A DNA stretch of 64,000 nt, taken from the NCBI RefSeq assembly GCF_037971845.1, contig NZ_CP150227.1, positions 2,542,001 to 2,606,000 on the forward strand, given 5' to 3'. Position 1 is the first letter of the stretch. Every line of letters starts with the position of its first letter. Shown piece by piece: positions 1 to 64,000 of the stretch. The notes beneath the pieces were generated by a model that was not told where the DNA came from, made no database searches, and was given only the letters and a program-made list of their open reading frames with translations. A program made the position numbers and the translations under genes. Source of the DNA: Paenibacillus sp. FSL R5-0766. Lineage in GTDB: Bacteria; Bacillota; Bacilli; Paenibacillales; Paenibacillaceae.

Positions 1-1362
1 GATGAACTGAAAAACATAGGGAAAGGCAAACACTATATTGTATATACGTATGGATGTCAGATGAACGAGCATGACTCGGAGACCATCAAAGGACTGCTTG
101 AGTCTATGGGATATCAGGCTACAGAGGATCGCAAAGAAGCTGATATTATTCTGCTCAATACGTGTGCCATACGGGAAAATGCGGAAGATAAGGTGTTTGG
201 TGAGCTGGGTCACCTGAAAACGCTAAAACTTGAACGTCCGGGATTGTTACTTGGCGTATGCGGGTGTATGTCCCAAGAAGAAGGCGTCGTCAACCGAATC
301 ATGCAGAAGCATGGCTTTGTGGATATGATCTTTGGTACACATAATGTGCATCGACTGCCACATCTAATCCAGGAAGCGCTGTTCAGCAAAGAAATGGTTG
401 TTGAGGTGTGGTCCAAGGAAGGCGACATTATTGAGAACCTGCCGAAGAAACGTGAGGGTATGCGCGGCTGGGTGAACATTATGTATGGCTGCGACAAGTT
501 CTGTACATATTGCATCGTTCCGTTCACGCGGGGCAAAGAACGCAGCCGTCGTCCGGAAGATGTCATTGCCGAAGTACGTGATTTGGCACGACAAGGCTTT
601 AAGGAGATCACGCTGCTTGGTCAAAATGTGAATGCGTACGGCAAGGACTTCACCGACCTGAACTACAGTTTTGGTGACTTGATGGATGCCATTCGCCAAA
701 TTGATATTCCGCGGGTACGTTTTACAACCAGTCACCCACGTGACTTCGATGATCGCTTGATTGAAGTGCTGGCCAAGGGCGGAAATCTGGTGGAGCACAT
801 TCATCTTCCGGTGCAGTCTGGCAGTTCGGAAGTACTCAAACGTATGAGCCGCAAGTATAACCGGGAACACTATCTGAAGCTGGCTGACAAAATTAAAAAG
901 GCCATCCCGGATGTTGTGTTGACAACGGATATTATTGTTGGTTTTCCAGGGGAAACGGAAGAACAGTTTGAAGATACACTTTCCCTTGTCCGTGAAGTAG
1001 GGTATGATTTTGCCTATACCTTTATTTATTCCCCACGGGAAGGTACACCGGCTGCGGTGATGGAAGACAACGTACCGATGGAAGTGAAGAAGGAACGTTT
1101 GAAGCGCTTGAACGAAACGATCAACGAATACAGCCAGCGAAGCAATGAACAGCAACGCGGCAAAATCGTTGAAGTGCTCGTTGAAGGCGAGAGCAAACGG
1201 AATTCCGAAGTTCTGGCAGGACGTACGCGCAGCAATAAGCTGGTGCATTTTGAAGGACCCAAAGAATTGATCGGTACTTTTGTACAAGTGGAAATCACCG
1301 ATCCGATGACTTTTTATATTCGGGGCAACCTGCTCTCCGAGCCGGTAGCTGCCAATCAGTAA
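1..1362 (+). CDS. miaB: tRNA-2-methylthio-N6-dimethylallyladenosine synthase MiaB (5' truncated by window edge)
   Basis: Radical-SAM methylthiotransferase that turns i6A37 into ms2i6A37 in tRNAs reading UNN codons. The frame is open from base 1, so the gene starts upstream; 453 residues are visible. The N-terminal methylthiotransferase domain shows its three iron-sulfur cysteines in [18 protein letters not shown] and GVCGCMSQ. The radical-SAM motif C-x3-C-x2-C is seen as [10 protein letters not shown]. Later strands read FTTSHPRDF and [12 protein letters not shown], and a TRAM-type domain closes the protein. An ATG at 61 exists, but starting there would remove the first cluster cysteine, so it is not the start. 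The next gene, ricA, is also its neighbour in Bacillus, which supports the call. Family identity is essentially certain. Confidence 0.97.
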
Positions 1363-1399
1363 TAGTAATACACACACCAATAAGATGAATATTTTTGCA

Positions 1400-1568
1400 C
1401 TTGGCGGGGTTACGGCCGAGCGTAGCGAAGGTGACGGAATCGGTTCTGTAGAAGCGAAGCGTTCGCCTTTGTCTCCAAATTTTAACCTTGAACATTTCAA
1501 TCGAAAAAATTCGGAGACAACAGCGATCAAAAGAACGATCCGACACCGCAGCGGTCACTCAGCAGTCA
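1400..1568. repeat. Intergenic imperfect inverted-repeat element
   Basis: The 268-base gap between miaB and ricA holds no convincing gene. It contains an imperfect palindrome: TTTGTCTCCAAATTTT near 1468 faces AATTCGGAGACAA near 1509. The outer flanks (GGTGACGGAATCGG and CCGACACCGCAGCGGTCAC) are also partly complementary. It resembles a dispersed palindromic unit, but no second copy is visible in this window. A processing or attenuation role between the two genes is possible and untested. Confidence 0.4.
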
Positions 1569-1630
1569 GCTGAACTTAGTGCAACAGTGAGTATTCATCT
1601 TATATCATCTCATAGAATGGAGCGATTTCA

Positions 1631-2080
1631 GTGGCGCAGGAAGAAGTGCAGTACAACCATTATGGAATGCCAACCTACGATACGCGCAATCTGGTCATAC
1701 GCGACGACATTATGGGAAAAGCCAAAGAATTGGCTGATATGCTCGGAACGAGTGAGGAAGTTAGACAGTTTCAACAGGCTGAAACCAAAATTCGGGATCA
1801 TGAGCGCATCCAGCAGTTGATTGCAACGATCAAGAAAAAACAAAAAGAGATTGTTGCTTTTGAAAGCTTCAAAAATGTGGAGATGGTCAGCAAAATTGAA
1901 CAGGAAATTGAAGATCTGCAAAGCGAACTGGACAGTATTCCATTGGTTACGGAATTCCAGCAGAGCCAGAGCGACATCAACTACTTGCTTCAACTAGTGA
2001 TCTCCGTAATCCGGGATACGGTTTCTGAAAAAGTAAACGTGGAGGCTGGAACGGATTCACCTCCGACCAGTTGCGGTTAA
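1631..2080 (+). CDS. ricA: RicA (YmcA), RNase Y specificity / regulatory iron-sulfur protein
   Basis: A 149-residue protein of the YlbF/YmcA family. In Bacillus subtilis RicA works with YlbF and YaaT as an iron-sulfur complex that directs RNase Y mRNA maturation and affects sporulation, competence and biofilm decisions. Visible family features are the helical core (IRDDIMGKAKELADML), the heptad-rich middle (IATIKKKQKEIVAFESF, EIEDLQSELDSIPLV) and FQQSQSDINYLLQLV. A single Cys near the C-terminus (TSCG) matches the Cys-bearing tail of the family. Start is GTG at 1631, preceded by ATGGAGCG. A strong terminator follows directly. Adjacent to miaB as in other Bacillales. Confidence 0.9.
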   Translation: MAQEEVQYNHYGMPTYDTRNLVIRDDIMGKAKELADMLGTSEEVRQFQQAETKIRDHERIQQLIATIKKKQKEIVAFESFKNVEMVSKIEQEIEDLQSELDSIPLVTEFQQSQSDINYLLQLVISVIRDTVSEKVNVEAGTDSPPTSCG

Positions 2081-2090
2081 ATGACGGAAG

Positions 2091-2117
2091 GGTGCGGACG
2101 CTGTCCGCGCCTTTTTT
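2091..2117 (+). terminator. Rho-independent terminator after ricA
   Basis: Nine-base stem GGTGCGGAC / GTCCGCGCC (one G-U pair), loop GCT, followed by six T residues. Confidence 0.85.
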
Positions 2118-2289
2118 GACATTACATAACCGTTAACGTGGAGTGGCTATCGCCAAGTACGCGGAATATAATTCCAAGCAAAGCTCCACGCTGTGGGGTT
2201 ATTTTGTGTGGCGCAGCTGATTTTTAATGATAAAGGCACATGACATCAAGAGAGCGTGATACGTACAGTGAATAAAGGAGAAATGAATA

Positions 2290-2694
2290 ATGAGTATTTT
2301 GGACAAAATGGTGGAAGACGGAGACGGACGATTCTGGGGATTTCTCGGCTGTCGTTATATTAAAGGAGACGGCAAAGAAGTACAGATCGCGTTGACAGCA
2401 GGCGAACATCATACCAACTCCATGGGGATTATTCATGGGGGTGTATTAACTTCACTGATGGATCAGGCGATGGGTATGGTTGCAACAGCAGCAATGGAAG
2501 TGGACGGCTGTGTGACAACGAATCTGAACGTACATTTTCTCGCACCAATGAAACAAGGGGAATTAATGGTGACAGCTACGGTAATGCATCAAGCTGGACG
2601 CAGTGTTACGACTCATTCGGAGGTTCGTGATGCATCGGGTACGTTGGGATGCATGGCTACGGCGACATTCCGCATAGCACGCCCTAGAACGTAA
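2290..2694 (+). CDS. PaaI-family hotdog thioesterase
   Basis: A 134-residue hotdog-fold acyl-CoA thioesterase. The family signature GIIHGGVLTSLMD lies near residues 42-54, and the substrate-facing strand VTTNLNVHFLAP follows. Such enzymes hydrolyse aromatic or medium-chain acyl-CoA thioesters in the cytosol; the substrate cannot be read from sequence. The start ATG at 2290 has AAAGGAG 8 bases upstream. It stands alone between a terminator and the NAD-salvage promoter, with no pathway partner nearby. Family is clear, physiological role is not. Confidence 0.85.
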   Translation: MSILDKMVEDGDGRFWGFLGCRYIKGDGKEVQIALTAGEHHTNSMGIIHGGVLTSLMDQAMGMVATAAMEVDGCVTTNLNVHFLAPMKQGELMVTATVMHQAGRSVTTHSEVRDASGTLGCMATATFRIARPRT

Positions 2695-2710
2695 CGCACG
2701 AATCCTGCGG

Positions 2711-2738
2711 TTGACAAAAGATATTATTATGTCATAAT
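2711..2738 (+). promoter_or_regulatory. Promoter with overlapping palindrome for the NAD-salvage cluster
   Basis: TTGACA (2711-2716), a 16-base spacer, then CATAAT (2733-2738). A perfect 13-base palindrome, ATTATG-T-CATAAT (2726-2738), covers the -10 element, where a repressor would block RNA polymerase. The first gene downstream has the two-domain layout of the NAD-responsive repressor NrtR, so autoregulation is a reasonable inference. Confidence 0.55.
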
Positions 2739-2772
2739 GAAATTATCAAAATGAAAATAGTCGGTGGTGCCC

Positions 2773-3576
2773 ATGAGCGAAAACTACGAACATTTTAATG
2801 CAGAGAGCGACGAACAAGCAGCACGTGCTTATAGTTCCAAAAAATATCGTACCCCCGATGGTGTTCCTGCGGATATCGTTATGTTCACCTTAACCAAGCG
2901 GGAGCGCAAGACGGTGACGAAGACACTTCCCATTCGGGAACTGAAAGTGATGCTGATTAAGCGCAAAGGCTGGCCTTTTGCAGGTAGATGGGCATTACCC
3001 GGTGGATTTTGTCAGGAGAATGAATCCATCTACGGTGCAGCTAAGCGTGAGCTGATGGAAGAGACAGGTGTAGACGGTGGACATCTGGAGTACTTGAATG
3101 TATACAGTCAGCCGGGTCGTGACCCGAGGGGCTGGATTATCTCCCACGCATTTTTTGCACTTGTGGAAGAATGGATGCTGGATCAACGCCAAGCAGCAGA
3201 TGATGCTGAGGATGTTGGATTGTTCACCATTCAGGAGGCGCTGCAAGAACTGGAACTGGCCTTTGATCACAGAACAATTATCGAAGACGCTTATCGACGT
3301 ATTCAACAGCAGATGCTGGAAACGACGATTGCTCGTCAGTTCCTGCCACGTGATTTTACATTAAGTGAATTATATCAGGTTATTCAAAGTGTTGTACCGG
3401 ATTTTGAAGAACCAAACTTCATTCGCAAGATTACGTCTACCCGCAGCCGTAAAGGCATTGTGGAAGAAGTAAGAGATGATGAGGGGAACCTGGTGAGTTC
3501 CAACCAGTACTCGCAGCGTCCGGCGCAGTTATATCGTTTTACAGAACTCGTACCACGCCTGTCCATCTATACGTAA
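2773..3576 (+). CDS. Nudix hydrolase with C-terminal winged helix (NrtR-like)
   Basis: A 267-residue protein with two parts. The N-terminal Nudix domain carries a complete Nudix box: GGFCQENESIYGAAKRE then LMEETGV, fitting Gx5Ex7REUxEExGU. The C-terminal part (LPRDFTLSELYQVIQ, IRKITSTRSRKGI) matches the winged helix of NrtR, the ADP-ribose-sensing repressor of NAD metabolism. pncA and pncB follow on the same strand, the classic NrtR context. Because the Nudix box is intact, the protein could hydrolyse ADP-ribose, act as a repressor, or both. Start ATG 2773 is preceded by GGTGG; GTG codons just upstream are less likely. Confidence 0.85.
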   Translation: MSENYEHFNAESDEQAARAYSSKKYRTPDGVPADIVMFTLTKRERKTVTKTLPIRELKVMLIKRKGWPFAGRWALPGGFCQENESIYGAAKRELMEETGVDGGHLEYLNVYSQPGRDPRGWIISHAFFALVEEWMLDQRQAADDAEDVGLFTIQEALQELELAFDHRTIIEDAYRRIQQQMLETTIARQFLPRDFTLSELYQVIQSVVPDFEEPNFIRKITSTRSRKGIVEEVRDDEGNLVSSNQYSQRPAQLYRFTELVPRLSIYT

Positions 3577-3643
3577 TAAGGTGTAGATGTGTCAATCTGA
3601 TTGAATCAGGATCAACCATTTCTGGGCTAAGGGAGTGTTGACG

Positions 3644-4201
3644 ATGAAAGCACTGATTGTCATTGATTTTACGAAGGATTTTGTGACAGGTTCTTTGCCA
3701 GTAGGTCAGCCGGCAGTAGAGATTGAAGAGACGATTGCAGCTGTAACCGAGGCCTATTGTAAGAACAAACATGAGGTAATCATGGCTGTGGATCTGCACG
3801 AAGAAAATGATCCGTATCACCCGGAGACTGTACTTTTCCCACCTCATAACATCAGAAATACGGAGGGAAGACAGTTATATGGTCGTCTTGCCCAAGTGAT
3901 GGAAGAACGGAAAACAGATATACAGTGGATGGATAAGACGAGATATAGTGCATTCTGTGGGACCGATCTGGAACTCAGACTGCGTGCACGTGGTATTACG
4001 GATATTGCACTGATTGGGGTATGCACGGATATTTGCATATTGCATACCGCTGTGGATGCTTACAATAAAGGTTTTCATATTACGGTATATGAAGATGCCG
4101 TTGCCAGCTTCAATCCGGCAGGGCATGAGTGGGCACTTGGACATTTTCGTTCCAGCCTTGGTGCTTCGGTGGTTAAGGCGAGCGAGACAGTCTTGGCTTA
4201 A
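3644..4201 (+). CDS. pncA: Nicotinamidase (isochorismatase fold)
   Basis: A 185-residue cysteine hydrolase converting nicotinamide to nicotinate, the first step of NAD salvage. The triad is visible: Asp in VIDFTKDF (residue about 9), Lys in the KTRYSAFCGTDLE region, and the nucleophilic Cys in IGVCTDICILHTAVDA. The metal-site stretch DLHEENDPYHPE is also present. ATG 3644 has GGGAG upstream. It lies between the NrtR-like gene and pncB. Length is typical of bacterial PncA. Confidence 0.9.
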   Translation: MKALIVIDFTKDFVTGSLPVGQPAVEIEETIAAVTEAYCKNKHEVIMAVDLHEENDPYHPETVLFPPHNIRNTEGRQLYGRLAQVMEERKTDIQWMDKTRYSAFCGTDLELRLRARGITDIALIGVCTDICILHTAVDAYNKGFHITVYEDAVASFNPAGHEWALGHFRSSLGASVVKASETVLA

Positions 4202-4280
4202 TTTACTCCATAGTCATGTTTGGTTGACCTCATGTTAGGAACCGGATGAATGTGGTGAATGGTGTATAGAGTTTTTTACG

Positions 4281-4332
4281 GGAGACTTGTTTGTTTAATA
4301 CGGATGAACAGAATCATGAAGAATAAGTCTCC
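4281..4332 (+). promoter_or_regulatory. Long-range inverted repeat in the pncB leader
   Basis: Perfect 8-base arms GGAGACTT (4281-4288) and AAGTCTCC (4325-4332) enclose 36 bases upstream of pncB. The arms are not followed by a T-run, so this is not a simple terminator. It could shape the 5' leader; function is unknown. Confidence 0.3.
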
Positions 4333-4398
4333 TTATGTTAACCCGTGTTTACAGATCAAATCTGGGGACACGAGCGGAAGTCAGAGAGGATGAGACAA

Positions 4399-5853
4399 AT
4401 GCAGACAACTAGCCTGGCTTTACATACGGATAAATATCAGATCAATATGATGTACGCCCATTGGGTGAATGGTACTCATAAGCGGAAGGCGGTATTTGAA
4501 GCCTATTTCCGTAAGCTTCCTTTTGGCAACGGATATGCGGTATTTGCCGGATTGGAACGTATTGTGAACTATATCAGCCAGCTTCGGTTTACGATGGACG
4601 ACATCAAATTTTTATCCAAACAAGAGGAAAATTACGATCCGGTCTTTCTGGAAGAATTGCTCCAGTTCTCATTTCAGGGGACGATTCATTCCATGAAGGA
4701 GGGTGCAATTGTTTTCCCTGACGAACCGCTCATTCGGGTAGAAGGCTCCATTATGGAGACACAATTGGTGGAGACGGCGATACTTAACTTCATGAATTAT
4801 CAGACGTTGATTGCAACCAAGGCTTCGCGGATCAAACAGGTAGCGCAGCAGGATACGTTGCTCGAATTCGGCACACGGCGTGCGCAGGAAGCGGATGCTG
4901 CCATCTGGGGCGCACGTGCCTCGTATGTAGCAGGTTTCGATGCAACGTCTAATATGCTGGCCGGAGAGCGCTTCGGAATCCCAACAGCAGGTACACATGC
5001 CCATTCCTGGGTACAGAGCTTTATGAGCGAACAGGAGGCGTTTGACGTGTATGCCAAAGTGTTGCCTGATCAGGTTACGCTACTGGTTGATACCTTTGAC
5101 ACGTTGAACAGTGGGGTACCTCACGCCATCAAGACAGCCAAGAAGTTGGAGAGCCAAGGCAAAAAGATGAATGCCATTCGTCTCGACAGTGGTGACCTAG
5201 CGTACTTGTCGATTCAGGCACGTCAGATGTTGGATGAGGCTGGCTTGGATTATGTGAAAATTGTTGCATCCAATGATTTGGATGAAAATACGATTTTCAA
5301 CCTAAAGGCTCAAGGAGCACGGATTGATACATGGGGTGTTGGTACACAGTTGATTACGGCTTCTGACCAACCATCTTTGGGTGGAGTATATAAATTGGTG
5401 GAGCGTGAAGTGGACGGTGCTATGCTGCCTACGATCAAAATATCTGCCAATCCTGAAAAGGTGTCCACTCCAGGTAAAAAAGAAGTGTTCCGGATCATTG
5501 ATCCGAAACATGGCAAAGCGATTGCAGATTATATCTGCTATCCAGATGAAGAGCAGCCGCTACAGGGCGGACCGCTCAAGCTGTTCAACCCGCTACACCC
5601 TTACCTGAAAAAGACCGTTACCCGCTACGAAGCGGTGAATATGCTGGAGCCGATCTTTGTGAACGGGCGCAAAGTGTATGACCTGCCTAATCTGGATGAG
5701 ATTCGGGCGTACCACCTGGAACAGATGAACCTCTTCTGGCCGGAATACCAACGGAAGCTCAACCCGGAGATCTACCGTGTGAACATCAGCCCTGCGGCAT
5801 GGAATATGAAGCAGAAGCTCATTGCGGAACATGTGAAATCCACAGAGGAATAA
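4399..5853 (+). CDS. pncB: Nicotinate phosphoribosyltransferase
   Basis: A 484-residue enzyme joining nicotinate to PRPP to give nicotinate mononucleotide (Preiss-Handler salvage). Diagnostic segments are LHTDKYQINMMYAHW, LEFGTRRAQE, GTHAHSW with the autophosphorylated-type His, VDTFDT, and IRLDSGDLAYLS. Two ATG codons are possible; the second (4399) has GAGAGGA eight bases upstream and is chosen. Together with the nicotinamidase it forms a complete nicotinamide-to-NaMN route. A rho-independent terminator closes the unit. Confidence 0.95.
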   Translation: MQTTSLALHTDKYQINMMYAHWVNGTHKRKAVFEAYFRKLPFGNGYAVFAGLERIVNYISQLRFTMDDIKFLSKQEENYDPVFLEELLQFSFQGTIHSMKEGAIVFPDEPLIRVEGSIMETQLVETAILNFMNYQTLIATKASRIKQVAQQDTLLEFGTRRAQEADAAIWGARASYVAGFDATSNMLAGERFGIPTAGTHAHSWVQSFMSEQEAFDVYAKVLPDQVTLLVDTFDTLNSGVPHAIKTAKKLESQGKKMNAIRLDSGDLAYLSIQARQMLDEAGLDYVKIVASNDLDENTIFNLKAQGARIDTWGVGTQLITASDQPSLGGVYKLVEREVDGAMLPTIKISANPEKVSTPGKKEVFRIIDPKHGKAIADYICYPDEEQPLQGGPLKLFNPLHPYLKKTVTRYEAVNMLEPIFVNGRKVYDLPNLDEIRAYHLEQMNLFWPEYQRKLNPEIYRVNISPAAWNMKQKLIAEHVKSTEE

Positions 5854-5875
5854 TTCACACATAAGAATTACAGAG

Positions 5876-5913
5876 AGGCATAACCAGTGAGGTATACTGG
5901 CTTATGCCTTTTT
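5876..5913 (+). terminator. Rho-independent terminator after pncB
   Basis: Arms AGGCATAA-CCAGT and ACTGG-CTTATGCCT around a short loop, then TTTTT. Confidence 0.85.
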
Positions 5914-6129
5914 AATATGATCCCGATGAGATGGACCATTGATGTAAGAAATCTCATGGACAGACTGCCAAGGTAGCAGGCTATACTGGATAATAGTCAT
6001 TCCCAATTCAAGAGGTTGTAGGGGAAAAGCAGTAATTATTTCTCGGGAAAGCGCAGGAGACGCCAAATTCTGCATCGCATTGTTTCAATCCCGTAGCTGT
6101 AGGGGATGAAAGTAAGAGGAGGTGCAGAC

Positions 6130-6783
6130 ATGAGGTGGATATTAGGACTGGTCTGGATCGCTTTTATTGCCTATGCATTGTTGTTGGCACCGGGGCAGTC
6201 ACCTGGAAGTGATCCGATATTCAAAGAACTGATTACAATGCAAAGCAAAGAACCTTGGTTACTTACGGCGTTTTCATGGTTAGGTATTTTCCCGGCAGTT
6301 TATGCCTGTATGCTGTTAAGAACATCTGCGAAAGAACGCGGTGGCCGTGTGCCGGCTTGGCCTTTTGTTATCCTTTCTTTCGGACTGGGGGCTTTTGCCC
6401 TGCTTCCCTATTATGCATGGTCATCATCCGCAAATAGAGCTTCGGGTTACGGAAGCTTACATTTTGGTCGTCAGCGTGAGTCGGGAATTGGACGGGTAGC
6501 AGCCCATAAGTTGACGCATGTAATCCTTCTGCTGTTGACGCTGGGGACGGCATTCTATGCCGTGACGCAAGGTCATCCGGATGTATATATGGAAGCATTC
6601 AATCAATCTGCCTTTGTACATATCATGACGATTGATTTTGTACTGCTGACCTTACTTTCCATGATTGCGATATACAGGGATACTGAAGCGAGTCGACGTT
6701 CACCAGCTTGGGCAGTGACAGGCATTATCCCCATCGTGGGTCCACTGATCTATCTGTTGACGCTCAGGAGAGACAGAGCTTGA
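6130..6783 (+). CDS. Uncharacterised multi-pass membrane protein
   Basis: 217 residues with about six hydrophobic segments: LGLVWIAFIAYALLLA at the N-terminus, a central pair (FSWLGIFPAVYACML, FVILSFGLGAFALLPYY), then three towards the C-terminus ending VTGIIPIVGPLIYLLTL and a positive tail RRDRA. AGAGGAGG precedes the ATG at 6130. I do not recognise the family with confidence and see no catalytic motif. It is monocistronic by spacing. Confidence 0.7.
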   Translation: MRWILGLVWIAFIAYALLLAPGQSPGSDPIFKELITMQSKEPWLLTAFSWLGIFPAVYACMLLRTSAKERGGRVPAWPFVILSFGLGAFALLPYYAWSSSANRASGYGSLHFGRQRESGIGRVAAHKLTHVILLLLTLGTAFYAVTQGHPDVYMEAFNQSAFVHIMTIDFVLLTLLSMIAIYRDTEASRRSPAWAVTGIIPIVGPLIYLLTLRRDRA

Positions 6784-6894
6784 TCATCAATGTCTGATGA
6801 ATCCAAAGGTAAAAGGTAGCCGTTAAGCCGAAATGCGAACAATTCATGTGCTTAATGGAAAAATATATAAAATCCAAAGAAGGAGTGGCTATCG

Positions 6895-7914
6895 ATGAAA
6901 AATCATTTTAACGCATATGTTGTCCGTAAAGAAGAACAGGGCGGAGTGAAAGCTGCTATAGAGCAACTGAAGAAGGAAGATCTGCCAAATGGAGATGTAA
7001 CGATAAAGGTGCAATATTCCAGTGTCAATTATAAAGACGGACTCGCGACTCTTGAGAAAGGCGGTGTCGTTCGTGAGTACCCGATGGTACCAGGAATCGA
7101 TCTGGCAGGAACGGTAGAGGAGTCGGTCAGTGGACGTTTTGCTCCAGGAGATCGGGTGATCAGTACAGGATTTGAACCTGGCGTATCCCATTACGGAGGG
7201 TACAGCGAGTATGCTCGTCTGCGCAGTGAATGGCTGGTGCCTCTGCCACCGGGTCTCAGTGAAAAAGAAGCCATGGCAATTGGAACCGCAGGATTTACGG
7301 CTGCACTTTCGGTAGATGCGCTGTTACAGGCTGGAGTGACACCGGAGATGGGCAAGGTTCTGGTTACGGGTGCAACGGGTGGCGTTGGCAGTATGGCAGT
7401 TGCTATTCTGGCGAGACTTGGCTTTGAAGTAACAGCTAGCACAGGCAAAAAGGATCAGGAGGAGTCATTGCTCCGAAATTTGGGCGCCTCAGAGGTTATT
7501 ACTCGTGAAGAAGCTGATGCTCCAGCTAAAGGAGCCATGGGGAAACAGCTATGGGCGGGAGTTGTTGATCCAACAGGAGGACCGGCTCTTGCGGAGCGAT
7601 TGAAACAGATTCAATACGGAGGTGCGGTAGCGGTATCCGGGTTAACCGGAGGCACAGCTTTTGAATCCACGGTACTTCCGTTTATTTTGCGTGGCATCCA
7701 GCTTATGGGTATAGACTCTGTATATTGTCCGATGGAACGTCGGGAACGATTGTGGAAACTGCTCGGCGGAGAATGGAAACCAGAGCGCGCGCTGGAACTG
7801 GGAATCCGGGAGATTTCTCTAGACCAATTACCTCATACACTGGAGACGATACTCCAAGGTGGTGCAGTAGGTCGGACTGTGGTCAATACAATATCAGATC
7901 TGCCATCCGCATAA
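6895..7914 (+). CDS. YhdH/YhfP-type NADPH quinone (acryloyl-CoA-like) reductase
   Basis: A 339-residue medium-chain dehydrogenase/reductase without structural zinc ligands. The N-terminal catalytic fold has the family signature SSVNYKDGLA and VPGIDLAGTV. The Rossmann domain begins VLVTGATGGVGSMAVAIL. The segment MERRERLW followed by the C-terminal helix GGAVGRTVV is typical of the YhdH group, whose members reduce quinones or acryloyl-CoA with NADPH. AAGGAG lies upstream of ATG 6895. True substrate is unknown. Confidence 0.88.
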   Translation: MKNHFNAYVVRKEEQGGVKAAIEQLKKEDLPNGDVTIKVQYSSVNYKDGLATLEKGGVVREYPMVPGIDLAGTVEESVSGRFAPGDRVISTGFEPGVSHYGGYSEYARLRSEWLVPLPPGLSEKEAMAIGTAGFTAALSVDALLQAGVTPEMGKVLVTGATGGVGSMAVAILARLGFEVTASTGKKDQEESLLRNLGASEVITREEADAPAKGAMGKQLWAGVVDPTGGPALAERLKQIQYGGAVAVSGLTGGTAFESTVLPFILRGIQLMGIDSVYCPMERRERLWKLLGGEWKPERALELGIREISLDQLPHTLETILQGGAVGRTVVNTISDLPSA

Positions 7915-7988
7915 GATTCTAAGTCCTTAGACATGCTAATTCTACCTGATTGGGTCACAGTACACCTGGCTGGAAAGGAAGGATTGGC

Positions 7989-8543
7989 ATGTGGTTTGGT
8001 AGAAAAGGGCGAAATATAGTTCGAAGAACAATGAAGTCGGTACTTGTAAGTGGAGTGTTGATCACAAGTGTCTGGTCCCTGGTGGCTTGTTCGGCATCAT
8101 CCATTGAGCAGGAGCGGAAGGTCTACACCCGCGAAGCGACAGATGAAGGAAATATGAGAGCACAGAGTCAAGGACACGGATTAAACGGTGATTTGGTGAG
8201 TGAGATCAGTAAGAGTTTTGAAGCAAAAGGCATTCAACTGATGAATAATATGTTTGAAGATGATGGCCATGGTGGGATCTCTTATATGTATTTGTTGAAT
8301 GGAAGTGGCAGACACATCGTGAAAGTCCATATTTTCAGTGATGCGACAACCCGGGCTGCCAGCATGGAACAAATGTATAGTGAGGATCGTGATGAGGCTG
8401 TCTTGGAGAATGCACTTGGACGGACAACCATTTGGAGCAAAGGATACGTCTCACTCGTTTATACAGCTTCCGGTGGGGAAAAGGACAAGTATGAACAGGA
8501 TGTGTTGCAGGTGTTCCAACATGTGCTGGGGCAACTAAAGTAA
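7989..8543 (+). CDS. Putative lipoprotein of unknown function
   Basis: 184 residues. A basic N-terminus (GRKGRNIVRR) precedes a hydrophobic stretch (VLVSGVLITSVWSLVAC) that ends in a lipobox LVAC with Cys34, so it is probably exported and lipid-anchored. The mature part is hydrophilic, with no motif I recognise. GGAAAGGAAGG precedes ATG 7989. It is followed by a terminator shared with the convergent moaB. Confidence 0.7.
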   Translation: MWFGRKGRNIVRRTMKSVLVSGVLITSVWSLVACSASSIEQERKVYTREATDEGNMRAQSQGHGLNGDLVSEISKSFEAKGIQLMNNMFEDDGHGGISYMYLLNGSGRHIVKVHIFSDATTRAASMEQMYSEDRDEAVLENALGRTTIWSKGYVSLVYTASGGEKDKYEQDVLQVFQHVLGQLK

Positions 8544-8595
8544 GTAGAGCGAGATATCCTTCGTACGTTACCCTACAGCTGAAAATAAACCCGAA

Positions 8596-8623
8596 AAACC
8601 CGTCTGATCTTTCAGACGGGTTT
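8596..8623. terminator. Bidirectional terminator between lipoprotein gene and moaB
   Basis: Perfect 12-base stem AAACCCGTCTGA / TCAGACGGGTTT with loop TCTT. The moaB stop codon lies inside the right arm, so the 3' end of moaB overlaps the terminator. Confidence 0.85.
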
Positions 8624-9130
8624 ATATATTTCACGCATCACATGCCGCAGCTCGGGCAGAATGAGTTTTTCCATGGCCAATTTGACGGCTCCTTTGGAAC
8701 CCGGCATGGAGAATACTGCTGTGCGTCCAATCGTTCCAGCGACGGCTCTGCTCAGGATGGCAGCGGAACCGATATCTTCGGTGTAACTGAGAAAACGGAA
8801 GATCTCACCAAAGCCCGGAAGTTCATTGTCGAGAAGTGAAGACACCGCTTCGTAGGTTGTATCTCGGGGTGCAATCCCTGTTCCGCCGCTAAGCAACACG
8901 GCTTCGATATCATCACGAACAGCTGCATCTTGCAGGATACTTCGAATGTTCTCCGTTTCATCTGGTGTGATGATGTATTCAACGATCTGATAACCCGCTT
9001 CATGCAGAAGCTGTTGCATGAGCTGGCCACTGGTGTCAGTGTCTTTAGTGCGTGTGTCCGACACCGTAACAATCATGCACGATACCGTGTCAGGGGCTTC
9101 CTGGCGATGTTGTTCCACTGAATTAGTCAT
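8612..9130 (-). CDS. moaB: Molybdenum cofactor biosynthesis protein MoaB
   Basis: A 172-residue molybdopterin adenylyltransferase-fold protein. Motifs are VTVSDTRTKDTDTSG, the nucleotide-binding SGGTGIAPRDTTYEA, and the MPT-pocket PGSKGAVKLAMEKL. It adenylylates molybdopterin before metal insertion, or has a related role; MoaB versus Mog activity cannot be separated from sequence. The start at 9130 has GAAGGAGGAAG just upstream. No other moa/moe genes are in the window, so the pathway is completed elsewhere. Confidence 0.9.
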   Translation of the reverse strand: MTNSVEQHRQEAPDTVSCMIVTVSDTRTKDTDTSGQLMQQLLHEAGYQIVEYIITPDETENIRSILQDAAVRDDIEAVLLSGGTGIAPRDTTYEAVSSLLDNELPGFGEIFRFLSYTEDIGSAAILSRAVAGTIGRTAVFSMPGSKGAVKLAMEKLILPELRHVMREIYKPV

Positions 9131-9300
9131 GAAACTTCCTCCTTCAATCAACATGTCCTCATAGCATAGACCATCCGTAAGAATCAGGCAATGTACTGGG
9201 AAAGAGTTGAACATTATTGCACAACGAATGCGGGATGGTGTACACTCGCTAGATATAGATAGATCAGGTTACAAGAAGGACAATAGAGAGGTGTATACGC

Positions 9301-10419
9301 ATGAATGAAACGATTATAAAAGAACAATCCATACCTGTATATATACTGTCAGGTTTTTTGGGGAGTGGCAAAACAACACTGCTTGTTCAGTTGATCGAAC
9401 ATTGGCAACAGCAGGGTTTGCGTCCCGCAGTGGTTATGAATGAGTTAGGCGAAGTCAATCTGGATGGTCAGATTGTGGATTCCACCGTTCCGATGACAGA
9501 GATGTTAGGTGGATGCATCTGTTGTACCGTACGTGGCGACTTGGGATTGCAACTTGCTGATCTCGTTCAAGAGGAATCACCGGATGTGATCATCATTGAA
9601 GCAACCGGTGCCGCGAACCCAATGGAGATTCTGGATGCGGTAACGGAGACCTCACTCTACATGCGACTGGAACTGAAAAGTCTCATTACCGTTGTGGATG
9701 CAGCACATCTATCTGGTCTGTATCAGGAGCAGAAGGGGCAGACGTTCAAACTGATGCAGGAGCAGATTCGTTGTGCATCTGTGCTTCTCTTGAACAAAAC
9801 GGATCGGGTGAGTGCACAGGAACTGAAGGATCTGGAGCAGCTTTTGGCAAAATGGAATGGCTTCGCACCTGTAATCCCTACGGTCAAATGTGAGGTGGAG
9901 ATGGATCTGTTGCTTCGCAGTGGGGCAGACGTGCATGTACGTGATTCAGCTTCTGAAGCTGATAAGCTGGCTCACCAAGAGCAACATGTGCATACGGAAA
10001 CCTGTGGTACACATGGTTGCAGTCATGGTCATGAACATACAGATCATACAGTCCAAGACGATGCTACTAATACTGACGCACCCCATAGCCATGTCCATAA
10101 CCACGGTCACGAGCATTCCGCTCCCCATGCATCACACGAACATGTCATGGTGTATACGCATTATTTCAGTCATCCGGTGAACAGCGAATCATTTGAACAA
10201 TTTGTATCTGCTTTGCCACGGGACGTGTATCGAGCAAAAGGCATTTTATCGTTTAGTGACACGGCGAGCCGTTTCTGGTTCCAGTATGCTTACCGTGAAT
10301 CGGATTACATGAAGATTACACCTCAGGGAGATGTCCCTAATGTTGCAGTGTTTATAGGTGAACATTTTGACCAAACTGTCATTCGTGACCAATTACTGGA
10401 ATTGGAAGCGATAAAGTAG
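9301..10419 (+). CDS. CobW/COG0523 family GTPase, metal chaperone
   Basis: A 372-residue G3E-family GTPase. The P-loop LSGFLGSGKTT lies at residues 16-26, the CxCC metal motif in GGCICC near residue 73, and the base-specificity motif LNKTD near 166. A long His-rich stretch (about residues 225-285; for example THGCSHGHEH and SHVHNHGHEH) links the GTPase to the C-terminal CobW domain. This points to a metallochaperone for zinc, or for cobalt or nickel, rather than a cobalamin enzyme. A cysteine-rich copper-type protein follows 73 bases later, suggesting a metal-handling pair. No convincing Zur box was found upstream. Confidence 0.88.
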   Translation: MNETIIKEQSIPVYILSGFLGSGKTTLLVQLIEHWQQQGLRPAVVMNELGEVNLDGQIVDSTVPMTEMLGGCICCTVRGDLGLQLADLVQEESPDVIIIEATGAANPMEILDAVTETSLYMRLELKSLITVVDAAHLSGLYQEQKGQTFKLMQEQIRCASVLLLNKTDRVSAQELKDLEQLLAKWNGFAPVIPTVKCEVEMDLLLRSGADVHVRDSASEADKLAHQEQHVHTETCGTHGCSHGHEHTDHTVQDDATNTDAPHSHVHNHGHEHSAPHASHEHVMVYTHYFSHPVNSESFEQFVSALPRDVYRAKGILSFSDTASRFWFQYAYRESDYMKITPQGDVPNVAVFIGEHFDQTVIRDQLLELEAIK

Positions 10420-10492
10420 GTTAGATGATTCAATATTCCTCCGAACTGGGTATTAAAAAGCATAGCAAACTTTGCCTGGGAGGTAACTTTAA

Positions 10493-10828
10493 ATGACACA
10501 ACAACAATATCAACAATGTATCGATGCTTGCCTGGAGTGCATGAATGCTTGCAACGTATGTTACATATCGAGTCTGAAAGAATATGATCTGGCGATGCTG
10601 CGTGATTGCATTCGTTTGAATCGTGAATGTGCGGAGATCTGCAGTTTTGCTGCACAAGCGATGACACGTGGAAGTGATTTCATTGCTGAAATATGTGAAT
10701 TGTGTGTGAAAGCTTGTGAAGCTTGCGCCGCTGAGTGTGGCAAACACCACCATGATCACTGCCAAGCATGTGCAGAGGCTTGCCGCAGATGTGCAGAAGC
10801 TTGCCGGTTGATGGCAGCAGTGGCGTAA
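10493..10828 (+). CDS. Four-helix-bundle copper-binding protein (DUF326/Csp-like)
   Basis: 111 residues with 16 cysteines spaced as helical CxxxC and CxxC repeats (CIDACLECMNACNVC, CELCVKACEACAAEC, CQACAEACRRCAEACR). This matches Csp copper-storage proteins, in which cysteines lining a four-helix bundle hold Cu(I). A HHHDH patch sits before the last helix. No signal peptide is seen, so it is cytosolic (Csp3-like by inference). GGGAGG precedes ATG 10493. Confidence 0.88.
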   Translation: MTQQQYQQCIDACLECMNACNVCYISSLKEYDLAMLRDCIRLNRECAEICSFAAQAMTRGSDFIAEICELCVKACEACAAECGKHHHDHCQACAEACRRCAEACRLMAAVA

Positions 10829-10875
10829 ATATTATTTCACTGGAATATATAATTAAAACCGATAATGACCGTTGT

Positions 10876-10951
10876 CCCCCTAAGGGAAGGCAGTGAACAC
10901 AGGCATCTGAGACGATGTGCCTATGTGTTGCCTTTCAGTAGGGGATTTTTA
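10876..10951 (+). terminator. Extended hairpin terminator after the Csp gene
   Basis: Outer arms CCCCTA / TAGGGG, middle arms AAGGCA / TGCCTT and an inner AGGCA / TGCCT stem, ending in ATTTTT. It separates the metal genes from the argS T-box promoter. Confidence 0.65.
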
Positions 10952-10958
10952 ATGCAGG

Positions 10959-10987
10959 TTGCCAAGTCTGATCGTGGTATGTATAAT
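10959..10987 (+). promoter_or_regulatory. Sigma-A promoter of the argS T-box transcript
   Basis: TTGCCA, a 17-base spacer, then TATAAT. The T-box leader begins right after it, so it sets the probable 5' end near 10994. Confidence 0.7.
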
Positions 10988-10993
10988 GATGGC

Positions 10994-11320
10994 AATGAAT
11001 TGAAACGAAGAATATCAATGATCGGGAGAGTAGCCAGATCCATACATGACAGCGAGCCGGGAGAGGTGGAAGCCGGTATGACATGACCTGAGTGAACCGC
11101 ACCCGTGAGATGGTTATCCGAAAAGATGTACGTATCCCGATTGGGGATAGGCCATATCTGTCTGAGGGTAACCCGGCTTGCGACCGTTATACGCATCGAG
11201 CGGAACAGGTTCTACTGGTATGCATGTTGATGCATATTAGGAGTAGCTGTTCACCTAGAGTGGTACCGCGGGAACTGTTAATTCAGCTCTCGTCTCTTAT
11301 TTAGAGACGAGAGCTTTTTT
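10994..11320 (+). ncRNA. T-box riboswitch leader of argS
   Basis: The core T-box sequence TGGTACCGCGG is at 11261-11271, where uncharged tRNA 3' ends pair. The stem I region shows GGGAGAGTAG and AGCGAGCCGGGAG. In the specifier region GTGAACCGCACC, the triplet CGC (11098-11100) followed by a purine fits an arginine specifier. The leader ends in a terminator with 12-base arms AGCTCTCGTCTC / GAGACGAGAGCT plus T6 (11285-11320). Uncharged tRNA-Arg should favour the antiterminator and raise argS expression. Confidence 0.92.
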
Positions 11321-11364
11321 GTGTTTATTTTCAGCCAATAATGAATGGATAAGGAGTGTTTGAC

Positions 11365-13095
11365 ATGTTGATGAAGCAGGCTGCGGCCGATATTGCCCCT
11401 TTAACGGGATTGAATGAAGAAGAGGTTCTGAGATTACTGGAAGTCCCACCACAGGCGGAGATGGGTGATGCAGCATTCCCTTGTTTTGTATTAGCGAAGT
11501 CATTAAAGAAAGCACCGGCAGTCATTGCGACCGAGCTAGCAACGGGATTGCAGGCAGCAGGACTTGAAGCGACTCCCGCCGGGCCGTATGTAAATATCCG
11601 TTTTAATCGGGAGAAGCTCGCGCCGAATCTGCTGAAAGAACTGGGGAATGCCACATTTGGTAAGCTTCAGCTTGGTCAAGGTTCACGTGTTGTGATTGAT
11701 ATGTCTTCCCCTAACATCGCAAAACCCTTCGGAATCGGACATTTGCGTTCTACTGTAATCGGTGCAGCACTGTATCGGTTGTATAACGAAGCGGGTTATA
11801 CCTCTGTAAGTGTGAATCACTTGGGAGACTGGGGAACCCAGTTTGGCAAGCAGATCGCAGCATACAAACGGTGGGGCAATGATGAAGCGTTGCAGGCAGA
11901 CCCGATCCGTACGTCCCTGGAACTGTATGTGCGCTTCCACGATGAGGCGGAGAACGATCCTTCACTGGAGAATGAGGCACGCGAGTGGTTCCGCAAGCTG
12001 GAGCAAGGGGATGATGAAGCACAGCGGTTATGGGCGTTCTTTGTGGAAGTGAGCATGAAGGAATTCAACCGGATGTATGAACGCCTGAATGTACAGTTCG
12101 ACCATACGCTGGGAGAAAGCTTTTACAATGACAAGATGGGCGCAGTGGTTGAAGAACTCAAGACAAAAGGTTTACTTGAAGAGAGTGATGGAGCACTCGT
12201 GGTACGCCTGGAGGATGAGAACATGCCCCCGTGCCTGATTATCAAAAAAGATGGAACAACAATTTATCCTACTCGGGATTTAGCTACGGCAGTCTATCGT
12301 CATGAGGTGATGAAGGCAGATCGGTTGTTATACGTGGTCGGAGGCGAGCAGAAGTTACATTTCCGGCAGGTATTTGCGGTCCTATCCCGGATGGGTCATG
12401 AATGGTCTGCGAAGTGTGAACATATCCCGTTTGGATTAATGCGTTTTGAGGGACGGAGAATGTCTACCCGCCGCGGTAAAGTCATCTTTTTGCAGGAAGT
12501 GTTGGATGAGGCAGTCGCTCGTGCTTTGCAGATTATCCAGGAGAAAAACCCGAATCTGGAGAACCCTCAGAAGGTGGCTGAGGCGGTTGGTGTAGGTGCC
12601 ATTGTCTTCGGTGATCTGCGTAATAGTCGGTTAAACGATGTGGACTTCTCCTTGGAGGATGCGGTGAGTTTTGAAGGGGAGACCGGACCTTATGTGCAGT
12701 ATACCCATGCCCGGATTCAAAGTGTGCTTGCCAAGGCAGAAGAGGCGATCCACGTGGAAAATGAAAACCCTCTGTCTAACCCCAGTCTTGCGGATGGTGA
12801 GATTGACACAGTGACCACTCCATCCTGTATCGGAGATACCTCATGGGCATTACTGAAACTGCTTGGTGATTATCCCGAGTATTTGGAAAAAGCAATTCAT
12901 CGGAATGAGCCTTCGGTCATTGCCAAATATACAATAGATGTCGCTCAAGCGTTCAACCGCTTCTATCACGCCGAACGGATTGCGGATGCGTCATCTGATG
13001 TAAGGTCCTTCCGGGTGGCATTGGCCAAACGGACTGCCGAACGCCTCGCGTACAGTTTACATTTGCTAGGTGTGCAAGCTCCAGAGCGGATGTGA
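11365..13095 (+). CDS. argS: Arginyl-tRNA synthetase
   Basis: A 576-residue class I aminoacyl-tRNA synthetase. The HIGH-type site reads FGIGHLRS after SSPNIAKP; the KMSK-like loop reads RMSTRRGKV. The N-terminal Add1 domain and the C-terminal anticodon domain (FNRFYHAERI, RTAERLAYSLHLLGV) are present. ATG 11365 has AAGGAG eight bases upstream; the GTG at 11356 overlaps that ribosome site and is rejected. It is controlled by the preceding T-box. Confidence 0.97.
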   Translation: MLMKQAAADIAPLTGLNEEEVLRLLEVPPQAEMGDAAFPCFVLAKSLKKAPAVIATELATGLQAAGLEATPAGPYVNIRFNREKLAPNLLKELGNATFGKLQLGQGSRVVIDMSSPNIAKPFGIGHLRSTVIGAALYRLYNEAGYTSVSVNHLGDWGTQFGKQIAAYKRWGNDEALQADPIRTSLELYVRFHDEAENDPSLENEAREWFRKLEQGDDEAQRLWAFFVEVSMKEFNRMYERLNVQFDHTLGESFYNDKMGAVVEELKTKGLLEESDGALVVRLEDENMPPCLIIKKDGTTIYPTRDLATAVYRHEVMKADRLLYVVGGEQKLHFRQVFAVLSRMGHEWSAKCEHIPFGLMRFEGRRMSTRRGKVIFLQEVLDEAVARALQIIQEKNPNLENPQKVAEAVGVGAIVFGDLRNSRLNDVDFSLEDAVSFEGETGPYVQYTHARIQSVLAKAEEAIHVENENPLSNPSLADGEIDTVTTPSCIGDTSWALLKLLGDYPEYLEKAIHRNEPSVIAKYTIDVAQAFNRFYHAERIADASSDVRSFRVALAKRTAERLAYSLHLLGVQAPERM

Positions 13096-13101
13096 TCCCA
13101 G

Positions 13102-14157
13102 GTGATATGGAGTACAGGTGGACTTTTCAAAAAAGCCAATCAAGATGTACCAGACTCATCAGGTCGAGGTATGTTGCTTCAACAAGTGAGCAAGCGATTA
13201 GGTAATGCTCAAGTACTTGTTGAAATTAATCTGGAAGTGAAGCAGGGAGAATGTGCTGTGCTTGTTGGCAGAAACGGCTCGGGCAAAAGCACGTTGCTAC
13301 GTATGTTGGCAGGTATTTTGTTACCCGATACAGGATCGATCGAGCGCACAATGAAGGGTTCTCATGGGTATGCAGTAGATGGCCTGCCACGTTTACCCTT
13401 TACCTCTGGAGAGTATTTGTGGGACATGGGACGGATTCGGGGCATTCGCCCCGAAATACTGCGTGAGCGGATTAGAGAACTTAGTGAACTTTTATATCTC
13501 GATACCGCGATCGATCAGAAGTTACCCTTATTATCCAAGGGCACATTGCAAAAAGTAAATTTGATTCAGGCCCTGTTACCTGGACCGGGTGGTCTTTTGC
13601 TGCTGGATGAACCGTTGTCAGGCTTGGATATTCCAGCTCAAGAGGCAGTTGTATCCTTATTGGGACAATGGAAGGGTGAAGGGACATCCATCGTTACAGC
13701 TTGCCATGAACCGTTGCTTATTGAACGTTTGGCAGACCAGGTAATTGTGTTGAAGAAAGGCAGCGTGCTCCGCTACTGGAGTCGTGAAGATATACTTCAA
13801 GCTGGCGAACCGGTTGTACGTATTCAAAGTCTAACGGAAGCTGGAGAGGATCTGGTTAACGATCTATCGATTGTACAACAACCGGGAGTACTGTCTTTAG
13901 TTCGTAATACAAGCTCGGAGATATCCAATGCTTGGTTGTGGGATTGGAAAGTAGTTCAACAATCAACAGATGATGTCCTCAGCATGATTCTGGCATCCGG
14001 AGGTTCGGTTGTGTCTGTACAACAGGAAGAAAGTCAATTACATATGGAAAGTCTGCTGGAAGGACAACATCCAGCTGTACATGCGAGTCGTGGAGGTTTC
14101 ACAGAATCTGTGGACTTAAGCTCTTCCATGGATGATGCGGGGGGAGAAGCCGAATGA
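13102..14157 (+). CDS. ABC transporter ATP-binding protein
   Basis: A 351-residue ATPase with Walker A GRNGSGKST, a signature-like loop LSKGTLQKVNL in place of LSGGQ, Walker B LLLLDEPLSGLD and a switch His in TACHEP. About 130 residues after the ATPase core have no motif I recognise. The start is uncertain: GTG 13102 leaves 6 bases after argS, while a later ATG at 13171 would trim 23 residues. The stop overlaps the start of the membrane partner (ATGA). The weak signature motif suggests a divergent exporter or antibiotic-type transporter. Confidence 0.82.
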   Translation: MIWSTGGLFKKANQDVPDSSGRGMLLQQVSKRLGNAQVLVEINLEVKQGECAVLVGRNGSGKSTLLRMLAGILLPDTGSIERTMKGSHGYAVDGLPRLPFTSGEYLWDMGRIRGIRPEILRERIRELSELLYLDTAIDQKLPLLSKGTLQKVNLIQALLPGPGGLLLLDEPLSGLDIPAQEAVVSLLGQWKGEGTSIVTACHEPLLIERLADQVIVLKKGSVLRYWSREDILQAGEPVVRIQSLTEAGEDLVNDLSIVQQPGVLSLVRNTSSEISNAWLWDWKVVQQSTDDVLSMILASGGSVVSVQQEESQLHMESLLEGQHPAVHASRGGFTESVDLSSSMDDAGGEAE

Positions 14158-14864
14158 TCTATCTGACCCGATATTTGTTAAGGCATCACATTCGCTCACA
14201 GAAATATTTTGCACCGGTTATCTTTTATATCATCGCCATGCTGCTGATCTATTCCTACAAACCCAACCCTATTGCGGACAGTTACAGTGTCACGGCTATG
14301 CTGTTATTTCTGGCAGCTGCTTGGCTTGGAGTAATGGTGATGAATACCGAACCTGCAAAGCAGTATCAATTACTCGTCCTTCATGCAGGAAGCAGGCGTA
14401 AGGTTGTAACAAGTCAACTCATCTGTGCCTGGATAATGCAATTTATGCTCACCGCAATCACTGTGCTGTATCCCGTGTTCGCGGGAATGTTCGAGAGACA
14501 ACCTACAGGTGAGGAGTGGATGATGACTTGGTTAGGACATCTGGGGTTATCACTGCTGGGATTGGGCATCAGTGTATTCTTTCAAAAATCGTACATTCCC
14601 TTGCTTAGTCGAAGTATGCCTGCCCTCATTATTGTATTATTACTATCGTTTATCCAAGGTTCCTTAAGTGAACGTTTGCCTGAATCGTTAGAATGGCTTG
14701 GCCACATTCTTCCACCAGCCTTTTATCTTGTTCGTGAGATGATGTTATTTGATGAATCAAAGATGGACTCTTTTGTTTCGGTTATGCTGTGGACTGTGCT
14801 CTATGCATTGGGATTATTAATCATCCATGTGTGGCTGTCCGGAAGAAGAGATCTGCGGAGTTAG
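14154..14864 (+). CDS. ABC transporter membrane subunit (ABC-2-like)
   Basis: 236 residues with about six hydrophobic segments (YFAPVIFYIIAMLLIY, VTAMLLFLAAAWLGVMV, LTAITVLYPVFAGMF, LGLSLLGLGISVFF, ALIIVLLLSFIQG, VLYALGLLIIHVWL). It overlaps the ATPase gene by four bases, so the two are translationally coupled and should form one transporter. Substrate unknown. Confidence 0.75.
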   Translation: MIYLTRYLLRHHIRSQKYFAPVIFYIIAMLLIYSYKPNPIADSYSVTAMLLFLAAAWLGVMVMNTEPAKQYQLLVLHAGSRRKVVTSQLICAWIMQFMLTAITVLYPVFAGMFERQPTGEEWMMTWLGHLGLSLLGLGISVFFQKSYIPLLSRSMPALIIVLLLSFIQGSLSERLPESLEWLGHILPPAFYLVREMMLFDESKMDSFVSVMLWTVLYALGLLIIHVWLSGRRDLRS

Positions 14865-14963
14865 GAGACGCGCTTCCCGATAACTTGAATGTTGCTCTTG
14901 GTTTGGTTAGGATAGAGGGACATGGAATGGTTAACATTGTACGGTTGAAGGGGGCGCTCGCAT

Positions 14964-15509
14964 ATGCAAAATACAGATATCCAGAATGGTGACATGCTGG
15001 ACAGCGAACACTCCAGGGAATTGTTTGCCTATTACGGATTGGCAGTGTACTACGGGCAGGCGCTTGAACAGCAGCTGGTCAATCTGATTTTATTAATGAA
15101 AATGTCTCAGGGCAAAGCCGTGTCTGAAGAGGATCTGGAAGATCTGTACGAACGAAAGATGAGCAGTTCACTGGGGCAGCTCATTCACGAAGTGCGCCAT
15201 CATTTTACATTCTCTGAGGAAGAGACTCGCCAGTTGAATGAATTATGGCAACAACGTAACCGTATTGTACATCATTATTTCAAGGAACGAATTCACGAGA
15301 CATTCAGTCCGGAAGGACGATCACGTATGATTAAGGAATTGGAGGATTTCAAAGACCGTGCACAGGAGTTGGAGATCCGTCTTCAGCAATATACGGGTGC
15401 CTGGATCGCAGAGCTTGGTCTGGATGCCGAATCCGCAGCAGCTCTGCAAACGCTGGAGCGGATGCATACCGAGAGTATGCAAGCAAGGGCTTTGGAAGAG
15501 GATGAATGA
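14964..15509 (+). CDS. Hypothetical helical protein with an RX4H motif
   Basis: 181 residues, mostly charged helices. The central segment LWQQRNRIVHHYF contains R-N-R-I-V-H (about residues 97-102), which fits the RX4-6H motif of HEPN-fold proteins, a group that includes RNases and nucleic-acid-linked helical proteins. HEPN membership is an inference from one motif and helical content. The gene overlaps the next by four bases. GGGGG lies upstream of ATG 14964. Confidence 0.6.
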   Translation: MQNTDIQNGDMLDSEHSRELFAYYGLAVYYGQALEQQLVNLILLMKMSQGKAVSEEDLEDLYERKMSSSLGQLIHEVRHHFTFSEEETRQLNELWQQRNRIVHHYFKERIHETFSPEGRSRMIKELEDFKDRAQELEIRLQQYTGAWIAELGLDAESAAALQTLERMHTESMQARALEEDE

Positions 15510-16132
15510 CAAGCAAACGGATAACGAAACGCTGGATTGTAATTACGGCTCTAGCTGTAGTATTAGTTGGAATCCTGTGGACTGTGGTTACCGCAATCCG
15601 TATATCAGCATATACGGATGAGGATTCATCCAGGATATCGGATACAGCAATCATTCTGGGCGCAGCTGTGGCGGGGGATAACCCTTCACCTGTATTTCGC
15701 GAACGTATTGAACACGGGATTGAATTATACCGTCAGGGTACCGTTCGTAATCTGCTTTTCACAGGTGGGTCAAGTGGTGATGGAGAACATACGGAAGCTG
15801 AAGTGGGTCAGAAGTATGCCATTGCACATGGAGTAGATCCTGCGGACATTCGCATAGAGACCAAATCTAGAATTACCGAGGAGAATCTGGTCAATTCTAT
15901 TCCAATTGCTGAACAGGCCGGATATCAAACCTATACGATTGTGAGTGATCCGTTACATATGAAACGGGCCATGAAGCTGGCTGCCGGACTGGGTATGGAT
16001 GCCGTACCTTCTCCGACACGAACAACGGCTTATCGAACCTGGCGCAGCAAGTTTCCTTTTCTCGCAAGAGAGACCGTGATGTACATGGGATATACGATCA
16101 AAGGATGGATAGACAATCCGCAGCAGCCATGA
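15506..16132 (+). CDS. YdcF/DUF218 family membrane-anchored protein
   Basis: 208 residues. An N-terminal membrane anchor (VITALAVVLVGILWTVVTAI, about 12-32) precedes the DUF218 fold: DTAIILGAAV, ELYRQGTVRNLLFTGG, ESKSRI-type segment ETKSRITEEN, and IVSDPLHMKRAMKLA. The group includes SanA, YdcF and ElyC, linked to envelope and glycan-lipid homeostasis. ATGA overlap with the upstream RX4H gene suggests coupling. A bidirectional terminator follows. Confidence 0.85.
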   Translation: MTSKRITKRWIVITALAVVLVGILWTVVTAIRISAYTDEDSSRISDTAIILGAAVAGDNPSPVFRERIEHGIELYRQGTVRNLLFTGGSSGDGEHTEAEVGQKYAIAHGVDPADIRIETKSRITEENLVNSIPIAEQAGYQTYTIVSDPLHMKRAMKLAAGLGMDAVPSPTRTTAYRTWRSKFPFLARETVMYMGYTIKGWIDNPQQP

Positions 16133-16210
16133 GGTTGCACGCGGATTTTTTTTGTCTGGCCGAAATCGAAATAAACAGTATCGGAACCTGAATCCCGATG
16201 AAAATACAAA

Positions 16211-16265
16211 AAAACCGATCTACACGCAAACCCTGAAGTAGCTGTGTAGATCGGTTTTTGTTTTG
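16211..16265. terminator. Bidirectional terminator between ydcF-like gene and the ABC exporter
   Basis: Perfect 15-base arms AAAACCGATCTACAC / GTGTAGATCGGTTTT with T-runs on both strands. Confidence 0.88.
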
Positions 16266-16319
16266 CCGTCGAGTACATCATTTTGATTGGTTACTTAAAG
16301 AGCTTTCTGTTTTACTCTG

Positions 16320-18407
16320 TTATGCATTGCCTCCGGCAAAGGAGGTTGAGGTTGGAATGATCTCACCCGACGGATTCCCGCTGGTTGCACCCGCTGCTTG
16401 CGCACCTTGCTGAAGCTGATACATCTTATAATAGCGGCCTTTAAGCTCCATCAGTTCATCATGTGCACCTTGCTCAACGATACGCCCGCGATGCAGAACC
16501 AGAATCTGATCTGCTGAACGAATGGTGGAGAGACGGTGAGCAATGATGAAGGTGGTACGTCCTTTTTTGAGGACTTCGAGTGCGTTCTGAATCAATGCTT
16601 CCGTTTCCGTATCAATATTGGCTGTCGCTTCATCCAAAATGAGGATGGCCGGATCAAACGCCAGTGCACGAGCAAAGGAGATCAACTGACGCTGTCCAGC
16701 AGACAATGTGCTTCCTTTTTCGATGACAGGTTCGTCAAAGCCTTGAGGCAAATGAGCCAGTATACGTTCAGCGCCTACATCACGCAGCGCCTGTTCAATT
16801 CGTTCACGGGAGATCTTCTCATCGCCGAGACTGACGTTGGAAGCAATGGTGCCTGTGAACAGATACGGGTCCTGCAATACAATCCCCATATGTTCGCGAA
16901 TCCACTGTTTAGGCAGATCTTTGACATTCTGACCGTCAATCGTGATCTTGCCTTTTTGCGGGTCATAGAACCGGAATAGCAGGTTGATAATTGAGCTTTT
17001 ACCCGAACCGGTATGACCGACCAGAGCGACCGTCTGACCTTGGGATGCTTTGAATGAGATATTGTGAAGCACGTAATCTTTTTTATAGGCAAAGGATACA
17101 TCATCGAAGACAACATTCCCTTTGTATCTTGGCATGGAACCATCGGTTACAGCTTCTCCCTTTTCATCCATCAGCTCAAAGACGCGACCAGCAGATACGA
17201 GGGAGGAGTCCAGGTTGGCGAGTTGATTCACCATACCGGTGATTGGCTGGAACAAGCGACCCAGAACATCAACGAAGGCATACAGAACACCTAATGAGAT
17301 AATACTTGTGCCATCCAGCACACTGGAACCGAAGTACCACAGGACAACCGCAAAGGCGATATTCCGTAATACGTTAACCAGATTGTGTGAGGTGAAGGCA
17401 TTTAGGTTCAGCATTTTGTTCTGGTGTTTCATATAGTCATCATTCAGATCTTCGAATTCCTGTTTGGTTTGTTTCTGATGGCGGAATACGCGGATAATGG
17501 ACATTCCCTGAATGGACTCGTTAATGATTGCATTGATTTCACTCAGTCGGGATCGAATGATCGTGTTGTAGCGAGTGGCGAATTTGCGATAGAGCACAAT
17601 CCATGTAATGAGCATCGGCACCACGAATAATGAGATTAGACCCAGGCGAACATCAAGCAGGAAGAGTGCGACATACACACCTGTAATTGTGATGATTCCT
17701 GAGAAAAAGTTCGAAAGAACAGCAACGAACAGATCCTTGACGGCTTCTGTGTCGTTTGTGACCCGAGATACAACTTTACCTGCCGGCAGGTTATCAAAAA
17801 AGTGCACCGGCAGTCGCTGAATATGGGCATACACATCGTTACGCAGTCTTTGAATGACCTTGTTGGCCGAGGATTGCAGCCAGAAAGTTTTACCAAACTC
17901 CATAATGACCGAGATCACGAGGAAGATCATGTAATACACAATTAATTGATAAATGCTGGGCATCTCCGGTTTGTAAAAAGCAAACAGTTCACCCGCGGAC
18001 AGGGGTACTGCCGCATATTGGCCTGTCACTTCACCTGCGCGTGTAACTGTGAGGGTTCCATCCGCATATGTGCGGTCCCCATCAGGTGCATTGACCGGTT
18101 CGTTTACAAAATAAAAACTTCTGCCGGCTTGTAATACCCGCACTTCGGAACCTTTGTTTTCATCCGGTTCGAACAAGCCTTCGCGTTTGTAGTTCTTGCC
18201 GTTGTAGACTGCGGCTTCATCTGAAGCTGTCGTCTCATAGAAAGGCTGCTCAATCGCGAGCAAGTGATTGTCGATCATGGATTTGGCGATGAACGGCCCG
18301 GCAAGCTCGGCCGCAACACCAATGGTAAGCATAATTAATGCAGCGATAAATGTTCCTTTGGCTTTCAAGGCGTAATCAAGCAGCCTTTTGCCTGTATTAG
18401 ACTTCAA
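16320..18407 (-). CDS. bmrD: Heterodimeric ABC exporter, BmrD/YheH-type subunit
   Basis: 695 residues: exporter membrane domain with an extra periplasmic-side insertion of about 90 residues after TM1, then the nucleotide-binding domain. Walker A is GHTGSGKSS, the signature TLSAGQRQL, Walker B ILILDEATANID, followed by IAHRLSTI. The insertion and length match YheH/BmrD (about 673 aa) rather than its shorter partner. The stop of the partner gene is 12 bases upstream. These transporters expel antibiotics in Bacillus. Confidence 0.88.
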   Translation of the reverse strand: MKSNTGKRLLDYALKAKGTFIAALIMLTIGVAAELAGPFIAKSMIDNHLLAIEQPFYETTASDEAAVYNGKNYKREGLFEPDENKGSEVRVLQAGRSFYFVNEPVNAPDGDRTYADGTLTVTRAGEVTGQYAAVPLSAGELFAFYKPEMPSIYQLIVYYMIFLVISVIMEFGKTFWLQSSANKVIQRLRNDVYAHIQRLPVHFFDNLPAGKVVSRVTNDTEAVKDLFVAVLSNFFSGIITITGVYVALFLLDVRLGLISLFVVPMLITWIVLYRKFATRYNTIIRSRLSEINAIINESIQGMSIIRVFRHQKQTKQEFEDLNDDYMKHQNKMLNLNAFTSHNLVNVLRNIAFAVVLWYFGSSVLDGTSIISLGVLYAFVDVLGRLFQPITGMVNQLANLDSSLVSAGRVFELMDEKGEAVTDGSMPRYKGNVVFDDVSFAYKKDYVLHNISFKASQGQTVALVGHTGSGKSSIINLLFRFYDPQKGKITIDGQNVKDLPKQWIREHMGIVLQDPYLFTGTIASNVSLGDEKISRERIEQALRDVGAERILAHLPQGFDEPVIEKGSTLSAGQRQLISFARALAFDPAILILDEATANIDTETEALIQNALEVLKKGRTTFIIAHRLSTIRSADQILVLHRGRIVEQGAHDELMELKGRYYKMYQLQQGAQAAGATSGNPSGEIIPTSTSFAGGNA

Positions 18408-18419
18408 TGAATTGACCTC

Positions 18420-20165
18420 CTACGTGGACAGATTGGACTCGACCTGTTGCCGTTCATACTGTTCACGGTACCAGCCGTTCATGGCTAACAATTCCTGGTG
18501 AGTGCCTTCTTCCGTAATTTTCCCGTGCTCCAGTACGATGATTCGGTCAGCATGTTCAATAGCAGACAGGCGATGAGTCGAGATCAGCGTGGTTTTGCCC
18601 GAGCGTTTGTTGCGTATATTTTCAATAATTTTGGCTTCAGTACGTGCATCGACAGCAGATAAGGCATCATCGAGGATCAGGATATCAGGATTGGCAATAA
18701 AGGCACGCGCCAGCGATACCCGCTGTTTCTGTCCACCGGACAGAGAGATTCCTTTTTCACCAACGAGTGTATCCAGTCCATCGGACAAGGTTCCCAGATC
18801 CCCGTCAAAAGCGGCGGTACGAATGGCTTCCATGATGACTTCATCACTGGCCCCAGGTTGACCAAATTGAATGTTTTGACGAACTGATTTGGAGAACAGA
18901 ACTTGTTCCTGTGGTACGTACCCAATCCAGCTGTGCAAGTCATCTTTGGCGATATCCTGAATTGGATGACCCGAGATGCTTAATGTGCCCGAACCGGAAG
19001 GGTATTCATGAAGCAGTTGTTTGAGCAAAGTAGACTTACCGCTACCCGTACGACCCACAACACCTAATGTTTGACCCCGTCGCAGCGAAAAGCTGATATG
19101 ACTGAGATTGTCGACAGTGGAACTTGGGTAACGGAATGTAACATCCTGCATCGCAATTTCTTCCGGATTCGTAACGTGAGCAGGTTGCTCCACATCTTGT
19201 ACGGCAGGTTCTACCGATAAAGTCTCGTTGACCCGATCAAGCGAAGCGCTACCACGTTGCATCAGGTTAATTAATTCGCCGATGGCAAACATGGGCCAGA
19301 TCATCATCCCCAGGTACATGTTAAACGATACGAGATCCCCCAGGGTAATTTCATTATGGAATACAAGATATATGCCGTAGGCAAGTGCAATCACATAACT
19401 GAGTCCAACGAAGAGGCGGATGGTGGGTTCAAATAGGGCATCCATTCTGGCAACAGCCAGATTTTTGCGATACACATCCTCGGTCACGTCGGCGAACCGT
19501 TTCTCGTCCAGACGTTCCTGCACATAAGCACGCACGACACGAATCCCGGCGATGGATTCCAGCACCTGGTCGTTCATATCTCCGAATGCATCCTGTGCCA
19601 GGGTGTAACGTTGATGTACAGCTTTACCATAGATCATCATGGCAATGGCGATAAAAGGTAATGGCAGGATTGCCGCCAGGGTCAGTTTCCAACTGACCAG
19701 GAAACCCATCGCGAACAATACGGTGGCCAGAAAGGCTGTAGAGTCTGTTAAGGTCAGCATGCCGAAGCCTGCTGTAGTGGCAATGGAACGAAGATCATTG
19801 GTGGCCCGAGCCATCAGATCTCCTGTTCTGTTTTTCTCAAAAAAGGGAGGAGTCATCCGTAACAAGTGGTCCATAAAGCGTGAACGAAGCAGCCGTTCCA
19901 CCAGATTGGCACCACCAAACAGTTTGTGCATCCAAACGTATGTAACCAGATAGATAATGATGACCGTTCCTAGAATAAGCAAAATATAACGCGTAAGTGA
20001 GGTGCCGGTAATGGAACCGCGCACAATCTCGTCGATGGCATTACCAAGAAGACGGGGAGGCAGCAGTTCGGCAATGCCCACCAGAATAAGCAAGATGACA
20101 CCGGTTAGGTATCGTTTGCGTTCCAGCCGGAAGAACCAGGCCAGGTTTTTAAGTACAGAGAACAA
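18420..20165 (-). CDS. bmrC: Heterodimeric ABC exporter, BmrC/YheI-type subunit
   Basis: 581 residues, matching YheI/BmrC length. Six membrane helices are followed by an ATPase domain with Walker A GRTGSGKST, signature SLSGGQKQR and Walker B ILILDDALSAVD. The residue after Walker B is Asp rather than Glu, the usual degenerate-site mark of heterodimeric exporters, while the partner has Glu. First gene of the two-gene operon, preceded by a leader peptide and attenuator. AAGGAAGG lies upstream of the start. Confidence 0.9.
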   Translation of the reverse strand: MFSVLKNLAWFFRLERKRYLTGVILLILVGIAELLPPRLLGNAIDEIVRGSITGTSLTRYILLILGTVIIIYLVTYVWMHKLFGGANLVERLLRSRFMDHLLRMTPPFFEKNRTGDLMARATNDLRSIATTAGFGMLTLTDSTAFLATVLFAMGFLVSWKLTLAAILPLPFIAIAMMIYGKAVHQRYTLAQDAFGDMNDQVLESIAGIRVVRAYVQERLDEKRFADVTEDVYRKNLAVARMDALFEPTIRLFVGLSYVIALAYGIYLVFHNEITLGDLVSFNMYLGMMIWPMFAIGELINLMQRGSASLDRVNETLSVEPAVQDVEQPAHVTNPEEIAMQDVTFRYPSSTVDNLSHISFSLRRGQTLGVVGRTGSGKSTLLKQLLHEYPSGSGTLSISGHPIQDIAKDDLHSWIGYVPQEQVLFSKSVRQNIQFGQPGASDEVIMEAIRTAAFDGDLGTLSDGLDTLVGEKGISLSGGQKQRVSLARAFIANPDILILDDALSAVDARTEAKIIENIRNKRSGKTTLISTHRLSAIEHADRIIVLEHGKITEEGTHQELLAMNGWYREQYERQQVESNLST

Positions 20166-20232
20166 GTGTTATCCCTTCCTTTCGATGTCCGAGAAATGCA
20201 GATTCCGTTCATGTATGCCGAAATGTACCCAC

Positions 20233-20265
20233 AAAAAAAGACATACCGCACGCAGGCGGTATGTC
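20233..20265 (-). terminator. Attenuator terminator in the bmrCD leader
   Basis: On the minus strand, arms GACATACCGC / GCGGTATGTC enclose CTGCGT and are followed by T7, about 70 bases before bmrC. Being between the promoter and the structural genes, it must be read through for expression. A GGTGGCGG stretch upstream could pair with CCGCC to disrupt it. Confidence 0.8.
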
Positions 20266-20378
20266 TTCATATAATCATACTGCAGCATGGCTCAGAGAAC
20301 AGAGCCGCCACCATATATAAGTTCGATTGTGAGTAAACATCACAGAGATTCTAATGAAAGATCGCCTGTCATGCCGAC

Positions 20379-20459
20379 TTATGAACGGAATAATGATTTC
20401 GGGTGTGCTCCGGTATTTAGTTGTGTGCTGAATTGACCAATCATATGTTTGTTAAACAC
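20379..20459 (-). CDS. Leader peptide of the bmrCD operon (BmrB-like)
   Basis: Minus-strand ORF of 26 codons, GTG start, reading MFNKHMIGQFSTQLNTG and ending LFRS-stop. AAAGGGTG lies about 8 bases upstream. It sits between the promoter at 20517-20545 and the attenuator. In Bacillus subtilis, bmrB is a leader ORF whose stalled translation under antibiotics prevents termination before bmrCD. The arrangement here is the same; the peptide itself is shorter and not obviously homologous. Confidence 0.6.
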   Translation of the reverse strand: MFNKHMIGQFSTQLNTGAHPKSLFRS

Positions 20460-20516
20460 CGTAATCACCCTTTCTTTTTTTGGAAATAAATACAATGTAG
20501 ACCTCGTATGTTTGCA

Positions 20517-20545
20517 TCTTAACACCGGCTTTTACAATCTGTCAA
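20517..20545 (-). promoter_or_regulatory. Promoter of the bmrCD leader transcript
   Basis: Minus strand TTGACA (20545-20540), 17-base spacer, TTAAGA (20522-20517). It places the transcript start near 20510, giving a leader of roughly 340 bases. Confidence 0.6.
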
Positions 20546-20650
20546 ACATTTTTCACAACTTATTTTGTCTTTATGTGGTCACTCGGGTTTGTATTCAAGT
20601 CCCTGTCGAGATATGATGGAACATATATATACAGAAGGAGCTGACACCAA

Positions 20651-20947
20651 ATGAGTACCATACATGTATCCGATCAAGCTGCTCGCTGGTACAAGGAAGA
20701 ACTGAATTTGAACGAGGGAGACAGCATCCGATTTTTTGCCCGTTATAGCTCTGGCGGAGGTCTTCACCCTGGATTTTCGCTAGGTATTGCTGTGGAGAAA
20801 CCAAGACATCCTGCGGATCAAACCGAAGTGTCGGGAATTCAATTCTTTATGGAAGATCACGATTATTGGTATCTGAAAGGACACCAACTGCATGTGGATA
20901 TCGTTGATGAAGGTCAGGATATCGAATATCGTTACACGGAAGTCTAA
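20651..20947 (+). CDS. yneR: HesB/YneR-family protein
   Basis: 98 residues, close in length and sequence style to the B. subtilis YneR group of HesB-fold proteins (RWYKEELNLNEGDSIRFFARYSSGG, FFMEDHDYWY). The three cysteines of A-type iron-sulfur carriers are absent, so iron-sulfur transfer is unlikely. Function of the group is unknown. AGAAGGAGC precedes ATG 20651. Confidence 0.82.
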   Translation: MSTIHVSDQAARWYKEELNLNEGDSIRFFARYSSGGGLHPGFSLGIAVEKPRHPADQTEVSGIQFFMEDHDYWYLKGHQLHVDIVDEGQDIEYRYTEV

Positions 20948-21003
20948 GCAATAGATGGATTACAGGCCGCCACCGGCTTCCGAGTAGGAGGAGGGGATAA
21001 GCA

Positions 21004-21453
21004 GTGAATCTGCCACCACGAGATTTGGCCCAGTATATCGCAAAACGCTCTCATATTGTTGTAAAAGCGGCGGTGCGGGCTGAGAACGAACAAGGTGAAT
21101 TACTGCTGATTCAGCATGCTGAACATGGTCACTGGCGGTTGCCAGCAGGTGAGATGCGCCCGGGTGAGGCTATTGAAGATGCTGCACATCGGGAGTTATG
21201 GGAAGAGACAGGTTGGACTGCTGATACCATGACACTTGAAGGTCTCTATTCGGGGCCTGACCTTCGGTATCTGCATTCAAGCGGAGATGAAGAGTATTAT
21301 GTCATTGCCTTGTTCCGGACAGTGATCATTCAGGATGACCTTGTGGAGTCGCGTGTAAATAGTGATGCAGGTCTGAAGTTTTTTGCGCTGGAGTCATTAC
21401 CACCTCTTAATCAGATTAGCCGAATCCTGTTAGCGCGGGATTTTGCAGAATAA
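21004..21453 (+). CDS. Nudix hydrolase
   Basis: 149 residues. Complete Nudix box GEMRPGEAIEDAAHRELWEE followed by TGW. It hydrolyses a nucleoside diphosphate linked to some other moiety; the substrate is not readable. GTG start at 21004 with an extended AGGAGGAGGGG upstream. A strong terminator follows. Confidence 0.88.
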   Translation: MNLPPRDLAQYIAKRSHIVVKAAVRAENEQGELLLIQHAEHGHWRLPAGEMRPGEAIEDAAHRELWEETGWTADTMTLEGLYSGPDLRYLHSSGDEEYYVIALFRTVIIQDDLVESRVNSDAGLKFFALESLPPLNQISRILLARDFAE

Positions 21454-21472
21454 AATAAGTGTTGACGCAAAA

Positions 21473-21523
21473 AAAGACCTTGGCATGCACGATAAAGTGG
21501 ATGCCAAGGTCTTTTTTTTTTTT
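21473..21523. terminator. Terminator after the Nudix gene
   Basis: Arms AAAGACCTTGGCAT / ATGCCAAGGTCTTT with a long T-run on the plus strand and A-run on the other side, so it may serve the convergent gene too. Confidence 0.88.
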
Positions 21524-21552
21524 AAATCCGATTCACGTGCTCAGAGCATGAA

Positions 21553-22065
21553 TTACACCTGATCCAGCGGTTCATCATCCATCGCAAAATCAAAATCATC
21601 AATATCAAATACCTGTACAGGTGATTCGGACTCAATGATGCGTGCAATCAGTTCAACCTGATCGGTGAGAATCGGGATACTCAGGCGCTGAGATGTCAGC
21701 AGCAGTTCGGTCTCAATGGGATCGAAATACTCCCCGTACTGTGCCGTATCTATTGCATTGATAATGGCAATGGATACTTGGTCACCAAATAAAATGGAGG
21801 GGCTTTTGGCCCATGGAACAAGTAACGCACGCTCTATTTTTTTCTTATTCAGCGGTTCCTCGAAATAAGAAATCATTTCATTGATTTTGGATTTCACATG
21901 CTGATCATCTGCCGGGTTATCCATCATGGGATCAGGACTGGTCTGGAATTCATATAGCTCAAGGATGGTGGTATAAGGAACAATATATTCAACAGGCGCG
22001 GGCGGCGCTAACAATTGACCGTAAATGGCCACCATCACGGCTTCTGTAATAAACTGACGTGACAT
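21553..22065 (-). CDS. Hypothetical acidic protein
   Basis: About 170 residues, rich in Asp and Glu, ending DIDDFDFAMDDEPLDQV. No signal peptide, membrane segment or catalytic motif is evident. The start at 22065 (MSRQFITEAV) has AGGAGG 11 bases upstream; an ATG further upstream would add 12 residues. I do not recognise a family. A dispersed repeat lies just upstream. Confidence 0.65.
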   Translation of the reverse strand: MSRQFITEAVMVAIYGQLLAPPAPVEYIVPYTTILELYEFQTSPDPMMDNPADDQHVKSKINEMISYFEEPLNKKKIERALLVPWAKSPSILFGDQVSIAIINAIDTAQYGEYFDPIETELLLTSQRLSIPILTDQVELIARIIESESPVQVFDIDDFDFAMDDEPLDQV

Positions 22066-22145
22066 GGTTCCTGAATCCTCCTGCGCCATTAATAGTTGCA
22101 AAGTGAATCTATACGTTTATGCAACAGCATAACCATAATAGTACG

Positions 22146-22320
22146 TGTTCAAATAGGACGGTTTTCAGTACCGAGAAGATGGGATGAAGCTAGAAATGGA
22201 GTAGCGGAGCGTAGGGAAAACTACGTGAGCAACGGACATTTCGGCTGAATTCCATATTCGATGCTGATGATGCCGATAGGCATCCTTCGTAATCAAAAGC
22301 GGACTTTTTGAACAACCTCT
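22146..22320. repeat. Dispersed 175-bp inverted-terminal element, copy A
   Basis: Left end TGTTCAAATAGGACGGTTTT and right end AAAAGCGGACTTTTTGAACA are near-complementary over about 20 bases. The interior is almost identical to copy B at 40349. No ORF. Small size, inverted ends and multiple copies suggest a MITE-like or palindromic unit. Confidence 0.8.
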
Positions 22321-22442
22321 AATGTGGATTATTCTGCTGTAGACTCGTGTACATGATTTGCATGAATAGAAGTATATCACACAACGGTGGGAAATACAGC
22401 CAATCTGCATAGCATGTCAGGTCACAACCTTCACAACTTGAA

Positions 22443-22895
22443 TCAGGATTTGCCCAGCAGCAATGATAAAATTCCCGCCGCAATCAATGGACCCACAGGT
22501 ACACCCTTGAATAGGGCAACCCCAAGTACCGTTCCGATTAACAGCCCTGCAACGACAGTTGGCTGTGTACCCATCAACGTAGCGCCACGTCCTCCGAGAT
22601 ATGCCACCAGTAATCCTACGCCAATGGCGAGCAGTGATTTCCAGTGCAGGAAAGACTCACCGATCGTCTGTAGACTCATCTTGCCACTGGCAAGAGGTGC
22701 CATCACGCCAATGGTCAGAATGATAATGCCCAGTGTAAGTCCGTATTTTTCAAGCCATGGAAATGCCTGATTCAGGTTCAGGACTCGTAGCAACAACAGA
22801 AATACCATCGCTACGGTCACAGGTGTGTTGCTGCTGATAATCCCGAGAGCCGCAAATACGAGCAACAGCAGGGAAGTCATATCCATTGTTTTCAT
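22443..22895 (-). CDS. DUF441 (UPF0756) membrane protein
   Basis: 150 residues, four or five hydrophobic helices. Typical segments are [40 protein letters not shown], and the glycine-rich end [19 protein letters not shown]. Function unknown. The ATG at 22895 overlaps the stop of ypdA (ATGA), so the two are coupled; a second ATG at 22886 is also possible. Confidence 0.85.
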
Positions 22896-23890
22896 TTCCC
22901 TTCAGTCTGTCCACGTTGTTTGCTAACGATATGTTCCGCAATGTACCGTCCATGCCAGCGTCCGGATTCAATAAAGACTTCATTGGCATTACGACCCGAA
23001 GCGATGACTCCGCCTACATATACACCAGGTATGCTGCTTTCCATCGTTTGTGCATCATATAGAGGTTTATCCATATCATCAGACATCTCCACACCTACCG
23101 ACGTGAGTAGTTGACGATCTGGACGGAAACCGGTCATTGCCAGTACGAAGTCATTATCCAGTTCCTGAGTGGAACCATCCGTGTGTATCAGACGAATCGA
23201 ATCATCGAGTATTTCATTCACGCGTGATTCCAGGTGGAGTGTGATATGACCTTTTGTCACCATGCTCTCGAATAGCGGGCGTACCCATGGTTTAATATGC
23301 TGGGACAGACCACTGCCGCGATAAACCATATCAATATGTGCTCCGACCCGAACCAGTTCCATGGCCGCATCCACGGCTGAGTTGCTTCCGCCAATAATGG
23401 CGACACGTGTACGGGTATAAGGGTGGGCTTCCCGGAAGTAGTGGGTTACTTTATCTTTATCTTCTCCAGGGATGCCCAGATAGTTAGGATGGTCAAAATA
23501 ACCGGTAGCTACAACTACATTGCGTCCAACATGTACGATGGCTTCCCCGCGGCGATTGAGCGTATGTACCTCAAACGTACCATCATCCTTGCGTTTAATT
23601 TCACGGGCTTCCTCATAGTTATGAACACGCAGACCAAAATGTTCGGCTACCCTGCGATAATAGGCAAGTGCTTCATAACGAAACGGTTTATCATTAGGTG
23701 TGCTGAACGGAACGTTTCCGATCTCAAGCAGCGGGGCTGTGCTGAAAAACTGCATATGGGTTGGATACAGATAAATAGATTGAACGATATTGTATTTCTC
23801 AACGATCACAGCGGACAGTCCCAGCCGCTCACATTCAATGGCAGCAGACAGACCGCATGGGCCTCCGCCGATAATAATGACATCTTCCAT
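22892..23890 (-). CDS. ypdA: Bacillithiol disulfide reductase YpdA (Bdr)
   Basis: 332-residue flavoprotein. FAD-binding motif [20 protein letters not shown] at the N-terminus and NADPH-binding [19 protein letters not shown] in the middle. The GGGPCG cysteine is the feature that separates YpdA from ordinary thioredoxin reductase-like enzymes, which have a CxxC. It reduces oxidised bacillithiol with NADPH, fitting a Bacillales host. Start 23890 has AAGGAGG upstream. Confidence 0.9.
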
Positions 23891-24031
23891 GTTCTTAATC
23901 CTCCTTATTTCAAGCAATATAATCCTACCGTAAATAACGAGCCAATGCCAGTTCAAGCGTGGAGTTTAATTAGACAAGCTTACTTGAAACCAAAGGAGTT
24001 GACGTGCAGAGAAGAAAAGACTAATATCAAA

Positions 24032-24047
24032 TTAGATATATATCTAA
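24032..24047. promoter_or_regulatory. Palindromic operator candidate upstream of the ArsR-type gene
   Basis: Perfect 16-base palindrome TTAGATATATATCTAA, 19 bases before the start of the ArsR-family regulator and in the divergent region with ypdA. Consistent with autoregulation by a dimeric winged-helix protein. Confidence 0.5.
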
Positions 24048-24065
24048 ATGAAAGCGAGATGAACG

Positions 24066-24662
24066 ATGATGCAGCTGGAGAAAATTGTGGCTTATCATAA
24101 AGCGTTGGCTGACCCGACCCGGCTTCGCATGCTACTGTTGTTGGCACAGGGTGAACTGCACGGACAGGCACTTGCCGAGCGGCTGAATCTGTCACAGCCA
24201 ACCGTGACACATCATGCATCCAAGCTGAGAGAGGCGGCGCTGATTAAGGAACGACGGGAGAAAAATACAGTGTATTTCACACTCAATCCTTCGTTTATCC
24301 GCGAGAATGCACAGGCTTCGGTTGATTTTATCTTTAATCGAGAGGAGATTTCGGATATGAGTGATGTGAACGAAACATTGAAAGCGTCGGTCATGAGAAA
24401 TTTTTTCTCCAAAGATGGACGACTGCGTCAGATTCCGGCTCAATACAAGAAAAAACTGATTGTACTTGGTCATCTGGTCGAGCAGCTTGAATTTGGTCGG
24501 AAGTATACGGAAAAAGAAATCAATACATTTATAAAGCAATACCATGAAGACTTTGCCACGATTCGGCGGGAATTTATCATGCATCAGTTCATGTATCGGG
24601 AAGAGGATATCTATGAATTGAATCCGAAGGAAATGTGGACACGCTGGGATCAGGTCAAATAG
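24066..24662 (+). CDS. ArsR-family transcriptional regulator with C-terminal DUF2087
   Basis: 198 residues. Winged helix at about 1-85 (ADPTRLRMLLLLAQGE, LNLSQPTVTHHASKLREAAL, EKNTVYFTLN); recognition helix SQPTVTHHASKL. The C-terminal part (FFSKDGRLRQIPAQYKKKLIVL, YTEKEINTFIKQYHED, TIRREFIMHQFMYRE) matches DUF2087. No metal-binding ELCVC motif, so metal sensing is unlikely. Two adjacent ATG codons at 24066 and 24069. Confidence 0.85.
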   Translation: MMQLEKIVAYHKALADPTRLRMLLLLAQGELHGQALAERLNLSQPTVTHHASKLREAALIKERREKNTVYFTLNPSFIRENAQASVDFIFNREEISDMSDVNETLKASVMRNFFSKDGRLRQIPAQYKKKLIVLGHLVEQLEFGRKYTEKEINTFIKQYHEDFATIRREFIMHQFMYREEDIYELNPKEMWTRWDQVK

Positions 24663-24690
24663 AGTAGCTGGTGGTAAAAAAAGTTTGGGC

Positions 24691-24720
24691 TTGACAACTG
24701 TAAAGCTCAGTGTGTAACAT
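24691..24720 (+). promoter_or_regulatory. Promoter of the 23-codon small ORF
   Basis: TTGACA, 18-base spacer, TAACAT. It points at the small ORF at 24753. Confidence 0.5.
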
Positions 24721-24752
24721 AATGGATAATTCTACAAGGGAGGCGATTGTTT

Positions 24753-24824
24753 ATGACAAATTTAAATGCAGTATACGTTAATTTGAATAAGAACAGCGTC
24801 TCCGGAACGGATCAAAGCATGTAA
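24753..24824 (+). CDS. Small ORF, 23 residues, unknown (leader peptide or short peptide gene)
   Basis: Reads MTNLNAVYVNLNKNSVSG and ends DQSM-stop. It has its own promoter, a good ribosome site (AGGGAGGCG, spacing about 9) and a strong terminator 60 bases after the stop. The peptide is Asn-rich and polar, so it is not a membrane peptide. It might be an independent small protein, or a leader for rsgA with the terminator acting as attenuator. Not recognised. Confidence 0.45.
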   Translation: MTNLNAVYVNLNKNSVSGTDQSM

Positions 24825-24884
24825 TTTTGCGTTAGCTGGATAGCAGTATCCATTGTAACGTGAAGTATCACATGCTCAGATGAA

Positions 24885-24914
24885 GCCACGGGTGACGCAC
24901 CCGTGGCTTTTTTG
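24885..24914 (+). terminator. Terminator downstream of the small ORF
   Basis: Arms GCCACGGGTG / CACCCGTGGC, loop ACG, then T7. It lies upstream of rsgA, so it either ends the small transcript or attenuates rsgA. Confidence 0.85.
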
Positions 24915-25124
24915 TTTGCCGATAAAGGGTGTTCCTGAATGGTTTATATCGGAGGGTTAAGTATTCTATCCGGTAGATCTACAAGAAGGGATCATCTTTG
25001 ATTCGGCTAACTACTTATTGCCGCGGGTGTATTTCTGCTCGTGGTTTTTTGTTTTGATCTGAACCGGAGATGTTTGTTCACTCGGCTTGAACGAAGTAAA
25101 CAACTTATTTTGGGAGGAATTTTT

Positions 25125-26219
25125 ATTTTAGATAACCATATTGAGAAGTACGGCTGGTCTGCAAAGTGGCAGGAACTGTGGCAAGAGACAGGGATGGAAG
25201 AGCAGGAGAAAAAGCCAGCCAGAATTATCGCAGACCATGGACATCTGCAACGTTTGATTACAGAAGAGGGCGAATGCTGGGGAAGAATTGCGGGCCGAAT
25301 GCGTCATGATAGTCTGGAGACCAGCTTGGTTCCAGCGGTTGGCGATTGGGTGGCCATTACAGGTCAGGCAGGTGAAGAAGCAATTATTCATAATCTGGTG
25401 CCACGTCGGAGCAGGGTATCGAGACAGGCGGCAGGTCCAGTGACCAAGGAACAATTAATCGCCGCAAACGTAGATACACTGTTAATCGTGGCTGCACTTA
25501 ATCATGATTTCAATCTTAGACGACTCGAAAGGTACGTGATGATGGCTTGGAATGGTGGCGTGAGGCCAGTCATTGTCTTAAGCAAAAGTGATCTGTGCAA
25601 CAATGTGGAAGAACAGATCCGAAGTGTAGAAGGGATTGCCCCAGGCGTTGAAGTGCTTGCGATATCTGCAGTGGAGGGTCAAGGGAAATCCTTACTGGAA
25701 CGATATTTGCAGCCAGGGCTGACTGTTGCGCTCACAGGATCTTCTGGCAGTGGCAAGTCTACGCTGGTGAACTGGATGATGGGTGAGGATGTGCAGCTTA
25801 CGCAATCCGTCCGCGAGGGAGACAGCCGTGGGAGACATACGACAACACACCGGGAGATGTTTGTACTTCCTCAGGGAGCCGTATTGATCGATACTCCAGG
25901 AATGCGTGAGCTTAATCTTTGGGATGAGGGCCATGACGGGCTGTCGCAGGCGTTTGGAGAAATTGAAGAACTTGCCGCCACGTGCAGATTTCTGGATTGC
26001 AGTCATACACGGGAAGCTGGATGTGCAGTGAAAGAGGCCATACAGGACGGTTCATTGGATGAAAAAAGGCTGAATAATTATCTGAAAATGCAGAAGGAAT
26101 TGCAATATCAGCAGCGCAAGGAAGAAGTGGCATCCAGAAGGCGTACCGCTTCCAGCAAACCGGCCAATAGTCGCAAATCCAAGCACTCCCGTAGTGTGAA
26201 AGAGTGGGAGGAAGCCTGA
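25125..26219 (+). CDS. rsgA: Ribosome small subunit-dependent GTPase RsgA
   Basis: About 364 residues. Circularly permuted GTPase: N-terminal OB fold (GEWGRIAGR-type segment ECWGRIAGR, VGDWVAIT), then VLSKSDL (G4), P-loop GSSGSGKST (G1), GRHTTTHRE (G2) and DTPGMRELNLW (G3), and a C-terminal zinc domain with CRFLDCSHTREAGC. It promotes 30S maturation. No ATG, GTG or TTG is properly spaced. The ribosome site GGGAGGA (25112-25118) is six bases before ATT (25125), so an AUU start is inferred. The next ATG (25195) would remove the conserved YGW N-terminus. Confidence 0.88.
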   Translation: MLDNHIEKYGWSAKWQELWQETGMEEQEKKPARIIADHGHLQRLITEEGECWGRIAGRMRHDSLETSLVPAVGDWVAITGQAGEEAIIHNLVPRRSRVSRQAAGPVTKEQLIAANVDTLLIVAALNHDFNLRRLERYVMMAWNGGVRPVIVLSKSDLCNNVEEQIRSVEGIAPGVEVLAISAVEGQGKSLLERYLQPGLTVALTGSSGSGKSTLVNWMMGEDVQLTQSVREGDSRGRHTTTHREMFVLPQGAVLIDTPGMRELNLWDEGHDGLSQAFGEIEELAATCRFLDCSHTREAGCAVKEAIQDGSLDEKRLNNYLKMQKELQYQQRKEEVASRRRTASSKPANSRKSKHSRSVKEWEEA

Positions 26220-26275
26220 AATCAGGCGGGCATCATCCGGTATCTTGCATAAGATAGGTCAGGAGGGATGTCATT

Positions 26276-26614
26276 ATGCCAGATTACAGGATTATTGTAG
26301 ATCTGTCTGACCACATGTTATATCTTCTGGATGGCAATCAGGTGATTAAGGGCTATCCCGTAGCCACCGGCAAGATGCTCACGCAGACTCCAAGCGGAGA
26401 GTTCACTATTATTAACAAACAATCGAATCCAGGTGGGCCATTTGGCGTGTTCTGGATGGGACTGTCTGCTCCCCACTATGGCATACACGGTACCAATGAG
26501 CCTTGGTCTATTGGCAAATCCGTCTCCCATGGTTGTATACGCATGTACAACTCGGATGTACTGGATCTGTCTTCCAAGGTATCTGTAGGCACAAGGGTAA
26601 CGATCCGGCCGTAG
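26276..26614 (+). CDS. L,D-transpeptidase (YkuD domain)
   Basis: 112 residues consisting of the catalytic domain alone. The active-site motif is [20 protein letters not shown], with the nucleophilic Cys in SHGC. No signal peptide or LysM domain is seen. It would make 3-3 peptidoglycan crosslinks, or attach spore or cell-wall peptides if exported by another route. AGGAGGG precedes ATG 26276. Its stop codon lies in the loop of a terminator. Confidence 0.88.
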
Positions 26615-26625
26615 GGCCGGATTTT
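26603..26625 (+). terminator. Terminator overlapping the ykuD stop
   Basis: Arms ATCCGGCC / GGCCGGAT with the TAG stop in the loop, followed by TTTACTTT. Confidence 0.75.
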
Positions 26626-26727
26626 ACTTTATAAGAGGTAGTTCAGTGGATGAATTTGGAATTATAGAAAGATGAACATATAATATGGTAAAGCTACGGC
26701 AGTTACGAGAGAAAGTGAGTGATAGCT

Positions 26728-27267
26728 ATGCTGATCAGGAGGGCGCGTGAAGGGGATGCGGAGGGAATAGCCCATGTACATACGGAGAGTTGGAAAACAA
26801 CATATCGGGGAATTGTGCCCGACGATTTTTTGGATCATTTGACTATAGAATCAAGATTGTCCCATTGGGAGAAGACCATTCGTTCTGACGAAGAGGATCA
26901 GATCCTGGTGGTAGCTGAACAGGATCATGGGAACATTGTCGGATTTGCTTGTGGGGGTAAGGAGCGTGAAGGCAAATTACCTTATGATGGGGAGTTATAC
27001 GCTATATATTTGCTGAAGGAAGTACAACAAAAAGGGATAGGTCAGCAACTGGCGACACATGTCGTTCATCATCTGCAGACCCATAATATGAAACGTTTGA
27101 TCATATGGGCTTTGGAGCGTAATCCAGCTTGTCGCTTCTATGAAAAGATGGGAGGTACTCCAGTTCAGACACAGTCCCTCCGCATTGGTGGTCAAGATCT
27201 GATCGAAGTTGGCTACGGATGGGAAGACTTGAGCCTCTTTGGAGAGGAGAGCCTGCCCGACTGTTGA
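26728..27267 (+). CDS. GNAT family N-acetyltransferase
   Basis: 179 residues. Motif A around LYAIYLLKEVQQKGIGQQLA (acetyl-CoA loop QQKGIGQ), with N-terminal ARE-GDAEGIAHVH and C-terminal NPACRFYEKMGG. Substrate unknown. ATG 26728 chosen; a GTG at 26719 is possible. Confidence 0.88.
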   Translation: MLIRRAREGDAEGIAHVHTESWKTTYRGIVPDDFLDHLTIESRLSHWEKTIRSDEEDQILVVAEQDHGNIVGFACGGKEREGKLPYDGELYAIYLLKEVQQKGIGQQLATHVVHHLQTHNMKRLIIWALERNPACRFYEKMGGTPVQTQSLRIGGQDLIEVGYGWEDLSLFGEESLPDC

Positions 27268-27436
27268 AAGACGTGCAGGTGGCGAGAGAATAGTGTGGGT
27301 TGTGTTGTTTCCTTAAGCTTTAAAAATGGAAGAGCTAATTCAGGTCTTCACGTTTGCGTAATTCTGAACAAGTTTAATGATGTATTACACCGTTGTGCAG
27401 GTGTGACATTTAATCTTGATCAGGAGGCGTATTCAG

Positions 27437-28915
27437 ATGACTTTAATGGAAACCGAACATACAACATGGACGAAACAATATATTAATGGCCAATGGGTAG
27501 ATGGCTCCGGCGAGAAAACAATGGAGAATATCAACCCTTATACGGGAGAAGTTATTGCCACATGGCGCTCTTCCAATAAGAAAGACATAGACAAGGCTTA
27601 TGAGTCAGCTCAGAAAAATTCGATTGAATGGTCGAAGTCATTACCTGCTGCGAAAGAAGAGGTATTGCGTAAAGTTTCATCCCTGATGGCAGAGCGAAAA
27701 GAGGAGATCATTCAACTGTTAATCACGGAATCCGGCAGTACCCGAATCAAATCGGAGGCGGAGTTTGCAGCGGCTAAACGCATTGTGGACGAAGCAGCAT
27801 CTTTTCCTTATCGTATGAAGGGTGAGATTATTCCGTCCAATACCCCTGGCAAAGAGAACCGTGTGGTTCGTGAACCGAAGGGAGTGATTGGTGTTATCGG
27901 GCCATGGAACTTCCCTTTGCATCTATGCCTGCGATCTGTAGCTCCAGCAATTGCTCTTGGTAATGGTGTGGTGATTAAACCAGCATCGGACACTCCGATT
28001 ACGGCAGGTTGGCTCATTGCCGATTTGTTTGAACAGGCTGGTCTGCCTGAGGGCGTGCTGAATGTCGTTGCCGGAAGTGGCAGCGAGATCGGGGATTACT
28101 TTGTCGCTCATCCGGTTCCCAAAGTAATTTCATTTACGGGTTCCACAGAAGTTGGACAAGGAATCGGTAAACTGGCGGGTGAACATTTAAAAGAAACGGC
28201 ATTGGAACTGGGCGGTAACAACGCCATGGTGGTTGTGCTGGAAGATGCGGACATTGAACGTGCTGCCGAAGCGGCGGTCTTTGGCAAGTTTCTGCATCAG
28301 GGACAGATCTGCATGGCTCTGAATCGTATCATTGTGCATGCCGATATTTACGATAAGTTCGTCGATTCATTTGTAGCCAAAACGAAGAATGTTCAGGCAG
28401 GTGATCCGGCGGATGCTAACACACTCGTGGGTCCTCTCATTCGGGAAAAAGAGGTAGAACGATTACAGGAGCTTGTGAACAAAACCAAAGCCGAAGGTGC
28501 ACGGTTAATGCTCGGGGGGACCAGTAAAGGCAGCGTGCTGTCTCCTACTGTACTTGCCGATGTCAAACCTGAACAGGATATCGTGCAGCAGGAATTGTTT
28601 GGCCCAGTAGCAGTGATCATGAAGGCTCATGATGAACAGGAAGCTGTACGTTTGGCAAATGATACGCCTTATGGACTTAGTGGTTCCGTATTCACCAAAG
28701 ATCTGAATCGAGGATATCAGGTTGCTCAGCGCATCGAATCTGGTATGGTGCATGTAAATGATCAGTCTGTGAACGATGAAGCGCATGTGATGTTTGGCGG
28801 TGAAAAAGCTTCAGGGATTGGACGTTTCGGTGGGGATTGGGCCATTGAGAAGTTTACACGTACTCGTTGGATCAGCATTCAGCACCAATATCGGGAATAT
28901 CCGGGAGTGAAATAA
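27437..28915 (+). CDS. Aldehyde dehydrogenase (NAD(P)+)
   Basis: 492 residues. Conserved segments: IGPWNFPL, VIKPAS, FTGSTEVG, catalytic Glu in LELGGNNA and catalytic Cys in GQICMAL (about residue 292), then QELFGPV and the C-terminal FGGEKASGIGRFGG. The style resembles the benzaldehyde/vanillin-type dehydrogenases of Bacillus (YfmT group); the substrate is an inference. CAGGAGG lies 10 bases before ATG 27437. Confidence 0.92.
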   Translation: MTLMETEHTTWTKQYINGQWVDGSGEKTMENINPYTGEVIATWRSSNKKDIDKAYESAQKNSIEWSKSLPAAKEEVLRKVSSLMAERKEEIIQLLITESGSTRIKSEAEFAAAKRIVDEAASFPYRMKGEIIPSNTPGKENRVVREPKGVIGVIGPWNFPLHLCLRSVAPAIALGNGVVIKPASDTPITAGWLIADLFEQAGLPEGVLNVVAGSGSEIGDYFVAHPVPKVISFTGSTEVGQGIGKLAGEHLKETALELGGNNAMVVVLEDADIERAAEAAVFGKFLHQGQICMALNRIIVHADIYDKFVDSFVAKTKNVQAGDPADANTLVGPLIREKEVERLQELVNKTKAEGARLMLGGTSKGSVLSPTVLADVKPEQDIVQQELFGPVAVIMKAHDEQEAVRLANDTPYGLSGSVFTKDLNRGYQVAQRIESGMVHVNDQSVNDEAHVMFGGEKASGIGRFGGDWAIEKFTRTRWISIQHQYREYPGVK

Positions 28916-28992
28916 GTCGAAAAAGGGTGAACTAGCAGGTTCATTTATAAATGATAAGAATGGGTTACAAAAAGATCGACAAATCATTTGAA

Positions 28993-29025
28993 AGTCCGTC
29001 TCCAGCTTGGTGGGACGGGCTTTTT
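28993..29025 (+). terminator. Terminator after the aldehyde dehydrogenase gene
   Basis: Arms AGTCCGTC / GACGGGCT (one G-U pair) followed by T5. Confidence 0.7.
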
Positions 29026-29157
29026 GCACAATTTTACACCTTGGCAAAATACGGCTTAATATAAGAGTGGAAAAGCTGTTTGGGGCTGACGCTATCTGGT
29101 TATTTATGGATACGGAAGAAACGATCCGTAAATCCAATGGCAAAGGGGCTTAAATTC

Positions 29158-29310
29158 ATGTCCATTGACCGCTTTATTCTGAGGAAACTGAATACCTGTC
29201 AGGAAGAACATACACGTGCCAATTTGGTTCGGCTGTTTGTCATTCGTATTCGTAAAGCCGAGATTGCGGAAGAACATGATGCCGCCTATGTCCTGAGCAA
29301 ACTGCACTGA
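29158..29310 (+). CDS. Small hypothetical protein (50 aa)
   Basis: MSIDRFILRKLNTC followed by a charged helix and ending HDAAYVLSKLH. AAAGGGG lies 9 bases before ATG 29158, and a strong terminator follows within 50 bases. Basic and helical; no family recognised. It could be a chance ORF, but site spacing and the terminator favour a gene. Confidence 0.5.
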   Translation: MSIDRFILRKLNTCQEEHTRANLVRLFVIRIRKAEIAEEHDAAYVLSKLH

Positions 29311-29360
29311 GTGATGGCTGATAATAATTTGCAATCCGCTGTTAACGTGTATACAACTCA

Positions 29361-29398
29361 AAAAAGGAAGCTTGTCTATAACGACAGCTTCCTTTTTC
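29361..29398. terminator. Bidirectional terminator
   Basis: Arms AAAAAGGAAGCT / AGCTTCCTTTTT, extended inside by TGTC / GACA, with A and T runs on both sides. It serves the small plus-strand ORF and possibly the convergent minus-strand gene. Confidence 0.85.
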
Positions 29399-29433
29399 AT
29401 GTCTTGTAATGACTGTGTCTTGGTTGACTCCTT

Positions 29434-29673
29434 TTAATATAACGATAAAGCAAGGGAGTCGTTTTCACTTCGACTGTGGAGAATGGCTTCTCCATTAACA
29501 ATCTCAATACTAATTAAAGAATGCAGACATTTTTGAATGGCGCGTTTACCGTTGCTAATTTTATGCTCTAGAGCACTGCTAAGCAATCTTAATGTCTTCT
29601 GCATAGGTTGTTTGTTTTCTTGATTAAAATATACAGGGATTGATTTGTTTTGAAAGGTTATTAGGGTTCTCAC
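29434..29673 (-). CDS. Small hypothetical protein (79 aa)
   Basis: Minus-strand GTG start at 29673 with AGGTGA about 7 bases upstream. The product is basic and helical (KTLRLLSSALEHKISNGKRA) with no motif I recognise. It ends beside a terminator. Being upstream of and divergent from the type VII locus, it could be unrelated. Confidence 0.5.
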   Translation of the reverse strand: MRTLITFQNKSIPVYFNQENKQPMQKTLRLLSSALEHKISNGKRAIQKCLHSLISIEIVNGEAILHSRSENDSLALSLY

Positions 29674-30095
29674 TTGAAATCACCTCACGGTTGTTATTTC
29701 ATACAGCTAATATTAAATTCCAATGCTTAAAATTACCTTAAAATCAGCTTATGAAAACATAAAGGTGGGTAATGTTTGAAAAGTGTTCACAATTCAATTG
29801 TGAGCGAAGGAATAAAAGTCCCGAAAAACGAATCTTAATTACCATTTAAATGGAACGAAAAACGATAATTTTCGTATCCTCGCAATATTTAATTGCATAA
29901 CTGCCACGAAAGTTCTGAGTCAAATGTACGATATTTTAATATATACGTGGGTCATATGTAACAAAATTACAGGTGGTACATTGCAAACAGGGTGTTTATG
30001 TAAGAAAATAGGGTTGATATAACGATTCATTCTCTTTTTTTTGATTTAATCTGACATTAGGACAATTTACATATGAGACCATGGGAGGGATTCGG
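29674..30095. promoter_or_regulatory. AT-rich intergenic region upstream of the type VII secretion locus
   Basis: About 420 bases without a supportable gene. It includes an inverted repeat ACGAAAA / TTTTCGT around 29857-29875 and several AT-rich stretches able to act as promoters. It is the probable control region for the operon starting at 30096, but no single promoter stands out. Confidence 0.35.
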
Positions 30096-30416
30096 ATGAT
30101 TCTAACCGTGTATTCCGGCCGCGAGGAAGGAGAATGGTTCGACATCGATGTTCCGGACGAATGTACCATTGAACATTTGAAGACATTACTCGGCGTTCGC
30201 ATTTTTGGACAGGCACCGGGAGACGGCATTCAGTACATCCTTGAAGCCAAGTTTCCGGAAGGTCTGTGGTTCTCTCCGCAGAACGCACAGCAGTTAATGG
30301 AAACAGGGCTGCGACAAGGCAGTTGCGTACGTGTCCAGCGGGCTTTTTCAACGACTTCGGAAGAAGCGCCTGTATATGGAAGACGTTCATTGTTTCAGCA
30401 GGACAGCAACGAATAG
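30096..30416 (+). CDS. yukD: YukD/EsaB-like ubiquitin-fold protein of the type VII secretion system
   Basis: 106 residues. The beta-grasp pattern starts MILTVYSGREEGEWFDIDVP and continues TIEHLKTLLGVRIFG, as in YukD/EsaB, a small cytosolic ubiquitin-like component of Firmicutes type VII secretion. GGGAGGG sits 6 bases before ATG 30096. It is the first gene of the ESX locus and lies next to essC. It ends with a 25-residue polar tail. Confidence 0.82.
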   Translation: MILTVYSGREEGEWFDIDVPDECTIEHLKTLLGVRIFGQAPGDGIQYILEAKFPEGLWFSPQNAQQLMETGLRQGSCVRVQRAFSTTSEEAPVYGRRSLFQQDSNE

Positions 30417-30470
30417 AGCTTTTGAACGTATACATTCATTATTGAACGAACTAAAGGAGGTCTTCTCTTC

Positions 30471-33400
30471 GTGAATGTGTTATATCAGCGTTCTCCAAGA
30501 ATGACACCGGTTCTCAAGGAAGAGAGACTCGAAATACTCAGGCCTCCAACAGAACCGAGCAAACCCACGTTTTCCATGATATCCATTATTGTGCCGATCA
30601 TGATGACCATGGTCAGCATTGGTTTCTACGTATATATCAATATGACCGGCAAAATGGGCAACAGCAATTATATGATGTTTCAGATGATGACGGTCATGAT
30701 GATGCTTACTTCTTACACCATTCCATTCTTCGTGTATCTGAGCAATAAGAAATCATATCGCAAAAAATTGGAAGAACGAAAAATAATGTATCTTGCCCAA
30801 CTGGACAAACACCGGGAAGAACTGAAAGAAGCTCAGGCGGAGCAAGTGAAGAGTCTGTACGAAATTCATGGTGATCCGGGTGTGTGTCTTCAAGTGGTGA
30901 AGAACCGGAACAGTTCCTTGTGGGAGCGTTCACCAGAGGATGATGATTTCCTTCAGGTGCGCATTGGTACGGGAGAGATTCCATTCCGCATCAAACTTCA
31001 GGTTCCGCGGATTGATGGTTATGAGAAGGATGAGCTGATTGAAGCGGCCCATGAACTTGCGGCTGAATTCCAGACGGTACCGGATGCTTCTATTACATTG
31101 CCTTTGTTCCAATCGAAGGTTATGGGACTTGTCGGTGATCGGGAGGAAGTGCTTGCTTCCCTGCGAGTCATCATCTCACAACTGACGGTACGCCATTCCC
31201 CGGATGAACTGAAGCTTGCTGCTTTCTATGAAGAAAAGGACAGCAAGGAATGGGACTGGCTTCGCTGGATGCCCCATATCTGGGATGAAGACCAAGGACA
31301 ACGCTATATGGCCGACAGGCACAGCGGTGCGCATCAATTGGCGGACAGCTTGTTTTCCGTGTTGAATCGGCGTCGTAACAATAAGGAAGACCGCTACAAG
31401 AAAAGCGTACAAACGCCGTGTTACGTTGTAATTCTCTCCGATACGCAATTGATTGAAGAAGAACCGTTGCTTCCGCTGCTGCTGGAGTCGGCTCATGACA
31501 TTGATGTATGCACCATTATACTGGCTAATCGCAAGGAGTCTCTACCGATGCATTGTCAGTTGATTATGGATGCCTCCAAAGGCAAAGGGGTGTATATCAA
31601 AAAAACGGAAGATGCGGATGTTATTCAGCAAACGTACAAGCCTGATGTAATCTCGAAGGAGATGGCAGAGGCACTTTCCCGATATATGTCACCGATTCGT
31701 TTGAAGCGTTCATCTGCGTCGGATATCCCGCAACTGCTCCCGTTATTCGATATGCTGAGCACATCACGTGTGGAGGATCTGGATGTGGTGTCCAGGTGGG
31801 GACAGACAAGATATCCTGACACACTTCCCGTACCTATGGGCGTAAGAGCTGGTGGCAAAAAAATTGCTCTTAACCTGCATGATAAAATCGAACGTCAGGG
31901 TCATGGGCCCCATGGTCTGATTGCAGGTACAACCGGTTCAGGTAAAAGTGAGGTCATTCAGTCCATCGTAGCCTCACTGGCTGCTGAATTTCATCCACAT
32001 GATCTGGCGTTTATGTTGATTGACTATAAAGGTGGCGGGATGTCCAATACATTTGTTGATCTGCCTCATGTGGTAGGGACGATCACCAATCTGGATGGGA
32101 ATCTGATCGAGCGGGCAAATATCTCACTTCGTGCCGAATTGGTCAGAAGGCAAAAAATATTAAATGATGCGGGAAACCTCCAGCATATTGATGAATATTA
32201 CAAGATTCTGCGTTCCAGACATGAACAGCCACTGCCACATCTGGTTATTATCATTGACGAGTTTGCTCAATTGAAGAGGGACCAGCCGGAGTTCATGGAT
32301 GAATTGATCAGTATCGCGGCGATTGGCCGGACACTTGGGGTTCATCTAATTCTGGCAACCCAAAAGCCAGCTGGTGTTGTGGACGATAAAATATGGAGTA
32401 ATTCGCGCTTCCGGATCTGCCTTCGCGTACAGAGTGAGGGAGATAGCAGGGATATGATCAAGATTCCAAATGCTGCCTGGATTACAAAGCCTGGTCGTGG
32501 ATATTTCCAGGTTGGTAGTGATGAAGTGTTTGAAGAAATGCAATTCGCCTGGAGTGGTGCACCGTATAACCAGCAGGAGGATTCAACAACGGTATTACCT
32601 GTTATGGAAGTGCGCCTGAACGGTAAGCGGGAGCCTCTGTTAACTGGAGAGCGCAGAGCCGTTCTCAAAGGTGAAGATGTTCCGAAACAGCTTCAGGTAT
32701 TTATTGATTATGTTGCGCAGTCTGCAGCGGATGCGGGTATCCGTCGTTTGCCAGGACCGTGGTTGCCACCTTTACCAGAGACACTGGAATGGGAAGGTCT
32801 TCAGGAATGGCAGGAAGAAGAGAATCGGGATCTGCTGCTTGATGGCGGAGCGAGTGGTCTGAAACCACTGGTTGGTTTGCTGGATGATCTCCCTAATCAG
32901 CGCCAACAACCGCTCGCATTGCCTGTGGATCAAGGCCATCTGGTCGTGTACGGCATGCCAGGACTGGGCAAAACAACATTTGTTCAGACCTTGCTTATGT
33001 CTCTGGCCCGTTCCCATAGAACTGAGCCTTGGCATGGTTACATTATCGACATGGGCCGTATGATGAAAGACTTTGCAGCATTACCTCAGATCGGTGGCGT
33101 GATGATGGCTGAAGAGGAAGACCGGATCAAGCGGTTATTCCGCTATATTCTCAAGCTGTCAGCACAACGCAAAGATATCATCTCGGAGGCGGGGGTTAAA
33201 ACGATTTCGGCGTACCGCCGTTCAGCTCACGCGGCAGTCCCGCAGGTTCTGATCGTTATTGATGGCTATCTTTCATTCCGCAATGCCTATCCGGAAGAAA
33301 ATGAACTTCTGGAGACGATCCTGCGTGAAGGCGGAAGTCTGGGTATCACCTTTGTGCTTACTGCGAATCGGGTAACCGATGTATTTGAAAAATTCAGAAG

Positions 33401-34475
33401 CAATATTCCCAATGCGGTTTCATTTGAGTTATCCGATCCAAGCGATTATTATTATGCCGTGGGGAGACCTTCCAAGGCACCAAGCCAACTTCCGCCAGGA
33501 AGAGGCCTGGTCAAAGGGCAAGTGCCTCCATTAATGTTCCAGGCGGCATTACCTTCTTCAGGGGCAGATGAGGGCAAGCGTTCATCGGCACTGCGCCGTA
33601 CGATTGCTGAGATTCGCCAAGGCTGGACAGGGGAAGAAGCGCCGCAGATTGCTCCACTTCCGGAAGAGATCAAACTGAAGGATCTGCTCATTCGGACAGG
33701 ATCATATGGTCAGGCTTGGGATACATCGTCTGTAACTGTCCCTGTGGGATTGCTTACGGATGATCTGGAACCATTCGAGCTTAATCTGCGTGAAGGTCCG
33801 CATTTCATGGTAACGAGTCCGATGGAAGGCGGCAAAACAACATTTTTATTGACATGGATGTTATCACTGGCTTATCATGCTTCTCCGGAAGATGTGCAAA
33901 TATACACAGTAGATATGCGTTATGGCTCAGGTGGGCTGGGGGAAATCAGCAGTTTGCCCCATGTCCGTGGACATGTATCGCGAGAAGAACAGCTTGCGCC
34001 TGTCATTCAACAGTTGTACGATGAAGTTCTGAAAAGAGGCGAGATTTCCGGTGGACCGGAACTTGTGCTTGTCATCGACGATGCGGACACCTTGTCCAAG
34101 CAGCTAAACGATTTTAATGTGAAAGATCAATTGGGAGCGATTGTTCGTCAAGGAAGGGATCGCGGTGTACACGTGATTCTATCCGGAGTTCCGGCAGACT
34201 TCCCAACCTTTGGTTCTGACTGGGTAACGGATGTGAAGGCTTCCCAGAGTGGAATGCTGTTCGGGACTTTAGACCCTAACGATCTCTCGTTCTTCCGTAT
34301 ACCTTATTCCGAATCTGGAGGTAGTTCAGGTGGGCTGAAGGTACTGCCTCCGGGTCAAGGTTATTATGTAAAACGTAAATATTCCAGGGTTAAAGGTGCA
34401 GTTCCATGTGATGACAGCTGGAAAATGACCGATTGGATTTCTGAAATTCGTGACCGATGGCATGTTGTAGTTTGA
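30471..34475 (+). CDS. essC: Type VII secretion motor ATPase EssC/EccC (FtsK/SpoIIIE family)
   Basis: 1334 residues. Two N-terminal membrane helices (about 35-57, 67-91) are followed by three FtsK-like ATPase domains. Walker A1 is GTTGSGKS at 486-493 with Walker B LVIIIDEFAQL near 590; Walker A2 is GMPGLGKT at 828-835; the third P-loop reads SPMEGGKT at 1116-1123. It powers export of WXG100 substrates. The usual N-terminal FHA pair of Firmicutes EssC/YukBA is missing, so the layout is closer to actinobacterial EccC. GTG start, AAAGGAGG 10 bases upstream. Confidence 0.95.
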   Translation: MNVLYQRSPRMTPVLKEERLEILRPPTEPSKPTFSMISIIVPIMMTMVSIGFYVYINMTGKMGNSNYMMFQMMTVMMMLTSYTIPFFVYLSNKKSYRKKLEERKIMYLAQLDKHREELKEAQAEQVKSLYEIHGDPGVCLQVVKNRNSSLWERSPEDDDFLQVRIGTGEIPFRIKLQVPRIDGYEKDELIEAAHELAAEFQTVPDASITLPLFQSKVMGLVGDREEVLASLRVIISQLTVRHSPDELKLAAFYEEKDSKEWDWLRWMPHIWDEDQGQRYMADRHSGAHQLADSLFSVLNRRRNNKEDRYKKSVQTPCYVVILSDTQLIEEEPLLPLLLESAHDIDVCTIILANRKESLPMHCQLIMDASKGKGVYIKKTEDADVIQQTYKPDVISKEMAEALSRYMSPIRLKRSSASDIPQLLPLFDMLSTSRVEDLDVVSRWGQTRYPDTLPVPMGVRAGGKKIALNLHDKIERQGHGPHGLIAGTTGSGKSEVIQSIVASLAAEFHPHDLAFMLIDYKGGGMSNTFVDLPHVVGTITNLDGNLIERANISLRAELVRRQKILNDAGNLQHIDEYYKILRSRHEQPLPHLVIIIDEFAQLKRDQPEFMDELISIAAIGRTLGVHLILATQKPAGVVDDKIWSNSRFRICLRVQSEGDSRDMIKIPNAAWITKPGRGYFQVGSDEVFEEMQFAWSGAPYNQQEDSTTVLPVMEVRLNGKREPLLTGERRAVLKGEDVPKQLQVFIDYVAQSAADAGIRRLPGPWLPPLPETLEWEGLQEWQEEENRDLLLDGGASGLKPLVGLLDDLPNQRQQPLALPVDQGHLVVYGMPGLGKTTFVQTLLMSLARSHRTEPWHGYIIDMGRMMKDFAALPQIGGVMMAEEEDRIKRLFRYILKLSAQRKDIISEAGVKTISAYRRSAHAAVPQVLIVIDGYLSFRNAYPEENELLETILREGGSLGITFVLTANRVTDVFEKFRSNIPNAVSFELSDPSDYYYAVGRPSKAPSQLPPGRGLVKGQVPPLMFQAALPSSGADEGKRSSALRRTIAEIRQGWTGEEAPQIAPLPEEIKLKDLLIRTGSYGQAWDTSSVTVPVGLLTDDLEPFELNLREGPHFMVTSPMEGGKTTFLLTWMLSLAYHASPEDVQIYTVDMRYGSGGLGEISSLPHVRGHVSREEQLAPVIQQLYDEVLKRGEISGGPELVLVIDDADTLSKQLNDFNVKDQLGAIVRQGRDRGVHVILSGVPADFPTFGSDWVTDVKASQSGMLFGTLDPNDLSFFRIPYSESGGSSGGLKVLPPGQGYYVKRKYSRVKGAVPCDDSWKMTDWISEIRDRWHVVV

Positions 34476-34491
34476 GGGGAGGTGGCTCATA

Positions 34492-35322
34492 ATGTTGACG
34501 GTTCATGATTCTAAGCAAAAGGTAGTCACGTTGCAAACAAAGGAACTTTTTTTCCTGGCTGGTATTCTCGGTTCAGACCGACTGCTTGGTGTGGAAGATC
34601 CGTTTCGCGGCTATATGGCGGAGGATATCGCGATGGAGTGGGAGCGTGTCAAAACCTCCCTGCTTGACAAAGGATATCTGATTCGGGATCAGGATACCGA
34701 TGAGCTGATCATGACACCGACCGTTTTCTCCAGGGTAGCCATTGCCGGATTGTCCGACAGAGCTTGTTGGATTCGCTACACGATCAACGGCAAGTCGTAT
34801 GAGAGTTATATCCATTGCACGGATGAGCGGGTCGTTGAAGTTTCCCGTGTTGACGACGTACCGGACTCGTTCCGGCTCAGCGATCTGGGAAGTGTTCGTG
34901 AAGCCATTGATGTTCTGATAGAGCGGATGAAATGGAGCGGCCATTCTCCTGCGGAGAAACCGGCCCTAATGTGCTCCAAGAAAAAATTTTATGATGTCAT
35001 GAATGAGCTCGAAAACAGCGGAGTACAGACCGTAGCAGCGGAACTCGAACAGGAGACAAGTGATCCTGAGGGCTCACTTGCACTGGCACGCTGTCTGGTG
35101 GGTAAGGAGTCAGACGGGGAGCTTAGGTTGCTTGTATGGAATGAAGACGGGTGGAAGTCGCAGTCGGCAGCATTTGCTGCAAGTGCGGTATCCAACTGGT
35201 TGTTCCGGATGAGCACTGCGGCTTCAGATGATTGGCTTGTTGCAGCACTAACGACTAGAGAACAGTTTCACGAGATGCTGCTGGACTGGCTTAAACAGCC
35301 TGCAGGGGAAGAGGAAAGGTGA
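34492..35322 (+). CDS. Type VII locus protein of unknown function (possible EspG-like chaperone)
   Basis: 276 residues, soluble, no signal or membrane segment. It begins 16 bases after essC with GGGGAGGTGG as ribosome site. Size, context and the order of a helix-rich N-terminus then strands (ACWIRYTINGKSYESYIH) recall ESX-associated EspG-type chaperones. The likeness is structural intuition only; no diagnostic motif was found. A substrate-handling role in secretion is inferred from position. Confidence 0.6.
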   Translation: MLTVHDSKQKVVTLQTKELFFLAGILGSDRLLGVEDPFRGYMAEDIAMEWERVKTSLLDKGYLIRDQDTDELIMTPTVFSRVAIAGLSDRACWIRYTINGKSYESYIHCTDERVVEVSRVDDVPDSFRLSDLGSVREAIDVLIERMKWSGHSPAEKPALMCSKKKFYDVMNELENSGVQTVAAELEQETSDPEGSLALARCLVGKESDGELRLLVWNEDGWKSQSAAFAASAVSNWLFRMSTAASDDWLVAALTTREQFHEMLLDWLKQPAGEEER

Positions 35323-35328
35323 TGGTAA

Positions 35329-35877
35329 ATGCGCATTCGTGTGGAACCGGATGTGCTTCGGGCACTGAGCAAGCAGATTCAGTATGCAGCGGAGCAAATA
35401 CAGCAAAAGATGACAGTGTTGGATCAGGCGATTCATTCGCTGGAGTGGGAGGTTGAATCCCGCGCAGCGGTGATGAATGAATGGAATCACAGTAAACGAC
35501 TGGGCGAGGATGCGCTGCGTCGATTAATGGACTTAAGCGTACAGCTGGGACGCAAAGCGTTGTTATTCCAGCAGGCAGACATGGAGTATCGTTCCGTGCT
35601 GAGTCATGTGAACACAGCCTATGGTAATGCGGTCAATATGCTGAATGTTCTTCAGAACAATCGTACAGGAGAAATCATGCCTGCACATTCTGCAACTGTA
35701 GCTGTAGTATCCGATCCCCTTTCCGCAATGGCGGCCGTATATCGTGTACAGGATGCCGCTCCGCCTGATGGCTCCCCGGCTACACTGGTGCAGGCTATGC
35801 AGCCTGAGCCTGTAGCATGGAGATTCACAGATCCTTCCTTTCGGGGAAGAAGAGGGACCGAGCCTGTTGTTTCCTGA
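35329..35877 (+). CDS. Extended WXG100-like protein, likely type VII substrate or component
   Basis: 182 residues. The first 95 form a helical hairpin like WXG100 proteins: VLRALSKQIQYAAEQIQQKM, a turn SLEWEVESR where WXG would lie, then a second helix. A Pro/Ala-rich low-complexity tail of about 80 residues follows. It lies 6 bases after the previous gene and upstream of esxA. A YxxxD/E-like export signal is not obvious. Secreted partner versus structural subunit is unresolved. Confidence 0.65.
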   Translation: MRIRVEPDVLRALSKQIQYAAEQIQQKMTVLDQAIHSLEWEVESRAAVMNEWNHSKRLGEDALRRLMDLSVQLGRKALLFQQADMEYRSVLSHVNTAYGNAVNMLNVLQNNRTGEIMPAHSATVAVVSDPLSAMAAVYRVQDAAPPDGSPATLVQAMQPEPVAWRFTDPSFRGRRGTEPVVS

Positions 35878-36064
35878 ACAGGGTGAATAAAAATAACAGC
35901 AGAAAGTGAATATTTTTTTTGTAAATAGGCTGTTAGGAGAAGTTTCAAGTGCTGAAAATGGGGTAAATAGGATTAGGTCCTTCGGCTTTTGTCCGATCGA
36001 TCCTGGTATAGTACAATTTGAACAAGTAAAAATTTAATTGCACAAACCAAGGAGGAATTTACAA

Positions 36065-36340
36065 ATGGCAGGACGTATTTTAGTTACCCCAGAGCAGCTT
36101 GATCAGGTTTCCAACCAATTTAAACAAAGCGGTGAGCAAAGTCAGCAAATCGTATCTACATTGACTCAATCCATCACAAGCATGGAAGGACAATGGGAAG
36201 GTATGACAAAGCAACGCTTCTTCCAAGAGTTCCAAGAAGCTAGCAAACAAATGCAATCATTCGTTCAAACGCTGAACAGCATCAGCGCTGAACTTACAGC
36301 TATTGCTAACAAATTCCGTACAGCTGACCAAGCTCGTTAA
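36065..36340 (+). CDS. esxA: WXG100 family secreted protein EsxA/YukE
   Basis: 91 residues. Two helices around the WXG turn: SMEGQWEGMTKQRF contains W-E-G. The second helix FQEFQEASKQMQSFVQTLNS ends in a short charged tail. It is the hallmark small substrate of type VII secretion. AAGGAGG precedes ATG 36065. It has its own terminator, consistent with higher expression than its neighbours. Confidence 0.95.
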   Translation: MAGRILVTPEQLDQVSNQFKQSGEQSQQIVSTLTQSITSMEGQWEGMTKQRFFQEFQEASKQMQSFVQTLNSISAELTAIANKFRTADQAR

Positions 36341-36427
36341 TCTGCTTTACATAGATCAGGCCGATGTGAAGTCTGAATTCGTCCTGAATTATAGGTGGAT
36401 AGCAAGCTGAAGATGTACAACTACAGC

Positions 36428-36460
36428 AAAAACCGGGCGTTTTCACAACACCCGGTTTTT
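36428..36460 (+). terminator. Terminator after esxA
   Basis: Arms AAAAACCGGG / CCCGGTTTTT around a GC-containing loop, within A/T runs. Confidence 0.85.
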
Positions 36461-36498
36461 GTTGCAACTATGACACTAGGACAGAGAGAGGGATAAGC

Positions 36499-38574
36499 AT
36501 GTCTTTTCAACCAAATCCCGGGGATGAAGTGGTGATTAACGACATTGCCTATACGATTGGGCAACATCCGGCTGCGCCGGGTCTGGCTTATGCCCAAGCC
36601 GGAAGGCAGGGGATTGTTTATCAGTTGTTACCCCGAAATGGTTCCATTCATGGGGCTAAAGCACTAAAAGTATTTTTTCCTAAATTCCGTATTCCGGCTA
36701 TGGTATATCAGTCTGAACATATGGAGTCTTATAGTGAACTGCCAGGTTTGCAGGTATGCAAGCGTGATGTGCTCACTCCGGAAAGAAACGGAGCGCTCAT
36801 TGGAAAACATCCCGATCTGTTATATGCGGTGTTGATGCCATGGGTGCAAGGTCAGACCTGGTTCGATGTGATCAGTGATCAGAGACAGTTGACGGCTGAG
36901 GAGAGCCTGAAGCTGGCTAGAGCGCTTGCTGGAACAGGTTCGGCTATGGAACAACGTGGACTGGCTCATTGCGATATGTCCGCTCCCAATGTAATGATTC
37001 CGTTTTTTTCCGAAGTGGAGAACCTGGGGAAGATGTCTGCGGTAGAACTGGTGGATGTCGAGCAGATGTACGGTTCCAAGATGGATCGTCCGGATGCCCT
37101 GCTTGCCGGGTCACCCGGTTATGCAGCCCATCGAACAGTGCACAGCGGTTTGTGGAGTTCATATGCTGACCGATTTGCCGGAGCTGTTATCATTGCTGAA
37201 ATGTTAAGCTGGTCCGACCCTGTGATTGTAGAGAAGGCGTGGGGCGAAAGTTATTTTGATCAGCATGAAATGCAAACGGTGAGTGAACGGTATTATGCGA
37301 TGCGGGAGTCCCTTGAGAAGCGTTGGGGTTCCAAACTGTCCGATCTGTTTATTCGAGCTTGGGAAAGTCACGATCTGAGCAGCTGTCCGACGTTTGGTGA
37401 GTGGTATGTTGCATTGGCTGCGGTAGACGTGGATCAGGCCAATGCAGCGGCTGCTGTGACAGCGGAAGAAAAAGCTGCCAATTCGTCCGAAGCTGATGTG
37501 AATCTGAAAAAGAGCTCAGAACCAGTAAGTGAACCGGTGAATACGCAAGAAGGGAACCGTCCTCAAACGCCGCACTCTCCCGATCAGGAAGCGGTTGTGA
37601 ACCGTCTGTTCCTGCAAGCAAGAGCCCTGGAGGATGAAGATAAACCGGCTGCGGCACTGGAAGTGTACCGCTCGCTTTATCATTTTATTCCTCATAACAG
37701 CGCGATGCAGATGGAAGTCGAGGCTGCAATCAAGGAACTGGATGCCAAGCTTAATCCAAAAGAAGACACAGACAAGCCCGTACCTGTGCCATTCTACAGA
37801 TCCAAAAAGTTCATGATTTCCTCCGCTGTGCTTATTGTATTGCTGGCAGGTGGCGTGCCAACGGTCAAAATACTCGCCGATCAGGCAGAGGTGAAACAGA
37901 AAGAACAGCAGGAAGCCACACGATTGGCAGATATCAAAGCTGCGGAAGAGGCTGAAGCAGCAAAGGCAGCTGCGCTCAAACATCAGGAAGAGCAAGAGAA
38001 ACAAAAGGCCGCAGATGCTGCAAAACTGGACGCACAGGAAAAGAAAAAACTTGCTGAAGCCAAGCAGAAGGAAGCTGAAGCAAAGAAAAAAGAAGAAGAA
38101 CGTAAGGCGTTACAGGCCAAATACGACAAACAGGCGAAATATGAGGCCTTTCTGGTGAAGCAGGAACAGCAGAAGAAAGAAGCTGCTAAGAGAGCGCAGC
38201 AGGAGAAGTACGATAAACAGGCAAAATATGAAGCTTATCTGGTCTGGAAAAAAGAGAATGATGCCAAGCTTGCAAAACAGGAAGCGGAGCGTAAAGCGGC
38301 AGCTGAAGTTAAACGTCAACAGGAGATTGCTCAGAAAGCAGCTCTGAAGAAAAAACGTGCCCAGAATGTGGTCACGCTGATTGCTCATTACAATAAAACG
38401 TATAACGCGCAAAAAGGCAGAAAAATTGAAAATGCGGAATCGTATGCCCGTGATTTCAAAAATCTTTACAATACCGATGCTTCCTATTTCAAAGGTGTTG
38501 GCAAAGTAGCCGCTCGAATGAGTGCCATTAACAAATTTCTGAGCAACAACAGTTACAAGTTGCCCAACTTATAA
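36499..38574 (+). CDS. Membrane-anchored protein kinase-like protein of the type VII locus
   Basis: 691 residues. Residues 1-310 are a protein kinase fold: glycine-loop AGRQGIVYQ (34-42), Lys57 in KALKVF, catalytic loop HCDMSAPN (His157, Asp159, Asn164), DVE in place of DFG, and the activation-segment end GSPGYAAHR. A linker leads to one membrane helix (about 435-455, MISSAVLIVLLAGGVPTV), then a Lys/Glu/Ala coiled coil with an internal duplication of KYDKQAKYEA (about 541 and 570). Kinase, TM, extracellular stalk is also the plan of EssB/YukC, but here key catalytic residues are present. Likely sensor or scaffold of the secretion machine. Confidence 0.82.
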   Translation: MSFQPNPGDEVVINDIAYTIGQHPAAPGLAYAQAGRQGIVYQLLPRNGSIHGAKALKVFFPKFRIPAMVYQSEHMESYSELPGLQVCKRDVLTPERNGALIGKHPDLLYAVLMPWVQGQTWFDVISDQRQLTAEESLKLARALAGTGSAMEQRGLAHCDMSAPNVMIPFFSEVENLGKMSAVELVDVEQMYGSKMDRPDALLAGSPGYAAHRTVHSGLWSSYADRFAGAVIIAEMLSWSDPVIVEKAWGESYFDQHEMQTVSERYYAMRESLEKRWGSKLSDLFIRAWESHDLSSCPTFGEWYVALAAVDVDQANAAAAVTAEEKAANSSEADVNLKKSSEPVSEPVNTQEGNRPQTPHSPDQEAVVNRLFLQARALEDEDKPAAALEVYRSLYHFIPHNSAMQMEVEAAIKELDAKLNPKEDTDKPVPVPFYRSKKFMISSAVLIVLLAGGVPTVKILADQAEVKQKEQQEATRLADIKAAEEAEAAKAAALKHQEEQEKQKAADAAKLDAQEKKKLAEAKQKEAEAKKKEEERKALQAKYDKQAKYEAFLVKQEQQKKEAAKRAQQEKYDKQAKYEAYLVWKKENDAKLAKQEAERKAAAEVKRQQEIAQKAALKKKRAQNVVTLIAHYNKTYNAQKGRKIENAESYARDFKNLYNTDASYFKGVGKVAARMSAINKFLSNNSYKLPNL

Positions 38575-38606
38575 ATAACGTGAATGATGGAGGTGACTCA
38601 CCCTAG

Positions 38607-39359
38607 ATGAACTACACGATTCAAGCATCACAGCGTACACCTGCACTTATTATATATTTAATTGATATTAGCGCCTCAATGAACATGGTTCTGGAAAATC
38701 GTCGACGGATTGACGTCGTCTATGATGCCTTATCTCTTGCGATTCGCCAAATGGTGTTTCGGTCTACCAAGGGAAATCGTCTGACACCTCGCTATCGTAT
38801 AGCCATATTGGCTTACAGCGATGATGTATATGACTTGTTGAACGGAATCAAAGGAATTGACGAGATCGCTGCCGTTGGTTCTTTGCCTGACCTGACACCG
38901 AGACGGTTTTCAGATTCTGCGAAGGCTTTCCTGCAGGCGGAAAAGATTCTACAGGCCGAAATTCCGAATATGCAGGATTGTCCTGCGCCACTTGTATGCC
39001 ACATGACCGACGGGGTGGCTACAGGTGAAGATCCCGAGCCGATTGCCAAAAGAATCATGGGCATGAGTGTGCCGGACGGCAATGTACTGGTGGAGAACAT
39101 TTTTATATCGGATCATCTGCTGGAAGGGCCAATTGCTGAGCCTAGAAGATGGAAGGGAATCTCTTCGGAAACGAATCTACAGGATGAGCATGGAGAGAAG
39201 CTGCGGAATATGTCATCCGTTCTGCCCGAAAGTTATCGGGAAATGCTTGTTGAAGCTGATTATTTGCTTGCACCCGGTGCACTCATGATGCTGCCAGGTA
39301 CATGTGCAGAATTGGTATCAATCGGGTTCCAGATGTCCGCTGCTACGCCTGTGAGATAG
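38607..39359 (+). CDS. von Willebrand factor type A domain protein (TerY-like)
   Basis: 250 residues, essentially one vWA domain. The MIDAS metal motif DxSxS is seen as LIDISASM (about 18-25); the downstream Thr/Asp is in HMTDGVATGE. Soluble. It sits between the kinase and the PP2C phosphatase, the makeup of TerY-P-type signalling triads known from comparative genomics. A scaffold for phosphorylation-dependent assembly is inferred. GGAGGTGA precedes ATG 38607. Confidence 0.85.
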   Translation: MNYTIQASQRTPALIIYLIDISASMNMVLENRRRIDVVYDALSLAIRQMVFRSTKGNRLTPRYRIAILAYSDDVYDLLNGIKGIDEIAAVGSLPDLTPRRFSDSAKAFLQAEKILQAEIPNMQDCPAPLVCHMTDGVATGEDPEPIAKRIMGMSVPDGNVLVENIFISDHLLEGPIAEPRRWKGISSETNLQDEHGEKLRNMSSVLPESYREMLVEADYLLAPGALMMLPGTCAELVSIGFQMSAATPVR

Positions 39360-39369
39360 GAGGGGAATC

Positions 39370-40212
39370 ATGAGAGCGATGCGTTTGGCAACATTGTCTG
39401 CTGGAGATAAGGGGGGCCATGCCGAGCAACGGCATGGCAACTTTCGCTATGTGAGTGTACAGACCGGGGAACAGCCGCTAACTCGCTATCAGGGCACATT
39501 TAAGTGCAGATATGGTTATGGCAGAGCTGCCGAGACCGTACATCAGGGAGATACCGGACAGGACTTTGCTGCGGTACGTATGAAAGGGAATATCTGCAAT
39601 TTTGTTTTGTGTGATGGCGTAGGTATGAGTTACCTGGGCGATTTTGCAGCGCGTTTTCTAGGGAATGCTTTGCTGGATTGGTTGGAAACAACGCAACACA
39701 CAACGGTAGAAGGTGTTGAGCGTCTTCTCCATGATCTTACCCTTCCCGCATCGGAGCAATTGGAGAAATTACAGCCACTGGAAAGTTCCCCTTTGTTGCT
39801 GCGTGAAGTGTTGATGGAAAAGCGAAGTCGGGGCAGTCAGGCCATGTATGTGTGTGGGCGGATCGAGCTCACCGGAGGCGGACGCAAAAGTCGGGTGTGG
39901 CTTGCGTGGCAAGGAGATTCCCGCATTCGTCTGTGGCGTAATGGCCAGGAACAGTCTGAATTATTTCAGACTCACTGCAAGACAAATGAGCGTTGGTCTA
40001 CACTCGAAGGCCCCGTTGGAGGTAAACCGCACATCTATGAGACAAAAGGTTCAGCAGGTGATTCGCTGCGGCTCCAGTTATATACGGATGGACTGAACGA
40101 CCTGGATGCCATTCAAGCCTATGTCCCGGATGAACACATTCAGGTACTGCTGGATGCTACACATACGGGCGGACTTGAAGATGATGCCGCTTTCATTGAG
40201 CTGGAATGGTGA
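39370..40212 (+). CDS. PP2C-type serine/threonine phosphatase
   Basis: 280 residues. Metal-binding motifs of the PPM family: GQDFAAV and CDGVG (for DGMGG), then QGDSRIRLW, LYTDGLND and the terminal LEDDAAFI. The N-terminal 50 residues are variable. Eleven bases after the vWA gene, so probably co-transcribed. It should reverse phosphorylation by the adjacent kinase; the targets are unknown. Confidence 0.88.
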   Translation: MRAMRLATLSAGDKGGHAEQRHGNFRYVSVQTGEQPLTRYQGTFKCRYGYGRAAETVHQGDTGQDFAAVRMKGNICNFVLCDGVGMSYLGDFAARFLGNALLDWLETTQHTTVEGVERLLHDLTLPASEQLEKLQPLESSPLLLREVLMEKRSRGSQAMYVCGRIELTGGGRKSRVWLAWQGDSRIRLWRNGQEQSELFQTHCKTNERWSTLEGPVGGKPHIYETKGSAGDSLRLQLYTDGLNDLDAIQAYVPDEHIQVLLDATHTGGLEDDAAFIELEW

Positions 40213-40348
40213 GTGCCAGTTATAAAGTTGTGGACTGATCCTGAAGTTGCTGTGACGTTGGTGTAGATCAACGGTGAAAAAACTTGCTGGTGTTGATTTA
40301 AAAGACACTCTTTTTGGGTAATCTTGTGAAGAATTGATTTTAAGTGTG

Positions 40349-40523
40349 TGTTCAAAAAGGTCGGTTTTCAGTACCAAGAAGATGGGATAAAGCTAGAAAT
40401 GGAGTAGCGGAGCGTAGATAGAGCTACGTGAGCAACGGACATTTCGGCTGAATTCCATATTCGATGCTGATGGTGCCGTTAGGCACCTTTCGTAATCAAA
40501 AGCGGACTTTTTGAACAACCTCT
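40349..40523. repeat. Dispersed 175-bp inverted-terminal element, copy B
   Basis: Left end TGTTCAAAAAGGTCGGTTTT and right end AAAAGCGGACTTTTTGAACA pair over 20 bases with three mismatches. Near-identical to copy A and of the same length. Lies in the space between the PP2C gene and the SDR gene. Confidence 0.85.
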
Positions 40524-40585
40524 TTAACGATGAGCTTGAACGTACATTCTTACATAATTGCTAAATCAAAGGAGTGGGATGGATA

Positions 40586-41392
40586 ATGACACAACATAAC
40601 GGCAAGTCACGGTTCCAAGGTAAGGTTGCGATTATTACCGGAGCAGGCTCCGGAATTGGGAAGGCCACTGCGGTCAAGCTGGCTAAAGAGGGTGCACATG
40701 TTGCATTGTTTGATCTGGTGAATGATCGGATCTCGGAAACGGAAGCACAGATTAATGCGCTGCACCCTGATGCGGCAAGAGCATTTGATGTAGACATTTC
40801 CGACCCGGCACGTGTGGAAAAGGCTGTACTTGAAACCGTTGAGTTATTCGGCGGTTTGGATATTGTTTTTGCCAATGCGGGCATTAACGGTGTATCGGCA
40901 CCCATTGAGGAGATTCAGGTTGAAGATTGGCAGCAGATTATTACAACCAACCTGAATGGTACATTTTTCACGATTAAATATGCATTGCCTCACGTGAAAA
41001 AACGGGGTGGCGGCAGTATTATCATTACGAGTTCGATTAATGGCAATCAACGCTTCTCAAGCTTTGGCATGTCGGCGTACAGCACGTCGAAGGCAGGACA
41101 GGTTGCTTTTGCCAAGATGGCTGCGCTTGAGCTGGCGAAGTTCAAGATACGTGTGAACGTGATCTGCCCAGGAGCGATTGCGACGAATATCGATCAAAGT
41201 ACGGTCAAAACGGATGATCTGCAGCAGATCATTATTCCAATGGAGTTCCCGGAAGGACAGCAGCCACTTGCGGACGGGCCGGGTCAGCCGGAACATGTTG
41301 CGGATCTGGTAAGCTTCCTCGCATCGTCCGAATCCAGACATATTACCGGAGCAGAGATCGTTATTGATGGTGCCGAATCATTGCTCAGCTAA
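40586..41392 (+). CDS. Short-chain dehydrogenase/reductase
   Basis: 268 residues. Cofactor loop TGAGSGIG, NAGI (NNAG variant FANAGI), catalytic Ser in TSSINGN and Tyr/Lys in YSTSKAGQ. C-terminal HITGAEIVIDGAESLL is typical of the group. Reduces a carbonyl or oxidises an alcohol with NAD(P); the substrate is unknown. ATG 40586 with AAAGGAG upstream. Confidence 0.88.
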   Translation: MTQHNGKSRFQGKVAIITGAGSGIGKATAVKLAKEGAHVALFDLVNDRISETEAQINALHPDAARAFDVDISDPARVEKAVLETVELFGGLDIVFANAGINGVSAPIEEIQVEDWQQIITTNLNGTFFTIKYALPHVKKRGGGSIIITSSINGNQRFSSFGMSAYSTSKAGQVAFAKMAALELAKFKIRVNVICPGAIATNIDQSTVKTDDLQQIIIPMEFPEGQQPLADGPGQPEHVADLVSFLASSESRHITGAEIVIDGAESLLS

Positions 41393-41451
41393 GTGAGCAT
41401 TCTGGATAAATTCCATTTTACTTAAGTCGTGTCTTAGGATATGTCTGCGAT

Positions 41452-41478
41452 AGTCGTTCCTCTGGAACGGCTTTTTTT
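41452..41478 (+). terminator. Terminator after the SDR gene
   Basis: Arms GTCGTTCC / GGAACGGC, loop TCT, then T7. Confidence 0.85.
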
Positions 41479-41545
41479 GTTATAATGCTAACATTCGAAT
41501 AGAGATACTGAAGAGCAGTAGGGTACATTCATTAGGAGCGATTAT

Positions 41546-44065
41546 ATGCATATAGAGTTACCGATACAAGAGATTATTCCTGAGTTAAGACAGTTATTTC
41601 GGGATCAAGATACAGGTGTGTTAATTGCAGAGCCAGGAGCGGGAAAAACGACTGTTGTACCGCTGGCTTTGCTGGAGGAGCCGTGGGTAGCGGGACGGAA
41701 AATCATTATGCTGGAACCTCGAAGGCTGGCTGCGCGTTCGGCTGCATCGAGACTGGCGGCTACGCTTGGAGAAAAAGCGGGTCAGACCGTAGGATATCGT
41801 GTACGCATGGATACCCGGGTGAGTCAGGTGACACGGATTGAAGTTGTGACGGAAGGGGTATTGACCCGGATGTTGCAACAGGACCAGGGGCTTGAGGATA
41901 CGGCGATGATTATATTTGATGAATTCCATGAGCGGCATCTACATGGGGATTTGGGTCTGGCTCTAGCCTTGGAATCGCGAGCGATGTTACGTCCAGATCT
42001 AAAATTGCTGGTGATGTCGGCTACCCTAGATCCTGTTCCCGTCTGTGCATTGCTTGGCGAAGGTACAGGATCAATTCATTGTCCGGGGCGCACGTTTCCG
42101 GTGGAAACACGATATGTGCCGAGACCAGCAGCCATGCCACTGGAACAATTCACGGCTCAGACGGTGACCAAGGCATTAGCTGAACAGGAGGGGGACGTGC
42201 TTGTTTTCCTTCCTGGCGCAAGAGAGATACACCGTACAGAGCGGGAGTTATCAAATGGTTCTCTTCCTGGACATGTGAAAGTTCATTCCCTATATGGCAG
42301 TATGCCGGTGGAACAACAGGATGAGGCCATACGCCCGGCGGCTGAGGGCTCGCGCAAAGTTGTGCTGTCCACCTCCATTGCGGAATCCAGCCTCACACTC
42401 GCTGGAGTTAAGATTGTGGTGGATGCGGGACTGAGTCGTGCATCGGCATTCTCGCCGCGCACGGGAATGAGCCGACTTGTCACCCTGCCGGTGTCCAAGG
42501 CGTCAGCCGACCAACGGCGGGGTCGTGCAGGGCGAATTGCCCCGGGGGTGTGTTACCGGCTATGGAGCGAAGAGGTTCACGGGGGACTGCCTGAGGCAGC
42601 TCGCCCGGAGATCACCTCCGCGGATCTTGCGCCGCTGGCGCTGGAGCTTGCCGTCTGGGGTGTCCAGTCCCCAGCAGAGCTGCAATGGCTGGACACCCCG
42701 CCTGACGCCGCCTACGGCCAGGCTCAGGCGCTGCTGCGCCAGCTGGGCGGCCTGGACGACGCAGGCCGCATCACGCCCTTCGGGCGGCGGATGAACACGC
42801 TTGGCGTGCATCCGCGACTGGCCAGCATGCTGCTCCGCGCGGCGGAGCTTGGGCTGGCCAGCTACGCCAGCATGCTGGCGGCACTGCTGCAGGAGCCTGC
42901 GGGCCTTCGCAGCAGTGGCAGTGCAGGCGCGGGCACGGACCTCCGCCCGCGCGTAGAGGCGCTGCTGACCGCGGACAGCAGCGGCATGTCTCAAGCGGCC
43001 GCGGCTGTCGCAGACGGCGCGGCCGTGCGGCGCATGCTCCAGGAGAGCCGCCAGCTGCGCTCGGCGCTCGGCCCGGCGGTCGATCCGGTGCGGCCGGATG
43101 AGGAAAGCTGCGGATTGCTGCTGTCCTTCGCCTATCCGGACCGGATCGGGCAACGCCGGGAGGACGGCCGCTATCTGCTGAGCAGCGGCCGCGGCGTACG
43201 GCTCGCAGCGACAGAATCGCTGAGCCGTTCAGCGTATCTGGTCGCAGCCGAGGCAGACGACCAGGGCGCAGATGCTCGCATCCTGCTGGCTGCGCCGCTG
43301 CAGGAGCAGACATTGGTGCAGGCAGGGCAGCACTTGCTGCACAATGAAGTACAAGTGGCCTGGGATTCCAATACCCGCAGCGTTCGCGCACATAAGAGAC
43401 TTCGTATTGGAGCCCTTGTGATTAAAGAGAGCAGTATTGCACAGCCACCTGAAGATCAGGTGCTGGAAGCACTGTTAACCGGAATACGGATGGAAGGGCT
43501 TGATTGTTTGCCCTGGACAAAAACATCCAGACAACTTGCGGACAGGCTGCGGTTCCTGCATCTCCATCTACCTGAGTGGCCCGACCTGATCGAAGATAAT
43601 CTAACAGAAGAGTTGGCAGAACATCTTACCCCTTATCTGATAGGCATGCGATCGGCAGCCGACCTGAAGAGATTGTCGATGCAGGATGTATTACTGGGTG
43701 GATTGAGCTGGACGCAACGACAACAACTGGACGATGAAGCGCCGACGCATATACAGGTGCCCAGTGGTTCTCGTATTCCCGTGGACTACAGTCGTCCAGA
43801 GGACCCGGCGCTGGCGGTAAGATTACAGGAGATGTTTGGACAACAGGAGACACCGCGTATAGCGGGTGGGCGAGTCCCGTTGACCATCCACCTATTATCA
43901 CCGGCTCAGCGACCTGTACAGGTCACACGAGACTTGGCGAATTTCTGGCGAGAGACGTACTTTGACGTCAAAAAAGACCTGAAAGGTCGTTATCCGAAGC
44001 ACTACTGGCCGGATAATCCACTTGAAGCGGTCGCCACGAATCGAGCCAAACCACGGGGCAAGTAG
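41546..44065 (+). CDS. hrpB: ATP-dependent RNA helicase HrpB
   Basis: 839-residue DEAH/RHA-type helicase. Motifs in order: AEPGAGKTTVVP (I), MLEPRRLAARSAA (Ia), VVTEGVLTRML, FDEFHERH (II, DEFH), VMSATLD (III), SIAESSLTLAGVKIVVDAG (V), and SADQRRGRAGR (VI). The C-terminal region ends with the HrpB signature FWRETYFDVKKDLKGRYPKHYW (seen as FWRETY and GRYPKHYW). Cellular role of HrpB is poorly known. The middle, about 42590-43330, is strikingly GC-rich compared with both flanks. TATAAT at 41479 is a possible -10. Confidence 0.95.
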   Translation: MHIELPIQEIIPELRQLFRDQDTGVLIAEPGAGKTTVVPLALLEEPWVAGRKIIMLEPRRLAARSAASRLAATLGEKAGQTVGYRVRMDTRVSQVTRIEVVTEGVLTRMLQQDQGLEDTAMIIFDEFHERHLHGDLGLALALESRAMLRPDLKLLVMSATLDPVPVCALLGEGTGSIHCPGRTFPVETRYVPRPAAMPLEQFTAQTVTKALAEQEGDVLVFLPGAREIHRTERELSNGSLPGHVKVHSLYGSMPVEQQDEAIRPAAEGSRKVVLSTSIAESSLTLAGVKIVVDAGLSRASAFSPRTGMSRLVTLPVSKASADQRRGRAGRIAPGVCYRLWSEEVHGGLPEAARPEITSADLAPLALELAVWGVQSPAELQWLDTPPDAAYGQAQALLRQLGGLDDAGRITPFGRRMNTLGVHPRLASMLLRAAELGLASYASMLAALLQEPAGLRSSGSAGAGTDLRPRVEALLTADSSGMSQAAAAVADGAAVRRMLQESRQLRSALGPAVDPVRPDEESCGLLLSFAYPDRIGQRREDGRYLLSSGRGVRLAATESLSRSAYLVAAEADDQGADARILLAAPLQEQTLVQAGQHLLHNEVQVAWDSNTRSVRAHKRLRIGALVIKESSIAQPPEDQVLEALLTGIRMEGLDCLPWTKTSRQLADRLRFLHLHLPEWPDLIEDNLTEELAEHLTPYLIGMRSAADLKRLSMQDVLLGGLSWTQRQQLDDEAPTHIQVPSGSRIPVDYSRPEDPALAVRLQEMFGQQETPRIAGGRVPLTIHLLSPAQRPVQVTRDLANFWRETYFDVKKDLKGRYPKHYWPDNPLEAVATNRAKPRGK

Positions 44066-44349
44066 ATGAATTACTTCATTCTTTAAGACATCAACGATTC
44101 CATATAAACTAAAATGAAGACCCAAAGGCTAATAAGCCGTCCCCGGTTCCTTAGAATATCGTCTGGACAATTCACCAGAATCAGCCAGTCTGGACTTCAA
44201 GATGATTTGGACGCCGACGTCCTTCAACGTAGAGCATGCCTGACAACGTATCATATGCCTGAGTTTGAAGACACACCATGATGAGGAATAAAAAGGAATG
44301 AATCTCAGCAATTATTTGCTATCAACACATAGTATATTGACTTGCGAGC
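44066..44349. other. Intergenic region, no gene seen
   Basis: Between hrpB and the stress-protein gene. No ORF with a ribosome site and no clear terminator was found; the sigma-B promoter starts at its right edge. Confidence 0.5.
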
Positions 44350-44374
44350 GTTTAAAAGAAACTTAGGCGGGTAA
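44350..44374 (+). promoter_or_regulatory. Sigma-B type promoter
   Basis: GTTTAA (44350-44355), 13-base spacer, GGGTAA (44369-44374), close to the general-stress consensus GTTTAA-N13/14-GGGTAT. The gene downstream is a YflT-type general stress protein, so the match is meaningful. Confidence 0.75.
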
Positions 44375-44415
44375 TAACATAGCGAACCACTCAATAATAT
44401 GAGGAGGAATTCACT

Positions 44416-45021
44416 ATGCAGAAGAAAATCGTAGGTGTGTTTAATACAGAACGTGAAGCATCACAGGCTATCGAAGGTCTGAAAGCACAAGGATTCACTT
44501 CAGACGAAATCTCCGTTGTTACACAGGATCGGGATGAACTGAAGGCTATTCGGGAAGAGACAGGTACCAAAGCCCCTGAAGGTGTGGCTGCTGGTGCAGC
44601 AACAGGTGGTGTCCTTGGTGGCGTAGCCGGTCTGCTCGCAGGTATCGGTGCACTAGCCATACCCGGCATAGGACCGATTCTGGCCGCAGGCCCTATTGCA
44701 GCAGCATTTACCGGTGCAGCTGTAGGTGCGGGAGCTGGCGGACTTGTGGGTGGACTTGTGGGACTTGGTATTCCGGAAGAGGACGCTAAACAGTATGAGG
44801 AGTATGTACAGAATGGTAAAATCCTGCTGCTCGTAGATTCTACGGATCGGGACTCCGATGTGTACGATGTGTTCAGTGGCAACAGCCAGCTTAACCGGGA
44901 CAGAGCCGAAGCAGCTCATCGCGGAGATGTGCCAGCCGAACGTCCGGATCTGGATATGGAAGAACGCAGATTGGAAGCCCAAAACAAGGCAGCGCGATTC
45001 GGTAACAATACATTCCTGTAA
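44416..45021 (+). CDS. General stress protein with YflT (17M-like) domain
   Basis: 201 residues. N-terminal YflT domain: KKIVGVFNTEREASQAIEGL, GFTSDEISVVTQD. A Gly/Ala-rich hydrophobic stretch (about 55-118, with GVLGGVAGLLAGIGALAIPG) follows, then EDAKQYEEYVQNGKILLLVD and a charged tail. GAGGAGG precedes ATG 44416. The upstream sigma-B promoter supports induction by heat, salt or ethanol. Function of the family is unknown. Confidence 0.88.
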   Translation: MQKKIVGVFNTEREASQAIEGLKAQGFTSDEISVVTQDRDELKAIREETGTKAPEGVAAGAATGGVLGGVAGLLAGIGALAIPGIGPILAAGPIAAAFTGAAVGAGAGGLVGGLVGLGIPEEDAKQYEEYVQNGKILLLVDSTDRDSDVYDVFSGNSQLNRDRAEAAHRGDVPAERPDLDMEERRLEAQNKAARFGNNTFL

Positions 45022-45112
45022 TCTTGCCGCGAATTTAATCGGTATGAAATAAAAACCAATGACTTATTATCTGCAAAATGGAATGACATATATGATCCAC
45101 CAGATGGTCATT

Positions 45113-45143
45113 AGCCGGTTTCCTTAAGGGAAGCCGGCTTTTG
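45113..45143 (+). terminator. Terminator after the stress-protein gene
   Basis: Arms AGCCGGTTTCC / GGAAGCCGGCT followed by TTTTG. Confidence 0.8.
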
Positions 45144-45197
45144 TCCCTGTGTTATAGTAGTTGTGCATAATAAAATGATGATGGTTTTTTAACCCAG

Positions 45198-45590
45198 TCA
45201 AGCAGGGAATAACAATACATAAAGCAGAATAGCCAAAGCGAGTCCAATCACCAGTAACATCATGGTAAGAAACCGGATTAATCCGGTCGATGCCTGAAAT
45301 GTCTGTTCATTGATTTGTGTACGCTTCCGATGATAGGCCGCTGCCGAATATAAAATGATGGATATGCCGCCAATCAGAGAAGTGATACCGGTAATAATCG
45401 CCGCAATATGCGCAAGCCGATCATACGCCGATGAATTGAAACCAAATCCGGCAGCAAGAAAGCCAATGCCCGCCATGGCAATACCGGTGCGTACCCAGGC
45501 CAGAAAAGTTCGCTCGTTAGCCAGATGTTGTTGGACATACTTGGAATCGGTAGTGGTTACGTCTTTGTCTGTTAAAGAAATGTGTATCAA
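45198..45590 (-). CDS. YidH-family (DUF202) membrane protein
   Basis: About 130 residues with three membrane helices. The DUF202 signature is LANERTFLAWVRTGIAM; GFLAAGFGF, the second helix and FLTMMLLVIGLALAILLYVLL follow. Function unknown. The start is unclear: TTG 45590 follows GGAG with no spacing, and an ATT nine codon-bases further on is better spaced, so a non-standard start is possible. Confidence 0.82.
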   Translation of the reverse strand: MIHISLTDKDVTTTDSKYVQQHLANERTFLAWVRTGIAMAGIGFLAAGFGFNSSAYDRLAHIAAIITGITSLIGGISIILYSAAAYHRKRTQINEQTFQASTGLIRFLTMMLLVIGLALAILLYVLLFPA

Positions 45591-45662
45591 CTCCGTTCAT
45601 TAAATATACGGCTTCATTGTACTTTGTTTTTATCGCAAAACCAAGAAAGGATGGCTGAATGT

Positions 45663-46811
45663 ATGCCTCGCAAAGAACGAATTACAGAAATAGAGAGCTT
45701 AAGGGGAATCGCCTTTGGAGCGGTGGTTCTCCAGCATTCCATCGCACATTACTCATTAGTCCCGGAAACGAGACTGGAGGATGGCGTGTTACTGGCCATA
45801 CTGCTGATGCTCTCCAAATTTGCAGTTCCTTTATTCATATTCATAACAGGTATGGTGCTCTTCTATAACACGGGAGACAAGCTGAATTACGGCAAGTTTA
45901 TGAGAAAAAGAGTAAACGACGTGATCGTGCCTTATCTGATCTGGTCACTCATTTATTTTACACTTGCACCGCGGGGCTGGACCGGATTTGGATGGAATGA
46001 CATCCCGGACCTGGGCCTGAAGTTGCTTACGGGCAAAACGACTTCACACTTTTGGTACATCATTATGTTGATTCAGTTTTATCTGTTATTTCCGCTCTTT
46101 TTGCGTGCCATTCGTTATGTATATAACCGATATGAGGCTAAGGGGCGCTTGATCGCATTATTGATTTCTGGTGTGGTGTATCTTGTACTTGCGGATCAAT
46201 TAAGAAACATCGCCAAGTTCATGGAACGGGTGGATATCCCGGTGCTGACAGATGCTTTTACAACGTATGCAGACCGCAATTTCCTCTATTTCTTTATTTA
46301 TTTTGTACTTGGTGCAGCAGCGGGGTTATCCGTCCAACACTGGAATGAATGGATTCATCGATTGCGCTGGATATACTGGACAGTGTTTATTGTTCTGGGT
46401 CTGCGGTTTACTTATTTATTAATGTTGGAGTTTCAGAAGCCGGAAGGAATCAAAATTACATTCTACACAGTCAGCTTGATCCGCCCTGATATGGCACTCT
46501 TTCTGATCGCTTCCATTATGGTCATGTACCAGCTGGCAGGGAAACTGCATAACCTCAGGGCTACACGATTGCTGAGATGGATTGGTGGTGTATCGTATGG
46601 CGGTTATCTGATGCATATGTTGATGCTGCGGTATAGCTACATTCCGGATGAGTTGTTGTACGTTGCTATGGGCTGGAACCCTGTCGTCCGAATGATCATC
46701 ACCTGGTTGTTGGCTCTTGCATTATCCTGTGTACTGACATGGCTTATCTCGCGTGTAAGCTGGGGCAAATGGATTGTGGGAACCGTACCGAAGTCTGTCC
46801 GCGATAAATGA
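45663..46811 (+). CDS. Acyltransferase 3 family membrane protein
   Basis: 382 residues with about ten hydrophobic helices. The N-terminal signature ITEIESLRGIAFGAVVLQHS contains the RGxA..VxxxH pattern of acyltransferase 3 enzymes, which O-acylate sugars, peptidoglycan or other surface molecules. LIWSLIYF, FWYIIMLIQFYLLFPLF and GGVSYGGYLMHML are typical. Substrate unknown. ATG 45663 is chosen because the ATG at 45651 touches the ribosome site. Confidence 0.88.
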   Translation: MPRKERITEIESLRGIAFGAVVLQHSIAHYSLVPETRLEDGVLLAILLMLSKFAVPLFIFITGMVLFYNTGDKLNYGKFMRKRVNDVIVPYLIWSLIYFTLAPRGWTGFGWNDIPDLGLKLLTGKTTSHFWYIIMLIQFYLLFPLFLRAIRYVYNRYEAKGRLIALLISGVVYLVLADQLRNIAKFMERVDIPVLTDAFTTYADRNFLYFFIYFVLGAAAGLSVQHWNEWIHRLRWIYWTVFIVLGLRFTYLLMLEFQKPEGIKITFYTVSLIRPDMALFLIASIMVMYQLAGKLHNLRATRLLRWIGGVSYGGYLMHMLMLRYSYIPDELLYVAMGWNPVVRMIITWLLALALSCVLTWLISRVSWGKWIVGTVPKSVRDK

Positions 46812-47260
46812 ATCCATCAACATATGAAAAATTCATAATAGATTACCACAGTCGCACAGAAGTGTACGGGAGTACGAGAGTATACGATCACAAGATAAAG
46901 AAGCACAGGTAGTACAGCCTTTACAGCTTGTGCACAGTCTTTCTTATTATTAAAATTCGTTCACACGACTCTCTGAGCTCTGAAATAAACAACTTTTAAA
47001 CTAATTTCATAACTCACTAAAAATGAATTTCTGTAACTGGATATAGACAAATTGAACCGTTTCGATCTATATCCAGCCTTGATTGAAGCAGCTAAAGGTA
47101 TTATGAAATTAATTCTTTTGAATAAAAATTAAAATTTCATTACCTGAAAAATTCACAACAGAAAACCTTTTTCCGTGCTTCCCCCAGGCTATCCCATATT
47201 CACACGATTTCTTGCTCGCCCTCCTTGAAGATAGATAAAAGGGAGGCAAAGCGGAGAAAG
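46812..47260. other. Intergenic region upstream of the RTP homologue, candidate Ter site and hairpin
   Basis: About 450 AT-rich bases. At 47000-47021 the sequence ACTAATTTCATAACTCACTA ends in AA; ACTAA and ACTAAA are 16 bases apart, as in Bacillus Ter sites (my recollection of the consensus), but the CTATGT core is not kept. TAATTTCATAA recurs inverted at 47099-47109. A perfect 11-base stem CTGGATATAGA / TCTATATCCAG lies at 47037-47076 without a T-run. In B. subtilis two Ter sites lie just upstream of rtp, so these are worth testing. Confidence 0.4.
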
Positions 47261-47320
47261 ATGGCAGAACACGAACATAAGTTTTATAATACTAGATATA
47301 TAGGTTCTGACAGGAGGGGA

Positions 47321-47701
47321 ATGAACGTGGCTTTTATGATTGCACAGCGGGCATTTATCAAGCTGTATCTGATTACGATGGTTGAACAGCACAGGGGGTA
47401 TGGTTACGAGATGCTGGAGGCGATGAAGCAGGAATTCAAAGACTACGGTTATGTACCACCCCAGAGCGAGGTATATCGGGCACTGCATGAATTGGTACAG
47501 CAAGGTGTTTTTTATCGGACAAAGAAACTTAAAGGCAATGATCCAAAGGTCGATTTTCAGGAAATCGTTTTATATCATTTTACGGATGATGGTGCGGAAA
47601 AAGCTGAGTTATACAAAAAACAGGTCAAAACGGATCTGGATCGTTGTCTCGGCATGTTACACAAGGCAGAAGAGGACAATTACGGTACGAAAGGAAGATG
47701 A
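47321..47701 (+). CDS. rtp: Replication terminator protein (RTP) homologue
   Basis: 126 residues from this start. The core QRAFIKLYLITMVEQHRGYG, YGYVPPQSEVYRALHELVQQ, QEIVLYHF and LYKKQVKTDLDRC aligns closely by eye with B. subtilis RTP (QRAFLKLYMITMTEQ, HTEVYRSLHELLDDG, LQEVVLYQF, LYKKQLKVELDRC). RTP dimers bind Ter sites and block replication forks in one direction. A winged helix with a C-terminal dimer helix is expected. AGGAGGGG lies at 47312; ATG 47321, GTG 47327 and an upstream ATG 47261 are all possible starts. PadR-like regulator is the alternative. Confidence 0.82.
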   Translation: MNVAFMIAQRAFIKLYLITMVEQHRGYGYEMLEAMKQEFKDYGYVPPQSEVYRALHELVQQGVFYRTKKLKGNDPKVDFQEIVLYHFTDDGAEKAELYKKQVKTDLDRCLGMLHKAEEDNYGTKGR

Positions 47702-47703
47702 GC

Positions 47704-48711
47704 ATGAACAGACAGTTACAGTGGGGAGTACTCGGTACGTCAACCATTGCCAAAAATGCAGTCATTCCGGCGATCCAGCAGTCTGAACGTGGTGAGGTGT
47801 TGGCGATTGCCAGCCGCAGCAAAGAAAAGGCGGAAACCCTTGCCGAAGAACTCGGTATTGCCAGATCGTATGGCAGTTATGAAGAGCTCATCGCTGATCC
47901 GGACATTGAAGCCGTCTATATTCCTTTGCCTAACCATATGCACAAAGAATGGACCATCAAAGCGGCACAGGCTGGCAAACACGTGTTGTGTGAGAAACCT
48001 GCTGCCCTGAATGCAGATGAATCGGCAGAAATGATTGAGGCATGTCATCAACATGGTGTTCTTTTTGCAGAAGCGATTATGTATCGATATCATCCCAAGC
48101 ACAGACGTGTGCAAGAGATTATAGCTAGTGGAGAGATTGGCATCGTCAGAGCCATCCATGGTAACTTTACCTGTAATACCGCTGATGACAAGGAGAATGT
48201 AAGGTTCAAAAGAGAGATGGGCGGCGGATCATTATTCGATCTTGGCGTGTATCCGATCTCGGCAGCCAGGATGTATCTGGGACAGGAACCGGAAGCGGTG
48301 ACAGTACACGCTCTATTCTCGGACGAGCATGATGGCGTGGATATGATGGCGTCGGGATTGGTAGAATTTCCGAATTCGGTAGCTTTAACTTTTGACTGTG
48401 GCATGTGGGCTTCAGGTCGAGCGGAGATGGAGATTCTCGGGACGGAAGGGCGGATTGAACTGCCAAAAGTGTTTGGCTGGGAGAACAGTGATATTCCACC
48501 TCAGATTATTGTGCACACGGATTCGGTCAGCCGTGAGGAGCGTGTATCGGTGTCGAATTCCTATGTGCTTCAGGTGGAGACGTTTGCAACGGCTGTGCTT
48601 GAAGGTGAAGCCCTACCTTTCAGTCCGGAAAATACCATTCAAAACATGCGCGTTATTGATGCATGCCTGGAATCGGCTCGAACTCGTCAACGTGTGCAAT
48701 TGATCGATTAG
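47704..48711 (+). CDS. Gfo/Idh/MocA family oxidoreductase
   Basis: 335 residues. Rossmann start QWGVLGTSTIAKNAVIPAI, then YIPLPNHMHKEW and the family signature CEKPAALN. The substrate domain has GGGSLFDLGVYPI with the conserved Asp...His-like catalytic region. Acts on a sugar or cyclitol with NAD(P); the substrate is unknown. The start lies 2 bases after the RTP homologue stop, so the two may be co-transcribed. Confidence 0.88.
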   Translation: MNRQLQWGVLGTSTIAKNAVIPAIQQSERGEVLAIASRSKEKAETLAEELGIARSYGSYEELIADPDIEAVYIPLPNHMHKEWTIKAAQAGKHVLCEKPAALNADESAEMIEACHQHGVLFAEAIMYRYHPKHRRVQEIIASGEIGIVRAIHGNFTCNTADDKENVRFKREMGGGSLFDLGVYPISAARMYLGQEPEAVTVHALFSDEHDGVDMMASGLVEFPNSVALTFDCGMWASGRAEMEILGTEGRIELPKVFGWENSDIPPQIIVHTDSVSREERVSVSNSYVLQVETFATAVLEGEALPFSPENTIQNMRVIDACLESARTRQRVQLID

Positions 48712-48746
48712 ATTAGGTCAAATCAGTTTAAACATACTAGAAAAGT

Positions 48747-48779
48747 AGACTCCATCTTCAGGGATGAGAGTCTTTTTTC
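48747..48779 (+). terminator. Terminator after the Gfo/Idh gene
   Basis: Arms AGACTC-CATC and GATG-A-GAGTCT followed by T6. Confidence 0.8.
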
Positions 48780-48979
48780 TGTCTTTAAATGTTACAATTA
48801 TAATATTTTACAATTTAAACCTCTTCATTTGATATTTCTACCAAAATGATGTGATATAAATAGTCATGAGATGACTTGTTTACTATAATCTAGCAGAACA
48901 TACAACTAGACCGTTACAGCTTGTAGAACGCATATCGTGACAACGTTCATCTACTTTGAGGGATCGGGAGGCCGGATTG

Positions 48980-49420
48980 ATGAAAAAGTTGATATCCACC
49001 GCATTACTGGCATTGTTGTTAACGTTTGTTTTCTTCACAGGTTCACAGTTCACTCCAGTCGCACAGCAGAAGGCATCTGCTGCAACATGTACCATCATCA
49101 ATACGTTTACGGGTGTAGCAAATTATTTAAGTGCAAACGGAACGTTGCCATGTAACTTTATTACCAAATCACAGGCAACAGGACTCGGCTGGGTAGCATC
49201 CAAAGGAAACTTGGCTGTAGTTGCTCCTGGCAAAAGCATCGGTGGGGACACATTTGGCAATCGGGAAGGGCTGCTGCCTTCGGCCAGCGGACGTACATGG
49301 CGCGAAGCGGATATTAACTATACTTCCGGCTTCCGTAATTCGGATCGGATTGTGTACTCCAATGATGGACTCATCTACAAAACGACAGATCACTATGCAT
49401 CATTTACACGTTTGAAATAG
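48980..49420 (+). CDS. Secreted guanyl-specific ribonuclease, barnase homologue
   Basis: 146 residues. Signal peptide 1-34 (KKLISTALLALLLTFVFF, cleavage after KASA). The mature enzyme reads very like barnase: INTFTGVANYL, ITKSQATGLGWVASKGNLA, VAPGKSIGGDTFGNREG, then TWREADINY (catalytic Glu), SGFRNSDRI (Arg) and TTDHYASF (His). It cleaves RNA after G. Unlike barnase it has two cysteines, Cys37 and Cys58 of the precursor, possibly a disulfide. The inhibitor gene follows 14 bases later. CGGGAGG precedes ATG 48980. Confidence 0.95.
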   Translation: MKKLISTALLALLLTFVFFTGSQFTPVAQQKASAATCTIINTFTGVANYLSANGTLPCNFITKSQATGLGWVASKGNLAVVAPGKSIGGDTFGNREGLLPSASGRTWREADINYTSGFRNSDRIVYSNDGLIYKTTDHYASFTRLK

Positions 49421-49434
49421 AGGAAGGAGCAGCG

Positions 49435-49710
49435 ATGAATACCGTGATTCTGGATGGAGAAGACTTTGCGAGTAGCGCTGAACTTCATCAACAATTAAAG
49501 GACAAGCTGAAACTGCCGGATTTTTATGGCGGTAATCTCGACGCTCTGTGGGATTGTCTGACGGGTACGATTGAACTTCCACTAGAGCTAAAATGGACCA
49601 ACTACCTAATCAGCGAAGAACGCCTGGGGAATGAAGCAGGCCGGGTACGTGATTTGATGTTGGAGGTTCAGGCTGAACAGTCTGGATTTCAATTGCTTGT
49701 TGAGAAGTAG
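49435..49710 (+). CDS. Barstar-family ribonuclease inhibitor
   Basis: 91 residues. The barstar core reads LKLPDFYGGNLDALWDCLTG, containing the helix-2 Asp and the Asn/Trp that face the barnase active site. Kept in the cytosol, it binds the ribonuclease one to one and protects the producer. Length matches barstar (about 90). GAAGGAGC precedes the ATG. Confidence 0.94.
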   Translation: MNTVILDGEDFASSAELHQQLKDKLKLPDFYGGNLDALWDCLTGTIELPLELKWTNYLISEERLGNEAGRVRDLMLEVQAEQSGFQLLVEK

Positions 49711-49752
49711 GCAGTAAATAAAGGCAGTTTAAATACAATCCGTCCAGCCGAG

Positions 49753-49777
49753 CAGACCACTTGTGGTCTGTTTTTTT
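49753..49777 (+). terminator. Terminator after barstar
   Basis: Perfect arms CAGACCAC / GTGGTCTG, loop TT, T7. Confidence 0.88.
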
Positions 49778-49784
49778 GTGTTAT

Positions 49785-49836
49785 AGGAGGTTGTCCAAAA
49801 AGGTTGTTCAAAAAGTCTTTGTGTTGATTACGAATC
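49785..49836. repeat. Remnant of the dispersed inverted-terminal element, copy D
   Basis: GGAGGTTGTCCAAAAAGG and GTTGTTCAAAAAGTC, then TTGATTACGAATC, match the right end of copies A-C read on the other strand (AGGTTGTTCAAAAAGTCCGC and TTGATTACGAAGG). Only about 50 bases survive; the first part looks like a partial duplication of the tip. Confidence 0.55.
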
Positions 49837-49970
49837 ATCTGAAAGTAGAGCGAGATTTACTTTGTTTACTTGTCGTTAAAATTATTTTCACGGAGGTATT
49901 GATTTCTGCATAACTTACGTTAAAATAAAATTAACATGAAAAATATTTTAACGTCGAGGAGTGAAAAGGG

Positions 49971-51260
49971 ATGAGCGATAACACAGCAGTTGGCAAGCAA
50001 GGTATGGGTGAGTTAATACGAATCAGACCGTACATGCAATTTATGCTTAGTAAAGTTGTATCCAGATTTGGTGATTCGATTGACTCGATTGCCTACAGTT
50101 GGATGGTGTACATTCTAACCGGTTCGAAAGTGCTGATGGGTACGTTGCTGGCGGTGAATTTTTTGCCCAATATCCTTCTGGGTCTGTTCGCCGGGGCTTT
50201 GGTTGATCGCCTGTCTCCCAAAAGAGTGATTGTGATTACGAATACCGGTCGCGGGTTGTTGGTGGGGATTACAGCTCTGCTGTTTGGATTGGGCCAACTT
50301 GAAGTCTGGCATCTGTTTGTCATTACAATTCTGAATTCTTTGCTGGAATGCTTCACTAGTCCTGCGGAAGTGTCCAGTGTCCCCCGATTGCTTCCCCCAT
50401 CGATGCTGCTTTCGGGTAATGCGATGTCCTCTTCCGCAACCAGAGTGGCCGAACTCGCAGGACTTGCAGTGGCGGGAGCCCTTATTGCTACAATAGGCAT
50501 TGCCTGGACGATCTTGATTGATGCGGGGTTGTTTGCGCTAAGTGCTTTGATTATGAGCCGAGTAGGCTACCCTGAAGCCTTAACATCTGCTAACAATGAA
50601 GATAAAACATCAATTGAAATAAATTCTCTTCCATCCGACAAAAGTAGTATATTCTCCGAAATGGCGGAAGCTTTTCATTTTCTCCGTAAACATGCCTTAT
50701 TGTTAATTGTCTCCATCCTGTTTGCCTTCGTTAATTTCTGCCTGATGCCGTTTAATGTTCTTCGTACACCCTATGTCATTGAAACGCTGCATGCTGGCGC
50801 TGGGGGATTAAGTCTGCTTAGTGGGCTGATGGTGGGAGGCATGCTGCTCAGTGGTGTATGGTTGACACAAAGGGGAGCGAATTATCGTAAAAGTGTGCTG
50901 GTCATCAGCGGTATTGTCATGTTGGGTCTCAGTTATGCGATGACGGCACTACCCGCTTATATGACTTCCTTCCAACTGCCGGTTGCAGCGGCCTTTTGTC
51001 TACTGATGGGTATGGGGATTCCGCTGGCTACAACACCGCTGGCCACCTATCTTATGGAAGTTACCCCTTCGGAGATGCTAGGCAGAGTGTACGCCCTTCA
51101 AAGTATGCTTGTCTTGAGTGTCGCACCACTTGGAAGTCTGGCTTCGGGAGCACTTGCAGATTGGATGACCATGCCTGTTCTGTTTATTGTCTTTGGTATT
51201 ATGCTTGCCATGTCCGCAGGTATGCTGTTATTTAGCAAAAGTTTTCGAAGTGCTATGTGA
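49971..51260 (+). CDS. MFS transporter
   Basis: 429 residues, about 12 membrane helices. Motif-A-like loop GALVDRLSPKRVIV between TM2 and TM3, and SPAEVSSVPRLLPP later, typical of the multidrug-efflux style MFS proteins (macrolide/MdfA-like COG). A charged loop (about 205-235) separates the two halves. Substrate unknown. GAGTGAAAAGGG precedes ATG 49971. Confidence 0.88.
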   Translation: MSDNTAVGKQGMGELIRIRPYMQFMLSKVVSRFGDSIDSIAYSWMVYILTGSKVLMGTLLAVNFLPNILLGLFAGALVDRLSPKRVIVITNTGRGLLVGITALLFGLGQLEVWHLFVITILNSLLECFTSPAEVSSVPRLLPPSMLLSGNAMSSSATRVAELAGLAVAGALIATIGIAWTILIDAGLFALSALIMSRVGYPEALTSANNEDKTSIEINSLPSDKSSIFSEMAEAFHFLRKHALLLIVSILFAFVNFCLMPFNVLRTPYVIETLHAGAGGLSLLSGLMVGGMLLSGVWLTQRGANYRKSVLVISGIVMLGLSYAMTALPAYMTSFQLPVAAAFCLLMGMGIPLATTPLATYLMEVTPSEMLGRVYALQSMLVLSVAPLGSLASGALADWMTMPVLFIVFGIMLAMSAGMLLFSKSFRSAM

Positions 51261-51317
51261 AGATATTCTGAAGTGATCATTAGCCAATTTTCTGTATCAA
51301 GTCATTTCTCGCTCGTT

Positions 51318-51347
51318 TTGACCGAAGTCCTGACGCAACGTTATAAT
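51318..51347 (+). promoter_or_regulatory. Promoter of the winged-helix regulator gene
   Basis: TTGACC, 18-base spacer, perfect TATAAT. Position implies that the ATG at 51358 would be almost leaderless, supporting ATG 51394 as start. Confidence 0.65.
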
Positions 51348-51393
51348 AGAGATATCGATGGACAACAGGTACCCCGGAAATGAGGATACAGGG

Positions 51394-52086
51394 ATGGCGC
51401 ACAAGGTTCTTTCAACAATTGAAGAAATAAAAATCTACTCCGATCCGTATCGGATTCAGATCATGAATATGTTTAACAAGCAGGGCAGACCATCCACTGT
51501 CAAAGAAATCGCCGACCAGATGGGTGAGGTGCCAGCCAAAGTTCACTATCATGTAAAAAAGCTGGAGAAAATCGGTCTGCTGACGATCGTTTCCACACGT
51601 GAGATTAATGGGATTATCGCAAAATACTACGAACCATTCACCGGAGAGATCCATCTCCGTCACGAAGATGAAGATAAGGAAAACTCTCCATTGAAACAGG
51701 TGTTTCGGTCCGAGACACTCAAATTATTAAATGAGATGTTCGAACAAAGTCGTCAGCGATTCATGCATCAGGCGGAAAACGAAGATCGGATGTTTCTCTC
51801 GGACATCACGCTGTATGCAACCCGTGAGGAAGTAGAGCAGCTGTATAAAAGCATCATAAAACTCTGTGAACCCTATACTACAAAAGAGAATCGACAAGGG
51901 GAACATGAGGTCTTTCAGTTATTCTCTGCTCTCTCTAAACCTATAGTGAAAATACCTGCTTCTAAGACAAATGCAAAAGAGAAAAAGAAAGCTACGTCTG
52001 ATAAGGACAAAGCAACTACGAAAAAGTCTCGATCTGTGTCTAAGCGGCAGGAATCTGCATCATCTGGCAGTGAGTCCGAAGAATAA
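51394..52086 (+). CDS. ArsR-like winged-helix transcriptional regulator
   Basis: About 230 residues. The helix-turn-helix (IYSDPYRIQIMNMFNKQGRP, STVKEIADQMGEVPAKVHYH, VKKLEKIGLL) is N-terminal. A helical middle follows, then a Lys/Ser-rich disordered tail (KTNAKEKKKATSDKDKATTK). It may control the upstream MFS gene; that link is positional only. ATG 51394 has AGGA seven bases upstream; ATG 51358 would add 12 residues. Confidence 0.82.
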   Translation: MAHKVLSTIEEIKIYSDPYRIQIMNMFNKQGRPSTVKEIADQMGEVPAKVHYHVKKLEKIGLLTIVSTREINGIIAKYYEPFTGEIHLRHEDEDKENSPLKQVFRSETLKLLNEMFEQSRQRFMHQAENEDRMFLSDITLYATREEVEQLYKSIIKLCEPYTTKENRQGEHEVFQLFSALSKPIVKIPASKTNAKEKKKATSDKDKATTKKSRSVSKRQESASSGSESEE

Positions 52087-52166
52087 ACGGATGGAATACA
52101 TGGGTTCAGCCTTATTGATGGAAGCAAGTAACCGCAAACGTGAGAGACTGCTATGGAGAAAACTAG

Positions 52167-52192
52167 AAAAAGCCGCCCAATGGCGGCTTTTT
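52167..52192. terminator. Bidirectional terminator
   Basis: Perfect arms AAAAAGCCGCC / GGCGGCTTTTT, loop CAAT, between the convergent regulator and yteA-like genes. Confidence 0.9.
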
Positions 52193-52277
52193 AATGCGTG
52201 ATAAGGAAGGCTAATGGTGGAGCAGTCTATTGAATTCATTTCAATTTTGACGCTTACCATTTCAGCTCATAACGAAG

Positions 52278-52844
52278 TTACATGTTCTCATCGTAACCCT
52301 TCACATCACGTTTGGCTGCGGTTGCGGGGGAGTTGGATGTGCCATATTCTTCGACCGCTTCCCAGGCATCTGCGTTGTCGAACTTGCCCGCTCGCTGCTG
52401 TCTTCCTTCTCCAGCACCACTTGGAGGCATGGTCATCACTTCTTCTTCAACGGGCCGATCGTTGCTGATCTCCACATTAGGCGTGTCGTCAATACAGTAA
52501 GCCGTATAGGGGATAGCTTCAAGTCGTTCGAAGGGAATATCTTCGCCGCACGTTACACAGGTTCCATATGTACCTTGCTCCATACGTTCCAATGCGTCGT
52601 TTACTTGATTGAATTCGTCTGTTAATGTATCGTCGATCGCCAGATCACGGCTGCGTTCAAATGTTTCCGTACCGGCATCTGCCGGATGATTATCATAGGA
52701 GGACAGCTCACCGGTTGAATCTTTCAGCGACTCGACTGGAGCACTGTCTTCCATGCTGGATTCAAAATGACGCTGCAAGTTTTCACGTTGCTCTAAAAGG
52801 GCGTTTTTCAGTATTTGATGTTGATCTTTAGTTAATGTACTCAT
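52278..52844 (-). CDS. YteA-like TraR/DksA zinc-finger family protein
   Basis: 188 residues. Coiled-coil N-terminus (QHQILKNALLEQRENLQRHF), the segment LERMEQGTYGTCVTCGEDIP and FERLEAIPYTAYCIDD. The DksA-type finger should be C-x2-C-x17-C-x2-C; the last Cys is Asp here, so zinc binding may be weakened. YteA proteins are sporulation-linked in Bacillus; they are not proven RNA-polymerase regulators. AAGGAG lies 10 bases before the start. Confidence 0.85.
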   Translation of the reverse strand: MSTLTKDQHQILKNALLEQRENLQRHFESSMEDSAPVESLKDSTGELSSYDNHPADAGTETFERSRDLAIDDTLTDEFNQVNDALERMEQGTYGTCVTCGEDIPFERLEAIPYTAYCIDDTPNVEISNDRPVEEEVMTMPPSGAGEGRQQRAGKFDNADAWEAVEEYGTSNSPATAAKRDVKGYDENM

Positions 52845-53043
52845 AAGGACATGCTCCTTTCCCGTTGTGGGGTGTAGTAAGTCTTTACCCGAATTGGAAG
52901 AAAAGCAATCATTTTCGTGAGGAATAGGGCTGTATCGTTTTATATCTGACGGATTATGTGTTATAAAAAATAGAGAGAGAAATTGCCGTGTGTTCTTCCC
53001 AGGAAATAGAACTACGGCTTGGCTTATAATGGAGGTTGTCAAT

Positions 53044-53421
53044 ATGGATGAACATATGAAACGAAGATTGGATAAACAAAGACAATTGTTCAAACAATTG
53101 GGTGTGCAGCTAGATGCGTTATCGATTCATGAAAAACAATTTAATTATAAACTTCGTGGTTATGATCCGGATGAGGTAGATGCTTATCTTGACCTGGTCA
53201 TCAAAGATTACGAACGTTTCTATGCCAATATTGCAGATCTGATGGACAAATGGCAAGAACAGCAGTTAACGATCCGCGATCTCAAGTCGTCCGCGAAACC
53301 GGTGGAAGATCCAACCAAGATTGATCGCAAACAACTGGATGATATTGTGAAACAACTGGAATACAGTGTGCGACAGCTCAAGATCAGAGCACGTCCCGAA
53401 AAGGATCTGTTCTCTGAATAG
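53044..53421 (+). CDS. DivIVA-domain protein
   Basis: 125 residues. The DivIVA N-terminal lipid-binding domain is visible: IHEKQFNYKLRGYDPDEVDA followed by YLDLVIKDYERF, with the GYDxxEVD signature. An upstream basic helix (KRRLDKQRQLFKQLGVQLDAL) is unusual for GpsB or DivIVA. A short coiled coil ends the protein (KQLDDIVKQLEYSVRQLK). Probably recruited to curved membrane or the division site. GGAGG lies 8 bases before ATG 53044. Confidence 0.85.
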   Translation: MDEHMKRRLDKQRQLFKQLGVQLDALSIHEKQFNYKLRGYDPDEVDAYLDLVIKDYERFYANIADLMDKWQEQQLTIRDLKSSAKPVEDPTKIDRKQLDDIVKQLEYSVRQLKIRARPEKDLFSE

Positions 53422-53462
53422 GTCAGTATGACTAGGATTATATTAAATAAAGGTGGTTAATC

Positions 53463-53897
53463 ATGAGTACTCATTTTTCGGTCAGTGTGCATTGTTTGTT
53501 GTTATTGTCACTCAGCGCGCCTGAACGAATCACGTCTGCACATATTGCAGGTAGCGTGAATACCAACCCTGTCGTCGTCAGACGTATTCTGGGCGGGCTG
53601 AAAAAGGCAGGATTGGTGAACTCCTCTCCTGGAACAAGAGGCTTCTACTTAGCGAAGCCATCAAGTGAAATCACATTAGCCATGATCTATCAGGCTGCCA
53701 AGGACGAAGGTCCATTGTTCCCGATTCACGGCAATTGTAACCCGGATTGTGAAGTGGGCTTGCATATAGACGGCTTGCTGACCAATCTGTATCAGGTTGC
53801 AGAGGCGAAGGTGGAGCAGTTCTTTGCATCCATTACACTCGAAGATATGGAACGTTCCTGTACTCAGATGCAAGCTGTTCCATCACAGACAGAATAG
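53463..53897 (+). CDS. Rrf2-family transcriptional regulator
   Basis: 144 residues. Winged helix with HFSVSVHCLLLLS, VNTNPVVVRRILGGLKKAGL and SSPGTRGFYLAKPSSEITL, as in the YwnA group. Cysteines at CNPDCEVG may sense redox or a metal cluster, but the three-Cys IscR arrangement is not seen. AAAGGTGG precedes ATG 53463. The target is not evident. Confidence 0.88.
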   Translation: MSTHFSVSVHCLLLLSLSAPERITSAHIAGSVNTNPVVVRRILGGLKKAGLVNSSPGTRGFYLAKPSSEITLAMIYQAAKDEGPLFPIHGNCNPDCEVGLHIDGLLTNLYQVAEAKVEQFFASITLEDMERSCTQMQAVPSQTE

Positions 53898-53921
53898 ATT
53901 GCAATAAAGACTTAAAGTGCA

Positions 53922-54034
53922 TGTTCAAAAAGGGTGGTTTTCAGTACCGAGAAGATGGGATGAATTCCATATTCGATGCTGCGATGCCGTTAGGCATCCT
54001 TCGTAATCAAAAGCGGACTTTTTGAACGACCTCT
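53922..54034. repeat. Dispersed inverted-terminal element, copy C with internal deletion
   Basis: Both ends match copies A and B (TGTTCAAAAAGGGTGGTTTT and AAAAGCGGACTTTTTGAACG). About 62 internal bases are missing between GGGATGAA and GAATTCC; both deletion borders carry TGAA in the full copies, suggesting microhomology loss. It ends just before the ribosome site of the next gene. Confidence 0.8.
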
Positions 54035-54056
54035 TAAAGGAAAGGTGGGTTGTTAT

Positions 54057-54554
54057 ATGAAAATTGTAGTCATCTCTGACACGCATTTATCACGTAAATC
54101 ACGGAAGTTACCGACTAGGCTCCTGGATGTACTGCCGAGTGCCGATCTCATTCTTCATGCCGGTGACTGGTCGGATTGGAGTGTATACCCATTGCTTAGT
54201 GAGTATGCACCAGTTGAAGGTGTAGCGGGTAATACGGACCCGTCCGAAATCGCTGAAAAACTGGGATATTCCCGTATTGTTGAAGTGGAAGGACTTCGTC
54301 TGGGTCTTGTGCACGGACATCTGGGATCAAAGGGTACGGAGCAGAATGCAATTCATACGTTTGCAGGCCAGCATGTGGATGCTGTGATCTATGGACACTC
54401 ACATATCCCGGTGATGCATACCGTGGACAACACGCTGGTATTTAATCCCGGGTCGCCTACGGATCGGCGTTTTCAGAAGCAATACTCATTTGGCATCATG
54501 ACAATAGATCAGGGGAAAATACAGGCTGAACACGTGTTCTTTGATCGGGATTAG
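54057..54554 (+). CDS. YfcE/YsnB-type metallophosphoesterase
   Basis: 165 residues. Two-metal motifs: ISDTHLSRKS (D, H), HAGDWSD (GD), VAGNTD (GN in GNxD), LVHGHLGS and YGHSHIP (GHxH). Family members hydrolyse phosphodiesters such as cyclic nucleotides or model substrates; the true substrate is unclear. AAAGGAAAGGTGGG precedes ATG 54057. Confidence 0.9.
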   Translation: MKIVVISDTHLSRKSRKLPTRLLDVLPSADLILHAGDWSDWSVYPLLSEYAPVEGVAGNTDPSEIAEKLGYSRIVEVEGLRLGLVHGHLGSKGTEQNAIHTFAGQHVDAVIYGHSHIPVMHTVDNTLVFNPGSPTDRRFQKQYSFGIMTIDQGKIQAEHVFFDRD

Positions 54555-54678
54555 AGAGATATGCGCTGGTTGCAAGTTGGACGAGTGCAAGAACCAGAAC
54601 CAGCTACTGAAGTGGCGACTTGATAACGGACAGGGAACCTTTTCCTTAAATTTCATCTTATATATATGATTATTGTAC

Positions 54679-54727
54679 AAGGCATCTTTGAGCAGATTTT
54701 AAATCTGTTCCAGGGATGTCTTTTTTG
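54679..54727 (+). terminator. Terminator after the phosphoesterase gene
   Basis: Arms AGGCATC...AGCAGATTT and AAATCTGTT...GATGTCT, imperfect, then T6. Confidence 0.65.
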
Positions 54728-54865
54728 ATTTCTGATCACATCATTCTCTTGAGAAGTTATCTCTGAATGGGGAATGTGCTCTGTTCGTTATCTGTCATTC
54801 ATCTGTTGGCGTTTTCCCCTATGGTGACGTTCAGTGGAGTGATACAATGCCTTTACGACATAAAA

Positions 54866-54879
54866 TGAATACGTTTACA
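54866..54879 (+). promoter_or_regulatory. Candidate CcpA (cre) site upstream of the sugar cluster
   Basis: TGAATACGTTTACA differs at one position from the cre consensus TGWNANCGNTNWCA. It lies 15 bases before the first gene of a sugar-type operon, where catabolite repression by roadblock would fit. Confidence 0.5.
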
Positions 54880-54893
54880 TAAGGAGATGGATC

Positions 54894-55811
54894 ATGATGA
54901 AACTGTCTGTATTCACGGTGGCTACTCCTGATCTGAATGCAGAAGAACTGGCATCGGCTGCGGCAGCAGCGGGAATTGATGGAATCGAGTGGAGATTCCG
55001 TGGAATTCCTGAAGATGCTATATCTGAAGAGCCTTCTTACTGGAGAAATAATCGATGCTCGGTAGATCCGAGCCGCTGGGAGGAACAGGTTCCTGTTTTT
55101 CGTGAAGCAGCGTTAGGGCAAGGTAGAAAATCCATCGCACTTGTACCGTATCTGAACTGTGAAGATCTGTCTGCCACCAAGCAAGCGTTTCAGGCTGCGG
55201 CTGGTTTAGGAGCATCTATGATGCGTGTGGGTGTTCCTGGATATGATCGCAAGACCAGTTATCCTGAGTTGTATCGTAAAGCCGTTGATTACCTGAGTGA
55301 AGTACAAGATCTGGCCAAACAGTACAACATCAAGGCGATTGTAGAGACACATCACCAGACGATTGCACCGACGGCATCGCTGGCCTATCGGCTTGTGCAA
55401 TCGCTCGATCCGCAGCATGTGGGTGTACTGTACGATCCAGGCAATATGGTGCATGAAGGATATGAGAATCATCGGATGGGACTTGAGTTGTTAGGCCCTT
55501 ATCTTGCTCATGTACATGTAAAAAATGCCGGGTGGTTTGAAGCAGAAGGGAAAGATTCGCAAAAGGCTAATGTGACTGAAAAGAGCAGCGGAGTGGCTCT
55601 GAATACAGCCTGGAAATGTCACTGGACGCCGCTGACTGAAGGCATGGTCGATTGGGTACAGATGGTGCGGGATCTTCGTGCCGTCGGGTATGACGGATAT
55701 TACGGAATAGAGGACTTTAGTGGTGCCTTGGAATCCAAGGCGATGTTACAGCATTTTGCAGACGTTTTCGCCGAAATTGAGCGTCGTGTGGACGAGGAGG
55801 AGCAGTCATGA
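54894..55811 (+). CDS. Sugar phosphate isomerase/epimerase (xylose isomerase-like TIM barrel)
   Basis: 305 residues. AP-endonuclease-2 type TIM barrel: DGIEWRFRG, IKAIVETHHQT (metal Glu), GVLYDPGNMV (Asp), HVHVKNAGW (His) and the terminal YGIEDFSG. The family isomerises or dehydrates sugars and cyclitols (for example inosose). AAGGAG precedes ATG 54894. It overlaps the next Gfo/Idh gene by four bases, so the pair acts in one pathway. Confidence 0.88.
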   Translation: MMKLSVFTVATPDLNAEELASAAAAAGIDGIEWRFRGIPEDAISEEPSYWRNNRCSVDPSRWEEQVPVFREAALGQGRKSIALVPYLNCEDLSATKQAFQAAAGLGASMMRVGVPGYDRKTSYPELYRKAVDYLSEVQDLAKQYNIKAIVETHHQTIAPTASLAYRLVQSLDPQHVGVLYDPGNMVHEGYENHRMGLELLGPYLAHVHVKNAGWFEAEGKDSQKANVTEKSSGVALNTAWKCHWTPLTEGMVDWVQMVRDLRAVGYDGYYGIEDFSGALESKAMLQHFADVFAEIERRVDEEEQS

Positions 55812-56980
55812 GTATCGTACGAGTAGCGGTGATTGGTATTGGAAACATGGGAGCAGCACATGCCAGAACGTTGGTGGCTGGAGAAGTACCCGGTGCAGAG
55901 CTGGTCGCCGTATGTGATGTAAGAAGAGAGATGGAGAGCTGGGTATCCAGTCATCTTCCCGCAACGGTCACTTATTGGCAGGATGCAGAGCAGATGATGG
56001 CTTCGGGTACGATTGATGCAGTCATTATTGCAACGCCGCATTATGATCATCCGGAACAGGCCATTCAGGCTTTCCAGCATGGCTTGCATGTCATGATCGA
56101 GAAGCCGGCCGGTGTATATACGAAACAGGTACGCAAGATGAATGAAGCGGCCGCAGCCAGTGGCAAAGTCTTTTCCATGATGTACAACCAGCGGACCAAT
56201 CCACTCTACATTAAGCTGAGAGACTTGATTGCTTCGGGCGAACTGGGTGAAGTACGGCGTACCAACTGGATTATTACGAACTGGTATCGATCCCAAAGTT
56301 ACTATGATTCCGGCGGCTGGCGGGCAACTTGGGCAGGGGAAGGTGGCGGTGTACTGATTAACCAGGACCCGCATCAACTGGATCTGTGGCAGTGGACCAT
56401 CGGCATGATGCCGGTACGAATGCGTGCTTTCTGTTCGTTTGGCAAGTATCGGAATATTGAAGTGGAAGATGATGTAACGGCTTATGTGGAGTATGAAAAT
56501 GGAGCAACAGGTGTCTTTGTAACGACTACTGGCGAAGCACCGGGTACCAATCGATTCGAGGTCAACGGAGACCGGGGGAAAATCGTGATCGAAGACGGAA
56601 AACTTACGTTCTGGCGACTTCGGGAATCTGAGCCTGAATTCAATCAGCGGTTTACCGGAGGTTTTGGACAGCCCGAATGCTGGAAATGTGAGGTTCCGAT
56701 TACAGGTGTGGAAACGGGGCACCCGGGTCTGATTCGTAACTGGGTTGATGCGATTCGAACAGGTGCAACACTTATTGCTCCCGGTGAGGATGGTATACAC
56801 GGATTAACATTGTCAAACGCTATGCTGCTGTCCACCTGGACGGATAACTGGGTGGATCTGCCGATCGATGAGGATCTGTTCTATGAGCATCTGCAAGAAC
56901 GTATTGCTGGTTCAACGACGAAGAAAGACAAGGCATTCAGTGGCAGTCAACCTGCTGATTTGAGTCAGACGTTTAAATGA
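55808..56980 (+). CDS. Gfo/Idh/MocA family oxidoreductase
   Basis: 390 residues. Rossmann fold VAVIGIGNMGAAHARTLV, IIATPHYDHPEQAI and signature IEKPAGVYTKQ. The substrate domain reads GGGVLINQDPHQLDLWQW, with the conserved D-x-x-H-x-x-D. Typical of inositol-type dehydrogenases. Coupled by ATGA overlap to the isomerase. Confidence 0.9.
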   Translation: MSIVRVAVIGIGNMGAAHARTLVAGEVPGAELVAVCDVRREMESWVSSHLPATVTYWQDAEQMMASGTIDAVIIATPHYDHPEQAIQAFQHGLHVMIEKPAGVYTKQVRKMNEAAAASGKVFSMMYNQRTNPLYIKLRDLIASGELGEVRRTNWIITNWYRSQSYYDSGGWRATWAGEGGGVLINQDPHQLDLWQWTIGMMPVRMRAFCSFGKYRNIEVEDDVTAYVEYENGATGVFVTTTGEAPGTNRFEVNGDRGKIVIEDGKLTFWRLRESEPEFNQRFTGGFGQPECWKCEVPITGVETGHPGLIRNWVDAIRTGATLIAPGEDGIHGLTLSNAMLLSTWTDNWVDLPIDEDLFYEHLQERIAGSTTKKDKAFSGSQPADLSQTFK

Positions 56981-57043
56981 AGACGATTTGTTATATAAGA
57001 CGAGTTCATTGTAATCAACATTTTATAATAAGGATGGGATGAC

Positions 57044-58141
57044 ATGGCTAAAGACGGAATGTTTTATGCACCAAAAAGTGTTACAAAAGAGGTCTTATGT
57101 GGTCCGGGTGAGTTCACGATTGCTGCTGTTGCGCTGGATCACGGACACATCTACGGCATGGTTGGGGCATTGTTGGAGGCTGGTGCTACCCTCAAGTGGG
57201 TGTATGATCCGGACCCGGCGAAGGTAGCGGCATTTCAGAAGCAGTTCCCACAGGCTCAAGTTGCTGGATCTGAAGCGGAGGTGCTTGCAGATGATGAGGT
57301 GTTATTGGTGGCAAGTGCAGCGATCCCTTTAGATCGTGCGCCGCTTGGCATGAGAGTTCTGGCCGCAGGCAAGGATTATTTTACAGACAAAGCCCCATTT
57401 ACCACACTGGAGCAATTAAAGCTTGCACGAGAAGAAGTGAAGCGAACGGGCAAGAAGTACATGGTGTATTACAGTGAACGACTGCATGTAGAAAGTGCGA
57501 TCTATGCGGGGCAGCTCATCGAACAAGGGGCAATCGGCAAAGTAGTGCAAGTTATGGGCACAGGCCCGCATCGCTTAAATGCAGGAGGAAGACCCGACTG
57601 GTTCTTCAAGCATGAGCAGTATGGCGGTATTCTCTGTGATATCGGGAGTCACCAGATCGAACAATTCCTGACGTTTGCATCATGCACGGACGCTGAGGTA
57701 GGGTTCAGTCGTGTGCATAACTTCAATCACCCACAGTTCCCGGAATTGGAAGACTTCGGCGAAGCTTCTCTGATCGGGGACAACGGAGCGTCCGGTTACT
57801 TCCGAGTGGACTGGTTCACACCGGATGGTCTGGGCACATGGGGCGATGGACGTACAGTTATTCTGGGAACGGACGGTTATATTGAGCTGCGGAAGTATAT
57901 CGACATCGCAAGGGAACCTCAGGGGGATCAGGTGTACCTGGTCAATCATGAAGGGGAGTACCGCTACAATGTAAAAGGCAAGGTCGGTTACCCGTTCTTC
58001 GGCCAACTCATTCGCGATTGTCTGGACCGGACCGAGACCGCCATGACACAGGAACATGCATTCAAAGCGGCAGAACTCTGTCTGATTGCACAGCACAAAG
58101 CCATGAGCGAGCGCGTGGTGTGGAGTAGCGGAGCGAAGTAA
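57044..58141 (+). CDS. Gfo/Idh/MocA family oxidoreductase
   Basis: 365 residues. Less typical N-terminus (ALDHGHIYGMVGALLEAG), then FTDKAPFTTLEQL in place of EKP, and GGILCDIGSHQIEQFLTFA. It is the third gene of the cluster and 63 bases after the second. The DHGHIYGM start is seen in a subgroup encoded beside sugar isomerases. Likely another oxidation or reduction step on the same sugar. Confidence 0.88.
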   Translation: MAKDGMFYAPKSVTKEVLCGPGEFTIAAVALDHGHIYGMVGALLEAGATLKWVYDPDPAKVAAFQKQFPQAQVAGSEAEVLADDEVLLVASAAIPLDRAPLGMRVLAAGKDYFTDKAPFTTLEQLKLAREEVKRTGKKYMVYYSERLHVESAIYAGQLIEQGAIGKVVQVMGTGPHRLNAGGRPDWFFKHEQYGGILCDIGSHQIEQFLTFASCTDAEVGFSRVHNFNHPQFPELEDFGEASLIGDNGASGYFRVDWFTPDGLGTWGDGRTVILGTDGYIELRKYIDIAREPQGDQVYLVNHEGEYRYNVKGKVGYPFFGQLIRDCLDRTETAMTQEHAFKAAELCLIAQHKAMSERVVWSSGAK

Positions 58142-58229
58142 ATGTTTTAGGTGAAGGGGAGCAAAGGTTGATTACTAAAGGTTATTAGTAAATCTTCTTT
58201 TGTTGAGTGAAGAAAGAGCAGCCCAAATG

Positions 58230-58297
58230 TTAAACTGCATCCAACAAGTTAGTCTTTTCTAACGAATGGAGCAGTTTGCACTGGGACTGCTTTTTTT
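58230..58297 (+). terminator. Compound hairpin and terminator after the sugar cluster
   Basis: Outer arms AAACTGC / GCAGTTT with an inner GTTAG / CTAAC stem (58230-58278), overlapping AGCAGT / ACTGCT plus T7 (58270-58297). It ends the chromosomal operon about 100 bases before the first cassette. Confidence 0.6.
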
Positions 58298-58397
58298 AAA
58301 TGTTCGTGACTTCGCAGATGGATTAATATGGGTTATATTATATGTATTTCGAATATTGTTTGAAAAGAGAGGTGTTTACGAAGTTCGTATATATGAT

Positions 58398-58406
58398 GTT
58401 AGACGA
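58398..58406 (+). other. Left boundary recombination site of the cassette array
   Basis: GTTAGACGA, the first cassette edge. The sequence to its left shows neither an attC palindrome nor a divergent integrase gene, so this is either a degenerate attI or a secondary G-T-T target used by an integrase acting in trans. Confidence 0.65.
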
Positions 58407-58451
58407 AACCGCTAGAAGCATAAATAGAAAAAAGATATGATAGGAGACATT

Positions 58452-58943
58452 ATGGAAATTAAACTTGTTCCAGTAAAACCAGAAGAAAAGAGTACTCTAT
58501 CGAATCTATATCAACTGTATCATTATGATTTTAGCGAATTTACAAACCAAGAGATTAATAAAGATGGAAGGTATGAAGTGAACATTGATTTCTTTTGGGA
58601 AGGTGACCATAGATGGAAGCCATATTTAATAGAGGTTTCTGGAAGATTAGCAGGATTCTTAATTGTGCTTCTTGAGAATTTAGATACCGATCCAGATCCG
58701 ACACATGTGATCTATGATTTTATGATTATTAAGAAATTCAGAAGAAATGGTATTGGTTACTCCGCTGCTATCAAGGCATTTGAATTATATGAAGCGAATT
58801 GGAAAATTGCTCAGATGGAGAATAATACTCCTGCAATATCGTTCTGGAGAAAAGTAATAAAAGATTTTACAGAAGATAATTATATTGAAAGATTCAGGGA
58901 TGATGTAAAGAAGTATGTTCAAGCGTTTAGTACAAAGCAATAG
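58452..58943 (+). CDS. Cassette 1: GNAT-family acetyltransferase
   Basis: 163 residues. GNAT fold with YDFMIIKKFRRNGIGYSAA (acetyl-CoA loop RRNGIG) and the C-terminal NNTPAISFWRKVI. TAGGAG sits 5-10 bases before ATG 58452, so this start is preferred over the ATG at 58437. Only ORF of its cassette. Acetyltransferases are common integron cargo, where some confer resistance; nothing here shows an antibiotic as substrate. Confidence 0.85.
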   Translation: MEIKLVPVKPEEKSTLSNLYQLYHYDFSEFTNQEINKDGRYEVNIDFFWEGDHRWKPYLIEVSGRLAGFLIVLLENLDTDPDPTHVIYDFMIIKKFRRNGIGYSAAIKAFELYEANWKIAQMENNTPAISFWRKVIKDFTEDNYIERFRDDVKKYVQAFSTKQ

Positions 58944-58980
58944 AAAGATAGCATTTTATAGGGTTATTTAAGGCGGCATC

Positions 58981-59139
58981 GTCTAACAATGCTTTCCTAC
59001 TGTGGGCATTCGCCCTTGATCGCCAAGAGGGATTTCAGCGAAGTATATTCAGGCGATACATTCAACCAGCTAAGTCTGACGACCCGTTCCCTTCGGTCAC
59101 TTAAGCTGCTTGAACGTCAGGAATGCGGAAACGTTATAG
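58981..59139 (+). repeat. attC1 site (cassette 1 / cassette 2 junction)
   Basis: From GTCTAAC to AACGTTATAG, about 159 bases. The inner arms are CTTTCCT near the left and AGGAATG near the right; a GGGC-ATTC-GCCC hairpin and CTGACG / CGTCAG arms lie inside. Very similar to attC4 over nearly its whole length. Confidence 0.85.
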
Positions 59140-59203
59140 GAAATCAGCGAGTAAATCGAAAAAAAGTCGCTAAAATGCGTATACAAGGAAGGAGAAGATC
59201 GAA

Positions 59204-59833
59204 TTGTTGTTTGCTCAATTGGCTGAAAAAAATCAGTTACATTTTAAATCTGGTTCAATTAACGGGACTTCAGGAGTTGCTGTTTTCAATACATCGTGTA
59301 CTAGTCGATATTTTTTAGAGAAACGTTGGGAACAAGGTGAAGACATTCTGACTGCCATAATGATGAATCCAAGTAGGGCTTCACACAATGAAACTGATGA
59401 TACGGTTGATCAGTTAATTAGTGTTGCAAAAATGCAGAATTGTCATGCACTATTTGTTGTTAATGTTTCTAGTCATATTCAAGGTACCAGTAGTAAAACA
59501 AAAGTTTCACACTTTGATTATGAAGCCATTAATTGGTTGTTTGTTTCTAATGCTATTTTAGAAGCTAAAATCGTTTTCCTTGGATGGGGAATGAAGGGGC
59601 AGAAAGGAATTAATAAACAACAAAAATTATATCCTGCTATAGTAAATACTTTTAAGACTTCGATAGATAAATTGTATAGTTATGAAGTATTAAAATCGGA
59701 AGATAAGAAATTCATTGAAAATCCTATTTTTTATGTACCTCATCCACGGCCTCAGGGGCAGAAAAATAAATATTCAAATATATCAATTCAAAATATTAGT
59801 AGTGATGAATTCAACTGCTTATTTGTTAGATAA
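59204..59833 (+). CDS. Cassette 2: DUF1643 family protein
   Basis: 209 residues. The family signature is ILTAIMMNPSRASHNETDDT, matching the LNPS-A...DxT pattern of DUF1643, and AKIVFLGWGMKG and PHPRPQG occur later. Biochemical role unknown; the family is often found on mobile DNA. TTG start at 59204 with AAGGAGAAG 8 bases upstream; an ATG-started overlapping frame runs through attC1 and is rejected. Confidence 0.85.
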   Translation: MLFAQLAEKNQLHFKSGSINGTSGVAVFNTSCTSRYFLEKRWEQGEDILTAIMMNPSRASHNETDDTVDQLISVAKMQNCHALFVVNVSSHIQGTSSKTKVSHFDYEAINWLFVSNAILEAKIVFLGWGMKGQKGINKQQKLYPAIVNTFKTSIDKLYSYEVLKSEDKKFIENPIFYVPHPRPQGQKNKYSNISIQNISSDEFNCLFVR

Positions 59834-59898
59834 ATAAGATATCTTTAAATTAAATAGGATCTAATGCTTGTAAGTAGTTCAAAGAGGGCGTTGACATC

Positions 59899-60015
59899 CT
59901 ATAACATAATATTCAAGCTGCGGCTCCTTTTGGAGTCTTGGTCTGCAAGTTGGATTTCGGAGAAGCATTTCAGCAGACAACCCCTTCGGGGTTCATGAAT
60001 ACCGGAACGTTAAGT
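59899..60015 (+). repeat. attC2 site
   Basis: From CTATAAC to AACGTTAAGT, about 117 bases. ATATTCA pairs with TGAATAC near the ends; hairpins CTCC-TTTT-GGAG and ACCCC-TTC-GGGGT plus GTCTGC / GCAGAC lie inside. Closely similar to attC3. Confidence 0.85.
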
Positions 60016-60082
60016 GAAATTCCAGTGAGAACTATAGGCTTGAGAAATGGTATGATATAACCATCAAAACAGAGGAGGGACA

Positions 60083-60328
60083 ATGATGAAATGGCAAGAA
60101 GTTCAACAGATTTTTCCGAATCAATTCGTAAAATTCGAAGTTCTTCATTCTGAAGAAACAGACAATCAAGAGATCATTTATGATGTGGCCGTGATTGGCC
60201 CGATCAGTGATGAAGAGGCAACTCGCGAATTATTGAACAGCAGAGACAAGACTCTGGTTTACCATACTTCCAAAGATCAAATCGTTGTTAAGGTACGGAA
60301 AAATATAGGATTAAGGAGAAATCTTTAA
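60083..60328 (+). CDS. Cassette 3, gene 1: small protein paired with an aspartic protease
   Basis: 81 residues starting MKWQEVQQIFPNQFVKFEVL (after a possible extra Met), acidic, with YDVAVIGPISDEEATRELL and LVYHTSKDQIVVKVR. AGGAGGGA precedes. Its stop TAA touches the ATG of the next gene, so they are strictly coupled. I recall similar small proteins beside retropepsin-like genes in Bacillales, but the function is unknown. Confidence 0.7.
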   Translation: MMKWQEVQQIFPNQFVKFEVLHSEETDNQEIIYDVAVIGPISDEEATRELLNSRDKTLVYHTSKDQIVVKVRKNIGLRRNL

Positions 60329-60709
60329 ATGAATATTGAATATAGAGATGGGCTGTTATTCACGGAAATAACAGTCCATTTTAATAAGCAGAAGAAAGTG
60401 ATATCGAACATCGTGATCGATACAGGAGCTAGTCATAGCTTGCTTTCACAAGATGAAGTGGATGAGATTGGGATACTAGTGAGTATGGACGATGAAATCA
60501 TAACCAGCTACGGAATCGGAGGCAAAGAGCATGCCTTCAGTAAGCGAATCGACGGTATACAGGTAGGGGATTTCATTTTAAAGGATATATACATAGACTT
60601 TACTTCATTTAAATATCACAACATTAACGGACTTTTGGGACTCGATGTACTGACGGAAGGAGAATTTGATATTGATTTAAAGAGACTTAAATTACTTCGT
60701 TCACAATAG
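60329..60709 (+). CDS. Cassette 3, gene 2: retropepsin-like aspartic protease
   Basis: 126 residues, single-domain aspartic protease fold. Active-site motif VIDTGASHSLLS (D-T-G) near residue 31; the second conserved hydrophobic-Gly motif is NGLLGLDVL. Such small enzymes work as dimers. Targets unknown. It starts at the base after the stop of its partner, so both are carried as one two-gene cassette. Confidence 0.85.
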   Translation: MNIEYRDGLLFTEITVHFNKQKKVISNIVIDTGASHSLLSQDEVDEIGILVSMDDEIITSYGIGGKEHAFSKRIDGIQVGDFILKDIYIDFTSFKYHNINGLLGLDVLTEGEFDIDLKRLKLLRSQ

Positions 60710-60758
60710 ATAAAAGACATTAGAGATTGAGTGGTGATTCGAGGAAGACTGGAACATC

Positions 60759-60875
60759 ACTTAACAGCATATTCAAGCAGCGACTCCTTTCGGAGTCTTG
60801 GTCTGCTAGATGGATTTCGAGGAGGTATTTCAGCAGTCAACCCCTCCGGGGTTCGTGAATACAGTAACGTTATCC
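60759..60875 (+). repeat. attC3 site
   Basis: From ACTTAAC (a perfect RYYYAAC) to AACGTTATCC, about 117 bases. Same internal hairpins as attC2 (CTCC-TTTC-GGAG, ACCCC-TCC-GGGGT). Confidence 0.85.
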
Positions 60876-60900
60876 GAAATACCTGAAATGGGGAATGACA

Positions 60901-61329
60901 ATGAAGTACTTGAATACAAGAAGAAAAAGGTTTATGTTTGCATGTTTGCTCATCGTAGTAATTTATTTTTCTCTTTCTGGATGGATAAGCATGGAAGTGA
61001 AAAAAACTATAAGAAGTGTATTGCTAACTGAAGATTTTATAAAGAATGAAAAAAATATAAAGAAAGAAGCATTTGATAACTTTTTGAGATTTAGCGGTAG
61101 GGAAGTTTATCCGTTATATAACAAAAATGATGTTGAGATAGATGTTGTTGTAAGTCAACCTATTTCAATTCATTATTTTGTTGGGGGATATGCATGGATG
61201 ACTTATAGATATAGAGGAATTGACAAGAAGACTAATGAAATACTATTTGGTGCAAATGCTCCAATAAGAATAAAAGTAGATCTGGTTAAGGGTCGATGGA
61301 AAATCATTAAGAAATGGGAAAAACCGTGA
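60901..61329 (+). CDS. Cassette 4: small single-pass membrane protein of unknown function
   Basis: 142 residues. One N-terminal membrane segment (about 10-31, FMFACLLIVVIYFSLSGWI) after a basic stretch NTRRKR. The soluble part ends YRGIDKKTNEILFGANAPIR then IKVDLVKGRWKIIKKW, with the alternating pattern of a small beta-rich domain. No family recognised. ATG 60901 preferred over 60895 because of ATGGGG spacing. Confidence 0.65.
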   Translation: MKYLNTRRKRFMFACLLIVVIYFSLSGWISMEVKKTIRSVLLTEDFIKNEKNIKKEAFDNFLRFSGREVYPLYNKNDVEIDVVVSQPISIHYFVGGYAWMTYRYRGIDKKTNEILFGANAPIRIKVDLVKGRWKIIKKWEKP

Positions 61330-61360
61330 ATGATAGTAATTCAATGAAGTCAGGTACATC

Positions 61361-61518
61361 GGATAACAATACATTCCTACTGTGGGCATTCGCCCTTGAT
61401 TGCTTAGAAGGATTTTCAAGAAGATTATTCAGGCGATACATTCAACCAGCTAAGTCTGACGACCCGTTCCCTGCGGTCACTTAAGCTGCTTGAACGTCAG
61501 GAATGCCAAACGTTATCT
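61361..61518 (+). repeat. attC4 site
   Basis: From GGATAAC to AACGTTATCT, about 158 bases. Nearly the same as attC1, including CCTACTGTGGGCATTCGCCC and the CAACCAGCTAAGTCTGACG core, while the cassette-specific end bases differ. Confidence 0.85.
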
Positions 61519-61550
61519 GACATAAAACTATTACATTTTAGGAACAAATA

Positions 61551-62270
61551 ATGAATATCACTTTCTCGAAATGGGTGCAATATTATCGAAGAAATAATCA
61601 AAACCTCAAATATATTCATTGGGATGACCACTATAAATTAACAACTAATGAAAGAGAAATAATCATTAAGTCACTTCAACAGTTTCAATTAGGAGAAAAC
61701 TCTGAAGGTAAACATCTAATTAAACGTGCGCAAGAATATGTACATCAGACACAAGATCAGGATTACTATGAAGCGCTTATAGAATTCATTAAAGAAGAAC
61801 AGAGGCACGCTAGAGATCTAGGCAGATTTATGAAGGTACAGGGAATCCCGCTTCTTCGTAGACATTGGGTGGACAATGTATTTAGAAGATTACGTCAATA
61901 TGCGAGTCTAGAACAATCAGTCATTGTTCTATTAACCGCTGAGATCATTGCTAAGTTGTACTATAAAGCCTTGCAAAAATCTACAAATTCAGAAGTATTA
62001 ATAGATTTATGTAATCAGATTTTAAGTGACGAGGAGAAACATGTTCAGTTTCAATCCGAAACACTTCATAAATTTGCTCAAAATAGAAACGTCTTCTTTA
62101 ACAGAATAGTTTATACCCTTCGTAGAATTCTTTTTGAAGGAACGCTAATTATAGTGTGGTATCAACATAAGCCTGTATTTAAAGCTGGGGGATATAAACT
62201 CAAAAGTTATTACTATGAATGCCGCCATGAGTTTAACTTAACAAAGAAGATTATAGCTAGTTTACAGTAG
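61551..62270 (+). CDS. Cassette 5: ferritin-like diiron protein
   Basis: 239 residues, mostly helical. Two ExxH motifs typical of ferritin-like four-helix bundles: IKEEQRHARDL (about 83-88) and LSDEEKHVQFQ (about 162-168), plus further Glu in TAEIIAKLYY. Possibly an oxidase, hydroxylase or iron-binding protein. The C-terminal 60 residues (FEGTLIIVWYQH) are not part of the usual fold. No classical AGGAGG site is seen before ATG 61551. Confidence 0.72.
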   Translation: MNITFSKWVQYYRRNNQNLKYIHWDDHYKLTTNEREIIIKSLQQFQLGENSEGKHLIKRAQEYVHQTQDQDYYEALIEFIKEEQRHARDLGRFMKVQGIPLLRRHWVDNVFRRLRQYASLEQSVIVLLTAEIIAKLYYKALQKSTNSEVLIDLCNQILSDEEKHVQFQSETLHKFAQNRNVFFNRIVYTLRRILFEGTLIIVWYQHKPVFKAGGYKLKSYYYECRHEFNLTKKIIASLQ

Positions 62271-62281
62271 AGGTTTATGTC

Positions 62282-62448
62282 AGATAACATTATATCCATA
62301 CTTTAGGTCCTGACGCTCCCTCGGTCAGCCCGAAGGGAATTGGCAGGGAAGTGGAATCTGGCGGACACATCCGCACCGACTAACCGCATCGCGTTCGCCC
62401 CGAACGTGGCTTAAGTCGGTGGGGCGTCGTGATACAGTAACGTTATAG
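62282..62448 (+). repeat. attC5 site
   Basis: From AGATAAC to AACGTTATAG, about 167 bases. CACCGACT / AGTCGGTG, GCGGA / TCCGC and GTTCG / CGAAC stems lie inside. A distinct subtype from attC1-4. Its cassette shows 15 bases of end complementarity. Confidence 0.82.
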
Positions 62449-62506
62449 GAAATCAGCGTATAAAAATACAAAATAAATTATTCAAACTCTGAATAGGAGT
62501 GAAATC

Positions 62507-63166
62507 ATGCTGGAAGCGGTTATTTTCGATATGGATGGTACACTATTTCAAACAAACAAAATCTTAGAGTTATCGTTAGAAGAAACGTTTTCTATCTTGA
62601 GGTCTCGTAATGAATGGTCGAGTGAGACTCCAACTCAAAAATATCGTGAAATTATGGGAGTTCCTCTACCAGTTGTTTGGGAAACGTTATTGCCGAACCA
62701 TTCAAATGAAATCAGACGAATTGTGGATGAGATCTTCCTTGAGAAGTTAATTGCAAATATTAATAATGGCAATGGCGCCCTATATCCGCATGTCAAAGAA
62801 ATTTTTAATTACTTGAAAGATGAAGGCTATTTCATTTTTATTGCAAGTAATGGACTAAACGAATACCTTAATGCCATCGTTAACTGCTATAAATTAGATA
62901 AGTGGGTGGCAGAAACTTATAGCATCCAACAAATAGGAACTCAAAATAAGGATGACTTAGTCGGTCATATTCTTAAAAAACATCACATCAGCAATGCAAC
63001 TGTAGTTGGGGACAGGATTTCTGATTTCAATGGCGCAAAAAACAATGGGTTGAAGGCTATTGGTTGTCGATTTGATTTTGCCCAAGAAGGGGAGCTTGCA
63101 CAAGCGGATTTTATTATTGACGACTTACTTGAATTAAAAAATATATTTAGACATCAGGGAAAATAG
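62507..63166 (+). CDS. Cassette 6: HAD-superfamily hydrolase
   Basis: 219 residues. HAD motifs in order: FDMDGTLF (I, nucleophilic Asp), IASNG (II), then KKHH with VVGDRISDFNGAKNNG (IV). A helical cap lies between motifs I and II as in beta-phosphoglucomutase-like phosphatases. A small phosphate ester is the likely substrate. GGAGTGA precedes ATG 62507. Confidence 0.9.
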   Translation: MLEAVIFDMDGTLFQTNKILELSLEETFSILRSRNEWSSETPTQKYREIMGVPLPVVWETLLPNHSNEIRRIVDEIFLEKLIANINNGNGALYPHVKEIFNYLKDEGYFIFIASNGLNEYLNAIVNCYKLDKWVAETYSIQQIGTQNKDDLVGHILKKHHISNATVVGDRISDFNGAKNNGLKAIGCRFDFAQEGELAQADFIIDDLLELKNIFRHQGK

Positions 63167-63204
63167 AATACTTTTGTAATTATATCGATGAAGACGCTGA
63201 AGTC

Positions 63205-63361
63205 CTATAACACCATAGTTAAGCTACGGTTACCCCTTGGTCACAATGATGTTTTTGGCTGATTTATGTGACAACTTGCTGCGTAAGTTTGGGAACACAA
63301 AAAAGTTAGCAAAAATCAGGGGAATGCTTAATTAAAAGATTAGATAAACTATTAGTTAAGG
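63205..63361 (+). repeat. attC6 site, right end uncertain
   Basis: The left edge CTATAAC is clear and pairs with the start of cassette 6. GTCACA / TGTGAC and AACTT / AAGTT stems and a distant TTAAGC / GCTTAA pair are visible. The usual AACGTTA end is missing; GTTAAGG at 63355 or GTTAGCA at 63305 are candidates. Possibly a diverged site. Confidence 0.55.
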
Positions 63362-63373
63362 ACGGGGATTTCA

Positions 63374-64000
63374 ATGAGTAGCTTGTTACTAACCTCTTGT
63401 GGTTTTTATACAGATGATATTAAAAATCAATTTCTGGATTTTATTGATGGAGATATTTCTCAATTAAAAGTCTCAATTATTACAACAGCATCCCCTAGAA
63501 AAGAAACTAATAGATATGCACAAAGAGCAATGCAAGAGTTTAAGGACATGGGATTTCAGCATATCAATTTTGTAGATATTGAATTTGATGACCCGCAAAT
63601 TCTCTTACATAGAGATGTTATATATATTAATGGTGGAAATCCATTTACACTATTGTATTACGCTAAGAAAAGTGGTGCTGATGAAATTATCAGAACACTG
63701 GCCGCACAGAATGTAATTATAGTTGGAGTAAGTGCAGGAACGTTATTACTGGGGCCGAATATTAACATTGTCGATTTCTTTACTCCACAGATGAACACAA
63801 TGAATTTAACGGATTTTAAGGCATTAGGTGTAACAGACAAGCTTATTTTTCCTCACTATGATCGAGAGGACATATTTAAAGATCGTACTAATAAAACAAT
63901 CGAAGAGAGAATAGTAGAATTTGAATGCAATGAGAAATGTAAGGTGACAAGGCTTAAAGATGAAGAATATATCTCAATCTTAATGAACCAAGCACATTGA
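63374..64000 (+). CDS. Peptidase S51 / type 1 glutamine amidotransferase-like protein
   Basis: 208 residues, complete to the last base of the window. The nucleophile elbow GVSAGTLLL contains G-x-S-A-G (Ser); YINGGNPF precedes it, as in PepE-like S51 dipeptidases. Catalytic His may be in FPHYDRED. Probably the seventh cassette gene, but its downstream attC lies outside the window. Start ATG 63374 with GGACGGGG upstream. Confidence 0.85.
   Translation: MSSLLLTSCGFYTDDIKNQFLDFIDGDISQLKVSIITTASPRKETNRYAQRAMQEFKDMGFQHINFVDIEFDDPQILLHRDVIYINGGNPFTLLYYAKKSGADEIIRTLAAQNVIIVGVSAGTLLLGPNINIVDFFTPQMNTMNLTDFKALGVTDKLIFPHYDREDIFKDRTNKTIEERIVEFECNEKCKVTRLKDEEYISILMNQAH

Follow-up and report, generated by a model that had tools for sequence, protein, structure and literature searches.

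An integron-type gene cassette array in a Paenibacillus chromosome

The 64,000-nt stretch of Paenibacillus chromosome analysed here (the window) very probably closes with an integron-type array, of which it contains the attI-like starting site and the first seven cassettes. A tyrosine recombinase, encoded ahead of the arrays of relatives and likely lost here, is the likely agent by which such cassettes were inserted and reshuffled. That the region holds an integron-type array was the original prediction; it is supported by the matching ends of the cassettes, by the scores of all six spacers against an attC profile made without the window, and by variable cassette order. Integrons are known mainly from Gram-negative bacteria. 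As far as the accessible part of the IntegronFinder 2.0 report goes (PMC9024848), they are extremely rare in Firmicutes, with one complete example (Limnochorda) and a few integrase-less clusters. Among the titles and abstract openings listed in searches of the open-licence PMC literature, we found none on a Paenibacillus integron.

Cassettes, their ends and their attC-like sites

The array adjoins a conserved chromosomal flank of oxidoreductase and other genes (50000–58400), which is 90–95% identical to three related genomes (G001, G002 and G003) over the compared stretches in blastn. Homology with these genomes stops at 58401–58408, the first GTTA and the start of the array, and the first cassette in all three differs from that of the window. 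At this boundary lies an attI-like site (58371–58401, + strand, as are all features below), which has no adjoining integrase gene and shares 25 of 31 bases with the attI tail of relatives' integrase loci. Cassette 1 (58398–59132) carries a GNAT acetyltransferase gene (58437–58943; PF00583) and cassette 2 (59133–60008) a DUF1643 gene (59204–59833; PF07799). Cassette 3 (60009–60868) holds a small ORF (60083–60328) and an aspartyl-protease-like gene (60329–60709), and the gene of cassette 4 (60869–61511; gene at 60895–61329) has no Pfam match at E≤0.001. The gene of cassette 5 (61512–62441; gene at 61551–62270) is ferritin-like but under the Pfam cut-off, and cassette 6 (62442–63304) encodes a HAD hydrolase (62507–63166). 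Cassette 7 (63305–64000), with a peptidase S51 gene (63374–64000), continues beyond the window to L009:6194, and its ends match only in part. The array continues for about 9 kb beyond the end of the window; our attC model R1 matches 14 sites in L009, five of them inside the window.

Six units had been described as starting with GTTANNNGA and ending with its exact reverse complement, and this holds at 9/9 bases in 6/6 units, at the positions originally given (58398–58987, 59133–59905, 60009–60765, 60869–61367, 61512–62288 and 62442–63211, from start to inverted end). The longer match of unit 5, over 15 bases, is likewise present. The three variable bases agree within every unit, as predicted; they also differ between units, except that units 2 and 6 are identical. 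To see how general this is, we counted 249 cassettes with clean cores, cut from 296 units, at 37 loci; these counts represent non-independent events, because related genomes share inherited cassettes. All three variable bases agree in 188 of the 249, and per-position agreement is 0.83–0.88, versus 0.31–0.51 when ends are dealt randomly. In this set the symmetry comprises 9 bp, a conserved 2-nt mismatch, and then up to 7 further cassette-specific bp (positions 12–18). It is present between the two ends of one cassette and absent within one attC (189 same-attC pairs). Cassette starts read GTTA in 236 of 249 cases, and in the window's genome many cassette ends are decayed. The symmetry beyond 9 bp and the continuation of the array past the window end had both been overlooked earlier.

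Spacers of 115–170 bp ending in AACGTTA had also been predicted. The first five measure 121–171 bp (TC to GA) and do carry AACGTTA at the right end; the sixth is degenerate. Rather than scoring as background, all six (6/6) match an attC profile lacking window and L009 rows at E=1.5e-28 to 1.5e-5, a profile that keeps 134 of 150 attC rows, gathered with R1, which was itself built from L009 sites. Run on ten Markov-shuffled versions of the window, the same profile yields no hit at E≤10. R1 identifies sites 1 (58979–59141), 2 (59897–60017), 3 (60757–60877, for which the circular form was also folded), 4 (61359–61520) and 5 (62280–62450), with window-free E-values of 2.5e-17, 1.5e-28, 6.7e-26, 1.4e-14 and 9.3e-19, respectively. 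Site 6 (63203–63313), with right core GTTAGCAAA at 63305–63313, is the degenerate one: it is missed by R1 at E≤0.01 and scores E=1.5e-5 with the window-free profile. All attC models were built within this analysis and are distinct from the published IntegronFinder and HattCI models.

Like attC sites, these elements are imperfect palindromes with R and L boxes. Over 145 distinct rows the stem formed by these boxes is 94.4% paired, versus 24–41% when slid, and shows double changes in 57 cells versus 9.4 in shuffles, both figures being biased because the alignment was fitted to the model. In bottom-strand folds of 120 sampled sites, the circular-form attC folded better than the array junction at 109, with mean energies of -30.0 kcal/mol for the circular form, -23.2 for the array junction and -23.6 for shuffled starts. 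Folding energies differ little between strands. A first fold of 16 hand-cut sites gave no common shape by eye.

The recombinase of related arrays and its probable loss here

Of 29 distinct integrase loci among relatives, 27 have attC sites downstream of a tyrosine recombinase gene on its own strand, and none of those 27 has any on the opposite strand (31 table rows reduce to 29 loci, because L043 = L087 and L045 = L096). An intact example, from P. amylolyticus, is L043:11832–12947. An attI follows behind the gene in 30/30 relatives' loci, matching at 29–31 of 31 tail bases in 26 loci and at 23–24 in four; it ends in GTTA in 29 of the 30 and in ATTA in L072. Across the genus, attC-like sites are found in 74 of 75 Paenibacillus genomes (up to 38 candidates scored per genome), and the array-linked integrase occurs also in other Bacilli families and on Bacteroidota plasmids.

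This recombinase is outside IntI by the additional-domain criterion for integron integrases (attributed to Messier and Roy 2001 in PMC9668308 and PMC2426708). In alignment A4 the additional domain is present in IntI1 (L130) and absent from six Paenibacillus-type members and two Bacteroidota integrases. By hmmscan, from whose scoring set one protein was omitted, six new integrases reach 199–215 bits against TIGR02249 (cut-off 265), where two IntI controls reach 448 and 456; against NF040815 (cut-off 220) the six score 205–228 bits. Among 48 integrases, R224, K249, H314 and R317 are invariant and H340 and Y349 are found in at least 90%; we take these six to be the catalytic residues. The best Foldseek match of the integrase model is the integron integrase 2a3v (E=7e-16), and XerA structures rank alongside IntI4 in such searches. 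IntI forms one clade (99/97) separate from the new family; their mutual placement is open, as are 15 of 33 inner branches, and a joint clade of IntI, Paenibacillus-type and Bacteroidota integrases is not rejected (p-AU 0.23). None of three LexA-type box patterns was found upstream of the integrase in 13 loci.

The extra N-terminal domain weakly resembles the DNA-structure-reading domains of HARP, UvsW and XPB. Its structure was predicted alone, and the whole-integrase fold searches do not bear on it. Matches to HARP (PF07443) are weak: 19 of 48 integrases at E≤1 (best 4e-4), and 14.8 bits in the L045 copy, below the curated cut-off of 25 bits.

In the window's own genome (G000), no match to the integrase family was found at E≤1e-60 or 1e-70, and tblastn with the integrase and with four Xer-type queries returned nothing in the window or in L009–L012. 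The empty integrase locus retains an attI scar (L110:5641–5719), whose alignment score is 97, versus at most 28 in 200 shuffles; it was first spotted by eye and later aligned, having gone unreported when the genome was searched at E≤0.01 with a single attI stretch as DNA query. Because this genome lacks a recombinase gene of the kind at the cut-offs used, the window's array is probably stranded, and is an array without an integrase, short of a complete integron. With the integrase locus reduced to a scar and many cassette ends decayed, the array is probably immobile now. Xer-like genes of the same genome were considered as the array recombinase and set aside: they lie more than 1 Mb away, and relatives tie a dedicated gene to their arrays.

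Cassette exchange and competing explanations

Fixed cassette order was not seen among related species. Of 54 pairings of loci that share a cassette, 8 also share the cassette that follows it, and 46 have a different one there. Cassette 3 of the window recurs in L105, L118, L120 and L121, cassette 5 in L048, L050 and L114, and cassette 6 in L048 and L050; homology of cassettes shared between loci ends at GTTA. These comparisons suggest that cassettes have been exchanged as units with variable order.

Could the spacers instead be transcribed hairpins (terminators or attenuators), or REP-like repeats separating ordinary genes? They are palindrome-rich and intergenic, as such elements would be. 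However, the covariation links cassette ends hundreds of bases apart rather than positions within one spacer, no Rfam family reaches its gathering score within the window, homology between species stops at GTTA and gene order varies; we consider this reading hardly credible. Host XerC/XerD might also move the cassettes, as in dif-type modules, in place of an array-linked enzyme, and the window's genome does retain XerD-type, XerS-type and other Xer-like genes along with an array that has no such enzyme. This is very unlikely, given that 27 of the 29 distinct loci pair the arrays with a recombinase that has an attI of its own, and that in the window's genome, where this enzyme is gone, many cassette ends are decayed.

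A little less improbable, although still very unlikely, is the idea that an ordinary IntI built the array and was then lost, leaving a canonical remnant beside an unrelated passenger recombinase. Canonical features are present (attI, attC, a GTT core and single-gene cassettes), and the few integrase-less Firmicutes clusters mentioned in the part of PMC9024848 cited above would fit. Against it, no IntI was found at E≤1e-40 in 75 genus genomes, a search in which the controls were silent as well, IntI being recognised only in the later hmmscan. Moreover, 27 of 29 distinct loci have the recombinase at the head of the array, and all 30 loci compared for attI have one behind the gene; the same arrangement recurs in other Bacilli families and on a Bacteroidota plasmid.

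A possible second integron lineage

Under the preferred reading, in which the array-linked recombinase moves the cassettes, excision as a circle would bring a cassette's own two ends together, allowing the attC strand to form a hairpin whose long outer arm has two segments. This folded strand would then be read by the recombinase, cut at GTTA and joined to attI or to another attC. The HARP/UvsW/XPB-like N-terminal domain of the enzyme may read the arm or the junction of single and double strand, and may thereby do part of the work of the IntI additional domain.

The resemblance to IntI integrons is considerable: mostly one-gene cassettes, each with its own attC; complementary cassette ends; insertion at GTT in an attI adjoining a tyrosine recombinase gene; and variation in which cassettes are present and in what order. 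In canonical integrons intI is usually divergent from the cassettes, whereas the Paenibacillus-type integrase and cassettes are co-oriented on one strand, and this recombinase lacks the additional domain and has an extra N-terminal one. The published integron core is 7 bp, GTTRRRY, in the description available from PMC8876359; in contrast, the Paenibacillus core is GTTANNNGA, GTTRRRY fits only 48 of 249 cassette starts, and symmetry spans about 18 positions, the canonical side of that comparison coming from the description. L150, the only IntI locus with long upstream sequence among four from viral contigs, held no usable array. The window's array resembles CALIN elements (clusters of attC sites lacking an integrase) in having six attC-like sites by our own models, where at least two define the class, and no integrase found nearby; unlike them, it retains an attI-like site at its start. 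Xer recombinases act on dif in chromosome separation. The archaeal XerA and other Xer-type enzymes share the catalytic core, whereas the array-linked gene goes together with an attI and an array of cassettes, and carries the extra N-terminal domain. HARP, UvsW and XPB domains sit on helicases; here the similar domain, with weak scores, is on a recombinase.

It seems rather likely that these elements constitute a second integron lineage: HARP-armed tyrosine recombinases outside the IntI clade, common to Bacilli and Bacteroidota, running attI/attC platforms with rules of their own (a co-oriented integrase and a two-segment, 18-position attC arm). Such a lineage would have spread cassette sites through nearly all of a Gram-positive genus, and would have been overlooked because searches define the integrase by an IntI-specific domain.

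Nearly every genome compared from one Gram-positive genus (74 of 75) contains sites resembling attC, and the integrase that goes with them is one that the customary criterion would exclude. The range over which cassette exchange is known would become wider, and the cassettes would add a new pool of genes; the 18-position cassette-specific ends provide a sequence signature with which such arrays may be located elsewhere. A further question would become open to test: does the recombination of folded single strands require the IntI additional domain, or is another DNA-structure-reading domain sufficient?

Units, spacers and probable exchange of cassettes

In Paenibacillus sp. FSL R5-0766, whose genome is a single chromosome of 7.0 Mb, small + strand genes separated by palindrome-rich spacers follow one another from window position 58398 onward. 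All six complete units in the window open with GTTANNNGA and close with its exact reverse complement, as originally predicted. Because our first attC model was built from sites of this same array, we made a profile without them, comprising 134 rows gathered with that model and all drawn from other genomes. The profile matches the six spacers at E 1.5e-28 to 1.5e-5, in agreement with the original prediction that they are attC-like; spacer six is degenerate. It yields no further match elsewhere in the window, and none at E≤10 in ten shuffled windows. The array extends about 9 kb past the window end; the whole locus (L009) yields 14 sites. Cassette gene families include GNAT, DUF1643, aspartyl protease-like, HAD, peptidase S51 and inositol phosphatase, as well as NUDIX, APH, GrpB, DUF4304 and LprI. 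Between 58979 and 62450, the attC-like sites fall into two size classes, of about 100–120 bp and 160–170 bp, which have inner sequence blocks in common; by eye, their inner part has no one shared fold.

Immediately left of the array, the chromosome is 90–95% identical in three relatives. This homology stops at 58401–58408, the first GTTA, beyond which each of the three carries another first cassette. At the right edge of cassettes, similarity is likewise lost past GTTA, except for a common GA/A consensus. Among 277 cassettes, there are 31 shared families with 80 members. Cassette order varies between relatives, as expected of an integron-type array: where one cassette occurs at two loci, the next cassette differs in 46 of 54 cases and is the same in 8. 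The cassette at 60009 is present in four more arrays, and those at 61512 and 62442 are adjacent in two other arrays (L048 and L050) too. From these sequence comparisons, we infer that the cassettes moved as units.

Cassette ends and their predicted folding

For 249 cleanly bounded cassettes from 37 loci, we compared the start with the reverse complement of the same cassette's end, using ends dealt out at random as reference. The matched variable bases of the original prediction are borne out, with agreement of 0.83–0.88 at positions 5–7 versus 0.31–0.51 at random. The symmetry is longer than was then stated, however, since a second arm lies further in. Agreement is rare at position 10 (0.38) and nearly absent at position 11 (0.07), returns at positions 12–16 (0.75–0.80 versus 0.27–0.44 at random), drops to 0.60 at position 17 and 0.43 at position 18, and is at background past 18. 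A cassette end is made up of two arms, the first of 9 bp and the second of at most 7 bp, with an interruption of 2 nt, most commonly AA against TG, between them. At positions 12–17, at least four of six bases match in all six window units. Halves of the same attC site within an array (189 pairs) agree at about the random level at those positions, which argues that the arms belong to the cassette rather than to the junction.

Folding was predicted for 120 sites, either in a circle form, with the cassette's own two ends joined as if excised, or as the array junction. On the bottom strand, the circle form is predicted to fold better than the junction in 109 of the 120 sites; mean predicted energies are −30.0 kcal/mol for the circle, −23.2 kcal/mol for the junction and −23.6 kcal/mol for shuffled starts. 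In the circle form, the top strand is predicted to fold nearly as well (−28.4 kcal/mol), and folding is thus without strand preference. In a separate count of attC structure, which used an alignment fitted to the model, six pairs show double changes, a number reached in 44 of 500 shuffles.

Recombinase, attI and their spread

In relatives, a tyrosine recombinase gene precedes the array on the same strand. After removal of duplicates, 29 distinct loci remained, 27 of which have attC sites downstream of this gene (the first at 515–2691 bp) and none on the opposite strand. At L091, a single stray attC site lies upstream of the gene. The exceptions are L145, where one unit-like span is present but no attC match reaches E≤1e-3, and L149, where the integrase match is partial (36% identical) and two attC sites lie on the other strand. 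Integrase and cassettes are co-oriented, unlike those of canonical integrons, in which the integrase gene is usually divergent. All 30 loci compared have a conserved attI site 3′ of the integrase gene. This site ends at GTTA and is followed by cassettes that differ between loci; it retains 29–31 of 31 bases in 26 loci and 23–24 of 31 in four.

Within the genus, 47 of 75 genomes match a single-integrase query at E≤1e-60, and 46 of 75 match an integrase profile at E≤1e-70; among the profile matches listed, we counted 23, in 22 genomes, that are full-span with no stop reported. At E≤1e-5, all but one of the 75 genomes (74) have attC-like sites, numbering 2 to 35 per genome. In a class sample of 299 genomes, the integrase is found at E≤1e-80 in 17 (8 of 118 genera), including three other families. 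Six class loci could be tested, L148 being too short; L143, L144, L146 and L147 have attC matches downstream on the same strand, and L145 and L149 have none so placed.

On Bacteroidota plasmids, homologues whose N-terminal domain is partly matched too precede rows of small genes, most of which share one strand, in Rufibacter tibetensis (L125:7092–12900) and Chryseobacterium (L124:6966–12700). In the Rufibacter row, attC-like repeats of about 65 bp lie between the small genes, and one cassette shows nine matched bases followed by the same AA/TG mismatch. By eye, the N-terminal domain of the Rufibacter protein is present in two copies. IS110-family transposases occur in or near array ends in both phyla (L009:16370–17752, at the locus of the window array; L124:10221–11222; L125:12929–13089). 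Since IS elements targeting attC sites exist, these transposases may be specific to attC sites. On a Vibrio alfacsensis plasmid (L128:3986–5896) and on NZ_KM017071.1, shorter related recombinases, which match the family from about residue 99–105 on, adjoin IS91-family transposases. In pHH1107, a tet(X)-type gene is immediately preceded by a recombinase gene (TnpF, L129:4004–4669; 46% identity across 60% of the query), and the two together may be what is left of a similar platform.

The missing integrase and the relation to integrons

The window array opens with an attI-related site (25 of 31 bases), and no integrase adjoins it. Nor does this genome contain a match to the single-integrase query (E≤1e-60) or the profile (E≤1e-70). 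At about 1.734–1.745 Mb, where relatives carry the integrase, there is an attI scar (L110:5641–5719; score 97 versus ≤28 in 200 shuffles), along with two attC-like remnants (L110:8076–8129 and 17199–17342; E 7.5e-8 and 0.002). With only this scar and these remnants left, the window array is probably stranded. Three relatives, G001, G003 and G002, have a second array (L047, L050 and L053, respectively) at the same chromosomal place as the window array, opening with an attI-like site of its own. No integrase was found beside this second array, whose cassettes would thus depend on an integrase from another locus.

The IntegronFinder 2.0 paper gives one complete integron and a few integrase-less clusters for Firmicutes (PMC9024848), so single arrays of the Paenibacillus type may already be counted among them. 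Public records name some of these proteins "site-specific tyrosine recombinase/integron integrase", which is also what NF040815, a family that they match, is called. Among titles and abstract starts listed from the open-licence PMC literature, we found no earlier description of the platform. Judged from sequence, it would resemble an integron in its working, and yet its integrase, with an extra N-terminal domain and no IntI additional domain, sets it apart from integrons as defined by that enzyme.
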